A stretch of 64,000 nt of DNA, from contig JARGXX010000088.1 in assembly GCA_030374765.1 (NCBI GenBank), forward strand, positions 434,001-498,000, written 5' to 3'. This document shows, one piece after another, positions 1 through 64,000 of this stretch (positions are counted from its first letter, which is position 1; every line of letters begins with the position of its first letter). The position numbers were made by a program, and so were the translations under genes. Below the pieces are notes generated by a model. It had not been told where the DNA came from. It was given only the letters and a program-made list of their open reading frames with translations, and did no database searches. The stretch is from Agarophyton chilense (taxonomy: Eukaryota; Rhodophyta; Florideophyceae; Gracilariales; Gracilariaceae).

Positions 1-137
1 ATGAAATAACTGACGGACAAAGTGGCAACAATGTTGTTTTGCTTCCTTGTTTGAGATCATAATCTGTATTGGTTTGCTGCCATCATTCGATTGGGTCAAC
101 GAATGTGAGTTGGGCAGGGCTGTAACCTTCCTATTTC

Positions 138-1796
138 TTGATAAATATGGATGTAGATTCATCCTACGACAGCTCGGCGGGGGTGAACCGCTTTGTTTCC
201 CCAGAGCATTTTCCTTCTTCAGCAGGTTTCTCGAATCATCTCCAAACACTTCCCATGGATATTCTTTCCGGTGTTTTTTTCACACTATCACTCCTCGTCG
301 TCTCTCTGATTTTGGTTCATGGACTCAAAAATGAGATAAATCCTACAATACTCTCGAATTCCTTCGTCCGTCGTCAGCTCATCTACGCTTTTCTTCTTCT
401 ACCCGTATTAGATATCCTTGCTAGACTTTGGATTTTACAACCATTTGTTCCTATTCTGGCTTTGTTTTCGGCCTGTTTCGCTGGGGCTTCTGCAGCCATC
501 ATCTTTCTTTTGCAAAAGTTAGTGCTCTTTGCAAATCAATTCCTTGTTATGATGACTTCTACTTTACGTATCGCTGAGTACACTCGTGATGAAATTTTTT
601 CACCAAAACTCATTCAAAACTTTCAGAATTTTAGCAGGTCCACTGAAGAGGTGTTTTCGAGTGTAAACTACACCCAACTCGCAGAGCACTTTTTGGAGAC
701 TAATGACAAATATCAGAAGGTCTCTGCTGAAAATCTTCTGAATACCACGACGAACCTATTTCAATCTTCGATAGTCAAGGAGACAAGAAAGAACCTCTCA
801 GAAATACTTGTTCACTCCCTTAGTGCTATTCAGTTCACTGATTTCGTCAAGAATGGAGATGTTTTCGAATACGAGTGTTCGCTTTTCGATCAACTGAAGA
901 AGAGTTTAGTCTCGATCGTCAACATTTTCTCACAGGATGATATGTCCTTTGAGGGTGAAGAAAAACACTTCTCCACTGCACGAAAAATAGTGAATGAACT
1001 GCAAACAGTTTTGGGGCGCAGAGCACAGCAAATAGGCACAAGCTTGGATTTGCCAGAAGTTGATGCTATTACTCTTCATAAAATTCTTGGAGTCATTTCT
1101 GGTCAGCAGTCAATCAAAGAAGCTCTGCTCTCGTTGACAAGGATGTCGCCAACCACAAAAGATAAGAACTCTATTCAACTTTCTGATGCCTTCAACTTTG
1201 TTACTTTTAACCCGCGAGTGTTTGCAGCTATCCTAATACTTGTATTGTTTAGCATCCCAGTAATGTATATAGGTCGAGCATTGCTACAATCATACATTCA
1301 ATGGAACCTCTCCAAGACATACCGCAGATTTGGCAATGAGACCGATCGTAGAATAGATGGATATATTCTAACTGGAGGATTGACTGGAATCGGATTTGGT
1401 ACTGCACAAGCAACGATTCAAACACTTCTTTGGGCATTCATCCCCTTTCCAATCCTCAGTAAGCTTGTACTCTTTTTTCATTGTTTCATGCTGATTGTGA
1501 TTCACTGCGTAACTCAGATGGCAATCGGTGGAGCGGAAGGAAGAAGGGATCTAATCGGAGGTTGGAAAGGAAGAACTGGATGGTGGATCTTAACGACGAT
1601 TGTGCATGTAGTGTTCGGAATGTGGTGGGCAGTGCAGTATTTTGCAGCACTGGTATGTGCTGCAATTAATATTGGGCTCGATTTACGTATCATGGTACTT
1701 AGCGACGCTGTAGTATGTGGTCTATTTGTTTGGTGGGCCAAAAGAATTTGTAGAATGGCCAGAAACGACGAAAGAAACAGCTTAAAACATGAGTAA
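138..1796 (+). CDS. Multipass membrane protein, family not recognised
   Basis: Uninterrupted frame of 552 residues. Visible are hydrophobic segments near residues 40-62, 80-97 and 100-130, a long polar, helix-rich middle (about 140-350), then four or five further membrane segments from about residue 358 (beginning around VFAAILILVLF) to 535, and a short basic tail. The loop-tail pattern suggests a membrane protein with a central soluble domain of about 200 residues. I recognise no catalytic motif and do not assign a transporter or enzyme family. The ATG at 138 is the first in frame. Codon use resembles the neighbouring host genes, so I take it as a real gene of unknown role. Confidence 0.75.
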   Translation: MINMDVDSSYDSSAGVNRFVSPEHFPSSAGFSNHLQTLPMDILSGVFFTLSLLVVSLILVHGLKNEINPTILSNSFVRRQLIYAFLLLPVLDILARLWILQPFVPILALFSACFAGASAAIIFLLQKLVLFANQFLVMMTSTLRIAEYTRDEIFSPKLIQNFQNFSRSTEEVFSSVNYTQLAEHFLETNDKYQKVSAENLLNTTTNLFQSSIVKETRKNLSEILVHSLSAIQFTDFVKNGDVFEYECSLFDQLKKSLVSIVNIFSQDDMSFEGEEKHFSTARKIVNELQTVLGRRAQQIGTSLDLPEVDAITLHKILGVISGQQSIKEALLSLTRMSPTTKDKNSIQLSDAFNFVTFNPRVFAAILILVLFSIPVMYIGRALLQSYIQWNLSKTYRRFGNETDRRIDGYILTGGLTGIGFGTAQATIQTLLWAFIPFPILSKLVLFFHCFMLIVIHCVTQMAIGGAEGRRDLIGGWKGRTGWWILTTIVHVVFGMWWAVQYFAALVCAAINIGLDLRIMVLSDAVVCGLFVWWAKRICRMARNDERNSLKHE

Positions 1797-2917
1797 GATT
1801 AGCGTTGTTCTTCTAGAGAACTGTCTGAATGAAAAAGTATCTCAGACTGTTTTGATCATGCAAACAATCCGGAAGACGTCTGACCCGATTTTCGTAGCTG
1901 TGGTAAAGAAAAGCGAACAATGTTTCGAGTATTGTGGGAGCTCTCTCTACTCATATCGCAAAACTCGCGCTCGTCAGAGTGTGGCCGGACTCTTTTGAGG
2001 TGCCGTCGTCACAAGCGTCATTGTTTCAAGCAAAATGTGATTTTCTTAAGAAATGGGTAGAATGGGACACACTGTGGAGGCACATGACAGCCAGCTTGAA
2101 TCAGTCGTAAATACAGAGAAAAGAAGTGGATTTAAACGTTTCATTGCAACCTTTGTTTGATTGGCACCCGACACTCAGCATCGAGCCGAAAGGAATAGAA
2201 TCCGTTCACATGAAGAAGAATGGAATCAAGAATGAAATACAAAAAAAAAACACAGATTCAGAGACTTGTATTGAATTTGAATTCTTTCGCTTCCGTTATG
2301 TATTCAATATTGGATCGGCATTGAAATTCTGCACCGTAGCGCACAAAAGCTCTTCATATCACCATGTTTTCAACTGCGATTGTTTTTGCGAAAAAGCGAA
2401 GGTAAGTCAACGCGTGGCATTCGTACATCGTCACAATGTGCATTTGCGCTATCAAACAGATGCCACGCGTAGGACTTTGATGGCACAAGTGACTACAAGT
2501 TGGGGTGCAACGCGCGTGTCATACCTGTCAAACTTGCAGGTGCACGAACGGTGACCGTACGCCCACTTGGATTACGTACCGCCGGCTGACTGGTTACACA
2601 ATAGCCAATCTTCGCTCTGTACAGCGACCGGCCGCCCCAACAAAACCAATGGGCACACGCCACGTCGTGCAATGAGCTGCTCGGATCCTTGAGCTCCTTC
2701 ACCAGCAGCGAGCCCCATGTGCGCTACGCTCCGTCAATACCAAGTGGGTCGCTCGACCACACACCTCACGCTTGCACTTTCAAGTCCTGACCAGAACATT
2801 CCCGCATTGGCGCTTAAATACCTACGTTTTGCTCTTCACCGCCACCTGAGCGCTCGAGACCAAGGTTTCCGCGTATTTGCCGTAGAATTCCCTAGCTCTG
2901 GTATTGTAACTTTCGAT
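1797..2917. other. Intergenic region and PGK 5' flank
   Basis: About 1.1 kb without a convincing gene. Small open frames here have no domain features. The part nearest PGK (from about 2500) is more GC-rich and contains a TTAAATA element near 2814, about 100 bases before the chosen PGK start, which may be its core promoter. Confidence 0.5.
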
Positions 2918-4285
2918 ATGAACGCTGGTTTTGTTTCGGCCGCGGCCGCGATACGTCCCTCTGCGGTTGCGCCGCAATGCGTGTCTTCCAGGGGGTCTTC
3001 GTTCACAGCTCTGCCACTTCGCAGAGTGACGGCAGTGACGAAGCCCGCCGCTGCTGTTCCTCGCATGACCACGGCTGCCGCCGCTACGAAGAAGTCAGTT
3101 AAGGATCTCACTGCTGCCGATCTTTCCGGAAAGCGCGTTTTAGTTCGCTGCGATCTCAACGTTCCGCTCGATGGAAAGACTATTACCGATGACACTCGTA
3201 TCCGTGCTTCTATTCCAACTATCAAGTATTTGGTTGACAACGGCGCAAAGGTGTTGTTGTCTTCCCATCTTGGCCGCCCGAAAGATGGGCCCGAAGATAA
3301 GTTTTCGTTGCAACCTGTTTCAGTTCGTCTGTCCGAGTTGCTAGGAAAGGACGTAAAAATGGCTCCTGATTGTATCGGAGATCAAGTGGCCTCTATCGTT
3401 TCTTCCATGTCAAATGGCGATGTTACACTTCTGGAGAACGTTCGCTTCTACAAGGAGGAAACGAAGAACGATCCTGATTTTTCTGCCAAGCTTGCTGCTA
3501 ATGCGGATATGTTTGTCAACGATGCCTTTGGAACGGCTCACCGTGCACACGGTTCTACTACGGGTGTGACTGCTCATTTGAAGCCTTCTGTTGCTGGTTT
3601 TTTGTTGGAGAAAGAACTTGAATATCTATCTGGTACAGTTTCAAACCCTGCTCGTCCTTTTGCTGCTATCGTTGGAGGCTCAAAGGTCTCTTCGAAGATT
3701 GGTGTTATAGAAAGCTTACTTGAAAAAGTTGATAAGCTCATCATTGGTGGTGGGATGGTTTTCACTTTCCTCAAGGCACGTGGATTGAGCGTTGGTTCTT
3801 CCTTAGTGGAGGAAGACAAATTGGAACTAGCTCGTAGTCTGGAAAAAATTGCTGCCGAAAAGGGCGTTAAGATTATCCTCCCTACCGACGTGGTTGTAGC
3901 CGACAAATTCGATGCTGAAGCCAACACGCAGGTGGTGTCGATCAATTCCATTCCCGATGGGTGGATGGGCCTCGATCAGGGCGAATCTTCGACCAAGATG
4001 ATTCAGGGCGAACTTAAGGAATGTAAAACGGTGATTTGGAACGGACCTATGGGTGTATTTGAAATGGACGCATTCGCAAAGGGTACATTTGCGGTGGCCG
4101 AGACTTTAGCCGAACTTACTGGAGAGGGTTGCATTACAATTATTGGTGGTGGCGACTCAGTCGCTGCTGTCGAGAAGGCTGGATTAGCTGAGAAGATGTC
4201 GCACATCTCCACCGGCGGTGGTGCTTCCCTTGAACTTTTGGAGGGTAAGGTACTGCCGGGAGTTGCGGCTTTGGATGACAACTAG
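2918..4285 (+). CDS. PGK: Phosphoglycerate kinase, plastid-targeted
   Basis: Catalyses 1,3-bisphosphoglycerate + ADP = 3-phosphoglycerate + ATP; in the plastid it runs in the Calvin-cycle direction. 455 residues from the ATG at 2918. The frame is open further upstream, but this start gives a typical Ala/Ser/Val/Arg-rich, acid-poor transit peptide of about 55-60 residues, followed by a PGK core of normal length. Visible core motifs are [11 protein letters not shown] and [11 protein letters not shown] (3-phosphoglycerate side), [39 protein letters not shown], the nucleotide-side [15 protein letters not shown], and the C-terminal [13 protein letters not shown] with the catalytic Gly-rich turn. 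Single exon. All expected motifs are intact, so it should be active. A polyadenylation-like AATAAATG lies just downstream of the stop. Confidence 0.97.
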
Positions 4286-5253
4286 AAACTGGCCATAATA
4301 ATAAATGTTATTTTCCTTACCGTGAAAGCTAGGAAGGGATGGAACCTGGGCGCCAAGCAGATACCCTTTACTCGACACAGTACGAATCAAATCCCAGCAA
4401 TGCGAGCCAAAAAAGTAGGCTCTAGCGAAAGGATTTGAAACTGAACAGCATTGAATGCTCCAGTACAACTCTTCAGAGACATGCTCTGCTTTTTGCTAAA
4501 CGTTTCGCAAAAACGACACTTACCCTCCGTACCTACAAATCGCAGACCAACGATCATACGCGAACTCCACCACTATATAGCCATGTCCGTCAACTGTCTG
4601 AGCCTGGGGGTTTGAAGCAATTCGACGGAAAAGGGATTGCTGCATCGAGGAGCAATCCCATCACGAAATCCCCGAGCACATCGCGTTTCCAGTCCCGTTG
4701 CAATCTCTTCACATGGAATTTAATTCCTACCTTCATCCCAAACTCTGGATGCTGCTCTCTTGTACCACTTCTCTTCTATCTTATCACGCTCAAGGCTTCT
4801 TAAACCAAGTTCAACTTAGGCTATGGCGATCGCAAACGCTCAAGACTTCTTTTAATAGAATGACACCAGCTCACTTAAAACAGTAGATGCTCGCTGTTTC
4901 CTTGGTAGCAGAATTATCGGCACACTTGATCCCAGCATTCATTGCTTCCATCGCGCAATTTGGTGTGTAGGTTGCTTCTGAGCAAGCCATCGAATTACAA
5001 TCTCTTGCGAAGTGAGCAATCTCGGATTGCTCTCTTCGGGATTGGAATCGATTGCAATTCCATCGCTCAAAATGCACCCCCGGCCTGAACCCAGAACAAA
5101 GTACGCGATCCCTCTGATTTGCGCCGGCATTCCTCCGCGCTACCCATACAATCCATTATGATGCATTCTGTGTCGTTGCAGCACTGCAGATATCGCTATC
5201 AGTAGGGTCTGTCCCCGTTTCTTCGTCGGGAAGACTACCATATTTGATCCGAA

Positions 5254-5466
5254 GTGATGACTGGGAGGCGGTTCATATGTAATTGTAGACCGAATGTTCC
5301 CAATTCTATAGACCACTATGTGTTACTGTGTCCAAAACGGGCATTGTCGAGAACGTTGTGTTTTCCTTCTCTTCGCGAGCGTCAAGGTCTTGGTCTTGAA
5401 GAAATTATCATCAAGTGGCCTGATATAGTGTGGGCCTTTTTAGTGAGAGAACGTTTCTTCCAATAG
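5254..5466 (+). pseudogene. Decayed non-LTR retrotransposon C-terminus (zinc motif)
   Basis: The 70-codon frame contains C-x-C-x(8)-H-x(4)-C followed by P-x(5)-R, matching the HLL..CP..R zinc motif after the reverse transcriptase in many non-LTR elements (zf-RVT type). No reverse transcriptase motif can be read in the flanks. The assignment rests on this short pattern and is weak. Confidence 0.3.
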
Positions 5467-5963
5467 TAACGTTCTTTGCTTCGTATTAATAGAACGTAGC
5501 ATGCCCGTAAAAGAGAGAGAGAGAGAGATCCGCTGTTGCAAAAGGCCCCAGGATGTCCTTGGTATAAGTTAAATGGAAGACGAACTATCTGATGGCATTG
5601 CTTCCAAATGTAAAGAGACGAAACATGCATCCTGGTCCGAATGTGCGTTTTCTTACCATCTGGGGCACATTTTTATGTGGAGATAAGTACTTTCAGACAC
5701 GGGATATTCGAGAGGCTTGGCTCAAGGCAAATAGCAGGATATGTGCAGGGAGCCCTCGTTGAAAAGGAGCTCGAAGCAACGGCTGAGAAAGATGAAGCCT
5801 CTAGGAACGGGAATGAAACTCGTCTCGTTATTGGTATCACAACACATCAAACTATGTAATATGGGAAATTATGATATCTTCGGTTCTTGATAAGATTTCA
5901 TCCGAAGGCTTCACACTTCAAAGAAGATATCACGAAAAACGAGAGATACTTGAGCGGCATACC

Positions 5964-6004
5964 TTACACACACACACACACACACACTCTCTCTCTCTCT
6001 CTCT
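5964..6004. repeat. Compound (CA)n(CT)n microsatellite
   Basis: About 12 CA units run directly into about 8 CT units. Simple sequence in intergenic DNA. Confidence 0.9.
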
Positions 6005-7534
6005 TTTAGAAGTACGCAATCTTACTAATAACAAGGAGCAGAAAAACTCTCTTCGGAGAACCGATCCCTCACGAGAGAAGCCAGCATTCTATCAGGCCAA
6101 GAGATTCTCCTTGTAGAACATTTGGGATGCCAAAACAATTAGCCATTTGGCAGAAACGAAGACAACAGGAGGGATAGTCTACCTTCGACCGGGTGTTAAA
6201 ACCGTGGTGATGCTTGCGCTCTGTGATTCCCAGAAGGGCGACATGGACGCGATTTGGGTTTCATGGCTGTAATATCTATTACCCGCTTGGATCCGCCCCG
6301 ATATGGTGATGCCGGAAGCCTATATATCGTCTTTATCTCCAAGTTAAACCAGTTAATGCGAGGTGGACCACCGACTGCCATGAAAGCGGAGGGGACAAAT
6401 CGCAAGTTTTGAAGGCGAGGGAAGAGAGGATTGTACGTACAAAAGCAAGGAGAAGTTTGTGGCTCAGTTACGGAGGAGCATTACAAAGATGCTACATCAT
6501 TTATAGGCTCTTCGACACGATTCATTAGAAAGGGTCACCTCTCAATACCTCAGGGAGCTGTAACTATGAAAGAGGGAAACACGACCGCCCATCAATCGGG
6601 TGGATGAAGAAAGAGATAGTTTAACCGCTTGCAATGCAGAACCTGGAAATTTCGTCCCAGCTATCACGGTGGATCGCAATGCAGCGGATACCATGGTCGA
6701 TAGTTTCCTGACTGAGTTCCAGCATCTGTCGAATTTGACTCACCCAGATTTCAGCGTTGAAAACCTTCATTTCACTGTGAATGAATGAGAGTAACATACA
6801 TGAACCTAGCTAATAGAAACAAGGAGAGGGGTGAAAATCCTGGACAGATCTCCTGGGGCTCCGAAATCATAAGCAGAAGACCGTATTGAGAATAACAGCA
6901 CGACTGGCGATACCGTCGGGTTTCTGTTGAAAGATATCGAATCGACATCGAATGCGTTTTCTGCGTTTCATGGACCTTTCGAAGAACAGGAAGGTTGTAT
7001 CAAGAAAGATGCTAGAAGTTTTGTTAGAGAAGTTGTCTCATCTCTGTACGAACACAATTGGAACAAAAGTAGCCCTCGATAGCGAAATCTATGCTGACAC
7101 TACTGCGAAGACAACAGATTTTCTGGTTGCAATCTTTGACCATAGCCACCACGCACAGTACTGATCAAGGGGACTGTAAAAACCGGTCCACTCTCCTGCA
7201 TACTGTCCGTGTCAGTTTCAAGATAACCTCTCTACTCCCGAGAATTTTACATAGTTTCCCCCCCTCCGTTCCAAGCACGAGACTTTAAAGCCATTTCGTA
7301 CTACAGTGCGAAGTCAACCATGTTTCCAAAGAAGTAGAGTACCTCCGGAAGCACAGGGTCACAGGGAAGACCTCCCATCCATTACATTGTTGTTCTTCGA
7401 TGCACAATGGAAGCGCTTACCCGGCGATTCGTATCACACATCCTCATGTAGAGACGTCCTAACTGCAAGTCGTGAAAGGTTGATTTGAAGAGCACAAGCA
7501 CAGATCGATATCAAGAGTTCCAACTTGGCCATGC

Positions 7535-10500
7535 TTATCCCTGTTGCAGTACATGCCCAAACAATCTCAGAATAAGAGAATCCGAAGCATCACGCTGCGA
7601 CAGAGAAGCCATGATTTGCGATTCTTGAGCTGGGGTCGACGCTTCTCTGCGCTCCCACCCGATTTGTTCGTCAATAGTGTTCCGTGCCACAATGCGTACA
7701 ATCTTCACATTCTTGGTTTGACCAATGCGATGTACACGAGCAGAGGCCTGAATCTCGTCTGCAACCCGAACTAAGGTTTCCAAGAATACCACGTACTCGG
7801 CAGCGATAAGGTTCAATCCAGATGAGTTTACTGGATTCAGCAAGAAGACCCTTACAGTTGGATCACTGGAAAAAGCTTCGGAGGCATTTGTCATTTCCCT
7901 TGACTTCTTGCGGCCGCGTCGCGAAGCAGTGTGAACTCCCACACCCACGCACTTGATATTGTGTTTCTTCAAGAAATCGCTGACCACTCCAAGACTCATA
8001 ACGGAACCTGCCACCACACAAAACTTTGTTGTTGTTGGGCATGACCGAATTAGTGAAAGCAGAGCGGATAGCTTAGGTGAGTCTAAACCATGCATTGCGG
8101 ATTGTAAGTGTTGCAAAAAGGATGCATCAATTGACGGGTACACAGGAGATTGTGTGATGTGTCGGAATCGATCTGGAGCTTCACCCAGTTGCGAGTACTC
8201 ACCCCATGCTTCGTTTGCTGTCGGCATGACAAACTCTGGAGTTCGGTTTTCATCTTGCGCCTCAGCAACGACTGCTGCTCTTCGACTTGAACGTCTGCGA
8301 CCTCTTTTCCTCTTGCTTTTGGAGGGCTTCGGACGATCATGCTTCGAAACTAGAAGCCCCCGTTTTACGTCGTGGTCGCCGGACGAGGCATTCGGCGTTG
8401 GGTCGGGATCATTGCGTACGATCTCTGCGACGAGGTTTTGAGTGAGTTCTCTGCGACAGATAGCACATCTTGGTTTCCTGTAAAAGCCATGAGTATCCTT
8501 TGTGCTGAGAAGAAGGCTAATACAGCCATGACAGTAAATATGACCACACTTCGTCACCGTAACTCGATCATCACATTCTGTAAGACATACGGGACATGGA
8601 GGATTTTCTTTTCCTTCAATAAGCTTCGTAAGGGCCACGAAACCCGATTCGTGAACAGTTCTCACTTGAATCCCGTGTTCTCTGTCATAGTGAGCTTGCA
8701 GCTTAGCCATGGCAGATGGCCTTGTGAGCCTCGCCGCTTCTTCCGAAGTAACGATGCCAACTCTGATTGCAGTGTCGCGAAGCTCTTGCAAGGTATCCGT
8801 AGCGAGACGATGCATACCACCAGCAGCCAGTGCGGCCAATCTTTCTCGGCGGAGATGAGATACACGATCTTTCGGAATGACATTTCTGTCAATAACAACT
8901 TGACGGAGCTGGTCAAGGGACATGTGCAAATACTCTTCGAGCACATTGGCAGTCTCACTGGACCTAGGAGGGACTGAACCCATAGCAAATGCCCGAAAAG
9001 TTTGGCGAACAATTCCTGTCGTTGTTGACGCCACAAACTCAATAGCACCTCTACCAGTCACCTGCCGCATTTCAGGATCTTCATCGTCTCCTCTACGCCC
9101 GTGGATGAGCCTCTCACCTCGAGCCCAGATATGTCTCCTTGCTATGTCAAGGTGACCCACGTCAACGAGAGATGGGGATAGACTGACCCACAGCAAAAAC
9201 TTGAGCAAAAGCCGCAACCTACGAGAGTCAAATTCGCCTGGAAGTTGACTGTCTAGCTCCTCCAATGTTATAGCCAGGATGTAGCAGTAGCAAGAGCGAT
9301 GGGACCCTACAAGGTCAATCTCAATTGTCTCATATTGCCTTTCAGGCAAGCTTAGATGCAATCCCTGACCCTTTGTGTGACGAATCATGGTCACATCAAG
9401 AAGTGAGCTTAAAAGCGACGTATCGACTTCCTCTGCCATAGGCTCTAAAATGTGTTTCTCCCAAAACCCGTCGTTATGTAGTGTGAACGGCCAGATCTTT
9501 AGAGTGGCCAGTTCTCCCTTGAAATCGTCGAGCGATCCAACTAGAGGAGTCCCAGTCATCAGAAAACGAGTGTTTGATCTCAGATTAAAAACATCCCGTG
9601 CTATTTGCGTCGACGAACGTCGGGTTACCTGAGCTTCATCGATAATGATACGGCGCCAAGTTATCAAAGACAACAATGGATCTTTTCTGACCGTCTCATA
9701 AGTTGTTAGAACAATATCAACTGCAGCTTCCCCAATCGCGAATATGCTCCTATCATAGTCCTCACTGAGTTCGTCTCCATCCTCATTTTGTCCACAATCA
9801 TATTCATCCTCATCTTCTCCCCAAACATAGAGCGAAAGAGATGGTGTTTTCGACGTCGCTTCTTGACGCCACTGGCCAAGAAGCGACTGCGGACAGATCA
9901 CAAGGGTAGTTTGTGGGGTCCAGCGGGTAACACTCACTTTCCGAGGAAATGACCGCTCTAAAAACTGGCTTTGAACCTTATCACCGTGGTGAAAAACAGA
10001 TTCTGAATATGGCCGTTCCTTATTCATCGCCTTCAGTCGCTTCATACGAACTACCCCGTTGACTTCAGAAAAATCATTTGGTTTCTTGGGGCAAAACAAA
10101 TCAAGATTGACAAACTTGGGCTTCTCGCGCTGCGCAGCTATCAAAGCTAAGGCTTCTATGGTCTTTCCGAGGCCCATCTCTTCGGTTACCATCCCACCTC
10201 TCATGCGCGGAGGACGGTTTAGTCTCACCTCTCCGGTTAGCGGAAAGTAGAAAAAAGAACCGCTGTTCTTCCCGTTTACCTTGGTGAAGAATCGTTCTTC
10301 CCAAAAATAGTCATTCAGACAATAGGGATCATTCTCCTTGTCCAACATCCAGCGGACAGTTTGCTCCTGGAATGGAAATAAAGTGACATTCAATGTCCGT
10401 TCTATCTTGTGCCTCTGTTCATCCGAGATACTCTGATAGCCAGTGGATTCAGCTCTCTGCAGGATTGCTTCACAAGAATGCTCCGAAGCATCTGGACCGA

Positions 10501-11251
10501 GTTCGCTGCGAGGAAATGAAGGTGGGAATTGTGACAGGGATGGAACCGCTTTGAACGGCTGACTTGGGTTGAGAGACTCAAACAGGACCTTGATATCATC
10601 ACACGCAATAAGTTCAAAAAGCAGTCGGCCAGTATATACTTGCAAGGTGATATCAAGTTTTTGACGCGAGCTGAGCGCTTGAACAATGTCTTCCTGATTA
10701 GCAAGCAACACGATGTACGGTACATTCCAGTTCTCGACGTCCGGGTATGCTAAGGACTCAAGGGAGCGAAGGAGACTTGAGTTTGAACACATGACACCAT
10801 CAATAATTTCGATAAAGTTTATGAGAGGATCCGAACGATTGGACTGCTTGACACAGTCTGCTTTTTTCGCAGCGCGACCAAACGAACAGCGCTGAAGAGT
10901 AACAGACCCGATATGACGATAAATGCAGATGCAGTTTGAATCCTGGGCCGCCTCCTTCGCAGCCTGTGAGGTGATAAAGTACGAATGAAGGTTTCCACCA
11001 CGTCTGGTATGGATGTTTTCCATGCATTTCAAGGTCTTGTTATCGTTAGGAAGAGGCTTCCAGTGCACTTGGTCACCGTTCAAGAACAGAATCTGGTTAC
11101 TTGGCTTATAAACGTCAGCGATACTGGGAGCTGCTTCTTGACTACGGGTTTTGGCTTCTTTACGGGGCTTTTTAACCTCAGGGGCTTGCTCTGCAAGACG
11201 CGACGGAGTGCGTCTTTTCCGCCCAGAGCGACGGTTTTCATTGGTGGGCAT
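7535..11251 (-). CDS. SNF2-family ATPase with embedded RING finger (SHPRH/IRC20/Rad5-like)
   Basis: 1238 residues in one exon. A basic, nuclear-localisation-like N terminus (RKRRTPSRLAEQAPEVKKPRK) is followed by a SNF2 ATPase lobe with Walker A TEEMGLGKTIEAL (about 356-367), motif Ia VICPQSLLGQW (about 451-461), Walker B in DEAQ form (538-541) and motif III TGTPL. A C3HC4 RING (CPVC...CGHIYCHGC...CAIC, about 886-932) lies in a long insertion before the helicase C-terminal lobe, which carries SSGLNL and ARVHRIGQTK. RING between the two lobes is the layout of SHPRH, IRC20, Rad5 and HLTF, which remodel chromatin or ubiquitylate PCNA at stalled forks. No HIRAN or linker-histone domain is evident. 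All ATPase motifs are present. The exact orthologue is uncertain. Confidence 0.9.
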   Translation of the reverse strand: MPTNENRRSGRKRRTPSRLAEQAPEVKKPRKEAKTRSQEAAPSIADVYKPSNQILFLNGDQVHWKPLPNDNKTLKCMENIHTRRGGNLHSYFITSQAAKEAAQDSNCICIYRHIGSVTLQRCSFGRAAKKADCVKQSNRSDPLINFIEIIDGVMCSNSSLLRSLESLAYPDVENWNVPYIVLLANQEDIVQALSSRQKLDITLQVYTGRLLFELIACDDIKVLFESLNPSQPFKAVPSLSQFPPSFPRSELGPDASEHSCEAILQRAESTGYQSISDEQRHKIERTLNVTLFPFQEQTVRWMLDKENDPYCLNDYFWEERFFTKVNGKNSGSFFYFPLTGEVRLNRPPRMRGGMVTEEMGLGKTIEALALIAAQREKPKFVNLDLFCPKKPNDFSEVNGVVRMKRLKAMNKERPYSESVFHHGDKVQSQFLERSFPRKVSVTRWTPQTTLVICPQSLLGQWRQEATSKTPSLSLYVWGEDEDEYDCGQNEDGDELSEDYDRSIFAIGEAAVDIVLTTYETVRKDPLLSLITWRRIIIDEAQVTRRSSTQIARDVFNLRSNTRFLMTGTPLVGSLDDFKGELATLKIWPFTLHNDGFWEKHILEPMAEEVDTSLLSSLLDVTMIRHTKGQGLHLSLPERQYETIEIDLVGSHRSCYCYILAITLEELDSQLPGEFDSRRLRLLLKFLLWVSLSPSLVDVGHLDIARRHIWARGERLIHGRRGDDEDPEMRQVTGRGAIEFVASTTTGIVRQTFRAFAMGSVPPRSSETANVLEEYLHMSLDQLRQVVIDRNVIPKDRVSHLRRERLAALAAGGMHRLATDTLQELRDTAIRVGIVTSEEAARLTRPSAMAKLQAHYDREHGIQVRTVHESGFVALTKLIEGKENPPCPVCLTECDDRVTVTKCGHIYCHGCISLLLSTKDTHGFYRKPRCAICRRELTQNLVAEIVRNDPDPTPNASSGDHDVKRGLLVSKHDRPKPSKSKRKRGRRRSSRRAAVVAEAQDENRTPEFVMPTANEAWGEYSQLGEAPDRFRHITQSPVYPSIDASFLQHLQSAMHGLDSPKLSALLSLIRSCPTTTKFCVVAGSVMSLGVVSDFLKKHNIKCVGVGVHTASRRGRKKSREMTNASEAFSSDPTVRVFLLNPVNSSGLNLIAAEYVVFLETLVRVADEIQASARVHRIGQTKNVKIVRIVARNTIDEQIGWERREASTPAQESQIMASLSQRDASDSLILRLFGHVLQQG

Positions 11252-12113
11252 GACAAGACTGCTTCGGAGGTCGAAGAGGAGGAGGGAAAAGTGACAAGAG
11301 GAGATTAAGTTTGCGTTGGGCTAAGCAAGATAGGCCAACCAAATGTGGAAGGGAAGAAAAGAGTACAACTTCGCAAACCACGAAGAGGGAGTGTAGATCG
11401 AAGCAAAAGCAAGGTTGCCCGCACAATGGCGGCACGGTGACCCTGGATGCCTTTAGTACAGTTGCGAAAAGAAAACGCGCTGTTCCCACAGCTAGAAATG
11501 TGGATGTATTTGACGGACATGGCATGCATGCCCTGCAGAGAGCTGAAGATGTAACGCCAATCAGAGAAAAAAACCAAATGTGTTCAAAAACTGTGGGCTT
11601 CGATTATTACTGTACTAAACCAAAAGCGGCTGTAATATGGAGAGCGTTTTAGGCGCGTTCGGGGCGGTGAACGGAAAGCTTCCGTGATCTGGGTGTACAC
11701 CAGCAACCGTCCTGGAAGGACCCGCGGGCCGCTGCCGTTGCCTCTGTCGCCAAGACGCAAGAGGTGCTCCTTTGAAAGCCGTGAATTGAAGCCCCATATG
11801 TAGATATACCTAGGAGCACGCATTTCAGTTGAAACTTCAAGGCGGCTTTAATTTGAATTTAAAACCAACCGCTTTGAGCCATCGAACACGTGTAAATGCA
11901 TCGCTTGTCGAGTCAAGTATCATTAAATTTAAACCAGTTCTTTCAGATACGGCTGTCCACACATGATGAGTGCTTCCCTTCCAGGCTGTCGTCTTTCGTT
12001 ACTAGCCCAGGATTGAATCTGCATCACGGCGAGGTCTATAACCTCAACTGCACCTCAACTTTTATACATTTCTTGGTAGCCATTCTGATAGCAGTACGGG
12101 TAACAGCGCGGCA
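11252..12113. other. Divergent promoter region
   Basis: About 860 bases between the SNF2 start (minus) and the F-box start (plus). The small open frames here have no domain features, and I see no gene. Confidence 0.5.
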
Positions 12114-12598
12114 ATGTCTGTCTCTGTTCCAACAACGAATGTGCTCGACCTTTCCGACGACGTAATCGTTATCATTCTTCAAAATCTTTCTGGTGTCGAC
12201 TTAGCGCGGTATGTCATCCGTCTATCTCGCTCTTTGCTCAGGATGTAATAACTACTAACTGTTGTACCAAACGTATTACTGATAGCGTTTCGCAAGTGTC
12301 AAAACGTCTTCGGAGACTTGCATTGCACCCATCTCTGTGGAAGAAAGCATGTTTCGAGTTGTCCAATTTCCCATCCCGTCAAAAGCTGTACTGCAACAAA
12401 TCAATGCGTTCCGACTTCTGGCGTATCTGCTTTCGTTTTTTTTATTGCAAATCCAAAGGAGGCATACGCCTTGGCTGCTTATGCCTTGGCTGCATGAAGA
12501 CTATTAAGTGCGAATCGTATGATCCTACAATCATTCCAATGTGCACATTTTTTCGCTCACGGACGCCAAAACAAACAAGCGCTTCCGCAACAGAATAG
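12114..12598 (+). CDS. F-box protein with one intron (3' end uncertain)
   Basis: The ATG at 12114 opens a frame with an F-box N half (LDLSDDVIVIILQNLSGVDLA). It then meets a GTATGT donor at 12209 and an acceptor ending TGATAG at 12285, a 77 bp intron. The continuation reads RVSQVSKRLRRLALHPSLWKK, the usual second half of an F-box (V-S-K-R-L-R-R-L-A...LW). Joining keeps the frame through codon 32. After this come Cys-rich residues (CLCLGC) and a stop at 12598. F-box proteins act as substrate receptors of SCF ubiquitin ligases through SKP1. The product would be only about 135 residues, so more 3' exons in 12600-13310 are possible, or the gene is truncated. A 109-codon open stretch ends near 13310, but I could not fix splice sites. 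Confidence 0.6.
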
Positions 12599-13648
12599 CA
12601 CGAGCACAGCCCGCAATCCCGACTACACAAATTCGTTTCGAATTGATTGTAATCTGACAGATAGGCCTTATCCGTCCCGAATGGCCTCATGTAACCAACT
12701 GACGACGACGATCGTCTGCTTCTTTGTCTCGAAGATTGGGGCATTTAATGGCATTTCTATCCCGTGTAAGAGGCACATGCTACAGGTCACTGTTCTCATA
12801 TGGACCTCAGCTCACGCCATGTCACATGTAAGCATGCATATGACAGTTTCCGGGTTATGTGTTTCTGCAATTTGGATTCAACATTCCAAGAAATTTCAAG
12901 TTGCGGGTGAATCATTCTATACCCGAATAACGCACATTCTGTCCGCCGCGCAGATGACTGTCATATCTGTTTTGCAGAACAATTATTTGCTGAAGAAGAC
13001 GTTCTTATCGGACAAGAACTATGTTGTAAAGTTACTAATCCTTCCGAGAGCTTCATAGCCAAGACTAACATCCCTACGAAGAGAAGCCGTACGGTCAACA
13101 AGCCAACCGGTGGCTGCAAAGTAGTCCAAAGTCTCTTGCCAGTGGTGAAAGTACTCGTTGACCGAAAACGTCTGTCCCATTGGATTCCAATGATTGTGAA
13201 TGCTTTCGCCGTCGTGCGAATGGTACATATTCTTACCTACTTCCGCAGTTTCTACGACGGCACATTGATGTCTTTGTTGAACGTTTTGAGATATCTTCTA
13301 ACACGCTAACGGGGTGTGTACGAATGTACGTAATGTACTAACATGACGTTTTCTGAACATAAATTACGTGGTGCAGCTGCATACAGAGATAGCCCAATTT
13401 TGGCGCCAAATATGGAATTCCCAAACTCTACATCAACCTGGATCGGAACTCGAACACATACAGTGCGGCGGAACCGTTGGGAACAATATGTATCCGTCTT
13501 CGAATGAGCCTATCGGAACACCTCAGAACGATCATCGAACCCGTATCTGTTATCAAGTTGAGAATTGTTCAGCGAACTCTCCGTTGAACTTTTCCAATCG
13601 ACGGGCTCAGAGGCAACCTCCAGGTTTTTTCTTTCCATCATTTTCGCC
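12599..13648. other. Region after the F-box exon, possible further exons
   Basis: Several open stretches lie on both strands (for example plus 12985-13310 and minus 13019-13228) but none has a recognisable domain. It may hold 3' exons of the F-box gene. The last 100 bases are the UNG 5' flank. Confidence 0.35.
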
Positions 13649-14539
13649 ATGCAGAAAAGTATCACTTCGTACTTCAAAAAAGGACCAGCCCCTGCCGTAA
13701 ATAAGAAAAAGAGGGCGAACGCTCTCAGTCCAATTCAGGCTCAGCTGCTTAAAGACGAGACGCTTCCAGCAGATGTGAAAGCCCGTATAGCCGCCAACCG
13801 TGCAGCTGCTCGGGCGAAGTTGCTGGCACGTTCCAACAAGTCGTCAACTGGAAGGATAGAGCTTGGTGCAGCATTGGAGCCCAGTTGGCGCGAGGCACTG
13901 ACCGCAACGTTGAAGGAGCCATTCCTGAAGACTCTCTCTGACTTTGTCGTGGGGGAGCGCAAGTCTCATACCGTTTACCCTCCTTCGGAAAAAATGTTCT
14001 CCGCGTTTAATCACTCGTCTTTCATCCGCACTAGAGTTGTTATTATCGGACAGGACCCATACCATGGTCCGAATCAGGCCCATGGAATGTGCTTCTCTGT
14101 ACCACCAGGAGTGTATCCACCCCCATCACTCCAGAACATTTTCAGGGAACTAGAGGCTGACATTCCGGGCTTCAAAAAGCCTAGGAGTGGCTGCTTAGAA
14201 AAGTGGGCTAACCAGGGAGTTCTTCTTCTAAATTCGGTATTGACTGTACAACGTGCTCAGCCAGCATCTCATAGGGGACGCGGCTGGGAGCGCCTAACGG
14301 ACGCTGTGGTGGACGCTCTCAATAGAAGGCCCGGTCCCGGACTTGTATTCATGTTGTGGGGAGGGTATGCAAAGAAGAAGGGAGCATCTATTGATACCAA
14401 GAGGCATTGTGTTCTGAAAGCTGTACACCCCAGTCCTTTGTCTGCAAATAGTGGTGGTTGGTTCGGAAACAAACATTTTTCAAAAGCGAATGCATTCTTG
14501 ATGAAAACAAAGCAAGATACCATCGACTGGGAGTTATGA
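13649..14539 (+). CDS. UNG: Uracil-DNA glycosylase, nuclear form with PIP box
   Basis: Excises uracil from DNA, the first step of base excision repair. 296 residues from the ATG at 13649. I chose this start because it places a PCNA-interacting peptide at the extreme N terminus (MQKSITSYFKK, matching Q-x-x-I-x-x-Y-F), as in human UNG2. A basic linker with KKKR follows. The core has the water-activating motif GQDPYHGPNQAHG (catalytic Asp near residue 136), the uracil pocket region, and the minor-groove Leu-loop motif HPSPLSANSGGW near residue 260. The length fits family 1 UNG and all active-site motifs are intact. The frame is open upstream of 13649 but would bury the PIP box. The last codons and the stop lie in the first unit of a tandem repeat (see 14516-14632). 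Confidence 0.95.
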   Translation: MQKSITSYFKKGPAPAVNKKKRANALSPIQAQLLKDETLPADVKARIAANRAAARAKLLARSNKSSTGRIELGAALEPSWREALTATLKEPFLKTLSDFVVGERKSHTVYPPSEKMFSAFNHSSFIRTRVVIIGQDPYHGPNQAHGMCFSVPPGVYPPPSLQNIFRELEADIPGFKKPRSGCLEKWANQGVLLLNSVLTVQRAQPASHRGRGWERLTDAVVDALNRRPGPGLVFMLWGGYAKKKGASIDTKRHCVLKAVHPSPLSANSGGWFGNKHFSKANAFLMKTKQDTIDWEL

Positions 14540-14632
14540 AACAAGATACCATCGGTTGGAAGCTTTGAAGAGCGAGACGCCATCGGTTGGAAGTTATGAG
14601 GAGCGAGATGCCATCGATTGGAAGGAATGAAA
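14516..14632. repeat. Tandem repeat of the UNG C-terminal codons and stop
   Basis: Four units of about 29-31 bp, each containing a version of GATACCATCGACTGGGAGTT followed by ATGA or TTGA. The first unit encodes the end of UNG (TIDWEL-stop); the other three are diverged 3' copies in the UTR. Unit starts are near 14516, 14545, 14576 and 14607. Confidence 0.8.
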
Positions 14633-14671
14633 AAGTAATTGAATCTGAGTGAAGCGCAGTAGTAAACATGG

Positions 14672-15262
14672 TTATAACCCTACTTGCCCTAGTCCGTCGC
14701 ATCGTGGGCATGGTATCGTTTTTTCCCCACGACAAGCAGAACATCGTGTTGCACTTTCACCACCTTCATTGATGTCCTTGAGTGTCGTCCATCCTCCTTC
14801 CCAGATGTCTCTTTTCTTCAATTCTGAAACAGGAACCTCGATTCGTATCCTGTTCTGTACCGGCCCACAAGTGCTTGACAAGACTGCAACACCGTCCTTT
14901 GCATTACGACCCTTCTTTCCCACACAGATGAAGTGTCGCCACTTGCCATTTATAGCGGAGGCGCTTGTCCACTTTGTACCAACCATCGATGCCACTCGTA
15001 CCGTGTTCTTTCGAGAAAATCCGCCACGCGCAAGAGATCCAGTTTCATTACAAAGATCACAAGGTCGCCATCCGCTTCCACCACAAAGCCTGCAGTAAAT
15101 TGGTCCCTGGGCATTTGCTAAGCCAGGATTCAGGGCTCTCGATGTCCACAGACTTGCTCGAACTCCACGCACATTACGTTTCTTTGCCAAAGGTAGAGCC
15201 AGTATGCAGGTGCCGGCTGCGACAATCAACCCTTTGTTCAGTACTCCTGTCAAGCTTGCCAT
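14672..15262 (-). CDS. DnaJ-type cysteine-rich zinc protein, probably organelle-targeted
   Basis: 196 residues. After an N terminus with a hydrophobic segment (GLIVAAGTCILALPLA) and basic residues come paired CxxC modules: CRLCGGSGWRPCDLC (from residue 57) and, at the C terminus, CSACRGEKTIPCPRCDGLG. These are the CxxCxGxG repeats of the DnaJ zinc domain, without a J domain. Plants have several such proteins in plastids (BSD2, LQY1 and PSA2 types) that act as chaperones or thiol factors in photosystem or Rubisco assembly. The middle 90 residues between the modules are not recognised. It is convergent with UNG, with 132 bases between stops. The plastid assignment is inference. Confidence 0.75.
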   Translation of the reverse strand: MASLTGVLNKGLIVAAGTCILALPLAKKRNVRGVRASLWTSRALNPGLANAQGPIYCRLCGGSGWRPCDLCNETGSLARGGFSRKNTVRVASMVGTKWTSASAINGKWRHFICVGKKGRNAKDGVAVLSSTCGPVQNRIRIEVPVSELKKRDIWEGGWTTLKDINEGGESATRCSACRGEKTIPCPRCDGLGQVGL

Positions 15263-15911
15263 ATGGAAGATAGGGTCTTTTGTAGTGCGTCCGTTTCTAG
15301 TGAATAGAACTCACAGCGTTTAGCACAAGGGCTAGCAATGAACGTCACTCCCCGTCTTTCACCCGCCTCAGGACACTGGTCTTGACCGAAATGTGCGCAA
15401 CAGAGCTTACTTCGTAGGCGACGTACGTCACAGTGCCAGAAACATATAAGGAACGTGGGCCCGTACCCAGATTTTTGTGTGGTTTACATTCAATATTAAA
15501 TATTTCTATGCATTCGTGATTCTGTGAAGCTAAATATATTTGAAGCTCTGTATCATTCTATAGGAAGCATTAAAACATGGAAGTCAGATAAGGCAGGTCA
15601 GCAACATCCCTAAAGGAATCTATGAAGACCTTTTCTGTCTCTGCTATCTCTGGTAATTTGTACATCTTCCCAAGCAAAGCAACCAGGAATCGGAAACTGA
15701 GAAAGCGATGTCCTGGCCGCGGAGGTCAATACATGATCGGATCCCTTTCATGTATTTATCTATTGATGACGTAGGTATATGCAACAGGATGAAGACATCA
15801 AACTCAATCTGCGAAACACTTACTTCAAGCCTGAGCGCGCACAAGAAATTACAAACGTTTCTCCACTTCTAACATTTAACAAAAAAGGTCAATACAACGC
15901 ACAATCTGTGA
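15263..15911. other. Intergenic, no gene seen
   Basis: About 650 bases that become AT-rich around 15480-15560. No supported gene. It includes the 5' flank of the DnaJ-type gene. Confidence 0.5.
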
Positions 15912-16193
15912 TCAAGAATGTTTACTGTCATGAATGCGCTCACATTCTCCGCAAAGATTCCAAACACTATGTCCATCTTCGTTCTCGATCTGATACACAA
16001 GCTTCTTTTTGCACTTTTTACGTTTTCCATTCTTGTCCTTAGCATGTAGGAAAGCTCCACAAGGTTCAGTGGTATGTTTACCCTTTTTCATTCCACATTG
16101 GGCACAGCGGCCATTTTGAAACACACGTTCTCCGGTTTTGAGGTCTGGTTCGGAGCATGTAATGTAAAGAGGACGACACTGTTGATTCACCAT
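15912..16193 (-). CDS. Small Cys-rich hypothetical protein
   Basis: 93 residues with eight or more Cys, including CAQC, a lone C in TTEPCGAF, and CGEC near the end, spaced like one or two zinc ribbons. A basic stretch (KNGKRKKCKKK) lies in the middle. It ends about 190 bases outside the left end of the MULE, so it is not part of that element as delimited here. I do not recognise the family. It could be a real small protein or a remnant of another element. Confidence 0.45.
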   Translation of the reverse strand: MVNQQCRPLYITCSEPDLKTGERVFQNGRCAQCGMKKGKHTTEPCGAFLHAKDKNGKRKKCKKKLVYQIENEDGHSVWNLCGECERIHDSKHS

Positions 16194-16389
16194 TTCTCCT
16201 CCAGGGGGAAGCGTTTTAGTTGACGAGTTAAGCCTTGACTTGAGTATGGGTTGCGCTGACGAGCTAGTTGGTGGGTGGCGCTAATGCGCGGACGGGTGGC
16301 GCTATGTAATGTGATGTAGTTTGACTCTTTTTCCAGTAGTTTCTACGGGCTGATGGATGTGTCCTGATTCTGGTAATGTGCTAAATGGG

Positions 16390-16652
16390 GGCTCGTGCCG
16401 AATTGACACGGCGTAGCTGGAGTCAGACCCCTGGCCAATCAGAAGCAGAGGTTCAACATCCAGTACCCTGGTAAACGGCACCGTACGGGTAGGTAGCTCT
16501 CTACTCCAATGACAGAATGGGGTTCAACATCGGCCCAATTGTCAGAAGCCAAGTCAACAGAGAAGAAAGAGCGCGCTTTTCAAACCGAGAGAGGGAGAGT
16601 CATACCGATTCACAGCGTCAGCGCGACATTCTCGACATCATCGACGACGTCA
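16390..16652 (+). repeat. MULE left terminal inverted repeat
   Basis: Matches the reverse complement of 35862-36124 over about 263 bp with roughly 9-10% mismatches, starting GGCTCGTGCC. It is preceded by the 9 bp target duplication at 16381-16389. It contains the internal repeat GGTTCAACATC twice (near 16449 and 16520). Confidence 0.88.
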
Positions 16653-16908
16653 ATTGGGAAGATGGCTTTTGGTCTCCGATCGTTTCTTTTCCATCCCTTT
16701 TAGTGATGTCTTTGAGTCAAGGTAAAAACTGTTTTACTGAAAGCGCGTTATAATGGAATTTAACTGACAAAAACGTTATGAAGATGATTTTCCAACCCCA
16801 AACCCGTCCAATGACGCACTTCCTTATTTCATCCTTTGTCGCGATAATGATGCCAAATCGTCAATAATTTTTAGAAATTTTTACAATGACTAAGCAATTA
16901 ATTCTGGA

Positions 16909-18723
16909 ATGAACATAAAAAACACAGAAAAAAGATGTTTATTAATAAACAACCATTTGTATGATATTGTTCGAGCGGACAATCAACAACAAGAACCTAT
17001 TTACCCTGTCCAGAGCTCGCTACCAGGATCTGTGATTTGTTCCGATTTAATAACTTCAGCGTTAATGGATAGGAAGCCGAGGCCAGGGGTCTGTTTCTGC
17101 CCGTGCGAGACAGGGATTACTCTTTCCGGATATAAAAGACGATTGAAGCGGTCTCCTTTTCTGCGCCAAACAATTCTCGAAAGTTTAAAAAAGTGCTTCA
17201 CTGTCAGCGTAACTAGAGATGTAAGTCGTATTAATACCGTTTTCGTCCCCTTTATTATCAACGGGAGCCACTAGAAAGTTTTTTTTGGTATGCGTTATAT
17301 TGGATCTTTTCGTGCTCGTCGACAAAAGCCAACGGTCTATGTAGGACAACGCTTGGAGCGGAGACACCACGAAGATGTTGGGGATCTTCCTCTTTTGAGA
17401 GAAACGCCTCAGGCGGAGGAGACGCGTCCCAGCGCAGCACGGAAACAGAGCCACTCTGGAAAGGCACGACGGAGACGGGTGTAAGACCGAGGCCAGTCCG
17501 GCGGGATATACCTAGAGTGTTTAGGTGAGCACGGCACAGTCCGGGGTGTGACCAATCCTAGGCGGAGCGGTATCACGGCGATTGTCAGAAAAGGTGCGAG
17601 GAAACACTTGTATGAGGGGGACGAGCGAGGTGAGTGAGGCGGCCACTCACGAGAACCAAAAAGGAGAACAAGAGGAAAACGGGGGCGAAACCCTATACAG
17701 GGGCGAGACTACGACAAGTGTCAGCGATTAAATATGAACCCACGGTGGTGGTAGCACTCTAGTCGACAGAGGGGTGTATTGAACTAACGTGCCACGGGCG
17801 CTCACGCAGTATGCGGTGAAGACGCGCCGAATGCGAAAAGTTCAGAGCCAAGACTCCCTCCTTGGGATCTATCAAGAGGGTGTTTACTAAGGAGCAGTGC
17901 TCAACCTCCTCAGTAGTGTGGCGCGCGGCCCCTGACAATGGGCGTGCGCCCGAAAAATAGACACTAAATAGCGATAGCGTAGCTAAATAAATACTAAAAA
18001 ATACTAAATAATACTGACCATTAGGTAGAATCCGGGCTACGTGTGGCACGCCTCGCACTCGAGCGTCGGCATCCGTGCAGTTCACGTGTTCCACCAGTGT
18101 GCACCTCCGGTCCTAACCGGCCGTCGGCACGCAATAGCGGTATAGCTTGTCATAGACCAAGCTAGTCCTCAAGCCAGCGAAATCTCTAAGTCCTGGGAAG
18201 AAACCCCCTTAAAGAGAATTGCACTTCAGTCTATTTTGGAGACAGTTTACGAAGGTCGTATCCCAAGTATGTAATGGAATTCTTGAGGGAGGCGTTTGAA
18301 TATTCAATCCTGGAGAGTAAGGTCTGCGTTGTAGTGTCATCCAAGAACTACATGCTTGACACACGGGATTACAAACGCCAGTTCGAAGGGTTCAGTTGCG
18401 GTTTCTATTTGTTTGCACTGGCTTTTGAGTTTGCTTCTGATAGAGGCCTCTCACCAACAGTATTTTACAATTCTGGTTGTAACCGGGATCTTTCCGAGCG
18501 TTACCGATGGTTCGCTTTAAAGAGCCGCATAGTACAGGTGCTCCTGGCTTCTTCATTCTTTAAGACTAAAAGAGTGACAGAAACGATGGTTGCTTCGTAT
18601 CGTATTGATCATCGTGATAATTATTTTCAGTGTCGAGAGGAGGGCCGGACGCGATTGAAGAGGTTGCGGTATCCGCTTCTGCAACGTTCCGATTTTTCTA
18701 AACCCACCAGGCTTATGGTATAA
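16909..18723 (+). pseudogene. MULE-borne Ulp1-type (C48) cysteine protease, interrupted by a solo LTR
   Basis: One reading frame carries the elements of an Ulp1/SENP peptidase. VFVPFIINGSH supplies the catalytic His at about 17269. The next codon, normally Trp in this motif, is a TAG stop (17272-17274). The frame then continues through MRYIGSFRARRQKPTVY to the LTR insertion at 17340. It resumes after the LTR with FGDSLRR, the catalytic Asp-Ser-Leu motif, and continues to FEGFSCGFYLFALAFEFA, which matches the Q..(D/S)CG catalytic Cys motif. The LTR plus its 5 bp duplication is 894 bp, a multiple of three, so the frame is kept. A TAA ends it at 18721. Ulp1-like proteases are known passengers of some plant MULEs. 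This copy is dead through the LTR and the TAG. Confidence 0.7.
17340..18228 (+). mobile_element. Solo LTR, family X (889 bp)
   Basis: Starts TGTAGGACAACGC, ends GCACTTCA, and is flanked by the 5 bp duplication GTCTA (17335-17339 and 18229-18233). The TG...CA termini and 5 bp duplication mark an LTR, and no internal region remains. It matches 47298-47520 and 48440-49105 closely, and more distantly 49957-50796. Compared with the 47298 copy it lacks about 920 bp between two CCTAG motifs. It contains an AT-rich AATAAATAC block near 17980 that could be its polyadenylation region. The orientation given is nominal. Confidence 0.85.
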
Positions 18724-18729
18724 GAACGT

Positions 18730-19552
18730 GTGAAGAAATTGGGCTCGGATGAAGAAGGATGGTCACGTGAAACGAAACGCGTGTTCTCATGCACTCTGGC
18801 CGGAATTCTATCTTCCGACGCAACCCTTGGACGTGGTCATTCTTCAGGGAAAACTAAGGATGTTCTGCGTCTTGTTGCTTGTATAAGTCACGAGACAGGA
18901 TTCCTGTACTCATTTCACCACCTTAGATATGTTAAAAAGCAATCAAAGCGCGATCTTCGTCTTCTTACAGCACGCTTTCATTGTCTGCAGCACAAAAAAA
19001 GTGTCTGGCAAGTATCGTGGTGGCATTACCTACTATCAATTCTCAGCGTTGGTCAGTGGTCGTCAAATTTAATCATTCGCACAAAGCGAATAGGAATGGG
19101 GTTTCTCAAACTATAGTTGAAGGGCGGCGTCTTGTTATGAAGGAGAAAATGCTCAAGCACTTTCATTCCTTTCGCGGGAAGATCGTTGGAAAGAAGCAGG
19201 AGTATTTGGATATATTACGAGAAAACTTCCCTCGCCTACCAATGGCCCTTGTTGTAGACGGAAAAAGCGTCTGCGGACATCCTCATGCTATCGAGACCCA
19301 AGCATTTAGGACTACAGAGACGCGCTCAATTCAACCGAGACCAGTTGAACAAAACCAATATTGCGTCCTGCTTCTGCGATACCACCATTTCCAACAAATG
19401 ACCATGAGGGGAGCAGGATCAGTCGTGCTCTGAACGATGAAAGAAACGGGGATTCAGAGCAATTAGAAACTGAAGTCTGTGGAGTCGGTCGGAAAATAAA
19501 TGACGTCAGGGAGCAAATCGACATCTCTGCTGAAATTGGAACGGGGTTTTTG
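18730..19552 (+). pseudogene. Degraded coding remnant between Ulp1 and transposase
   Basis: After the TAA at 18721 the same frame stays open from 18730 to 19116. Coding-like sequence then appears to move to a second frame (about 18981-19433) and a third (about 19361-19552). The third ends in an acidic stretch. I recognise no domain. It may be the C-terminal half of the protease gene with two frameshifts, or a separate passenger gene. In the pre-insertion sequence the last frame would end at a TAG made by the Gypsy target site. Confidence 0.4.
19500..19550 (+). pseudogene. First 17 codons of the MULE transposase
   Basis: ATG at 19500, directly after an in-frame TAA, opens a 17-codon frame ending at the Gypsy target site GTTTT (19546-19550). 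Removing the Gypsy element and one target copy joins it in phase to the transposase frame from 31296. This ATG is therefore the likely original start, and the Gypsy element split the gene at codon 17. Confidence 0.65.
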
Positions 19553-20113
19553 TGAGATAGCGCCGAAAGGCGTGTAAGTTTCCTAGAGGCGCGATCCGTG
19601 CGGAGTCCGTAAGCGGGGCGTGCGTGTCACACGAGGCCGGTCGGGGAACGGTGACGCGTGGAGACAAGCGCCAGCACCGGGTAGTCGTAGGGAGACTAGG
19701 CGGTTGGGAACGTCAGGCGCGATTGAGGTACGCGCGAAGAGTCCAAACGGCTTGTAAACCTGTAGATATCCCGTGCGGAGTAACGCTTCAGGTCTGCTTT
19801 AGAAACGATACTTAGACTAGGACGGTGGTGCTTACCCTTTACTGTTTGGAGGGTGGCGGGGAGCGGAGGTGCATAAGTAGTGTGCACCTCCGAGCTGCAA
19901 CCCGCATTACAGTCTGTGGTGGCGCCTGCACCCATGTGGCGGAAATATCACGGGGTGGGGGACGCCAACTACCTACAACTATGCTACGTGTTAACCTACT
20001 GTACATGTCCGTCCGGTGTGCCATCTTCGCACACGTATGCGACCAGGCCACTTGCACTCAGTCCTGACCACGCCCTTCTTACCTGACAACCCGCTCAGAT
20101 TCACTATACTACA
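19551..20113 (-). repeat. Gypsy 3' LTR (element orientation)
   Basis: 563 bp, TGTGAG...TACTACA on the plus strand. It aligns end to end with 30728-31290 with about 11 substitutions and no length change. It contains four CCGNNCGG motifs; a fifth, near 20093, is broken by one substitution (CTCAG versus CTCGG). Confidence 0.95.
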
Positions 20114-20125
20114 GACCCCCCTCCT
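20114..20125 (-). promoter_or_regulatory. Polypurine tract of the Gypsy element
   Basis: On the minus strand the bases directly before the 3' LTR read AGGAGGGGGGTC, a purine run in the position of the plus-strand primer site. This fixes the element orientation independently of the genes. Confidence 0.8.
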
Positions 20126-20394
20126 AGAGCGCGCGACGTCCTCGGAGCGCCAATATCCAAGGCGGTAGCTGGTTGAGCGCGCACCGAGCGGACACGGCGT
20201 TACGTTCGCGGACCGACACGAAACGCGCAAGAAGCGACCGGTCGCGTTATACGGGCCCGTTCGGAGATCCTCATTGTGCCACAGCCGCTCGGAAAGGCCT
20301 GTAATAGCGCAGCCGTCCGGGAGTAGACGTTATATCGCAGCCGTTCGGTAGTGCCCGTCAAATCGCGCCCGCCGGCGAGCGGTCGTCGGTGGTG

Positions 20395-20402
20395 TATTTA
20401 AG
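20395..20402 (+). promoter_or_regulatory. TATA-like element before the antisense ORF
   Basis: TATTTAAG, the only strongly AT-rich octamer in the GC-rich spacer between the polypurine tract and the antisense frame, about 110 bp before the GTG at 20507. Three CCGYNCGG-type motifs (20285, 20313 and 20341) precede it with similar surroundings (CAGCCGNTCGG). Promoter function is inference. Confidence 0.35.
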
Positions 20403-20506
20403 CACGTCTTTGTCCCGGGCGGAGTGACGGGTAGACTCCAGAGAGGACCGTTGCGGCAGTTCCGAAGAGTACGGACTCAGAGGCGGCGTGTCCGTTTGGT
20501 TCAACC

Positions 20507-22993
20507 GTGGAGGACCACAACAGCGCTGTCAACCGTGACCGGGAGGAGAACGCGGGGCGTCAGACAACTTCAGCCCTGGCAGATATACCAATTCCGCGAC
20601 GGGTAGCGGTAACCGCGCCCGCTGCAGCGCCCGTAGAGCCTCCGTTCGGTGCCCAAAGCGGGGGCTACGCGGTTTGGGATGCCCGCCAGGCGGGGGTTTC
20701 ACCGGTGTCGTCGGGAAACCCTCCCGTGCCTTCGTTTCTCCCGTTCTCTGCCTTACAGCCGCAGATAGCGGGGCGTGTTGGCGCGGGCGTGCTGATGCCT
20801 CCGTTCGGATACGGAACACCCGGAGCGGGCTTGCCCGGTGTGTTTCGAAACCCGCTACCCGGGCAGGAGTACGACCACCGCTGGCGACGACCGCAGGGCC
20901 GTAGGGGCGGGCCGACCGGGAAAAAGTCCCCGTTTTCGGTCGAGACGTTGATCTCGGGGGACGAATGGAGCGGATGCTTGGACGCGCGGAGATTCTGCGC
21001 TATACCGACGCAGCGAACGTTTTTCGAACGCACCGGCCGGAATCCGAAGCGGACGCGCCACGAGGAGTGGCGTGCGCGATGGAGGCATCTTCCGCGAATA
21101 ACCGGTCGGGAGGGGGACGAAACGGTAGGCAGCTGTGACATGCCGTTCCTCCGTTGCCCGGAGGAGTATGAGTACCAGGGTCGTATGCGCGACCTCGTTA
21201 CGCAGATGCTGTCAGATGAGAGTATTCCCGATCCGCACGGTAATCCGTTGGGGCTTGTGATGTTTTCCCCTCCGTACGACGGGCTCTATTTTTTGAACCG
21301 ACGCCGCTGGGGCGATCATGTCGCGACCGAAGCGCGGATCCGGTCGGGCTTGGGTGGTTTCATGTACGGGTGGCATAGCGTGGAGTTCTTTGACGTTTCG
21401 GTGTCCGAGCGGGAAAACTTGTACGTGAGGATTCCGGAGAATTGGCCCGACGTGGATGTGCCCCGAGATCTGTCCGTGATGACCCCGCCAGTTCTGGCCT
21501 ATTATTCCGACGATGTTCTTAGTGGGAAGTCGATAGCCGAACGGATCATGCGCGTAGCGTACGCAGAGTGGGCGGTATGCGCCCTCATGTCATTTCTTCA
21601 GGCCGTAACGGAGGGTGTGAGGGTCTTCACCAAAACGGAGGATCCGCGGCTGAACTTGTACAGAGGGGATCCTGGTCCGCGCGAGCCCCCTGGGTTGGGA
21701 AGGTTACTACCGTTACCGTACGGTCTAGTCTGCGTCACCATGCAGATGGGGATGCGAAATGTGCTCCGCGGAACGCGGTATACGCCCGAAGAAGCGAGAA
21801 GGTGGCTCTTTTTATCCGTCATGACGGACTGGAGGTCGACTCCTGGTTTCTTGTGGTTCGAACCTCGGTCGGGCGGTTTTCCCACAATGCCCATCCTCCG
21901 CGTCGGTGACAATTCCATCGTCCATCGCCTGATCCCGGAGGCGGAGAGGCTTTCATGGGAGTTCGAAGACGTCACTGATTACTTTCCGCTCGGATTCATG
22001 GACCCCCATTCGCGAAGTGGGGACGGTGACGGGCCTATTGCCGATGCGGATCTACCCCTTCCGGCGAACGAACCGTCGACGGTCCAGAGGGCCGTTACCG
22101 AAACGGGCATGCAAACGGAAAGTCCCCCGAGAACGGTAGATGCCGGTGTGCAGGTATCCGCATCGGATGGCGGCGAGGAGCGTGATGCTTTGAGAACGCT
22201 GCAGGAAGTTTGCCGGGCGAATGACGAAGAGCCCCCCGAGTCGGTCGTCGAAGCTTTAGAAATGGCGGCTGAGGTATGGGTGCCCCGCACGGATGCGTTC
22301 ACCAGCCTGTTGAGCGGGGAGATGGTCAGTACTGTCGACTTGATGTCATATGTCAGTGCTGTCTGCGTTGAGCTCCTCCAGCAGCGCATCAATGCCTTTG
22401 GAGACATGGTAACCCGACCGGGCGCCGCGACAGTGTCCCAGCTTATTGGGCGTCTGGACCTGTCGATGGGGCGTACGAACGACGCCGCCCATGAGTGGCT
22501 GCAGAGAGTCCGGGCGGCAATACAGTCCGGGTCATTCTCCGCGGCGCCTGGGGCTGCCGGCGTCCCGGCGGCTGAGGTCGCGGCGGGCGCATCGATGCCT
22601 GACCAGGCGGGGGATTCTGAGGACTCATCGACAGTGAGGTCGGCGGCTCAGGCCGCTGCGTCGCCGCGCGGGGAGGAAGAAACCGAAGGGCCCACTCCTG
22701 GCTGGGGTCCGACGGACGAGGCCTCCGTACCGACCGGGCCTCTTTCCTCTCGGAGTCGTACCGTTCGGAGGGTCGCGCATGGTACGGCGGTTAGTGCCCT
22801 CTTTCAGCCGTCTGGACGTCGTTTGGGCTCCCCGTCGCCGGTACCAGCTCCTGGAGTTGCTGCCAAGGGTGCTTTGAGAGACCAGCGAGGAGGCCGCCGC
22901 GGTGGGCGTCGTAGCGTTAGGGACTTTGCGTCCCTTCCGGTGAGTTCCCGTATCTCGAAAGCGTCTTCTCCGTCCGGAAAGCGGGGAAAGTGA
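20507..22993 (+). CDS. Antisense ORF of the Gypsy element, unknown protein (about 828 aa)
   Basis: Open without a stop from 20435 to 22993, opposite in direction to gag-pol. No ATG occurs until 20795, so the protein starts at an unusual codon (GTG 20507 is one choice), after splicing from upstream, or at Met 20795 (733 residues). The N terminus is Pro/Ala/Gly-rich. A globular middle (about 150-480) contains PEEYEYQGRMRDLVTQML, YVRIPENWPDVDVP and ARRWLFLSVMTDWR. The C-terminal third is acidic and Ala-rich, ending in a basic RG-rich tail (RGGRRGGRRSVRD). There is no zinc knuckle, protease, Zn2Cys6 or polymerase motif. The family is not recognised. The inverted copy in pol keeps the same frame open over the shared region. 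Role unknown; an element-encoded regulator is one hypothesis. Confidence 0.65.
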   Translation: MEDHNSAVNRDREENAGRQTTSALADIPIPRRVAVTAPAAAPVEPPFGAQSGGYAVWDARQAGVSPVSSGNPPVPSFLPFSALQPQIAGRVGAGVLMPPFGYGTPGAGLPGVFRNPLPGQEYDHRWRRPQGRRGGPTGKKSPFSVETLISGDEWSGCLDARRFCAIPTQRTFFERTGRNPKRTRHEEWRARWRHLPRITGREGDETVGSCDMPFLRCPEEYEYQGRMRDLVTQMLSDESIPDPHGNPLGLVMFSPPYDGLYFLNRRRWGDHVATEARIRSGLGGFMYGWHSVEFFDVSVSERENLYVRIPENWPDVDVPRDLSVMTPPVLAYYSDDVLSGKSIAERIMRVAYAEWAVCALMSFLQAVTEGVRVFTKTEDPRLNLYRGDPGPREPPGLGRLLPLPYGLVCVTMQMGMRNVLRGTRYTPEEARRWLFLSVMTDWRSTPGFLWFEPRSGGFPTMPILRVGDNSIVHRLIPEAERLSWEFEDVTDYFPLGFMDPHSRSGDGDGPIADADLPLPANEPSTVQRAVTETGMQTESPPRTVDAGVQVSASDGGEERDALRTLQEVCRANDEEPPESVVEALEMAAEVWVPRTDAFTSLLSGEMVSTVDLMSYVSAVCVELLQQRINAFGDMVTRPGAATVSQLIGRLDLSMGRTNDAAHEWLQRVRAAIQSGSFSAAPGAAGVPAAEVAAGASMPDQAGDSEDSSTVRSAAQAAASPRGEEETEGPTPGWGPTDEASVPTGPLSSRSRTVRRVAHGTAVSALFQPSGRRLGSPSPVPAPGVAAKGALRDQRGGRRGGRRSVRDFASLPVSSRISKASSPSGKRGK

Positions 22994-23709
22994 GTCGGTC
23001 TGCCTCGCCGTTGGACATGAGTAAAAGATCCTAGCATCGCCATCATGCTTCACGGCGCGGGCCACGGTGCAGCGACGCGTGCGAAATTGCGGTGCTTGCG
23101 CGCGCGTTGTTACACGTGTGCGCCACTCGCGTGCTTTACCGACCGGTGCGTTTGCAGACTTAGAGTGCACGTGCCGTTACAGTAATGCCCGGCTAGGTCG
23201 GTATCCGATTCGGTATACAGTAACGCCCATAGTGCGCCTTTGCGTCTGCTCAAAAAATCACAAGTCTTTTGGCCGTGCGGAGAGTCCAAATCGGGCATTT
23301 TCAGAGCCTGCGGCGGCTTCGTTTCCGAGATATCGGCCAAGACATTTTTCCGCGTTTTTGGTACCATAGGGGGCGGTAATTTCGGCGTCGGATTTTTTTT
23401 GATTATCTTTGCAGGTAACCGCTCGCTTTGGCGTGGGGCGCAGTGCGTATACGCTTGTTGCGGGTATGCACGCGGGCACCGCCGGCGCGGGCAGGCACCG
23501 AGTGCCGTGTTGTAATCGGTGTACGCGTGTTGCTTGGCTCCAGGCGGGCTGCGGTGCCGGAGTTACCGAGTATATCACGGTAGTGGCGTCGGGGGGTTGT
23601 TGGTCGATGTCCATGTCCGGTCGCAGGGGGGTACGGTGCCGACGGAGTCGCACACAATCGCCCCCTTCTTCCCTTTGCCGCACGGTAGTTCAGCACACGC
23701 TAGTGGTTA

Positions 23710-23890
23710 CCGATCGGAGGTGATTCCCAATGTTCGGCCGGGGTCCATGTCCAATTTTGGGATTCCCCCAGTGCTGACGGAGTCGCACGGAGTCACAACA
23801 CACGCTGGTGAGTGCCGATCGGAGGTGAACACACGCTGGTGAGTGCCGGTCGGAGGTGAACTGCAATGTTCGGCCGGAGGCCATGTCCGA
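23710..23890. repeat. Short local repeats in the Gypsy 3' spacer
   Basis: A unit of about 31 bp (CACACGCTGGTGAGTGCCG plus RTCGGAGGTGAA) occurs twice in tandem near 23800-23860. It is flanked by two copies of CAATGTTCGGCCGG. Each unit contains a CCGNTCGG motif. It lies between the ends of the antisense ORF and integrase. Confidence 0.7.
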
Positions 23891-23965
23891 TTCTGGAATG
23901 CCTCCTATCGTTCGGCTTGTATCCCCCCCCCTTCTAGATGCAACGGCCCCGCCCGGCGTACAGTT

Positions 23966-25314
23966 TCATGCCGTTCGGGATTTGCGCTTCCAATATCGGC
24001 TAATAAATTGTTGCGGAAGATTCTTGGGAGGTTCCCAAGAGTCTTCCGCAGCACTGCAACCGTACCAGCGTACGCGATAAACAAGACCGTGCGGAGGGTC
24101 GTCGGCCAGCCCATGGTCGAGGATTCGCTCGACAGTGCCAATGCTGTCCGGTTGGGTAGAGTTAGAGTTAGCCGAATGGGGTTGTGAAAGCTCCGCTCGG
24201 TGATTATTTCCAGCAGGGGGCGAGGTAGTGTCCGTCACGGGTTCCTCTGCGAACGGACCGTCCGGATCAAATGTTACCGTTCGGGCGCGTTCTGTTGTAA
24301 CCGGAACGGGTTGTATCCGAGCGGGGGCGCGAGTGACGCGGTCCATGCTGACGGTATCGTGTATCCCGTCAACATTGATCGTGACCGTGCTGTCCGTCGC
24401 GGAAATGACTTTGTAGGGCCCCGTGGTCTTTGGTAGAAGTTTCCGTGAGGTACATTCCTGCTCCTCGAGCACGCCACCGGTCGGAATTGTCGTAGGACGG
24501 TCAAGGAAGACCTCCTCGTCGCCCGCAAATGTGGGAGTTGCCCGTACGGATTTGTCGAAGTCCGCCTTGTAGCGCTGTTGCGCATTTGTGAGGCGGTTCC
24601 GAGCAGACTGGAGCGTAGCCTTGAGAAGCCTGAGTGTGTAGCGCTTCATCTGTCCCGGGGTTGGCTGCGTCGGTGTTGCTGGGTCCGTGGCGAAGCTGGG
24701 TTCGTCCACGACGACGTTCGGGGGTACGCGGGTCAGGGCCAAATCGAAAGGTGTGGTGCCGGTGCTTCGGTGTACCTGAAGGTTGTAACCGTACGTTAGC
24801 GGCTGTACATACGCGTGCCAGTTAGACTGGTGATCCGCAACGTAGTGCCGTAGGCGCTGGACGAGCGTCTTATTAAACCGTTCGGCTTGTCCGTTCGCCT
24901 GAGGGTGGTACGCCGTCGTTGTGATGTGTTTCGTACCTAACGCCCTGCAAATCTCCTCGAAGAACTTCGATACAAACTGAGGTCCGTTGTCGGTGAGCAA
25001 ATAGTTCGGAATTCCGTACGGGTAAGCTAAATTCTCTAAGAACGTCCAGGCCACCACCGGGGCAGTTGTGGACCGTAGCGGAACTGCTCTGCAGAGCTTT
25101 GTGAACCGGTCGGTGATGACCAGGATGTACTCATGTCCAGTGACTGACTTCGGAAATGGACCGACGATGTCCATTGCCACGAACTCAAGTGGCCCCGCAG
25201 CGGGAAAGAGCTTAAGCCGCTTCTGTGAGCGGTTTTGTGTGCCGCGCATTGCGGCGCACGAGCGGCAATCCCGAGCGGTTTGACAAACATCATTAGCCAT
25301 CTGCGGCCAGTGGT
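23966..25314 (-). pseudogene. Gypsy integrase with C-terminal chromodomain, 5' truncated
   Basis: On the minus strand the frame enters from the inverted duplication and becomes integrase at LRFSHHWPQM. The two Cys of the HHCC zinc domain are present (CQTARDCRSC), but the two His are lost at the junction. The catalytic core is intact: Asp in VAMDIVGPFPKS, Asp in LLTDNGPQFVS, Glu in HPQANGQAERFNKTL. The C terminus has a chromodomain (VERILDHGL...YRVRWYG...EDSWEPPKNL, ending near ISRYW), the hallmark of chromoviruses, which in other elements steers integration to chromatin marks. Without its own start and first zinc-domain half this copy cannot yield a normal integrase. Confidence 0.9.
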
Positions 25315-26015
25315 GGGAGAAACGAAGGTACAGGAGGGTTTCCCGACGACACCGGTGGAACCCCCGCCTGGCGGGCATCCCAAACCGCGTAGCCCCCGCT
25401 TTGGGCACTGAACGGAGGCTCTACGGGCGCTGCAGCGGGCGCGGTTACCGCTACCCGTCGCGGTATTGGTATATCTGCCAGGGCTGAAGTTGTCTGAAGC
25501 CCCGCGTTCTCCTCCCGGTCACGGTTGACAGCGCTGTTGTTGTCCTCCACGGTTGAACCAAACGGACACGCGGCCTCTGAGTCCGTACTCTTCGGAACTG
25601 CCGCAACGGTCCTCTCTGGAGTCTACCCGTCACTCCGCCCGGGACAAAGACGTGCTTAAATACACCACCGACGACCGCTCGCCGGCGGGCGCGATTTGAC
25701 GGGCACTACCGAACGGCTGCGATATAACGTCTACTCCCGGACGGCTGCGCTATTACAGGCCTTTCCGAGCGGCTGTGGCACAATAAGGATCTCCGAACGG
25801 GCCCGTATAACGCGACCGGTCGCTTCTTGCGCGTTTCGTGTCGGTCCGCGAACGTAACGCCGTGTCCGCTCGGTGCGCGCTCAACCAGGTACCGCCTAGG
25901 ATATTGGAGCTCCGAGGACGTCGCGCGCTCTAGGAGGGGGGTCTGTAGTATAGTGAATCCGAGCGGGTTGTCAGGTAAGAAGGGCGTGGTCAGGACTGAG
26001 TGCAAGTGGCCTGGT
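25315..26015 (-). repeat. Inverted copy of the 3' LTR end, polypurine tract and antisense-ORF start inside pol
   Basis: Reverse complement of 20042-20742 with a few percent mismatches. It replaces the RNase H C terminus, linker and integrase His residues. RNase H ends at ...DIVHRPGIKHQ and integrase resumes at LRFSHHWPQ, so about 100 pol codons appear to be missing. The right junction shares CCAGG or similar microhomology. Confidence 0.9.
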
Positions 26016-28284
26016 GTTTTATGCCCGGGCGGTGGACTATATCGAAGTCATACTCCATGAGACGGAGCCGCCAACGAGCCAGCCGTCCGGAAGCGTCCGC
26101 CAGGTTGAGTATCCACCTCAATGCGTGGTGGTCCGTACGGAGGGTGAAGCGGGCGCCCTCGAGATACGGCCGGAGGTGCAGTATTGCCCACACGACAACG
26201 AGGCATTCCCGTTCGGTTGTGGAATATTATCGCTCAGCCTTATTCAGCGAGCGGCTCCAGTATCCGATTGGCAGTAAATCACCGTCCGGTTGCTTCTGTA
26301 ATAAGACGCAACCGACTTGCTTATCGCAAGCGTCGGTATCCAGGACGTACGGCATATATTGACTTGGGATAGCCAGAATGGGGGGACGTATTAACCGTTG
26401 GCGAAGTTTCTCGAAGGCCTCGTGCTCCGTATCGGTCAGGGTCTCGAAGTTGAACGGTTTGTTCTTTTCGAGCTTGCTGTTCAACGGGGCCGCCATTCGG
26501 GCAAAGCTTTTAACAAAACGTCGGAAGACGTTGCACAGTCCCAAGAACGAACGGAGTTCGGTTTGGTTAGTGGGGGGTTTAGCCGCTCGGATAGCATCTT
26601 GGGTCCTTGTGGAGACCTGCAGCTTGCCCGGGCGGATAACGTGACCCAAATATTCGACAGTACCGCTGAAGAATTGACACTTACCCAAACGGAGAGTGAC
26701 ACCGGACGATCGGAGTGATGAAAGAATGGTCCGAACATGGTCGAAATGCTCTGAAACCGTGTGGGAGTAGATTATAACGTCATCCAGATAGACCAACGCG
26801 TATTGCCACTTGACGCGGGACAGTATGATATCCAAGGCCCGTTGAAATGTGGCGGGGGCGTTCTTCAAACCGAACGGCATTCGAACATACCTGTACAGTC
26901 CCATATGAGACGTGAACGTTGTTTTATCCCGGTCGGCTTCATCCACCTCGGTCTGCCAATAGCCGCTGTTTGCGTCCAGGGTGGAGAATATTTTTGCTTC
27001 TCCAAGAGAATCGATGCATTCGTCCATTCTCGGTAGTGGGTAAGTATCCCGAACGGTGACTACGTTTAGTCGACGGTAGTCCACACAGAAGCGTAAACTT
27101 CCGTCTTTCTTTTGAGCGAACACAATCGGACTGGCACACTCGGCCGAGGAAGGCTCAATTACACCGAGCTCCAACTGCTTGGTGACCTCCTTGCGTTTGA
27201 GTTCGCGACGCACCGGACCCGCACGGTATGGCATCTGGTATATCGGCTTTGTACCAGGTTCCAATTGGATCCTGTGTTTCGCTGCCGCGATACGGCCCAG
27301 ATGGCCGTTCCACATGTCCCGAAACGGTTTGAGGAGCTCAATGACCCTTTCTCGTTCGGACTCGAATTCGGGGGACAACTGGACCTTTGCGATCCAGTCG
27401 TCTTCTGCATCAGGCGTTGGCTCTTGTCCGTTGGGCTTCAACACGTCCGAAACGGAAATAGATGCGTCGTTGGGGCCCCCCTCCTTAGTTTCGTCGCTCC
27501 GAGACGGAAAGTCGGGTGTTATTAATGCGACGGGGGAGGGTAACGCCAGGCCGATGATTTTGCCTTTGTGAAGGCGAACCGAACGATCGGAAAAGTTAGC
27601 TACCTGAACGTAGAATGCCACGTCCGGTCGGATTTCCATTACCCCTTTAGCCAAGAGGGTTAACTCCTCTTTATGAGCAGAGCTGTGATGTCCTTGGATA
27701 GACATGAGGCCAGCGGCCCGGGAGGTTACCAATACATGAGATTCCGACATTGGTGGTATAGAAACCGGGCGGGCGACACGAATCTTGTTCGACGGAGGTT
27801 CCAGAACGGTAGCTTGGGCTGGTAGCATAGATTGCCCGGACGGGGTTGAGCTCTGCCCGGACGCGGATTGAATCGCCACGGGGGGCGAGTTGCGTAGTAC
27901 AACAATTCGTTTCGGAGGTAGTATCGCTAGAACGTACTTGTCTATGAAAGACGTGCCGAGTATGCGGCTGGCAGCGAGATTGCTGGCTACCGTAAACTGA
28001 ACCCGGACGGTCAGCGCTCCAAGCTGGACAAGGAGGGGTACGACCCCCAGTATGTCCATTCGGTTGCGAGACGCATCCGTAATGTTATCCACCGACCGGG
28101 GTTGCAAGTGCTCTCGCCAGTGGGGAGGAAGGTGCCGCTCGTGAATGAGGTTCGGACCCGCGCCAGTGTCCAGTACACCTGTAAGTGGAAACATTACCGA
28201 TCGGGAGAAGCCGACGGAGAAATTCACTTTATACTGCAAACTGTTTAACAACATTACTGGCGCGGCCGGATCGGTTTCATCCAA
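26016..28284 (-). pseudogene. Gypsy protease, reverse transcriptase and RNase H, with one stop
   Basis: Aspartic protease motif GVLDTGAGPNLIHERHL (residues about 37-53), then a complete reverse transcriptase: FAQKKDGSLRFCVDYRRLN, MPFGLKNAPATFQR, the YLDDV catalytic box, YLGHVI, and the connection region. RNase H begins at VLDTDACDKQVG. A TAA at 26227-26229 interrupts the motif usually read as AER-x-YSTTERE; the frame is otherwise open to the inverted repeat. The pol frame lies -1 relative to gag and stays open upstream through the gag stop, so it is probably expressed by -1 frameshifting rather than from its own start. The TTG at 28284 is only a nominal boundary. Confidence 0.92.
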
Positions 28285-28376
28285 AGCGTCTACAGGGCGT
28301 CGCTCCGTCAGGTCGGAGGTCGTACCCGTGTAATCGGCTTCGGTGAGGCTTTCCGGCCTAGGAGAGTCGTGCGCCT

Positions 28377-30653
28377 CTACACGCTCTCCTCGGCTTTTTC
28401 CTGTTCCATAACGGGCTGAGCTGGAGGTAGCTCGCCACTCGTAGCTCGCGGGGACTCTTTCTGTATGAGCATAACCGGCCGGGGTGAGCTAGCGCGGAAT
28501 GGGGTAGCCCGTGCAGGGTTGCCCGAGCGTACGCCAGTAGAGACCCGAGCGGAGCCATTAGTACCATCACGGTTGTAGTATCCCTCTTCACGACGGAGTT
28601 TGTAGTTTCTCTCCCGTGCGGCCAGTAAGTCTTCCCGGACGCCCGGAGGTACCATTTGACAGCAGTTGGGCTCTCGCGAGAGACAGATCCGGCACGGGCG
28701 ATTCACTAACTGACCGGGCGGTGCCGTACTAACCGAAGGCGTCTGGCCGGTACCTGGGGTCATAGCTTGTGCCGTGCGGTATGTGCCCGAGTTGGAAAAG
28801 GTCGACGACGACGGTGTTGTCGGGACCGACGTAGTGGAGCTTCCACGTCCAAAGGCGAGAATGGCTTCGCCATCTTCCGAGTCGGTGTCAAAGGACTCCG
28901 TTGGGGTCCCCACGCTCAGGACTTTCCGTGCAGAACTCCGGGGAGTGATCAGCTTCGTGCCGGGCGGTGTCTCGGTCCGGACGGACTGGCGTCTAGCCGA
29001 GCGGTGGGTATCCCCGTAGGACTCGGCGTATCGGACGAGTGCGTTGTATCCGATGTGGGGATGAGACGTGAGATGATTTCTCACCTTCGCCCGTATGGCG
29101 GAAAGCAACCCCTCTACGAAGATAGACTTCAACCTCCGGTCGGAAAAGACATTGCCGCAGCGGAGGGCCTTCGTCCACAGTTTCTGAGAGTATTCCGTTT
29201 CGGACATTCCCGAGGACTGGTGGTACAGAATAACCTCCGAGTAGGCGTCGGCAATGACTTCATCCGTGGCGTACGTAGTCAACAGAAAGTTGACGACTTC
29301 CGAGTACGTACGGAGCATTTCGCTGCGCCGCACGTCAACGGCGCCCGTTTCTCCCAAGAGGCGAGACTGGATCAACGCGTGAGCCGGTCCGGTCAGGTAG
29401 AATTGGAAGCACCAGAGTTCTGCTCCCTCGGACAGTCCGTTGTGGTTGCAGGCGGTTTTAAACCGCTGCAAGAAGTTCAGAACTGAAATAGCGTCAGCTC
29501 CGGAGAAGGAATGTCCCTTCATCTGGACATTCAACTTCTTTTGGAAGCGCGCGATTCCCCGCGCTACCTTCGAGTTGTACTTCCGACTACGGTCGTTGAG
29601 CCGGTACGTACGGTAGTCCACCACCTTGGTGAACAGTTCGTTCAGCGGCTTGATGCGCCTGGGTGCAGATTTCTCCGAACGGGAACGATACCGGTCAAAG
29701 CGTCTTCTGCGATCAGAACGATTTGAATCAGAGTCACTGTCAGTCCGGGAAACGGCATCCGAACTATCCGAGTGGTCAGAATCAGTGTCCGAATCGGAGG
29801 AGCGTCGTTTCAGTCTACGACGACGGCTCTTCCGCGCGCGACGGTGGCGATCCGAATCGGAGTTGGAATCAGCCCTACCGCCCTTCTTGCGGCGGCCTCT
29901 TCCCACGTCATCGGAGGCAGAGTCGTCTGAATCTCCGTTCGGATCATCTCGGCGTGAATTAACCGGACGGGCTGGGACCATGGGGGCACTCTGCTGTCCC
30001 CCTTCATGTGGTTCCAGGATCCGTTCGGGTTCGTGGTCTGGGGCTACGTCCGGGCGGCCCATTGAAAACTTTGGGAGGGGTGGCAACGTCGCCGTTGCCG
30101 TGTAAACTGCCGGTCGGTCTTCCTTATTTCCTTTTTTAAACCCGATCGGTGTCAACTGCTGCAGCACCTCTTCGACAGTCTCGCGCACCATCGGGGATAT
30201 GATTTCGGAGAGCAACTCAAGTAGGCGCTCGTGCAGATAACGCTCAACCCGAACGGGAACACGGGACTCGATCTCGGTCTTGACCTTATTGTGCCAATAC
30301 GGTTCAAGTTCCTTCCACAGTTCTGCAAGCGTCCGCGGAGGGCTATTCGGAGGGTCCTGTCCGATCGGAGCGGGGGACTGCTGGGCAGCCCCTGCAGCGG
30401 CCGAACTCACTGGGGGGCTTTCGTACCGTGTGGATGAGGAAGCGGAGGGCCCAGGGGGCCTCGAGGTTTTTCGGACGAGAACCGCGGGGTTCCCAAGGGG
30501 GAATTCCAGGGTAGGTGCAGTGCTGCTGGTGCTGCGGCGGCCAGCCGAAGCGGTGCCCGAAGCGGTCTGCAGGGGTGGCTCGCCGGACGGAGCCAATTCT
30601 TTTTCGACATCAACCCGTGCGGTCGAATCCACGTTTGCGTCACGGGACTGCAT
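28377..30653 (-). CDS. Gypsy Gag
   Basis: 758 residues, intact. The N-terminal half is disordered (Ser/Pro/Ala, then a long Arg/Ser/Asp repeat resembling SR domains near residues 255-335). A capsid-like helical domain follows, with FLQRFKTACNHNGLSEGAELWCFQFYLTGPAHAL and MSETEYSQKLWTKAL, as in the retrotransposon gag family. Near the C terminus a CRICLSREPNCC cluster takes the place of the usual C-x2-C-x4-H-x4-C knuckle, with no His at the expected spacing. It ends in ...EESV at 28377, overlapping the pol frame. An A-rich run (GGAAAAAG) about 18 bases before the stop could be the slip site. Confidence 0.88.
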   Translation of the reverse strand: MQSRDANVDSTARVDVEKELAPSGEPPLQTASGTASAGRRSTSSTAPTLEFPLGNPAVLVRKTSRPPGPSASSSTRYESPPVSSAAAGAAQQSPAPIGQDPPNSPPRTLAELWKELEPYWHNKVKTEIESRVPVRVERYLHERLLELLSEIISPMVRETVEEVLQQLTPIGFKKGNKEDRPAVYTATATLPPLPKFSMGRPDVAPDHEPERILEPHEGGQQSAPMVPARPVNSRRDDPNGDSDDSASDDVGRGRRKKGGRADSNSDSDRHRRARKSRRRRLKRRSSDSDTDSDHSDSSDAVSRTDSDSDSNRSDRRRRFDRYRSRSEKSAPRRIKPLNELFTKVVDYRTYRLNDRSRKYNSKVARGIARFQKKLNVQMKGHSFSGADAISVLNFLQRFKTACNHNGLSEGAELWCFQFYLTGPAHALIQSRLLGETGAVDVRRSEMLRTYSEVVNFLLTTYATDEVIADAYSEVILYHQSSGMSETEYSQKLWTKALRCGNVFSDRRLKSIFVEGLLSAIRAKVRNHLTSHPHIGYNALVRYAESYGDTHRSARRQSVRTETPPGTKLITPRSSARKVLSVGTPTESFDTDSEDGEAILAFGRGSSTTSVPTTPSSSTFSNSGTYRTAQAMTPGTGQTPSVSTAPPGQLVNRPCRICLSREPNCCQMVPPGVREDLLAARERNYKLRREEGYYNRDGTNGSARVSTGVRSGNPARATPFRASSPRPVMLIQKESPRATSGELPPAQPVMEQEKAEESV

Positions 30654-30727
30654 CGCGTGACTCCTTTTCCAGATCTGATCTAACCCGTTCGGTAAACACG
30701 AATCCCACTTCTAAGTCGGGAGACAAA
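30654..30727 (-). other. Gypsy 5' leader with possible primer-binding site
   Basis: 74 bases between the 5' LTR and the gag start. In element orientation TGGGATTCGTG begins about 20 nt after the LTR, which could pair with a tRNA 3' end ...CACGAATCCCA. The offset from the LTR is larger than usual, so this is tentative. Confidence 0.35.
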
Positions 30728-31290
30728 TGTGAGATAGCGCCGAAAGGCGTGTAAGTTTCCTAGAGGCGCGATCCGTGCGGAGTCCGTAAGCGGGGCGTGC
30801 GTGTCACACGAGGCCGGTCGGGGAACGGTGACGCGTGGAGACGAGCGCCAGCACCAGGCGGTCGTAGGGAGACTAGGCGGTTGGGAACGTAAGGCGCGAT
30901 CGAGGTACGCGCGAAGAGTCCAAACGGCTTGTAAACCTGTAGATATCCCGTGCGGAGTAACGCTTCAGGTCTGCTTTAGAAACGATACTTAGACTAGGAC
31001 GGTGGTGCTTACCCTTTACTGTTTGGAGGGTGGCGGGGAGCGGAGGTGCATAAGTAGTGTGCACCTCCGAGCTGCAACCCGCATTACAGTCCGTGGTGGC
31101 GCCTGCACCCACGTGGCGGAAATATCACGGGGTGGGGGACGCCAACTACCTACAAGTATGCTACGTGTTAACCTACTGTACATGTCCGTCCGGTGTGCCA
31201 TCTTCGCACACGTGTGCGACCAGGCCACTTGCACTCAGTCCTGACCACGCCCTTCTTACCTGACAACCCGCTCGGATTCACTATACTACA
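30728..31290 (-). repeat. Gypsy 5' LTR (element orientation)
   Basis: 563 bp partner of 19551-20113, with the same termini and five CCGNNCGG motifs. It is followed by the target duplication GTTTT at 31291-31295. It should drive gag-pol transcription leftwards. Confidence 0.95.
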
Positions 31291-34151
31291 GTTTTAGCCA
31301 GGAAGACATTTCGAAAATAGCGAATGTAGATGAAAGGAAATCCGATTGTAAACCAAATTCCGTCCTGGCGTTCAACTCTCAAGAACGCCATAATCTGTTT
31401 TCTGCGCTTTCTGGTGGCAAAGAGATCGACGACTTAATGATGCATGGGCACACAGAAGGGGAAGGTAATGAAAACGCTTCAGAACTCATCGAACGGTTTT
31501 GGTTCCTTGATGAAAACAAAGAGCTTCCAGATGAGCTCGTGACTCTTTCAAAAGACAAAGTAAACCCAGAGCGTAACGTTAGCCACTGCTCCGAAGCAGT
31601 GCAGGATTGTGCGGTGAAGTACTGTGAGGAAGAGAAGTTGGATGTCCATGAAGTTTTTAAGGCGGCTGTTATCTCGTTTTTTAAAAGCTTGGAAATCATC
31701 GCTCCTGGTCAGGATGTTTTTAAAGAGGTGCGGTACATTTCTGATTGTCTGGGCTATAGACTGAAGTGTAGGACTTCTATGTTTGTGGGCGAGAAGTCCG
31801 TACAGGTGGATGCTAAAAGTGGAAGTGGTAAAGATACCCGTGTGCTCAAGAAATGTATCTTGAAATGCCGGAAAGGCTACGGAAAGCACCTCTGCAACAT
31901 TTCATTGACGATGAAGACTTTGGTTCCAGAAAAAGAAGAGGATGGTAGATGCTATGCTGGGGACTTTCGAGAAGCAAAGCACAATCATATCCCTTTAAAG
32001 GAGAATGGCGGGATGAGATACCTATCGCCAAAAATGCGCTCCGAAGCCTTGCAAATGACCAGCACTCTTCACATGAGCCTAGGAGACACTGTCAGGTTTC
32101 TGTCGGACAAGTATGGTGTTCCCATAAATGTGCGGTCTGTGAAAAATATGGTTGGGTATAATCGCGCGATCAGAAACCCGAAGGATCTTGAAAGCACGAG
32201 GCTGCTAGAGACTTTGATGTCACTGCATGAGAAAGACGTGCAGAACAAATTTGCGTTTCCTTGCGATACACACGGTCGAATGACCTCCGCCTGTTGGGCT
32301 ATTAAAGAATGGATCGAGGATTACAGAAGATGCGGGGTGGTGTCTGGAGTATCTGTCGATTGTAAGGCAATTGCCAATCGTTATGGATTTCCAGCTCTCA
32401 CAATTAATGGAAGAGCAAACGACGGGTTCACTCTTACATTTTTTATGGCTTTCACGAGTGGAGAAACTAAGGCAGACTTCGTTGGCACTCTTTCGCGGTT
32501 CAAGTCGATGATTCCCATCTCACAATCTCTGACAACAATGGACCAATGCGTGGCCTGCATCGCAGCCACTGAAAAAGTGTTCGAGAACTCATTCATATTG
32601 TTAGATGAATGGCATCTTAACAAAAACCAAATGAAGATTGTTACATCGTGGTGTGCAACGATTGGGCGTCCGCAATGGTGCGATGAAATGAGTAGGGACC
32701 TATTCAATATTAGAAGATTCCAGTACCTTCCTGCTTTCACAAAACGCCGCTCAGAATTCCAAACCAAGTACTTCTAGGGCTTTACGGAGAAGCTTCCAAA
32801 TTGGTACGCATATCTGTACGTTCATAGACCACAGCTGATTGATGCTTGCTTTAGAAACGCTGCTGTTCTACGCCTGTACCTTTTCCAAGGAACAGGTTAC
32901 ACTGAAGCATCTAATGCTGGCTTTAGAGCCTACATATTGGCAAAGAAACTACCCTTTAGTGCTATTCCGAGGCTAAAATGGCTGACATTGAAAAGAGCGG
33001 CGGAGCGAAATGAGTCTCGCCTACGCTCCATGACCCCGTCGAGCTTTCGCTTAAGATCCATCCGAGACTGCCAGTTGCCACTACCCATCACAATTGTTGA
33101 CGGTCTGGTAGCAGACTACACTAGCTACTGCCTCACGAAGTTTAAGGGAATTAGCGTGGTTTCCTCGAAGAACAACGTGGTAACAAAGGCATCCGTTCTA
33201 TCTCCGGCCGATGCATATTGGCCAAAGCTCACCAACCAGGATCGCAACAAAAAAGATATGGTTGCCGTGTTTGACCTCACGTGGAGCGTTTATTTGCTCC
33301 ATAAGGTGGAGTCCCCTTCCCCACGAGCACAAAGAACTTTGAAAGTTCTTTTCGCTCGAATGGAAGTCGAGAGCATGGAAGGTGAAGACAGCGAATTATT
33401 CGCGAGGTGTGCCTGCCAGAAAACCCAGTCAATGGGATTTCCCTGTCGTCACATCATGAAATGTGCAATGGCGTATGGGGACATGGCTGAACTGAACCCC
33501 ATCCTCAGGGAGGTTCTTGACGATTACATTGAACTCGAAAGCCTCTTCGACCCCTATTGGAAGGCCGGCTCACAAGACTTTGACTATCTCCGCGTCTGCA
33601 ATCTCCGAAAGCAAGCTCTTGTTCTTGACATGGTCAGTTTGAAAGGTCACTTACAGTCGGAAGTGAGTGAAGATTCCAAATTTACACTTCAACAAATCGA
33701 CCCATTCATGAGGACTTGTTCTGAGATCGAGGTTGGAACCTGCATCAAATGGTCAGATTCTCAAGCTCTCTTTGATCAAATCAAACGAGTTACTTCGGGC
33801 ATGGGCCCTTACGCCGTGGATCAATTTCAGAAGGTGTTGAGAATAACGATGGAGAGCTATAACCGAGGGCGACTTCCTTCACTTTCCGTCTACAACACAT
33901 TCAAAGTGGGAAAGAATCTTCATTCACAGAAAGAATTCATTAGTTGGGAGAATAGTTCAGTTTCATTTATTAAGCCGCCAAACAAAGCCAACGTGAATAT
34001 TGTCAAGAGAAAGAAGAGTTACACGGAACGTTTCAAGTCGAAGAAAGCAAAGGTGAAAGGTTTTGGCGATGAAAAGTTTGAATGTTCACAAGAAGAGCAG
34101 TCTCAAAGACAAAAGGGATCTCAGGGTCAGCAAAATTCGTCTTATGTATAG
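31291..34151 (+). pseudogene. MULE transposase (FAR1-like N terminus, DDE core, SWIM finger), split and with one stop
   Basis: One frame runs from the Gypsy target site to 34151, broken only by TAG at 32775-32777 (after RSEFQTKYF). The N-terminal part has a FAR1/WRKY-GCM1-like zinc region ending DFREAKHNHIPL. The DDE core begins GVSVDCKAIANRYGFPALT (first Asp), with a second Asp in LTTMDQCVACIAA and the C/W-H motif region LLDEWHLNKNQ. After the TAG comes a SWIM finger, CACQKTQSMGFPCRHIMKC, and a basic C terminus. With its 17-codon start at 19500 the intact protein would be about 970 residues, usual for MULE transposases. The Gypsy insertion and the TAG inactivate it. Confidence 0.88.
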
Positions 34152-34638
34152 CAGCAGTCATTGCAGAACTAAACAAAAACTGCTCAAAACGAGACAACCC
34201 GAGCTGCTGTCAATGCTGTTATTAACTTAGCAATCGGTATTGTAGAAAATAGAGATGATTAAACGTGGGATCAAATTGTATATGTAGTTTACCAGACGAG
34301 TGTGACAACCAAGCAATGACATAGAACCCACCCTAAGATAGGATCTCCGCAATGGCGATTTTTCGAACGATTGTTGATTTTCTTCCAGCGTTTGGACCAG
34401 TTAAGATCACAATATATAACTAGCCATCACCTGTTTTCAACTGCTCATCAATTGATACAAATGAATCTGAGCTCCTTTCCAAGATGGGGTGTCAAAACTC
34501 CGAGACATCAATGATAGGACGCGGATATTTGTCAGGAAAGATTTTAGGACGAGACATTGGTCCACTTCCTTCGTCTCTGCTTGACTTTCTAAGTCCTCCC
34601 AAGGCATCTATATCAGCACAGATTCTACTCACGACCTT
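34152..34638. other. MULE internal spacer
   Basis: About 490 AT-rich bases between the transposase stop and the end of the convergent MSH6 fragment. I see nothing further in it. Confidence 0.5.
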
Positions 34639-35499
34639 TCATGTCTTGTATTCTTGATCCAATCGACCCATGATATAACGTGCAACTGAGGTTGATGCGA
34701 CCTCGTAATCTTCCGAAACAACTTTATGCTTACGAAAAAGACCTTTCAGTTTTGTTGTATAGAACCTCTTTGCGGTCTTTCTCTTTGATACCACTTCAAA
34801 TTCATCTATTGTGCGCCCCTTTACGGTTTCCAGTTTTATTTCAAGCTGATATGGTTCTCTTCCGCGGTAATAAAACTTGAGGGTCTTATCTGGAAGCCTG
34901 GTTTGCCACTCTCGAAGTTTCATCGAAAGCTCGGTTTCCACGCTGTCTAGGGCTTCGCGATAGGTGTCGTAAGAAGGAATTGCTCCCTCCATAGGAAAAA
35001 TTTCGCGAGTATTCTCTACCTTTCCGATCAAAAATCCATCAAGCATGACGGCGTTTCTCGCTGCTGTGAATTGGGACTGCAACCATGGAAGAGCTCTTTC
35101 AAGATCTTTTCTGGTTTTGGGCTGTTTTAACACTAAATCTAAGTTTCGACCGCTGTCGTCGTCTTCCACGCCATGCAAGTCTTCTACGGCGTAAAGTAGA
35201 TTCTCAATGGCATCTGAAAAAACGAGAGGTTCCGATATCCAGCGCTTAAGAAATCGACATTCTGCAGGAGTTCACTTCTCGTCAATAAAAGTAAAAAAAT
35301 GTTCTTTCATAGCTTCAAATGGTTTGGAACCGAACATTTTGTGCTTAATGTAACTGAACAGTTGATTATATTCGTTTTCTTGTTGGTTTGTAGATGAAAA
35401 ATCCATCAGGTACTTGGTCAGAAGACATTTCCTCATCGCTTGAAAGCAGTGTTTCTTTGTTGTGTCAAACAATTCTTCTTCATGACATATGAGCCTCAA
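34639..35499 (-). pseudogene. MSH6-like mismatch-repair fragment captured in the MULE
   Basis: Minus-strand frame with one TGA (35272-35274) inside. After the TGA it reads TPAECRFLKRWISEPL, then LLYAVEDL, DLERALPWLQ, SYDTYREALDSVE, LKFYYRGREPYQLEI and KTAKRFYTTKLKGL. This order matches the MutS lever/clamp region of eukaryotic MSH6 (TP-G-R-L-K-W-PL, L-A-V-D-L, DLER-L, FD-x-D-A, Y-EI, K-KR-Y). Only the middle of the protein is present; the mismatch-binding domain and ATPase are absent. The segment before the TGA (35275-35499) is less clearly MSH6. It lies between the MULE TIRs, antisense to the transposase, as expected for a Pack-MULE gene capture. Confidence 0.7.
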
Positions 35500-35861
35500 C
35501 TTAAGATTTTTAGGAACCGCTTATTGCTCAGTGATGAATCAATAATAATTTTATGAAGCTCGACAAACGCCAGTATAGTTGTTCCTCAGTTCTATGATAC
35601 AATAGGGGGTTTCAACGTATGGGTTCGCACGCAAGAACGTTCGTTTTTTTTGGTGAGCATTAAACATTCAGGAGAGCCGTAGAGGTTTAAATCGGTGAAG
35701 TTGACAAAGGTCGACGAGGTGGAGTACTGTTGAAAGTCGTGGAGCTTGATACCTGTTCAAGAGTTGCCGAACTCGCGGCGATAGATAGGATATTTATTCA
35801 AGAAGGACTTGAAGCGATTGTCGCGTACAAAGAGCGGTACCACGGTCGATAGTGGCGTCGA

Positions 35862-36124
35862 TGACGTCTTCGATGATGTCGAGAGTGTTGCGCTGACGCT
35901 GTGAATCGGCATGACTCTCCCCCTCTCGATTTGAAAAGCGCACTCTTTCTTCTCTGTTGACTTGGCTTCCAACAATTGGGCCGATGTTGAACCCAATTCT
36001 GTCATTGGAGTTGGAAGCTACCTACCCCTACGGTGCCGTTTAGCAGGGTACTGGATGTTGAACCTCTGCTTCTGATTGGCCAGGGGTCTGACTCCAGCGA
36101 CGCCGTGTCAATTTGGCACGAGCC
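35862..36124 (-). repeat. MULE right terminal inverted repeat
   Basis: Inverted partner of 16390-16652, ending GGCACGAGCC. It is followed by the second copy of the target duplication CTAAATGGG at 36125-36133. Confidence 0.88.
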
Positions 36125-36133
36125 CTAAATGGG

Positions 36134-36827
36134 GGAAGGCTTTACCTTGCAAACGCCACTCGTCAAGGTTCCACGCATGACTTGGTTTTAAACGGGTTTT
36201 TAAACCCATTAGAATCCATAATATCTCGCTATTTACATGAAAATATATGTCTAAATGCACGGCGAGAATGTAGCTGTCGCTTTGATGGAGGTTTGTGTAT
36301 CCGTATTTGCATGAAATATGGATTAGCCGTGCAGGCACCTTGGACACGAGACCAAAAAAAATACCAATTTTGGTCGAGGGAACAAATGTCTGCCCCTACA
36401 TTTCAACATAGAGCTAATCACACTACTGGCAATTTTCAGCCAATCATTCTTCATACCAGAGCCAATAAGAAAACTGTGTAAAATCTGCTGGACAGATTTG
36501 ACATCCACACTCTTTGGGGGAGGATGTCGGGACATAGTATTGGATATCCGCACTCGGACGTGACTGTTTCATTTTCTACTAAGAGCAGTCTCATACACTT
36601 CCTAATTCACGTACCTCTTCTTTGTGGAGCAAGTGGCCCACAATTCTTTTTCCAGGTTCAATGTCTACTGTAGGCCTCCCGCGTTTACCGGACAGATGAT
36701 AAATGTTGCAATCTATCGTCGTCCAGCATCACCGTCAGGAAAAGTCTGCGGAGCCACTCTCATTGAGCGCCTGACCATCAAGCAAATCTTGGTCTTTTTC
36801 GTAAAACTACTGTCACATACTTGAACT
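36134..36827. other. MFS transporter 5' flank
   Basis: About 700 bases between the MULE and the transporter gene. No gene seen. Confidence 0.5.
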
Positions 36828-38498
36828 ATGGCTCACTCGTCGGAAATCTCACCATTACTTCCAACAAGTTCAAATCCCATCGGCATTAGAAACCGCGACA
36901 AGAAGTTTGTGTTTGATGAACCTCAGTCTCCAACATGTCCACGTCTAAAAGAATGCATGCTGAGCACATTATCGCCGAGTGGCCATGGTCATCCGATGTA
37001 CCATCATCTTCAATCTTCAACTCTCCTTGGTCAAATTGAGTGTGCTCTACAAAAGGGACTCCACCATATTGTTCACAAACTTCGATTAATGCAGTTCTTT
37101 CCAAAAAGCGAGGGTTCAAACCATGAGGTGGATTCAACTCGGAGGTATGTGGTCATTACATTTACTCTTGCTGTTCTTACTATGATTGTCATGACATCCG
37201 TCAGTCCTACCATGGTTTTATACATGAACAGCGTGAATTTTACGTCTCCGACGAACATCAAACCATATGTTACCGCATCTGCCATAGCATCAGCTGTTCC
37301 AATTGCGTCCAACATAATTTTCGGCAGAGTAGCATCATCAATAGGTCCAGCAAATGCTCTAACCGTTGTCGCTTTAACAGCAGCTATTGGAATGGGCCTT
37401 ATTCTTGTCATACGTTCAACACTGTTAGTATTCTTCATTGGGTACGGACTCTATTCTGCTTCAAATTCAATGCGAATAATCCGTCTTTCGATGCTTTCAC
37501 AGATTGTGCCTGAGAACAAACGAACGACTGTTCTCGCAACACATGCATTGATGACTCCAATTGGAGCGCTTATAGGACCTATAGTGTGGATTTTTTTCTC
37601 CAGATTTCAGGGCTCATTAGAGTATGGCTCATTCATTGTCGATAGATTTTCTATGACATACTTTTCAGCTTTCGCAATTCTGATGTTCATTGCGGTCCTA
37701 TCTGCCCTAACCCTGCAGAAGGTACATGTAATAGAAGGAAATCAATCGAAACGAGGCTTTCAGGAACCGAGACAAGTGACAATCCATGCACAGGATGGCA
37801 CTGATACAACTGTTAATATCAACCAATTTCGTTCGCGGGTTTTTGCGTACTTTTGCACGGTTATGTTGTGTGTGAATATGAGTTCGGGTATATACATGAC
37901 GGCGTTACAGCCAGTTTTGGTTAACGAGTTTCGTGTTTCTGATGCGAAACTCGGCTATGTTTTCGAATTGATAGCAGCATTCGCTATCATTCCACCATTA
38001 CTCGTCGCTTTCTTATCACGATATCTTATGGATCGTGAGATAATGGTAATTGGACTAGGGTCAAAGCTTGTTGGTATGTTTTTGTTTCTGCCTCTTTTTG
38101 GTCCTGTTCGTGAATGGCAGGTCATTATCGGCTTTATGCTCATCATCAAAGCGTCGATATTCTTTTCTACAGCATCAATGAGTCTGTTCACGAAGGTTTT
38201 AAGGAGTCTTAGCAGCAGCGCACTGATAGGTCTCCTGGCAAGTGGAAGTAGTGTAGGCCCTGCCATCGCTCAATTACTTGTATCTGACCATATCGTTCAG
38301 TTCTTTGGTGGTTTCAAATTTGCTCTTTTCTCGGTCCCCGCAATTATTGGGCTATTGATGATTTTATGGCCTCAGTATTGGAATCGACTAAATCCAAACT
38401 GCGACTTTGTCCGCCAAATTAACGAGCAAAGCATCGCAGCACGTCGTCTGTTTGAAAGTAATATGGATCAAGACGACACGAAAGACGATGAGAATTAA
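36828..38498 (+). CDS. Major facilitator superfamily transporter, possibly vacuolar/lysosomal (MFSD8/CLN7-like)
   Basis: 556 residues. A polar N terminus of about 100 residues carries an acidic dileucine signal, EISPLLP (residues 6-12), the [DE]xxxL[LI] pattern that sends proteins to lysosomes or vacuoles. About twelve membrane segments follow, starting near residue 105 (YVVITFTLAVLTMIV). The loop between segments 2 and 3 reads GRVASSIGPANA, resembling the MFS motif A, and a long loop separates the two six-helix halves (around KVHVIEGNQSKRG). An acidic tail ends ...DQDDTKDDEN. The dileucine signal with this fold resembles MFSD8/CLN7, but the substrate cannot be inferred. Single exon and intact. 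Confidence 0.82.
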   Translation: MAHSSEISPLLPTSSNPIGIRNRDKKFVFDEPQSPTCPRLKECMLSTLSPSGHGHPMYHHLQSSTLLGQIECALQKGLHHIVHKLRLMQFFPKSEGSNHEVDSTRRYVVITFTLAVLTMIVMTSVSPTMVLYMNSVNFTSPTNIKPYVTASAIASAVPIASNIIFGRVASSIGPANALTVVALTAAIGMGLILVIRSTLLVFFIGYGLYSASNSMRIIRLSMLSQIVPENKRTTVLATHALMTPIGALIGPIVWIFFSRFQGSLEYGSFIVDRFSMTYFSAFAILMFIAVLSALTLQKVHVIEGNQSKRGFQEPRQVTIHAQDGTDTTVNINQFRSRVFAYFCTVMLCVNMSSGIYMTALQPVLVNEFRVSDAKLGYVFELIAAFAIIPPLLVAFLSRYLMDREIMVIGLGSKLVGMFLFLPLFGPVREWQVIIGFMLIIKASIFFSTASMSLFTKVLRSLSSSALIGLLASGSSVGPAIAQLLVSDHIVQFFGGFKFALFSVPAIIGLLMILWPQYWNRLNPNCDFVRQINEQSIAARRLFESNMDQDDTKDDEN

Positions 38499-39285
38499 AC
38501 GCCACGTCTACAACTCTAGCACTCTCGGCAATTGAGAACTGGTTTCTGCCATGCTCTGAGAGGTTTACTTTCATGTCATGGCCGAATGAAGGAAGGTCAC
38601 AAACTCCGCGGGTTCCTTACACAAATATCGCGGCAAGAAGAAAAAGGCCGTTTCGAACGTGCCGTCTTGCTTTTGGTTAATCGCTAGATCAGGTGTTTGC
38701 AAATAAACATGTTTCCCTGGAGTCACTCTGGAAACTCAGCATACGTTAAACTCAAATGAGCCGCTCATTTCGGCCAAAGAAGCCAGGGGTTCCCACGGCA
38801 GGCCAGGATGCCATATCTGTTTCACGCCCGTGCAACTTTTGATACCTCGTAACACACATGTGCGTCGTACGCCGGGGAGGGTGGAAAAGACCTGTCAAAT
38901 GAATCATGGCGTTTCCTATGGGACCCTCACTCCGAGTGGCCACGGACTCAGAGCGGTCTTCTCCAACAAGAGCGCTGGCATACTGAAACATATCAAGCGG
39001 AAAGGAATCACTCGTCATTTCAGTGTCCCCATTCAGTCCCTCTTGGATCGTTGTATTCTTGTGTGTAAGCCGCGTGATATCAACGTAGCCTCCGTAATCT
39101 TTTGGCTCGGGGTGATAAGATGTGTTGGTGACTCCGCAGAGGCATCTGGTGCAGATAGTCTTCGTAAAAACGATATAAATGGAATATTGCCGTCGTGGAG
39201 GGGCAATGTGCTATATTGTACTACATGGGCTCTCCACGTAGGTCAGGAGTCTCTCGTCGTTTGGGAGTGCGTGTAATACGGAATG
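38499..39285. other. Convergent intergenic region
   Basis: About 790 bases between the transporter stop and the TACO1 stop. Small open frames on both strands have no domain. Nothing else seen. Confidence 0.5.
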
Positions 39286-40164
39286 CTATGAGATTTCCTC
39301 ATCGTTCTGAAATACAGCGTTGTGTACAACTTCTACGACATCTGCATTGTCTGCAAGTGCAGATAGCAAACGACTAAATTCCATTGCAGGCTCATCAGTT
39401 AGAGAAACCACGGTTCTGGGTTCAAGATGTTCTACACAGATAATCGAATCTTCTGTTAAATATGAGAATCTCTGCATCAAAGTACGTCTCAAATGCTTTC
39501 TGTCTTTCATCGCAACGCATGAGAACTCTAGGATGCTTTCATTGCTCAAATTTACATCAATAGCTCCTTGATCAATGCCGAACATGATAATATCATCCAG
39601 ATATGTCTTTTCAAATCCATTGAGAACGACAAGATGGCGCCTTGTAAACATCCACGAGGCCTTGCCCAATTCTCCTCCCGCACGCGATATTAAAGACCGC
39701 AATTCTGCTGCTACCGCATTCCGCCTTGTCGCTGAGGCGCGAACCAGTACTCCGGCGCCACCAGGAAACACACCCTCGAACAAAACAGTGTCATTCTGTG
39801 AGCTTTCTCTGTCGGTTGTGCCCAGCGCTCTTTCAATCCTCTGTTTCGGCATTGAAGCCTTGCGAGCTGCTTCCAATGCACGCGCCAGTCGGGGATTTTT
39901 CGAAGGGTCCCTTTCTCCATCAGCACACTTTATGGATGCATATATGTCATGTGAAAGCTTCTGAAACGCAGTTTGACGTTGAGCGTCCACACGACCTTTT
40001 CGGTGCTTAATGTTGTGATAGTGCGAATGACCTGCCAGTGAGCGTGAAACGATGCGCCAACTGGGCCTCATTGTTTCAGGGCACGGATGAGCAGACCTGA
40101 AGGTAGACAGGACAGCATCCAAATAACAATTCCTTGAGATAAAGCGGAGATGTGTTGGTGACAT
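39286..40164 (-). CDS. TACO1/YebC-family protein, probably mitochondrial
   Basis: 292 residues. The N terminus is Arg/Ser-rich and acid-poor (SAHPCPETMRPSWRIVSRSL), as in a mitochondrial presequence. The YebC signature AGHSHYHNIKHRKGRVDAQR follows (bacterial proteins read AGHSKWANIKHRK), then NPRLARALEAARKASMPKQ and the GPGGVAVLVE-like segment FPGGAGVLVRASATRRNAV. YebC/TACO1 proteins assist translation: TACO1 activates translation of cytochrome oxidase subunit mRNA in mitochondria, and bacterial YebC helps ribosomes at proline stretches. The length and three-domain layout fit the family. The second ATG (residue 32) would remove most of the presequence, so I keep the first. Confidence 0.9.
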   Translation of the reverse strand: MSPTHLRFISRNCYLDAVLSTFRSAHPCPETMRPSWRIVSRSLAGHSHYHNIKHRKGRVDAQRQTAFQKLSHDIYASIKCADGERDPSKNPRLARALEAARKASMPKQRIERALGTTDRESSQNDTVLFEGVFPGGAGVLVRASATRRNAVAAELRSLISRAGGELGKASWMFTRRHLVVLNGFEKTYLDDIIMFGIDQGAIDVNLSNESILEFSCVAMKDRKHLRRTLMQRFSYLTEDSIICVEHLEPRTVVSLTDEPAMEFSRLLSALADNADVVEVVHNAVFQNDEEIS

Positions 40165-40700
40165 CAGCGTTAAATGGAATATTGGAAGGAGGACTTAGAC
40201 TACGAATATGTGGAAACATGAATTCTGCCCCATTGATTGTTTACTCGGTGAAATATAACGGTTTCTGCGAACTCTAACGGTGAACTCGAGAAGCAATAGC
40301 CTCGGAACAATTACAGTAAATTTTTTGCCCCACTGCATAATAATATTTTGTAGGGAATTGGCTTTCATTAACTGGCGCAAATTTGATCAGCTGGGAATTT
40401 TCCTACCGACTGTTCAAGACAGAATTTTGGGTGTCTTTCAGAAACCGGAATTCCCAAAATTCCGGGGTTTTAGCCCACATGCGTCGTTAACAGTCGTGCT
40501 CATGAAAAGAACCTGAGGGTTTCTCGGGACAAAACCGTTTTATTTGTGACTTCCACTTTGCCCGATCACCACCAAGCAACGCCCCAACCTTCCGCTGTCG
40601 TCAGGCACTGCTGTCCAATTTCCTGAGAGGATCTTGACGAATCTTCTCTATCTGACCTTCGTTCAATTTTCCACTCGATTCATTTGATCCAGAACTCAAA
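40165..40700. other. Divergent promoter region, TACO1/ISY1
   Basis: 536 bases between divergent starts. It contains a short inverted pair, GGAATTCCCAAAATTCC, near 40447-40463. No gene seen. Confidence 0.5.
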
Positions 40701-41474
40701 ATGGCGCGGAATGAAGAAAAAGCTCAATCTATGCTCAGTCGATATCTTCGCAGCAAGAAGGAGACATCCGGAACACGACACAGACGTCCCTATCTGTCAA
40801 CCTTATGTGATGATGTAGACGAAGCCGAGAAATGGCGGCTGCAAGTACTGAGTGACATTCGTCGCCTTGCAGAAGAGATCCAGAATCCTGGACTGGACGA
40901 TGAGCGCATCCGTGAGCTGAACGACAATATCAACAAATTATTACGAGAGCGTGGGCATTGGGAAAGACGGATTCGTTTCTTAGGTGGAAAAGACTATGGA
41001 CGAAAGAAAGTTGAAAATATGGGCGATGAAGTTGTTGAACACAACGGGTATTTTTACTTTGGAGAGGCCAAGCGACTCTCGGATGTAAAGGAGCTGTTGG
41101 CAGCCAAGGAACAACGACGACGAGAAGCACTTGATGATGAAGGCCTGCAACAGAGAATGAAGGATTTGTACAATAGAGTTAATGACGAGTACTATGGGAA
41201 GATTGAAGAAACAGATAAAGAACTGTTGAAGGTTGAAGAAAAGGCTGAGCGAGAAGCGCGGATTATTTTGATTAAAGAATGGGAAAGTCAAAGAGCGATA
41301 TCAAAAGACGCAGCGTGGGATGATAGCTATATCAAGTTTGTAGGGCAGAAGGTTGATGATACGTTTGGCGCGAGCGAACGCATTCAAGCGCTAACACTTG
41401 AAAGAAAGAAGTTGGAAGCATTGGAGCAGCTTCAAGTAGGGGCTCTAAGTGCTCAGAGAAAAAAGACAGCATGA
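40701..41474 (+). CDS. ISY1: Pre-mRNA splicing factor ISY1
   Basis: 257 residues, close to the family length. It begins MARNEEKAQSMLSRYLRSKKE, nearly the canonical ISY1 start, with RRPYLSTLCDDVDEAEKWR, RIRELNDNINKLLRERGHWERRI and the GPDY-like segment LGGKDYGRKK. The rest is mostly helical and charged. ISY1 belongs to the NineTeen/Prp19-associated complex and sits near the catalytic centre of the spliceosome, where it helps the first step. The gene itself has no intron. Intact. Confidence 0.95.
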   Translation: MARNEEKAQSMLSRYLRSKKETSGTRHRRPYLSTLCDDVDEAEKWRLQVLSDIRRLAEEIQNPGLDDERIRELNDNINKLLRERGHWERRIRFLGGKDYGRKKVENMGDEVVEHNGYFYFGEAKRLSDVKELLAAKEQRRREALDDEGLQQRMKDLYNRVNDEYYGKIEETDKELLKVEEKAEREARIILIKEWESQRAISKDAAWDDSYIKFVGQKVDDTFGASERIQALTLERKKLEALEQLQVGALSAQRKKTA

Positions 41475-41584
41475 ACAAGAATGAGAAGATGTACAAAAAA
41501 AAAGTGCAAGAGAGTTCAATATATTAAGGAGAGCGCTCGCTGTGCATGAAAAAGGGAAGGATGACAATCTAAGCGTAACGTGGG

Positions 41585-41875
41585 TCACAAAACCATTCGG
41601 CGAACCTCATTGAGTTTGGGAATAAAATCAGACAGAGGGACTGGCCTTGGCAAAAGAGGGCAACCTGAATTAACCAGTGTCTTGTACAGTTCCTCGGTCT
41701 CAGAAATCTTCAAAGGTGGGCTTCGTTTGGGGGTGTGGTTGGGTATAGGAGCAGTCCATTCCTCACGTTGTTTAAGCCATGTTTGGTAGCCAACATTAAC
41801 AAAAGTTGGCTGTGATTGCGTTTGCTGTGCTGGTTCCTTCGCGGCGCGACGCGCCTTTCTCGACATGGCATGCAT
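41585..41875 (-). CDS. Gag1-like clamp domain protein (small)
   Basis: 96 residues. After a basic N terminus it reads FVNVGYQTWLKQREEWT, then SETEELYKTLVNSG and LPRPVPLSDFIPKLNEV. This matches the spacing of the Gag1-like clamp (formerly DUF4050) family of plants and fungi: FVN-x-W-R-x-W ... Y-L ... PRPIPL-M-L. The family's usual C-terminal W-EEG is absent. Function in plants is unknown; fungal Gag1 proteins are linked to TOR and growth regulation. Convergent with ISY1, about 110 bases apart. Upstream exons in 41900-42190 are possible. Confidence 0.55.
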   Translation of the reverse strand: MHAMSRKARRAAKEPAQQTQSQPTFVNVGYQTWLKQREEWTAPIPNHTPKRSPPLKISETEELYKTLVNSGCPLLPRPVPLSDFIPKLNEVRRMVL

Positions 41876-42368
41876 GAGTTGTCGGAAGCACGAAGCGCGC
41901 GGTGGCGCGGTCTGCGGTGGGGGTGAACCAGAGTTGAAAGTTGATGAGGAGGTTGTACTAAAACTGAAAACACGTCTCCTAGACGAGGTTGGAAGGAAAT
42001 TTTGATGAGGCGCGATTGTGAAAGATTGGATGCGTACAAAGGTACGTGACGAAAGTGCCGACGAGTTTGACTGTACGGGGTGTGTGAAGACTGGCAGATA
42101 TGTACGAAGGGTAAAGCGTTTTTAACTGCAAACGGGGCATGAGCAACAAGGAAGGCGTGTTGTGAAAAACAAGCAGATCACCCGCCAAACTGGTCGCGCA
42201 CGTGCGTGCGCTTTTTTAATTATTTTCGTCCTCCAGCCGGCTTTCGCCAGATTTTCCCGCTTTGTTGGTACATAGGCGCGAATTCCAGTTATTTGCTCAT
42301 CCGAAAACAAAACCACGTGCGGCCCTCGCTCACCGAGAGCATTTCATGGTGACGCAGCTCTGCTGATT

Positions 42369-42447
<79 letters not shown>

Positions 42448-42502
42448 ACCATCGTCTGAATTCTGCAGCTCTCTTTTCGAATACTGCCTGCAACCACAAC
42501 GA
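41876..42502. other. Divergent promoter region with microsatellite
   Basis: About 630 bases between the clamp protein and the thioredoxin-like gene, including the (AG)n(TG)n tract at 42373-42445. No independent gene supported. Confidence 0.5.
42373..42445. repeat. (AG)n(TG)n compound microsatellite in a 5' UTR
   Basis: About 20 AG units run into about 15 TG units, ending some 58 bases before the chosen ATG of the thioredoxin-like gene. Reading through it produces the artificial peptide MCVCVC and Leu-Ser runs on the other strand. Confidence 0.92.
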
Positions 42503-43273
42503 ATGGCATTCGTTGCTTCCACACCCCGCCTGCCTCTTGGCACCCGACAAACCAACTCTCTTTCTGGACGTCTTTGCTTTCGTCCCAAAGTGCAAGTCAG
42601 GTTGGAAACTAGGGCATGTCTTCCGACTCAGAGTGCTTCCGACGCAAAACCAGTGAGCGACGTGTCGCAAGATGCCGAACCTCTCCAAGCCGCCTCGAAA
42701 ACTGAGCGCATAGCGGCCATGCTGGGGAAGAGCAAGCAGTCTTTGGAGCAATCCAGAGATGATGTTCTGGAACGAGACAGGAAGGACAAACGAAAGCGAT
42801 ACACAGCCGCCCTCATATCAGCGCTAATCGGCACTTCCGCCTTTCTTGCTCAAAGACTTGATCCCAATTCCGGTGTCAGACTCTTGCGGTACATGTACGC
42901 ACACAGCGAGTCACCTGCCGTCATTGGCACCAATAACAAACCGACTCTGATGGAGTTCAGCACGACATGGTGTTCAAACTGTAAAGCTTCTGCGAGAACC
43001 GTTTTTGATCTGGAGAATAGATATATAGACAGAGTCAACTTTCTAATATTTAATGGAGAAGACCCGAACAACGCCGAAATTCTCGAACGGTACAGTGTTG
43101 ATGGTATTCCGCAGTTTTCTATGATCACTCGCGATGGAACTGTCAAAGGCAACCTAGTTGGGAGAATCCCGAGAGAGGTTTTGGCCGAAGACTTAGACGC
43201 TCTTTTGGAAGATCGAGAATTACCTTTTCCAGGTTTGCCACTCGATGCACTACGCCCGGACTCAATGAGATAG
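42503..43273 (+). CDS. HCF164-like thylakoid thioredoxin
   Basis: 256 residues from ATG 42503. I rejected the longer frame that starts inside the microsatellite. The N terminus (MAFVASTPRLPLGTRQTNSLS) is a plausible plastid transit peptide. A membrane segment follows at about residues 99-117 (YTAALISALIGTSAFLA), then a thioredoxin domain with WCSNCK (Cys near 157 and 160) and the cis-Pro loop GIPQF. One membrane anchor plus a lumen-facing thioredoxin fold with a WCxxC site is the build of HCF164, which passes reducing power across the thylakoid membrane for cytochrome b6f assembly. The active site is intact. Confidence 0.88.
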   Translation: MAFVASTPRLPLGTRQTNSLSGRLCFRPKVQVRLETRACLPTQSASDAKPVSDVSQDAEPLQAASKTERIAAMLGKSKQSLEQSRDDVLERDRKDKRKRYTAALISALIGTSAFLAQRLDPNSGVRLLRYMYAHSESPAVIGTNNKPTLMEFSTTWCSNCKASARTVFDLENRYIDRVNFLIFNGEDPNNAEILERYSVDGIPQFSMITRDGTVKGNLVGRIPREVLAEDLDALLEDRELPFPGLPLDALRPDSMR

Positions 43274-44243
43274 ACACATCTGGAAACACATGTCCTGAAT
43301 GAATGTTCTTTTTCTGTTTATATCCCTATTCTTGGTCACCGTGGCAGCTGCACTTCGTCCTACTTCACAAAACGATGTCAGTTCCACGTTCAGCTTTTCT
43401 TCCATCTATTTGTTCATCACTCGCAATTATGTATGATTGTTTCTGTTTTATAGCAGCCCTCGCTCCGTTCTGCGAAAATTGGACTCGTGATACATTCTTT
43501 CCAGATGAACACACATTGGACTTATGCAGAAATCTTCGTCACCGTCAGATGGATAGTTTTTTGTAGTTTTTCAGGGGTTTCGTTTCGTGATTAGAAATTC
43601 CTGACGATGAATATATCAAAAATATTGTATTTGCACCTTTCGCACACTTCTGTTTCTGGCCCCATCCCAGTCGTGCGGAACGATCGTCTCCACCACAAGG
43701 GAAGCAACACTTGTAAAATCCGTGAAAGAATAAAATGCATCTCGTTATCTTTACCGACTACAACATGTCACCAATTTCTACAAACGCTTTGCATATTTTA
43801 TTTTACTCTGGTTTCCGAAAAAGAAAACGTTAATGAAGGTATTCTCCAGTATAGAGAAAAGTCCGAGAACACTCCAGACGTCAGTGACTCTCCATGTCTC
43901 CAAAAGAACGGCTGTGGTGCTGCTCAAAGAGCCCAACGACGCGTTCCATTCGGCTAGATGACTGTTCTTCTCAAAAAGTCATCAACTGTAAGTGGAGCTT
44001 TCTGCGGTGTGCAATTTCATATTTATACATCAGGCAGAGCGCTATTCAACTTCAAAGTGTCCACCATAAACCCATTGCATATTAAACAACGTTCTCCGTG
44101 AAGCATTCAGACAGAGAACAACCTGCAGATTTCCTTTGCTTCCTTCACGTGAACAAACCATTAAGCAACATTGTCGCGTGGTACAATATCAGTATCCATA
44201 CATTGCTTTTTTGTCTGGAAAACCGACATCAGTTTCAAACATA

Positions 44244-44430
44244 CAGTGCGTTTTAAATAGTATATCCCTTGACAATAACTGCACCAAAAAGATTTCATGT
44301 ACTACAGAGAACATTTTACACCAAATAAGAACCACAAAGTCCAAAACGTTTCAAAAGTGTTTTTTTTATACAATTCATAGCTCAACTTTGGCTCGTGGCT
44401 CGCCTCTGACACGCTCTAAACAACCTAAAA
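44244..44430 (+). repeat. Tc1/mariner-like terminal segment, copy 1
   Basis: Begins TA-CAGTGCGTTTTAAATA and is inverted-complementary to about 52840-53020, which ends AAAACGCACTG-TA. The CAGT start next to TA is typical of Tc1/mariner termini. No transposase frame is seen nearby. Confidence 0.6.
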
Positions 44431-44710
44431 TCATGCAATTATTAGGTCGGGGTATGATTCCAGCAGATATGCCCAAAAACCTTAAGCGTAGCTCAAAAAC
44501 AATGAAAAACTTCATAAAAAATACCGACAAAATACAGAACAAAACATTCAACAGCCGGTCCTATGCCATAGTCTCCAGCCAATAAGCATAAAATTAAGCT
44601 AGTACTGTGCCGTTACACGTTATTATGTAACAAAATTGTCAAAACATCGCATTTGCCTCTTTTAAAATTAATTCATGGCGTAAAAATATCCGTCAAAATT
44701 TGCCCAAGTA

Positions 44711-44870
44711 CAGTGCGTTTCAAAAATATATCCCTTCCTAAAACCGGGCCAAAAATGTTTTCTGTACTGTAGAGCCAATTTCTCACCGAATAAAACCTTT
44801 TGAAGTCCGAAATTTTGTTTCTCAAACATATCCTTTATACGATATCTAGCTCTATTATGACTGGTGTACC
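44711..44870 (+). repeat. Tc1/mariner-like terminal segment, copy 2
   Basis: Direct, diverged copy of 44244-44430. It again starts TA-CAGTGCGTTTCAAAAATA, with the same order of submotifs (TATATCCCTT, TGTACT, ACCGAATAAAA, CAAACATATCC). Confidence 0.55.
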
Positions 44871-46829
44871 GCCTTTATCTCGCCAAAAACATATGAAAAT
44901 TATTAGATTGGACCACAATAGCATGATCCCAACTTTTATAGCAAAAAAATAAAAGGCCAAAAAACAAACAAAAATTACAAAAAACCAGTTTGGTATGAAT
45001 TTAAGTAATGTTTGAGCCATACCGCATTCTTTTCTAGCATAAAAACACGAAGAAAGAAGCGTTATCTGTTCTGTGATTCGTCATAGTGCAAGAATAATTG
45101 CAACAAAACTGTATTTGAATGTGAAAGGTTCCAAAATATGATGCAAATTAAAGAGTCAAAATTGGTTAAACTATACAACAAAGAAAGTATTTTCTTTTAA
45201 AAATGCACCATAAACATACCGTGCGTTTTGTTTCTCAGAAAAGGCTCATTAAAAAATAATATGAAAAATGATACTGTTTTTTACATAGAACGTGATTATG
45301 GACGGACCATGTTTCTACAACTTTTATAAGCACGATAATTGCAAAAGACAATTTGAGTTTTGTAAAAAACGTCTTTGGTTAAACATCTGAAATGGTTTTA
45401 GAAAACAAAACTAAAGGAACAATAACCAAAAAAGCGTGTTTTAAAGCTATAATGACTTAGAAACGTTATGATAAATTCTAAGAAAGTTACGTACTACTTC
45501 TTTTTCTGCTTTGAGTATGAATTAAATTATGGTTTTTAGCAGGATATTGCACTTGTAAAAAAGTCAAATATTTAGGAACAATTTATGAATGGTTCAAATA
45601 TGACTGATACTGATCTCTTATGACGAATGTACGATGTTAAATGTATTTAAAACACGTGTGAAGTGCTATATTAAATTGTTTATGTGCAAATTAGGCAGTT
45701 CAGTACAGTTTTTTATTCTAAATTTTGTATCACAAATAACTGTGACAAAAATATCTCTAATCCAATTCATTTTTTATTGAATAAATGATAAGACACTCTT
45801 TAAGTGTCCTTAGGGTTAAAGAAGCGAAAATAATCTACTGAAAGCGTGCTATAGAGAATATAACTGACGAAAGAATATGTTTTTGAAACAGCATTGTTAC
45901 TTGATGATTTCGATGTGTTGTTCTTATTAAGTGTACTGTAGTCGAAAAGGCAATTTACGAAATTTTCGTGCAAGGGATATGTTATTGAAACAGACTTTAC
46001 ACAAAATTAAGAAAAATAGTTTTTTAAAAAACTATAACGCAAACATCCATAACAATCTTTTTTTGAAAAAAGCCGACAAGAAAACTAAAAAATAAAATGT
46101 TATCTTTTTTAACGAAAAAAGAGATAATCTATATGGCCCAGATCGCAATACATTTGTCAGAATAATCTACAAAAAGAGAAAACAAAATTTACAACGAAGC
46201 ATATTAATGATTTGAGCTGGAATCTCTAAAAAAGAACAATCGTTATCATTATAAATACTATAAGTTTTGGAAGTATTTCGAAGTTCTAGAAGAATATTTG
46301 CTTCCGGTTTTATTACTGTATACGGAGATGATTTCCCTTTTGAGAAGAATAATGAGCCTGTGCATTATTATAATTCTTTCGAACAGTGGTAAAACGCTTT
46401 AAATATTTTTGTCGTGATATGTTTAGGGGTGTTTGCCCAAAAGACTAAAGAAAAAAATTGGAAAATGTTTTAAAAATGTTTTCTTGGTAATAAAAGCAAA
46501 GTGATGTAGTTCTTGATTTCAAAAAATGTATCAAAGATTTCGGATGAAAGATTGAAATTAAAGCCCTCTTCGTTTCATACAATCAATACCAAAGCACCTT
46601 TAAATCGTTGCACAGGCTTAAAAAGCTATTTTGAACTACTCACTTGTTGTTCAAGTATGTATGATGCAATAATGCTATGATTGTGAGCCAGTATTGTTAC
46701 TTAAAAGGTTTTCACACTGATGTTGTTAGCTCAAGTGCAACTAAAACGTCATAGTTCAGAAACTCTTTCCGAGGGATATGATTTTGTAACAGACGTTTTG
46801 TAGCATGACTCAGATTCGCTTTCCTGTTG

Positions 46830-47095
46830 TTATCTTGTATAACACTGTAGTGCAATTCCCCGCGAGGGGAAAAGACACTCAAGGTATTGGAAGCCTTGCT
46901 CCCTTCTTAGGGGAACTCAGCGTAGAGCCTTCCGTATCTCCCAGCTGTGGGCGTAACTCCACGGAGACTTCAGGATATACCACGGAAGTGGAGATAGAAA
47001 CGAGTGTGAAGTGTACGATGAAAATGCCGATAACCCTTGGAACAGGAGAAATAAAGGGTGAAATAAAGGGTGAAACTCCAACAGAGTAGTAGGAA
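46830..47095 (+). repeat. Fragment related to LTR family X
   Basis: Resembles 47521-47700 inside the long family X copy. Shared pieces include CTCAAGGT-TT-GAAGCCTTGCTCCC, GTAACTCC-ACGG and GGGTGAAA. It also has the short tandem AATAAAGGGTG twice. No TG or CA ends can be fixed. Confidence 0.5.
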
Positions 47096-47297
47096 TAACA
47101 AAAAACCAAGACATGAGCCATTACCGGGGTGGAGAAGAAACCTGAAACACACAGTAAAATATAGGAATAAAAGAAACAGGAAAACACACAAAGTGTAGTA
47201 AGAATCACTACTTAAGAGATGCGGGTGGAATAACTGAACCGATGTGACTGCGAATACCCTCCAAAGGCAGTAGTAATCCTGAAAAGGCAGTCACAAT

Positions 47298-49105
47298 TGT
47301 AGGACAACGCTTGGAGCGGAGACATCATGAAGATGTTCGGGATCTTCCTCTCTTGAGAGACACGCCTCAAGCGGAGGAGGCGCGTCCCAGAGGAGCACAA
47401 AAACAGAGCCACTCTGGAAAGGTACAACGAAGTCGGGTGTAAGACCGAGGCCAATCCGGCGGGATATACCTAGAGTGTTAAGGTGAGCACGTCACAGTCC
47501 GGGGTGTGACCAATCCTAGTGTGGAGCAAAACCCGGCGACGGGAAGTGCTCTCAAGGTGTTCGAAGCCTTGCTCCCTGGGGGAGGCAGACTCAGAGACAG
47601 AGCCCTCCGTTCCACCCGTAGTGTGGGGTGTAACTCCCACGGGGGATTCCGGCAGTACCGACGGAGGTGAGGGGTAGAAACCGTTGGATCGGGAATGGGT
47701 ATGGGTATCCCAAAGAATGGGGGAAAATCCGGCGAAGAGGAAAAACGGGGCGAGGGTCGGGCACTAACAGGCACCGGACCCGAGAACCAGAAAAGGGGCG
47801 AAACAACAAAAGAAACCCAATACAGGGGCGAAAACCTGTCCTCGAAAGGAAACACAAAAAGCACGCAACAAGTAAGCAGAACCCCCACGGGGTATTGTGC
47901 ACGCAGGTCGTCTGAGCGGTCCCAAGGGGGTGCTTGCACGGAACCCAAACGTGGGCACTCTCCAAGTGGAGTCGTGTCCCTACGCAGGCGTTGCTAACCA
48001 GAGCCCTTTCCGGGTTGTAAGGCCGAAACGATGGCGACGAAGAACCTCTAAAGGTATCGAAGACCAACCTTGGTTACCCTTTACTCTGAGCTTCGGACTG
48101 TCAGATCTCGTCTCCCTAAGTAGGGCCCACTAACTAAACTCTACAGTAGTGCACACCTGCTCAGGGCCATACACGTGGAGATCCCACTGTCAGGGCCCAA
48201 AAGTCCAACGTTCTAACAAATATCCGAAAATCGGTGCCAAAATTAAGCCGCGTGTATCACGGGGCCAATCCAACCATGGGCCATCCGAATTTTCACTTCA
48301 TAGGCGAACTCTAAGCAGAAAACAGTGCCACCGCAGCACACCTTAGAGGGGATCATAGTCATAACCCTCGGAGGGTTCAATCCTCATTTTATGAGTTGCA
48401 TCTTCAAGTATCCTCTAACTGGGCGTTGCTCTACACCTAGACGAAGTGGTACCACGGCGATTGTCGGAAAAGAAGCGAGGAAACACTCGTATGAGGTGGA
48501 CGAGCGAGGTAAGTGGGGCGGCCACTCACGAGAGCCAAAAAGAAGATTAAGAAAAAAACGGGGGCGAAACCCTATACAGGGGCGAGACTACGACAAGTTT
48601 CGGCGATTAAATATGAACCCACGGTGGTGGTAGCACTCTGGTCGACAGAGGGGTGGATGAACTAACGTGCAACGGGCGCTCACGCAGTATGCGGTGAAGA
48701 CGCGCCGAAGGCGAAAAGTTCAGAGCCACGACTCCCCCCTTGGTATCTCCCAAGAGGGTGTTTACTGGGGAGCAGTGCTCAACCTCCTAAGTAGCGTGGC
48801 GCGCGGCCCCTGAGAGTGGGCGCGCGCCCGAAAAATAGACACTAAATAGCGATAGCGTAGCTAAATAAATACTACAAAATACTAAATAATACTAACCATT
48901 AGGTAGAATCCGGGCCACGTGTGGCACGCCTCGCACTCGAGCGTCGGCATCCGTGCAGTCCACGTGTTCCACCAGTGTGCACCTCCGGTCCTAACTGGCC
49001 GTCGGCACGCAATAGAGGTATAGCTTGTCATAGACCAAGCTAGTCCTCAAGCGAGCGAAATCTCTAAGTCCTGGGAAGAAACCCCTTGAAGGGCATTGTC
49101 CTTCA
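47298..49105 (+). mobile_element. Solo LTR, family X, long form (1808 bp)
   Basis: Starts TGTAGGACAACGC and ends GTCCTTCA, flanked by the 5 bp duplication ACAAT (47293-47297 and 49106-49110). Its first about 220 bp and last about 665 bp match the solo LTR at 17340-18228. The central about 920 bp, between CCTAG at 47514 and CCTAG at 48438, is absent there. Open frames inside have no domain. No internal retrotransposon region is attached. Confidence 0.85.
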
Positions 49106-49110
49106 ACAAT

Positions 49111-49609
49111 GAGAGCCGAACACACGGTACCCATTTAATTGGTGATGTCCATGGCAAGATCGCCGGAGCCCAAGTACTGTTCTACTGTGGCCACTAGACT
49201 AACTAATTAAATTAAATAAACTAATCTAGTACCAGTTATTATATTACTACATTTCTAATTAATGTTCTTCTCATGTGGGGACCCATTTTAACGAGGATCC
49301 CTGCCTTCTAAACATATCACATTACCATAGCGCCAAAATCGTACAACTTTTCTCTCATAAGTAAAGCATCCCCGACGAAAGTATCAATATTAACTTATGA
49401 GTATCAAAACCCGGAATATCGCCGAGGTCGTTGCACTACAAACACACTGCATGGAATTTGGTACGGCTTGACAGTTAATATAACGGCTTTCATCGTTAAA
49501 CCATCAATATTTCTTTCAATTCAGTATACTGAGCTACACCGATGAGGCAATTATGCTACGTGGTTAAACTGAATGGATGCGTTCATGCAACGTGTACTAC
49601 AATTGTTTG
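49111..49609. other. AT-rich spacer
   Basis: 500 bases between the long solo LTR and the first R repeat. No gene and no clear repeat. Confidence 0.5.
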
Positions 49610-49955
49610 GTTAGCAATTAGCTCATAGTTTCGCTGATTGAGTAATATTTAGATAACTATGAGTACATAGGGAGGCGCACCTCAAATGAATTCCCTTGTG
49701 GCTACGTAGCGAGGAGCGAACCTGTAGATCGGGTGGCTCATGAGGTGTCTCTCTATTTAGCATAGCTTTCCCTGCCGCTATTGTAAATAGAAGCATCTAC
49801 TAGGCTACTTTTATTTCTTTTTGTTTCTGTAGTCCACCATAAAGGTCAGGCTCGTGTCCTTTAGGGTTCCTGGACCCACGTGCAATGTGCATCATCGGCT
49901 ACTAACTGTTGGATGAAGATTTTAAAATGGACACAATCCATGGCCACCGAAGAAG
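49610..49955 (+). repeat. Direct repeat R, copy 1
   Basis: About 346 bp from GTTAGCAATTAGC to ...CCACCGAAGAAG, about 90% identical to 50797-51142. The two copies flank the third family X LTR. Confidence 0.8.
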
Positions 49956-49956
49956 G

Positions 49957-50796
49957 TGTAGGACAATGCCCCCGAGCGGGAAATCCTACGAAGACGTCCG
50001 GATCTTCCTCTCACGAGGTAACCGGCGCGGTAGAGCCCTCCCAGGGATCGGCGCGCAATGCCGGGTGTAAGCCGGAGCCGAACCCTCGCGACGGGCGCAC
50101 GGAGGCTGGAAGAAGCCGAGAATATCCGCCGAAGCGGTGCTTTCGTATCCTCTGAGGAGGCAAAACCCACGAGAGTGGCGAGCACGACAGGTGTCAGTGC
50201 GAGCCGCAAGAGCGGGAATTGCCCAATGAAGGGGAGGAAAAGGGAAGGAAAATGGAAACGGAGGCAAGAGGGCGAGGTTGACCACGAGTCGCAAGAAGAG
50301 ACTCGGGAATAGCCGGCACTGCCGGGTGTAGCAAACCGTATACACGGGCGGAACCACGAAAGTGGGAATAGATACCCAACACACGAAGGCTGCTTGAACG
50401 TCCAAGGGGGTTGGGAAGCCGTGCACCACGGGAAATCCCTCCGTAAGGAGTTGTTTATCAGCGCAGGCGGTTCGACCCAGAGCCAAGATCTGGAAGACCA
50501 AGATCACCCTTGTTGGGGAGACTTTACTGGACCGGCGGCCGCGAGGCCGGCGGCCTAAGTACTGTAGTCACCGTAGAATAGAATAAATAAAGTCTATCCT
50601 AAATAGCTAAATGTCCGTCTAACAAAGGGGCCAATCTGGCGGCCACGCGTATGGCACCCGGTCCCGCCGGTGCATCACCGGCGTTCCGGCCATAGCCGTG
50701 AAAACGGATTACTCCTACTCATAACGAGGTTGCACGCCGGAGGCTCCGGAAAAAACTTAAGTCCCCAAAAACCTCCCTGGAGGGCGTTGCTCTTCA
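49957..50796 (+). mobile_element. LTR of family X, diverged copy (840 bp)
   Basis: Starts TGTAGGACAATGCCC and ends TGCTCTTCA. It shares the overall order of motifs with the other two copies (GTGTAAGCCGGAGCC, AAATAAAGTCTATCC region, ...CCTGGAGGGCGTTG near the end) but is strongly diverged and more GC-rich. Its flanks (GAAGG / GTTAA) are not a target duplication; it lies between direct repeats R1 and R2. It may be a member of a subfamily, or the product of recombination between two insertions. Confidence 0.65.
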
Positions 50797-51142
50797 GTTA
50801 ACAATGAGCTTAGAGTTTTGCTGATTGAGTAATATTTAGATAACTTTGAGAAGATAGAGAGGCGCACTTCAAATGCCTTCCCGTGTGGCTACGTAGCGAG
50901 GAGCAAACCTGTAGATCGGGTGGCTCGTGAGGTGTATCTCTACCTAGCATAGCTTTTCCTGCCACTATTGTAAATAGAAACATGTACTAGGCTACTTTTA
51001 TTTCTTTTTGTTTCTATAGTCCACCATAAAGGTCAGGCTCGTGTCCTAAAGGGTTCTTGGACCCACGTGCAATGTGCATCATCATCTACTAACTGTTGGA
51101 TGACGATTATAAAATGGACACAATCCATGGCCACCGAAGAAG
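50797..51142 (+). repeat. Direct repeat R, copy 2
   Basis: Second copy of the 346 bp repeat, beginning GTTAACAATGAGC and ending CCACCGAAGAAG. Confidence 0.8.
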
Positions 51143-52839
51143 AAACTGGTTGTCACTAATAAACTATTTACACCACTATTTCTATTGCAGTCATTTTCTT
51201 GAGCTTTCCTTGTTCTAGCAAAGTATATGACTGGTGCATCTGAGCAAAAATATTGATAGACTACAAGTTAAACGAAAGTATTCGAGAATTCTCGGCTTTT
51301 CTGGATCTCGTCGCAGTCAAACGTTTTTTGGCAGTGTAATTCAAATATAAAGCTTTGAAAACTTGTGAAGGAGCAACGAGAACGGTTGAGCCGTGTAAAC
51401 CGCCGGGGCCTGAGATAACTTACAGACGCCACGTGAACTGGCCAACTTCAGCTGGGCTCATTTAGACTATTAATTTTTTTTAATTAGTATATTAGATTAA
51501 AATAATTACAGTTCCAGGAAGATCCCAGCGCCTCGCCATTACTATTTACTTGCCTCGAGTGACGCTTCTCCCTTACAGCAAGGTAGGCACCGTTAGGATA
51601 CTAATTTCTTCTTTTCGTACATTAGTTCTACCAATTGGTCTTCAAGCCATCTTGTTCGTAGCTCCGACCTGTAAGGCTACGCAATAAATGCCAGCTCATA
51701 GTAGCATTCTAGATGCACCTGAGTTCGACCGATCGAAATACTACGAAATCACGATACGGCCTTCATATGCTATTGATTGGGCTATAATCGATTACGAAAC
51801 GTTATGAAAAGAATTACTTCATATAAAGGTTTGGACAAGAGATATTTAATTAGGAAGTACTATATTTAGTGTACACTATAAGGTGCGATCACCAAATACT
51901 TTATTTGGTATTATTTAGATAATTGTGTAGTGGCACGCCACGTGTATGCATTACTGTACAGTATTTGCTTTGTCTCTTGGCCCGTTAAAGTGCGCAAAGC
52001 CCAGGTGAGGACGGTGGAAAACCAACCAACCTAAAAACCATCTTAATGAGTCCTAGAAATCCGAAAGTTGTTCATTACGAGGGGACACCTATATTAGCAG
52101 TTCTTAACCGTTCTGAGCTATAGTTTTTGTTCCAAGGATACCTCCTACTGTCACGCGTTTACTGCTTTTTTCTACAGCTTTCTTTGTGTGTGTGTGTGTG
52201 TTGTTTTCTCTACTGTTATCTGGATATTTGTGTCGTCACAAGGGTTTTCGAGCCGAATTTTTGTGCATTACGTACCGCCGCATCTAGACATCCGCTTCGT
52301 GAATATACGTATTTTTTCCATTGTTCAGGCACACCTGGCTGCTTTCCGCACACTATTTTCTTACCGAAGAACCGTCGATCACAAGGCGAAATTCGCTCTA
52401 CGCGGTTATTTCTGTGGATGCCCACAGCACCGAGATTAATAGAGTCTTCAGTGAAATAACACAAAGTAACATTAAATATTATCAAGCAGTCACAACGGTA
52501 AAACTGAATTTTGGAAAGAAATAATATTTAGAATGACTACAAATATTAACAAAATCTCATATATGACGAAAAGCGCGCAGATCAAAGGAATATTTTTAAT
52601 ACGTTTCTAAAACAATCACCCTGCACATTCAACTTGGAGTATGCAGTCATTTTATATTTCGTACAATTTTTTCGGGGGTTTGCTGTCGTTTTAGTTTCCA
52701 GAGCGCGCAAGGGCTCGGCCGTAGCTTTTTGCTCTACGTTTTTGGGTTTAAATGAAACTTTTGATTGTTTTGGACTTGAGTTTTTGTCCAATATATGTTG
52801 CGATCATACTTTTGCTTACTAAACGCTTGATTTTGAGCA
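51143..52839. other. Gene-free AT-rich region
   Basis: 1.7 kb without a supported gene. It has a short (TG)n tract near 52182-52202. The right end (from about 52630) is distantly related, in inverted orientation, to 44430-44590. Confidence 0.5.
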
Positions 52840-53020
52840 GTTTAGAGCGTGTCAGAGGCGGTCCACGAGCCATAGTTGAGCAATAGATTGTTTAAAGGGT
52901 ATACTTTTGAAACGTTTTGCACTCGGTGGTTTTTATTTGGTGTAAAATGTGCTCTACAGTATATGAAATGCCTTTTTTTGGCGCGGTTTTTGTCAAGGGC
53001 TATATTTTTAAAACGCACTG
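52840..53020 (-). repeat. Tc1/mariner-like terminal segment, inverted copy
   Basis: Reverse complement of the 44244-44430 segment (shared GAGCGTGTCAGAGGCG, TTTGGTGTAAAATGT, AAGGGCTATA), ending AAAACGCACTG followed by TA. Confidence 0.6.
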
Positions 53021-53022
53021 TA

Positions 53023-54549
53023 TCTTTCAAGGTACGAAGGTAGTCGTGGAGTAGTCACGTCATGGGATAAAAAATTCCGACGTGCTGTTAGAATCGGTTG
53101 CATGGGCTAGGTGCGTTGTTGACTTGTAGAGCTGTATGAAGAAGCACACGTAATCCATAGACGTCTGAATGTTGAGTGTTTGGTGTACTGATTGCCTCGG
53201 TGTGTGCCTTGTAATAATGCTAGTGGTACCGGTGACTATGTATCAAGACGACTCTGTTCCGCTCATCCACAGTATCGCTCGCAGCTGACATGAATGAGAG
53301 CGTTTTGAAACGCGCGACAAAAAGTGGGTACACTCCTCCGTAACAAAGAGCGAGGCAGAAACGCAACCTGTCGAGAAAAGAAAAGCACAAGTGCTAGGTA
53401 GACAAAAATGTATTGCAATAGAGGGAACGAAATAAAAATGAGTGTGGTGAAGCATTTTCGGTGGAATGAAGTAGACAAGATTGGTCAAAAACTGTATCTC
53501 GAAAGAACGTAGAGAAGAAACGAAGAGCACGATGGTTGTGTTTTGGGCAGAGTAGCGGTTTTAACGCTGAAACGTTTGTAGTATGCTTTTGAGAGAGGTG
53601 AGATAGAAATACAGATGAAAGGTTACTTAGAAATGGTACGAATGGTTTTTAGACAATGCTCCACCACATGCGCAATGAAAGTTTGTAGCGAAGAAAATGG
53701 ACTGCTACGGCTACAGTGGAAGACGAGAGTTTGATTATAGCAATATGTACGCTCCCAGCAAGCTGAGTCGTTCTGTTGGTGGTAATAAGTACATGCACAA
53801 TTCGATGTTTGTGTTGGTGAAGATTGTCCGTTCTTGGAATTGGACGCATGAAAGTAAAATAAAATTTTACGCATGTTGATGAGATGTACCTTACAAAGGG
53901 TACAACAGTAGTACTGCGCAACGGAACAGTTGGGGTACAGTATGTCATCAAATGTGTAGTCGTGGGGGGGGGGGGGTTGTGTTTTTGGTGGTATATGTGA
54001 ATGTGAAGTAAGAATGTGATGGGTGTGTGCGTGTGTTTTCTGATGCGGTGTGGATGTAGGATGCATGTGAGAGAATGGAAACGAATGCATGACGAGAAAG
54101 GGTACAAAAAGAGAAGGTGAACGATGCGGGGGGGTTAAAAATATGTTTACTAGAGGCAAGTGGTTGGACGAATGAAGCGGTGCCAACGGTGGTGACGCAA
54201 AGACATGGACGATGCAAGACGGGGGGGGCTGGAATGTGTTGGCAGGCGGGGCGTGAACAAAGGAGTTGGACACCAAAGTATGTACATTGGAGAAATGCAT
54301 GTGGTGATGTACACAAAAGCAGTTTGTCAACGACGACACTCAATGACGGCCATGTGATGACGCAGGTGCGGCAGTTTGGCGGGCGCCGTGGTGAGCGACG
54401 CGCCATGGCAAGTGATTCGACCAGGCGCGCCGATAGAAACGCGCGCGTGGTCAAATTCAAATTCAGCACGCACACGCTCTCAATGTATGTTTGTTGACCG
54501 TTTACACATGACGCCGCAGCTACATACATTCCAAACAAACAAAGTGACT
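53023..54549. other. Gene-free region with strand-biased composition
   Basis: About 1.5 kb. The plus strand is purine/G-rich, with a run of about 12 G at 53966-53977 and repeated GTGTGTG/GAATGTG pieces around 53985-54060. This creates long open frames of low complexity on the minus strand (His/Thr/Pro-rich) that I do not believe are genes. Confidence 0.5.
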
Positions 54550-54673
54550 TCACAGACGCGCGTCGCACGTGGCGCGCAGTGTGCGTCCGTCGCCGCCTCC
54601 ACCGCCGCCGCCACTATGCGGCTGGTCGCCGCCTCCTCGACGCGCCACACCGTCCGCCGTCGTGGTTGCGCCC

Positions 54674-54706
<33 letters not shown>

Positions 54707-55110
54707 GCAGCAGCGGCAGCAGCAGCAGCCGTAGCAGCCGCCGCAGCTGCTGCAGCAGTGGGAGTGGTACTCATGGCGGCAACGCGAGCATCTTCCACAA
54801 ACGATTGTTGTGCCGGCGGATGTATAACTGTTGTTGTGACTTCCTCGGCGGGGTTGAGTAGCGCGGCAATGGTGACGCGTCGCGCGGCCGAAAACGGAAA
54901 ACACGCCTCACAGGCCGGGTCTGTGCACGACGGCGAGTTGAAACGGTAGTGAAGACAGCGTCGCCGTCGATGACACTCACGCGCGGCGTACCGCTTGGCA
55001 CATGACATGCCGCAGAAACGACCGGAACCGTATGAACCGTCTATCGGCGACGAGCAGTCGCGGCACGTGGAATACTTGTTGGCGGGGTGACGCGACGTCA
55101 TTGCGCGCAT
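54550..55110 (-). CDS. Zinc-motif protein with poly-Ala tract
   Basis: 186 residues from the ATG at 55110. The longer upstream frame runs through a 9 bp minisatellite and is rejected. The conserved-looking part reads STCRDCSSPIDGSYGSGRFC, continuing GMSCAKRYAARECHRRRRC and CTDPACEACF: a C-x2-C...G-S-G-R-F-C-x3-C motif, which looks like a treble-clef-type zinc site. After a linker follow about 30 Ala encoded by GCN/CAG repeats, then a Gly-rich tail. I do not recognise the family. The GSGRFC-x3-CA-R pattern suggests a nucleic-acid-binding or mobile-element-related finger. Poly-Ala plus poly-Gly suggests a nuclear regulator, which is inference. Confidence 0.5.
54673..54765. repeat. Imperfect CAG/GCN trinucleotide tract
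   Basis: About 30 imperfect CAG-type triplets (CAG, CGG, CCG) that encode the poly-Ala run of the minus-strand gene. Confidence 0.85.
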
Positions 55111-55136
55111 AGCACAGCCGACAGCGACGTGAGGCG

Positions 55137-55231
55137 GGAGACGGGGGAGACGGGGGAGACGGGGGAGACGGGGGAGACGGGGGAGACGGGGGAGGCGGGA
55201 GACGGGGGAGACGGGGAGACGGGGGAGACGA
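55137..55231. repeat. 9 bp minisatellite (GGGGGAGAC)n
   Basis: About ten units of GGGGGAGAC with slight variation, just upstream of the zinc-motif gene. It is G-rich on the plus strand, so quadruplex-forming potential is high. Confidence 0.88.
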
Positions 55232-55747
55232 GGGACGAAGACGACACGCGGATTGCGACTGCAGCGTGAAAAGGGGTGGGAGAGCGCGAGCCGGGAGCAG
55301 GATGCGCAAAACTGGCAAAGTGCACAGAGCGGCTCCTTTGGGGCGCGTAAAGAAAACGGCAAAACTGTGCCACCGCCTGCCGCGGGCGGCGCCCGAGAGT
55401 GGCAGCGCGAGAGCCGCGTGATGCGCAGCATCGGTTGGCGACGTGTCCTGACTCTGCGTGCCGCGTGCCGCACGTCGTCTCATTTACACCACATCGCGTC
55501 GCACGCGCCGCACGCGTCGCACGCGCCGCACGCGCCGCACCCCCCCCCCTCTGTGTGTGCTTTGTTTCCACAGCTTTTCGTGTTCCACTTGTAGCTATAT
55601 ATAGCACGCGCGTGGACACGTGGTCGCCTTGAATCTTGACGAGTTGTTGCGCCTTGTGTGCACGCGCGCGCTGCACGCGCCGTGTTCGCCGCCGTTTTTG
55701 CCGCCGCCCTTGCTGCTTGCCGCTTTCGCTTCGTCGCCTGCGCCCTT

Positions 55748-56095
55748 ACGCTTCGCCTGCTTGCGCTCTTGCGCTTCGCCTGCTTGCGCTCTTGCGCTTC
55801 GCCTGCTTGCGCGCTTGCGCTTCGCCTGCTTGCGCGCTTGCGCTTCGCCTGCTTGCGCGCTTGCGCTTCGCCTGCTTGCGCGCTTGCGCTTCGCCTGCTT
55901 GCGCGCTTGCGCTTCGCCTGCTTGCGCGCTTGCGCTTCGCCTGCTTGCGCGCTTGCGCTTCGCCTGCTTGCGCGCTTGCGCTTCGCCTGCTTGCGCGCTT
56001 GCGCTTCGCCTGCTTGCGCGCTTGCGCTTCGCCTGCTTGCGCGCTTGCGCTTCGCCTGCTTGCGCGCTTGCGCTTCGCCTGCCTCTGCGCGCTTG
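55748..56095. repeat. 23 bp minisatellite upstream of Ku80
   Basis: About 15 copies of a 23 bp unit (TTCGCCTGCTTGCGCGCTTG plus CGC). The first two or three units have CTC for the central CGC and the last is disrupted. Because 23 is not a multiple of three, the translation repeats every 23 residues, and several frames on both strands stay open through the array. It ends about 25 bases before the Ku80 ATG. Confidence 0.92.
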
Positions 56096-56119
56096 CGCTT
56101 CTTCGCCTGACGCGAGCAT

Positions 56120-58510
56120 ATGCACTCGCCGCTGCGCATCGCCGCGCGCGCCGAACCGCGCACGGCCGCGCCGCGTCTCGCCGAGGCGCTTGTGGTGGCG
56201 CTAGACACGCAAGCCGCGTCGTCGCGCGTCTTCAAGCAGCTCAGAGAAGCAGCGGCGCGACTGGCGCGCACTCGAGTCGTGTACCGCGTCTCCAACGACG
56301 ATCTCATCGCCGTGCTTCGTTCGGGTTCACTTGTCACAAAAAATGCACTCAACGATCAGCAAACTGCTGGATATCGCGGCATTCACGTCGTGCTTCCGCC
56401 CGTCACTGCCTCGCTTTGCGCTGTTGATGCTTTGTTTCGCTCCGTGCGTGGCGCGCTTTCAAGTAATCTCTTGAATATTCTTGATGTTGCTGGCTATCTT
56501 CTCACCCTCACTGCTGCAAAGCGTGCCCGCAACAATCGTATCATTCTCTTCACGGCTGGTGACTGCGTGTACCGTCAACTTCACTCTGATGATATCCAAG
56601 ATTTTCACCACCTTTGCACCCTCTTTCGAGATGAGTGTATCAAGGTGGATATTATTTATCACTGTTCTCAGCAAATCGCCCAGCACATCTCCGACTTGGA
56701 ACACGCCTTTCCGGACGTCACCAACCATTCAGTACAAGAGCTCATTGATTTTTGTCACTCGAATGAACTCGCCTTTCTCTACATGATTACCAACATCACA
56801 AATGGCCAGCTTTTGTCGTACCACGAGGCCGCCCCACTCGTGGACAAACCAACCCCAAAACCGAAGAAGGCAGTTGCCAAATTTCGCGGCGTCCTCAACA
56901 TTGCCCATACCCTCAACATTCCAGTAAAGCGATTCACCCACATTTATCCAGCCAAATTTCCACCGGCAACCAAACTATCGTGGAAAGCCTCCAAGGCCAA
57001 CAACAAGCCCGTTCCGGTGCTGCGGGAAACACAGCGCGTGGCCTCTGCCAAAGACGATACTCCTTTGCAAAGCGAACAAATTATCACTGCTTACCCGTAT
57101 GGCCCGGATCTAGTCCCGCAAAGCAATCACGTCGACGAGTGCGCCTGGCACATGCAGCTTGAGAAAGGGCTTCATGTCATTGGCTTTGTTCCGCAGTCTT
57201 CGGTTCCGCAAAGCTTGTTTCTTTCCCAGGTCGATGTCGTTTTGCCTATGAGCTCCTGTCAACCGGCCGTGCGCCTCATGCGAACCCTTGTTCTCGCACT
57301 CACCGCCGAGAACATGGGCATACTCGCCCGCTCCGTCGTCACCGAAAGGGGAGCCCCGATGCTTTCGTATCTGTGGCCAAACGTCGAGGTAGACATCGAA
57401 ACCGGTTTACTGCAGAGATGTTTTCTGTTCATTGTCAACCTCCCTATGAAGGACGATGTCAGACACTTTCCGTTCGCCAGTTTACATGATGTGTACAAGC
57501 ATATTCCAGACGACGCCGTGCGTACCATGGATTCCTTCATCTCCAGCGCTCTGCTTGACACCGATGAGCACGCCATGCATGATTCGGACGATGAACAAGA
57601 CAGAATATGGCCTCCGGAGCTATGCAACCCCAACCTGGATTGGTTCCATACATGTGTCATTCATCGAGCCCTGGCTGGGCCGGACGGAACTGATTTTCCG
57701 CCCCTTGCACAATGGCATGAGCAAATGATGGATCCCACGCACTTTTTGAAAAAGGCCAACATCGAACACTTTGAAAAGAGTCTCGATGACTTGCAGAAAG
57801 TCCTCCCGCTCACCCCTGCCCCACCGAAAAAAAACAAATTCAAACCTGCCCATCAGGCGGTTGCTGGTGATGATGTCACCCTCCAGGAATATCTACCGAG
57901 AGATGAAACAGAGCCCCAAGACAAAGCAGACAAGGGGAATGAGGAAAATGACAACGAAAGGGACCATGAACAAATCATCTACAATCATGAAAGTTTCCGC
58001 GACATGGACGAGATAGCATCTCTCATAACTGATCAGGGAATAGAGGATGTAGGCGAAGAGCATCCAGAGTCCGACTTTGACGTGCTGGTTAAGAAAGGGC
58101 ATTTCCGCTTTGCGTCCATATCATTGATTGTTGTCATCCAAAGACTTGTAAGAGACGAGAACGGTATTGATAAAGCAATACGATGCATCAAGATTCTCAA
58201 GAAAGCAGGTGTGAGTAACAAGGAGCCCCAGGTTTTCAACAATTTCATTTCAAGCCTAGTCAACCGCAGCAGTCAGGATAATTCGGTTGGAAGAAAGACA
58301 AAGGCCTTCTTTCGTGAGATTGGAACACTCGGCGAGGCTCAGAGTGTGGATGTGATTCCATTCATGGAAGATCCGAACAAAAACAGCTCCGTTTCATCAC
58401 ACTCTGGTCTTAGGAAGCACTTGGATCGACTGTCATCCAAGGTCAAAGAACTTACGTCACAAGAAACAAAAGAACCCATGTTGAGCGCCGTTCGTGGTAC
58501 TGAAGAGTAG
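56120..58510 (+). CDS. KU80: Ku80 (XRCC5), DNA end-binding subunit
   Basis: 796 residues, usual for Ku80. With Ku70 it forms the ring that threads onto broken DNA ends and starts non-homologous end joining; it also protects telomeres. The N-terminal von Willebrand-A-like domain begins at EALVVALDTQ (degenerate first strand) and includes RIILFTAGDCVYR. The Ku core barrel includes AYPYGPDLVP, KGLHVIGFVPQSSVP and VDVVLPMSSCQPAVRLMRTLV. The C-terminal part has an acidic linker (EPQDKADKGNEENDNERDHE) and then the helical Ku80 C-terminal domain (about residues 650-730), which in animals contacts DNA-PKcs. The extreme C-terminal EEDVDDLLDMI-type motif is not visible. The start is the first ATG after a stop at 56108 in this frame. 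The 23 bp minisatellite lies in the 5' flank. Confidence 0.92.
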   Translation: MHSPLRIAARAEPRTAAPRLAEALVVALDTQAASSRVFKQLREAAARLARTRVVYRVSNDDLIAVLRSGSLVTKNALNDQQTAGYRGIHVVLPPVTASLCAVDALFRSVRGALSSNLLNILDVAGYLLTLTAAKRARNNRIILFTAGDCVYRQLHSDDIQDFHHLCTLFRDECIKVDIIYHCSQQIAQHISDLEHAFPDVTNHSVQELIDFCHSNELAFLYMITNITNGQLLSYHEAAPLVDKPTPKPKKAVAKFRGVLNIAHTLNIPVKRFTHIYPAKFPPATKLSWKASKANNKPVPVLRETQRVASAKDDTPLQSEQIITAYPYGPDLVPQSNHVDECAWHMQLEKGLHVIGFVPQSSVPQSLFLSQVDVVLPMSSCQPAVRLMRTLVLALTAENMGILARSVVTERGAPMLSYLWPNVEVDIETGLLQRCFLFIVNLPMKDDVRHFPFASLHDVYKHIPDDAVRTMDSFISSALLDTDEHAMHDSDDEQDRIWPPELCNPNLDWFHTCVIHRALAGPDGTDFPPLAQWHEQMMDPTHFLKKANIEHFEKSLDDLQKVLPLTPAPPKKNKFKPAHQAVAGDDVTLQEYLPRDETEPQDKADKGNEENDNERDHEQIIYNHESFRDMDEIASLITDQGIEDVGEEHPESDFDVLVKKGHFRFASISLIVVIQRLVRDENGIDKAIRCIKILKKAGVSNKEPQVFNNFISSLVNRSSQDNSVGRKTKAFFREIGTLGEAQSVDVIPFMEDPNKNSSVSSHSGLRKHLDRLSSKVKELTSQETKEPMLSAVRGTEE

Positions 58511-59009
58511 CACTACAACATCAATTACAATTGCAATCGCAATATCGTTTTGAGCTAAAAGGTCTACAGGGGGGTTGCAAGACAGTGGTTGATAGGACAC
58601 TGTACTTGTTGTTGTTTACTATGGGCGTTGTGCTCTAATTCCCAATCAACAAAGCTCTACGCCATACGTATTACTCTTTCCTCAAGAAGGCCAGGAGCTT
58701 TCCTGGCGCTTCCAACACCCTGATTACTCGAATTTGCAAGTGTGCAAGTGGCCAACTCACCAGCACAGAACCACAATTCTTTTTAACCGCTACCGCACAC
58801 TCGCAGTGTAACACTTTCTTATTCGTGTAGCAAGCCTCGGGAAGCAGAATCGGCGTATGTCATGTGAATTAGTTTGCCATGGTAGCTTCCGTGAACCTCG
58901 CCTCCTTGAGATAGTTTCGGCTTTCGTCGTCTTCTAGTAGCATTCGGCGGTTGGCTTGTCTAATTTTCAGCACTAAAGCAATAACATCAAGGAGGTCATG
59001 AGCTGCTTT
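58511..59009. other. Ku80 3' flank
   Basis: About 500 bases with no gene seen. Confidence 0.5.
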
Positions 59010-59300
59010 TACTTATTCAGTCATCGACAGATCCAATATTGGTTTTGTCAGCTCATCGACTGTGTCGTTTTCTACCGTTTCGCTGCAGCACGGAATCCAT
59101 GAAAGAGGGAGGTCGCAACTTTTGTTGAACGCATTGAGCGCTCTGGTGAGATGTGCAGGTGGGAGACCTGGCGTCTCAGGCCACCCTATATAGCATCAAG
59201 CGCTACACGGGAATCTGTAAACACCCGCTCATGTGCGTCAAAGTCGCGATGAATGCCCTCGATGGCGCTAGACATGGCAATTACCTCCGCAGTGTAAGAG
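59010..59300 (-). pseudogene. Decayed RNase H domain of a non-LTR retrotransposon
   Basis: On the minus strand one frame reads YTAEVIAMSSAIEGI...ERVFTDSRVALDAI, matching the RNase H pattern TAE-x-AL-ALE...IFTDS-ALxAL with the second and third acidic residues. After a stop and a frame change a second stretch reads LPLSWIPCCSETVENDTVDELTK, matching W(V/I)PGH...GNE-AD-LA with the catalytic His lost. It is clearly a dead fragment; no reverse transcriptase is attached. Confidence 0.6.
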
Positions 59301-59753
59301 CATACTATTACTTCTACCGGGACTACCTACTGTTCCGTATCATTTGACATGGCTAAGGATTGCACCAGTAGTAGGCTTGTACTACAAACCCACTCTTGAT
59401 GCAATTTTTTATTAAACGCCTGTCACTCATACAACTGTTTCATGCACAAGATGCGCCCGAGTAATGTATACGATGTGCATGTCCACTTTAGCAAACAAAC
59501 TACTTGTGACGATGGGGAATAGACGGCGTAGGGTGTGAACAGTCGTTCCTTTTAACCTCGAGCTCGAAAACTAGCTACCTTCGTACCTGCAAATAGCACG
59601 GCCTTGGGTATCTACATAATGCTTTCTTCAGTCGACTTTTTTTAATCAAATTACTCAGAAACAGCTGTAGAGCGTAGATACTCTACATATGCTTCTTTAC
59701 ACGCACGGTCTCTCATCTCCACGGAAAGTGTTAGCTGTAGACAAAAGAGAAAA
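59301..59753. other. 5' flank of the trypsin-fold gene
   Basis: About 450 bases; no gene or repeat seen. Confidence 0.5.
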
Positions 59754-60697
59754 ATGAAGGGTCAAAACTTGCGAACTGTCCGCGGCATCGTGAGCTTGCA
59801 ATCTCATCTGCGCTTGCGTTCTTTTTCCAGCATCGCCGCAGCGCATTCATCATGGTTCAAGATCCCAGAGGAAGGAATGGTCGGTTTCCCAACTCCCCAT
59901 CAATACTACGCATTATCCTCGTTCTGACTGTTAAAATGCTCCGTTTCTTAATCTTTCTCAACTAATTGTAGAAGGACTTTGAGTTGCTGGCAAGGGGATC
60001 TGCATTTTTTGTATGTGGGCCGAACACTGGGGCTCTAATTGCTCTGACATCCGCGCATGTGGCTGCACCCCATCGGTATGAGAATTACTTTCCACAGGAA
60101 TGGTTGCGACATGTGCGGGATGCAAACTGCAGAAGCCTGATTGAAACAAGAAGCGAAAATGGGAAGGACGTAAAATCGACTATTTCTAGTCTATCGCTCG
60201 CTTCCGGATTCAGACATTCTGCACTTGACGTGGCCGCCTTCGTACTTGATGAGCAGTCTGAAGCGCTCGTCAAAAGCAGTGATATTTCTATACTGGAAAT
60301 AGATAACATCGAACCCAAGATTGGGGTAGAAGTAAAGATTGGGGGCTTCCGATTGCTCGGAGAAAGTGGTTCGGGCACGGAGGCAGTGATCGAAGCAAAT
60401 ATGGACGGAAAAGTATCGGAAATCGTGAAGTCCCGAGTATTTGTAAACACAGGGGGAGTTGAAAGTGAGATGGGAATGTGCGGGGGACCGGTAGTACTAA
60501 GGGACAGCCCAGAGAAGTGCTTTGGAATTCTGGAAGGGCTCGTGCCTCGCATTGAAGAAGGACAAGAAGCTGGGGAAGTGCATCGCCGAGTCGCAGGGCA
60601 TTCGGTTTTCATTACAGCCCGCGAACTGCAGATGTTTTTGCACGATGTAGAAACAGAGATAAACCGAGCAGGTAGCACTGAACACGCGAAAAAGTAA
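59754..60697 (+). CDS. Trypsin-fold protein with Cys at the nucleophile position, probably mitochondrial
   Basis: The main exon (from 59972) shows a chymotrypsin-like triad: His in LTSAHVAAP, Asp in SALDVAAFVLD, and SEMGMCGGPVVLRD, where the serine of G-x-S-G-G-P is cysteine (TGC near 60478). An upstream exon is likely: the ATG at 59754 gives LRTVRGIVSLQSHLRLRSFS, an Arg/Ser-rich presequence, and an intron ends ...CTAATTGTAG at 59971. A donor at 59880 (GTCGGT) keeps the frame, but it is weak; one at 59921 (GTTCTG) would need a different start. A Cys nucleophile is known in picornavirus-type 3C proteases and their relatives; here it could mean a cysteine peptidase or an inactive fold. The relatives I think of are HtrA-like organelle proteases with GMSGGP. 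Confidence 0.65.
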
Positions 60698-60787
60698 ACA
60701 AAACGTAAGCATCAGTCGCAAAAGTAGCGGTGGAGATATCAAAATGTGTGAAAGTTTACTCCATAATGTCACGACATTCGACGAGAA

Positions 60788-61126
60788 TCATTTCGATTTG
60801 GCGGCCTCGTTGTCCTGTTCCCCTACAGAGCCGAAGCGAATGGTGGCAAACACGGAAGATAGGAAAGCATTGTCCTCGTTCTGTTCAGCTTGTTGCACGG
60901 CGCGACGGTTAACGCGACGGGGAAGCTTCTTGCGATGGGAGCGAGCGAATTCAAGATTACGAAGACTTTTTTCCTTCTTGAGATCTCTTCGACAACGCAT
61001 TGTCAGGGGTGCCACTACGGGCATATTTTGTCCTTCGACTGTCTTGAACTGCGACAAAGGACAGGTTGAGAATTTCGGCACAGAAGAAGCGGGGAGCGGT
61101 AGGGAATTGACAAAAGCAGAATTCAT
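60788..61126 (-). CDS. Small basic hypothetical protein
   Basis: 112 residues with a highly basic middle (MRCRRDLKKEKSLRNLEFAR, then SHRKKLPRRVNRR). It ends FATIRFGSVGEQDNEAAKSK. The composition suggests a nuclear or ribosome-associated protein. The overlapping plus-strand frame (60744-61142) is less protein-like, so I prefer the minus strand. Convergent with the trypsin-fold gene, with stops about 90 bases apart. Family not recognised. Confidence 0.45.
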   Translation of the reverse strand: MNSAFVNSLPLPASSVPKFSTCPLSQFKTVEGQNMPVVAPLTMRCRRDLKKEKSLRNLEFARSHRKKLPRRVNRRAVQQAEQNEDNAFLSSVFATIRFGSVGEQDNEAAKSK

Positions 61127-61756
61127 GGCTGTGAGAGGATGAACGGGGAGACAAATGTGTGTTTAGTGGGCCGAACTGCGCTATTCGGCTTTAGGCAGGT
61201 GGAACGGAGGATTCTTGGGGCGTCACCGACACGACCGTAGGTTTACGCAAGGAGTTGTGGTTTTGAGTATTCTCCGAGTATGTACAGTATGTGCATGCGA
61301 GCGGTCTGAAGTTGCCTGCTACGAAGAGGGGGGTTGCGGTGGAGATCGCGCTGAGATGCAAGCGATCTTTCTCTCAACACAGAAGGCAAAGTGTGCATAT
61401 TATTTTTTTCAATTTGGAGAAATGCACTCTGGTCGCATGCGACTGTCTTGATCCTTTCTCGACTTGAAATTGAATTTGAAGAAAACACACGATTTCTATA
61501 CATGTCCACTTTCCATGATCATCCCATCATCACCGTTACCGCACTAATAGCATCTCTGTTACGGGATACTTCCGTATCAACGACTAAAACAGTCATATAA
61601 TCTGTTGCCCATGCCCATGCCCATGGGATCCCATCCAGACCTCAGACAAGCCTGACAATTTTTCAGGTCTTTCAGTTTGGAGAGGTTACCGTTTTCGACG
61701 TCTACAATCACAACCACCCTTTCTTCTGCTTGATGCTTCTTGATGCTTAATCAACA
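61127..61756. other. Divergent intergenic region
   Basis: 630 bases with a short CCCATG tandem (61607-61624). No supported gene. Confidence 0.5.
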
Positions 61757-64000
61757 ATGAGGCGGGATCACGCAGCAAGTTTCTCGTTTGTCTCTCTGTG
61801 CGCTCGACTACGCTCCGCTAGGTTGACACGCGCAGAACTGAAATCCATTCTTGAAGAGCACAAGGATGACTTGCTTCGTGCTGTCAACACCCAACAAAGC
61901 GTCAAAACCGCTGGTCTTTCGTTTGTGCGATACCGAAGAAACGCAGCAGAGACAGCAGACTTTCCCAGACCCACGGACGCGGAGCTTGATTTTATCCCGT
62001 CCATTGAGAAGGAACTAGACTTGAGTCAATATGATGCAGCGTTGTTGTTGCGAGACTACCTTGGTTATACTAATGCCGACGACGTTTCTGATATTCTTCG
62101 CTCTCGCACTGATTTAAGTGTTGTGGTTTCCATCCAAGCCGTCAAAAAGTTTTGGAAAACACAAAAGCGAGCTGCATTCTCTGCTCTCACGACAATTCTT
62201 ACCTTGTCCCGGAAAGAAGAGGGACATGTATTCTGCGACCAGTTTTCAGAATTCGTTTTGAGCAACAAAAAGGCTATGCAAGCCATCATTGTGAGCAGTG
62301 TGATCGCCGTACTCGAAGCCCGAAAAAATGAAAGTAGCTCTACAACTATTACCGGAATTGTAGAACACTGGTGGGTTATGGACTCTTTTTTTGCGTTCTC
62401 TGTTATAGCTGGACTTGACATACAATCCAAAGCCCAAATTCTCTCTAAGTTTGCAGAGCTCGTTAAAGCGCGGAAGAATCCTTTAACCCATTCAGACGAA
62501 ACCCCATCGATGTCTAACGCTATCATAGACGGCGGCGAAGGTACGATACTATTTGTTGCGGCTCTAAATTGGACAAATGATCTCTCATCAATTACATATC
62601 CAGGAGATCCAAGCGATGATGCTATGGTTGAAGACGTGGAACGGAGTCTATCCAAGAAGGAGCAATCGGACCTTGAAATGTTAAACAATCTATATGGCTC
62701 GCTTCAAATCGCCCCTTTCGCAGAGAATGCGCTTCTCTGTCTTTCATGGTCATCACGAGTTCAGTTCTACACGACATATTGTAAGAAGAAGGGCTCAGCT
62801 GCCACAGTGATGGATCCGAACGCTGGTACACATATGGCCTACAGCCTGGGCACGAACGTGTTTCGAATTCTTCAAGACATCTCTAGAATGGTCGTCGAAA
62901 TCAGTGAATCATTAGAAGCATATCTGTTTAGATGTTACTGGGATGATCTAGCGGCATTTCTTACTATGTTCCCTCCAACCAACTTTACCTCTTCCCAAGT
63001 AGCAGAGCTTGTACAGCTTTCATCGGCGGTGCTGACTCGGAGTGGGGAATCTGCATGTATAGACGTTGCTGAGGCGTTATGGAGAGGTATGGATACTGGA
63101 CTTGAACAAAAGGGCATCAACGTTTTACTTGCCCTTGCATCAGGCATTTTCCCACTTTCATACCTACCTCTCGTGAAACTGCTTTCTGTCCTCGTGATTG
63201 ATAAGAAAAGTGCGGCCCATGCAACATACTACCTTGAAAACTGTTTGGAGACGGTGACTGAAGTTTCGGATGGTTATCGAAACGCTCTTGTTGTGATAGA
63301 TGAAAAACCGGAACACGTATGGGAGTCTCTCGCTGCACAGCGAGGTGCAGAAGTCAACCGACTTGCCTCAACATTTTTGATGGTGCGCCCAGCTGAGGGT
63401 GATATAACATTTGTTCAGTGTTCAACCGATCTTCCGGCCGACAGGTATAGATCGGCACTGCCTCGTGGTTCAGTGGGTATTGGAAGCTTGGCGCATTCTG
63501 TAGTGACTTGGCTGTGTCCATTCAATGGACTTGATGCAGTTTTGTATATCATTGACATGCTTCGAAGGTTGTTGGTAGAAGACGATCTCGCTTTGAGTTC
63601 AGATGATGCAGTTGTCGAAGAGCTTGTGTCCTCAGGTTTGGTCAGCATGAATCTGATTGACAGACTGTGCAGGAAAGCCTCATCAGTACTTCATGGTCAT
63701 ATCACAAAGGACTTGCAACTATCTGGCTTGATTGCAAGGATTTTTGGCGAACTTGCTGATCCCTCAGAGAGAATACTTAACTCTTGGTTGTCTAAAGATC
63801 GCCATGAGTTGTTGCTGACGGCCTCTGCATCGTGTTTAGCATCAATTGCTATAGGATCACGAGACTGTGCCGTAATTGCTCTGGAGCATCTTGAATCGGC
63901 ACAAAGAGGGTTGCCTCTTCAAACTGCAATGGCAAGTCTTGGTGAAGGAGCATTTCCCGCTCTTGCGGCTATTTCCCGAGTTACTGACGCATGGTCGGCG
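61757..64000 (+). CDS. Large helical-repeat protein, possibly nucleoporin Nup188-like (3' end outside window)
   Basis: Open frame from the ATG at 61757 to the window edge, 748 codons with no stop. The product is almost entirely amphipathic helices (for example LRAVNTQQSVKTAGLSFVRY, QYDAALLLRDYLGYTNADDV, LAAFLTMFPPTNFTSSQVAE, YLPLVKLLSVLVIDKK), with no enzyme motif, signal peptide or membrane segment. This superhelical build and the early acidic stretch before a DYLG-type helix resemble the inner-ring scaffold nucleoporins Nup188/Nup205, but I see no decisive motif. Other large alpha-solenoid proteins are possible. Codon use is uniform, so the frame is certainly coding. Confidence 0.7.
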   Translation, partial: MRRDHAASFSFVSLCARLRSARLTRAELKSILEEHKDDLLRAVNTQQSVKTAGLSFVRYRRNAAETADFPRPTDAELDFIPSIEKELDLSQYDAALLLRDYLGYTNADDVSDILRSRTDLSVVVSIQAVKKFWKTQKRAAFSALTTILTLSRKEEGHVFCDQFSEFVLSNKKAMQAIIVSSVIAVLEARKNESSSTTITGIVEHWWVMDSFFAFSVIAGLDIQSKAQILSKFAELVKARKNPLTHSDETPSMSNAIIDGGEGTILFVAALNWTNDLSSITYPGDPSDDAMVEDVERSLSKKEQSDLEMLNNLYGSLQIAPFAENALLCLSWSSRVQFYTTYCKKKGSAATVMDPNAGTHMAYSLGTNVFRILQDISRMVVEISESLEAYLFRCYWDDLAAFLTMFPPTNFTSSQVAELVQLSSAVLTRSGESACIDVAEALWRGMDTGLEQKGINVLLALASGIFPLSYLPLVKLLSVLVIDKKSAAHATYYLENCLETVTEVSDGYRNALVVIDEKPEHVWESLAAQRGAEVNRLASTFLMVRPAEGDITFVQCSTDLPADRYRSALPRGSVGIGSLAHSVVTWLCPFNGLDAVLYIIDMLRRLLVEDDLALSSDDAVVEELVSSGLVSMNLIDRLCRKASSVLHGHITKDLQLSGLIARIFGELADPSERILNSWLSKDRHELLLTASASCLASIAIGSRDCAVIALEHLESAQRGLPLQTAMASLGEGAFPALAAISRVTDAWSA

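Follow-up and report, generated by a model that had tools for sequence, protein, structure and literature searches.

Why should a retrotransposon carry the same short palindrome almost a hundred times over, in its long terminal repeats (LTRs), its spacers and the midst of its genes? The question is raised by a Ty3/Gypsy element, with minus-strand sense and with LTRs, reverse transcriptase (RT), integrase and chromodomain, that occupies positions 19551-31290 of the window (the whole stretch of 64,000 nucleotides of Agarophyton chilense DNA that was analysed). An initial annotation had counted about 84 occurrences of CCGNNCGG across this element; the amplification is real and the number higher, there being 97 copies of CCGNNCGG and 34 of CCGNNNCGG dispersed through 19551..31290, in the LTRs, the spacers and all four ORFs.

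The element and its antisense reading frame

The LTRs (3′ LTR, 19551..20113; 5′ LTR, 30728..31290; both minus strand) are each 563 bp long, have TG...CA ends and differ at 11 of 563 positions; they contain four and five copies of CCGNNCGG, respectively, just as had been annotated. Outside them the target-site duplication GTTTT can be read at 19546..19550 and 31291..31295, a site without a CC-N-GG palindrome. On the minus strand there are a gag-like ORF of 758 codons (28377..30653; 20 CCGNNCGG), named by its position and without a Pfam match; a frame for protease, RT and the start of RNase H (26227..28284; 13 CCGNNCGG; Pfam RVP 1.6e-5, RVT_1 1.1e-30, RT_RNaseH_2 5.3e-18); and one for the integrase core and chromodomain (23966..25408; rve 1.3e-13, Chromo 8.6e-9). 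The order of protease, RT, RNase H and integrase, the chromodomain, the TG...CA termini and the target duplication place the element among the Ty3/Gypsy chromoviruses, an assignment made from domain order and termini, without an RT tree, and in a copy whose pol is interrupted. The interruption is a 701-nt inverted duplicate (25315..26015, minus strand; 688/701 identical) of 20042-20742, comprising the LTR end and the start of ORF2, which lies in pol, after the part for RNase H and before that for integrase, and includes the first codons of the integrase frame as listed. It looks like a rearrangement of the window copy: several other copies have a continuous longer pol frame, and open frames are found in several copies.

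ORF2, an antisense accessory ORF of 828 codons (20507..22993, plus strand; 18 CCGNNCGG), lies between integrase and the 3′ LTR. It has no ATG at its start in the window copy, and has one at 13 other loci read. The 393 bp before it (20114..20506, plus strand; six CCGNNCGG) form a leader or promoter region, in which a polypurine stretch (minus strand) adjoins the 3′ LTR and a TATA-like TATTTAAG is located at 20395. A TATA-like box is found at -112 in all nine other copies of family A (to which the window element belongs) that were read, and at -115 in three of four loci of the related subfamily A′. Upstream of it are four copies of CCGNNCGG at 28-bp intervals (20257, 20285, 20313 and 20341), corresponding to -250, -222, -194 and -166; all four are present in the window and in four of the nine other A copies, some being missing in the rest.

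As to the neighbourhood, two ORFs that adjoin the element (31437-34151) gave weak matches, below Pfam cut-offs, to MULE transposase and the SWIM zinc finger. Genes for an SNF2/RING helicase and a uracil-DNA glycosylase lie close together and a Ku-like gene further off (7535-14539, 56120-58510), the start of the Ku-like ORF being overlapped by a repetitive Arg/Ala/Lys/Ser-rich frame (55480-56352).

An array far in excess of chance

The rest of the window contains four copies of CCGNNCGG (13087, 16481, 49972 and 57680), in keeping with the annotation's impression of isolated cases there. Nine of its eleven example positions within the element are exact (26210 should be 26209, and there is no site at 20811, the nearest being at 20801). 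Chance expectation, first put at 3-6, is somewhat higher, at 7.4 from base composition and 9.8 (sd 3.2, maximum 19) when the element is dinucleotide-shuffled 200 times, which still leaves the observed 97 far beyond it. Among the spacings of CCG-Nk-CGG, only k = 2 and k = 3 are enriched (CCGNNNCGG, 34 vs 9.9 in shuffles), those with k = 0, 1 and 4-8 being at chance (6-14). The excess is also present within each ORF when compared with codon-preserving shuffles (500 each): 20 vs 4.3 in gag, 13 vs 2.8 in pol, 12 vs 2.5 in the integrase frame and 18 vs 3.7 in ORF2, the shuffle maxima (10, 8, 8 and 10, respectively) never reaching the observed counts; and in every ORF CCGNNCGG occupies all three reading frames. 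The view that codon bias is not the cause is thus upheld in all four.

Over the genome (79.76 Mb in 135 contigs) there are 16,413 copies of CCGNNCGG, or 0.206 per kb, vs 8.3 per kb in the element, a density about 40 times greater; as a crude control, the reversed pattern of CCGN2CGG occurs 13,410 times. Compartments of the element have 6-19 copies per kb, with the exception of a 92-bp spacer that has none. There are three short tandem arrays only. No helical phasing was seen at 10.2-10.6 bp, and a 14-bp periodicity in site positions (p ~0.003) probably comes from the 28-bp spacings. A second dispersed palindrome, CAGNNCTG, which is enriched in family A, is found 19 times in the element (19789-31236) and nine times elsewhere in the window, and is poorly kept in A′ (18/53).

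Other copies of the element, and the fate of their sites

The array is not peculiar to the window copy. All 53 loci of the A/A′ set (L001-L053, two of which are the window element and some of which share one copy) are rich in the motif, with 14-51 CCGNNCGG per locus of 3.4-5.5 kb; beyond this set, L054 has 14, and L055-L060 have 1-4 each. Might the motif be a target for integration? Seventeen A/A′ insertion edges were examined, at the ORF2-side LTR end and on one side each, the LTR end being readable at 13 and unrecognisable at four; outside the 13 readable edges there is no CCGNNCGG in 7.08 kb. The array thus ends sharply where the element ends, these insertions were not targeted to the motif, and a role as integrase target site is rejected at the edges examined.

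Between A and A′, at 82-89% DNA identity, 180 of 297 motif sites have been kept vs 311 of the 830 that 20 control patterns provide (12 loci from seven copies; the counts are not independent). Among the 15 loci of more than 90% identity (including L048, at 90.2%), retention is equal, at 420/508 for the motif and 870/1062 for the controls. (Of 29 loci, 28 could be aligned for this analysis, the other being L063.) Between A and A′, dN/dS is 0.21-0.42 for ORF2 and 0.23-0.26 for pol, so that ORF2 is under purifying selection between the subfamilies, and among A copies the values are 0.56-0.92 and 0.55-0.73, respectively. Retention and dN/dS together fit selection on an active lineage, with near-neutral decay after insertion. 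In residues 1-300 of ORF2, dS between A and A′ is about 0.5, twice the 0.25 of pol, for which recombination or a mosaic origin is a possible explanation.

Related families have palindromes of their own

When RT was used as a query, families B, C and D were retrieved, together with numerous RT matches at 48-50% identity. These relatives have other palindromes, which the initial annotation had not noticed. An unbiased dyad scan (spaced trinucleotide pairs with gaps of 0-10, compared with shuffles, and with no prior choice of motif) picked out CCGN2CGG in family A (z 36.8), ACCN4GGT and ACCN5GGT in L055/L057 (z 19-24), CCANTGG (z 14-16) and CCANNTGG (z 12-13) in L056/L058, ACCN5GGT in L060 (z 18), CCTNNAGG in L061 (z 13), CCTNAGG, TCCNNNGGA and ACCNNNGGT in L062 (z 8-9) and CCGNNCGG in L063 and L054 (z ~11); in the window's left flank nothing exceeded 5.4. 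The arrays of families C and D are strong (z 18-24). The amplified words are CCGN2-3CGG in A, A′, L054 and L063, CCAN1-2TGG in B/F, ACCN4-6GGT in C and D, and CCTN1-2AGG/TCCN3GGA in L061/L062, and the palindromes of all sampled families have a common core, CC-N(3-6)-GG. (Families B/F, C, D and L061-L063 are represented by one to four loci each.) A CGG half-site as the common target is not borne out, since across the sampled families the half-site is CC/GG with varying neighbours.

How private are these words? CCGN2CGG is high in A, A′ (the ORF2 row for which comprises seven loci, L013, L015-L018, L025 and L029), L054 and L063; elsewhere its counts equal or approach expectation (B, 10 vs 7; C, 7 vs 4; D, 1 vs 1; L061, 2 vs 2; L062, 5 vs 2). 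Other words are less confined: B also has ACCN4GGT (19 vs 4); C has CCAN2TGG (19 vs 4), CCTN2AGG (11 vs 2) and CCGN3CGG (13 vs 4); D has CCTN2AGG (7 vs 1); L061 has CCAN1TGG (10 vs 1) and ACCN4GGT (6 vs 1); and ACCN5GGT is counted 51 times vs 15 over nine A pol loci, which is few for nine copies. B/F, C, D and L061/L062 thus have words that differ in rank and partly overlap, and that are not wholly private. No family word is enriched in 46.65 kb of the window's flanks (53001-58600 being left out). Genome-wide, ACCN5GGT occurs 36,542 times vs 21,482 for its reversed pattern (again a crude control). It may be mentioned that a family-C element at C1:118449-137854 is visible from motif positions, a spacing series of ACCN5GGT being nearly repeated about 19 kb apart, which suggests an LTR pair.

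The arrays differ despite homology of the sequences that carry them, pol of A being 0.44-0.54 identical in amino acids to those of B, F, C and D. In aligned pol of A and B (amino-acid identity 0.52), the A stretch has 18 A-type sites, of which six overlap a B-type match in B, and in the B stretch there are 40 matches to B-type patterns (which can overlap one another) and one A-type site. Amino-acid identity under A sites is 0.39-0.45 vs 0.44-0.54 overall (four comparisons), and under B sites 0.50-0.53 vs 0.47 overall (two comparisons). That there are family-specific palindromes in double-stranded DNA under selection is well supported for family A, and supported, from fewer loci, for the others.

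ORF2 as a candidate reader

If the palindromes are read by a protein of the element, which might it be? The initial annotation had supposed that the element might carry a regulator, and the conserved antisense ORF2 could indeed encode one. Protein searches gave two relatives among 7990 candidates scored, one of them from Gracilariopsis chorda (41% identical), and an alignment-based second search (again with 7990 candidates scored) gave the same two; no relatives were found in viral contigs. ORF2 has no Pfam match at E up to 1, nor was one found for four of its relatives, and no recognised DNA-binding domain was found in ORF2 with Pfam or a PDB sequence search, the latter giving two chance-level matches. 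Structure predictions for the whole protein and its core had mean pLDDT of 31 and 36 and no usable fold. Five ORF2 relatives have a common core with many invariant residues.

Within the genome (where counts are lower bounds, 55 of 1231 candidates having been scored) there are at least ten full-length ORF2 matches, including that in the window, and at least two more in two pieces. The A′ subfamily is at about 65-82% identity, with at least six copies lacking residues 300-546, and at least 16 distant matches are at 32-38%. At least six further matches span residues 712-828 only (C111:1284656, C97:243747, C10:383227, C10:395244, C28:514190 and C121:824273), which suggests a deletion form that has itself been multiplied. 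Both these partial copies and those without the middle part fit a protein that acts in trans. In one copy (C4) the middle of ORF2 is replaced by unrelated sequence with one motif in 873 bp, so a domain swap is ruled out there.

ORF2 is present in three of the array-bearing clades, A, B/F and L061/L062. In L061 and L062 it is likewise antisense to integrase frames, with dN/dS of 0.43 between the two, and these frames contain few family words (2-6 each). In B/F a relative was found of which the C-terminal half could be recognized; it occupies the corresponding antisense position, contains a stop, and matches that of L061 at E 2.8e-26 and the profile at E 3e-4 only; in all seven close copies it lies 2.9-3.4 kb from RT on the opposite strand. 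In family C, reading of 3.5 kb past integrase in one copy revealed no relative of ORF2; its place is taken by an unrelated 319-codon ORF (L064:1300-2259), present in four copies, the other three being 92% identical, and free of stops in three of the four. The association of array and ORF2 therefore holds in three clades and fails in one (C), as far as seen. On these comparisons of sequence, we regard it as an even question whether ORF2 is the reader of the family palindromes.

What might the palindromes be for?

From the arrays we infer, as seems natural, that some protein reads the palindromes. In the scheme that we propose, they would be sites at which a dimeric protein binds double-stranded DNA, selection would have multiplied them along the element, and related Gypsy families would have their own versions of the site, built on the CC-N(3-6)-GG core with different neighbours and spacing. 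The reader would be encoded by the elements themselves, ORF2 being the leading candidate, and would act in trans, coating the DNA of the family that encodes it, its own promoter included; coating would keep the element transcribed or shield it from silencing, in the manner of VANC and VANDAL. That an element-encoded dimeric protein, with ORF2 foremost, binds the family palindromes and so keeps the elements active seems to us to fall just short of an even chance. Weighing against it are the strong arrays of family C, where no relative of ORF2 was seen in the sequence read, the overlap of words between families, the want of a recognized DNA-binding domain in ORF2 and the scarcity of family words in the ORF2 frames of L061 and L062; so too, among copies of more than 90% identity, are a retention of motif sites no better than that of controls and the higher dN/dS of ORF2. 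The bolder formulation, in which a fast-evolving antisense ORF2 reads the family palindrome, each family having rewritten itself from end to end, genes and all, in a word of its own, with switches of specificity between families and several such systems in one genome on one CC...GG core, is more tentative. By analogy, the outcome might be anti-silencing rather than plain activation, though we think this rather unlikely.

Could the array be a by-product of mutation or composition (GC or CpG bias, codon bias, tandem duplication, or assembly error)? The element is indeed richer in GC than its flanks (0.587 vs 0.46-0.47), and a few sites are in short 28- and 31-bp repeats. Against this, just two spacings are enriched, the motifs of other families lack CpG, and the array is present in copies on many contigs; codon shuffles do not reproduce the excess, and they and the dinucleotide shuffles rule out codon bias, GC content and chance. 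Such an origin is scarcely credible. The palindromic form and flexible spacer length might rather suggest hairpins in RNA or single strands, acting as packaging or dimerization signals, and it is in favour of pairing that CAGNNCTG is enriched in A (19 sites), the mixed CCG/CAG forms occurring only 3 and 4 times. But the spacer of the main motif is only two bases, the flanks of sites are complementary in 0.19-0.33 of cases vs 0.26 expected, G-U wobble variants show no asymmetry between strands (5 vs 7, 6 vs 5 and 10 vs 10), and enrichment is limited to particular base pairs rather than extending to any pair. The lack of flanking complementarity and of wobble asymmetry indicates double-stranded DNA sites and rules out RNA hairpins on these tests; the hairpin reading as a whole is very improbable.

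Among readings that involve a protein at double-stranded sites, one or more host-encoded factors (activators or chromatin proteins) might be exploited, the elements of each family having adapted to particular members, or particular dimer spacings, of a single family of host proteins that recognizes CC/GG half-sites. This would agree with the finding that every sampled family, even C, where ORF2 was not found, has the CC...GG core with neighbours and spacing that vary, and with the partial overlap of family words. Against it, the flanks are enriched for no motif, a host factor has no obvious need of 97 sites across coding sequence, and a reader co-evolving with the element would better explain why the words differ between families; a host reader seems improbable. 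The reader might instead be another protein of the element, such as Gag or the integrase with its chromodomain, which would tag the DNA of the element itself for packaging, nuclear handling or nesting. Pol is indeed common to B, C and D, and ORF2 was not found in C. The motif-free insertion edges and the lack of an RNA hairpin signal speak against this, and no Gag or integrase is known to us to make use of dispersed double-stranded palindromes; we consider this less probable still than a host factor.

Implications and comparison with known systems

What would follow if an element-encoded reader, with ORF2 as first candidate, were confirmed? The same logic of self-recognition would be present several times over in LTR retrotransposons, making it a recurrent strategy of transposons. 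The antisense accessory ORFs of LTR elements, the functions of which are called unknown (PMC7264820), would gain a first testable role. Candidate DNA-binding proteins whose target words have diverged would be available as a natural series, and coding sequence would have been re-tooled into a binding platform with its protein retained. We found no report of such private target-site arrays in LTR retrotransposons in the open-licence literature.

Everted CGG sites are the targets of Zn2Cys6 factors, a likeness noticed at the outset. It holds for the CCG-N-CGG geometry of the family-A site; it does not extend to an element-encoded factor of this class, neither the four ORFs of the element nor four relatives of ORF2 having yielded a zinc-cluster domain, nor to the other families, whose sites are not CGG-based. 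To our knowledge, VANDAL of Arabidopsis is the only known transposon whose own protein reads private target sites that have been amplified in it. VANDAL is a Mutator-like DNA transposon, unlike the LTR retrotransposon described here.

In its architecture, the element resembles plant LTR elements with an aORF-3R (Grande gene23, RIRE2 and Retand TRP28), in which, as also in our B/F copies, a long antisense ORF lies between pol and the 3′ LTR (PMC7264820, PMC11963269). The Grande antisense ORF is described as having its own promoter, and a nuclear or DNA-binding role is suggested for aORF-3R, its purpose being called unknown (PMC7264820, PMC11963269). Unlike Retand, a non-chromovirus, the element here has a chromodomain, and ORF2 lacks TRP28 (PF04195); and family-specific tandem repeats are reported in aORF-3R elements, whereas ours has dispersed palindromes (PMC7264820, PMC11963269).

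The closest parallel, one also named in the initial annotation, is with VANC, for which motif binding and demethylation have been demonstrated in Arabidopsis (PMC5735166, PMC10398659). VANC has DUF1985/DUF287, whereas no Pfam match was found for ORF2 or four of its relatives. VANDAL motifs are described there as being in the same orientation, mainly non-coding and often in tandem repeats, and those of the present element are palindromes in coding and non-coding sequence, mostly without tandem repeats (PMC5735166, PMC10398659). With these reservations, the two systems have in common (PMC5735166, PMC10398659) a motif that is dense in one transposon family and rare elsewhere, CCGNNCGG being confined, in the families sampled, to A and those closest to it; related families that have different motifs, cleanly so here for CCGN2CGG and with partial overlap for other words; and a reader encoded by the element and acting in trans, which is proven for VANC and for which ORF2 is the candidate here.
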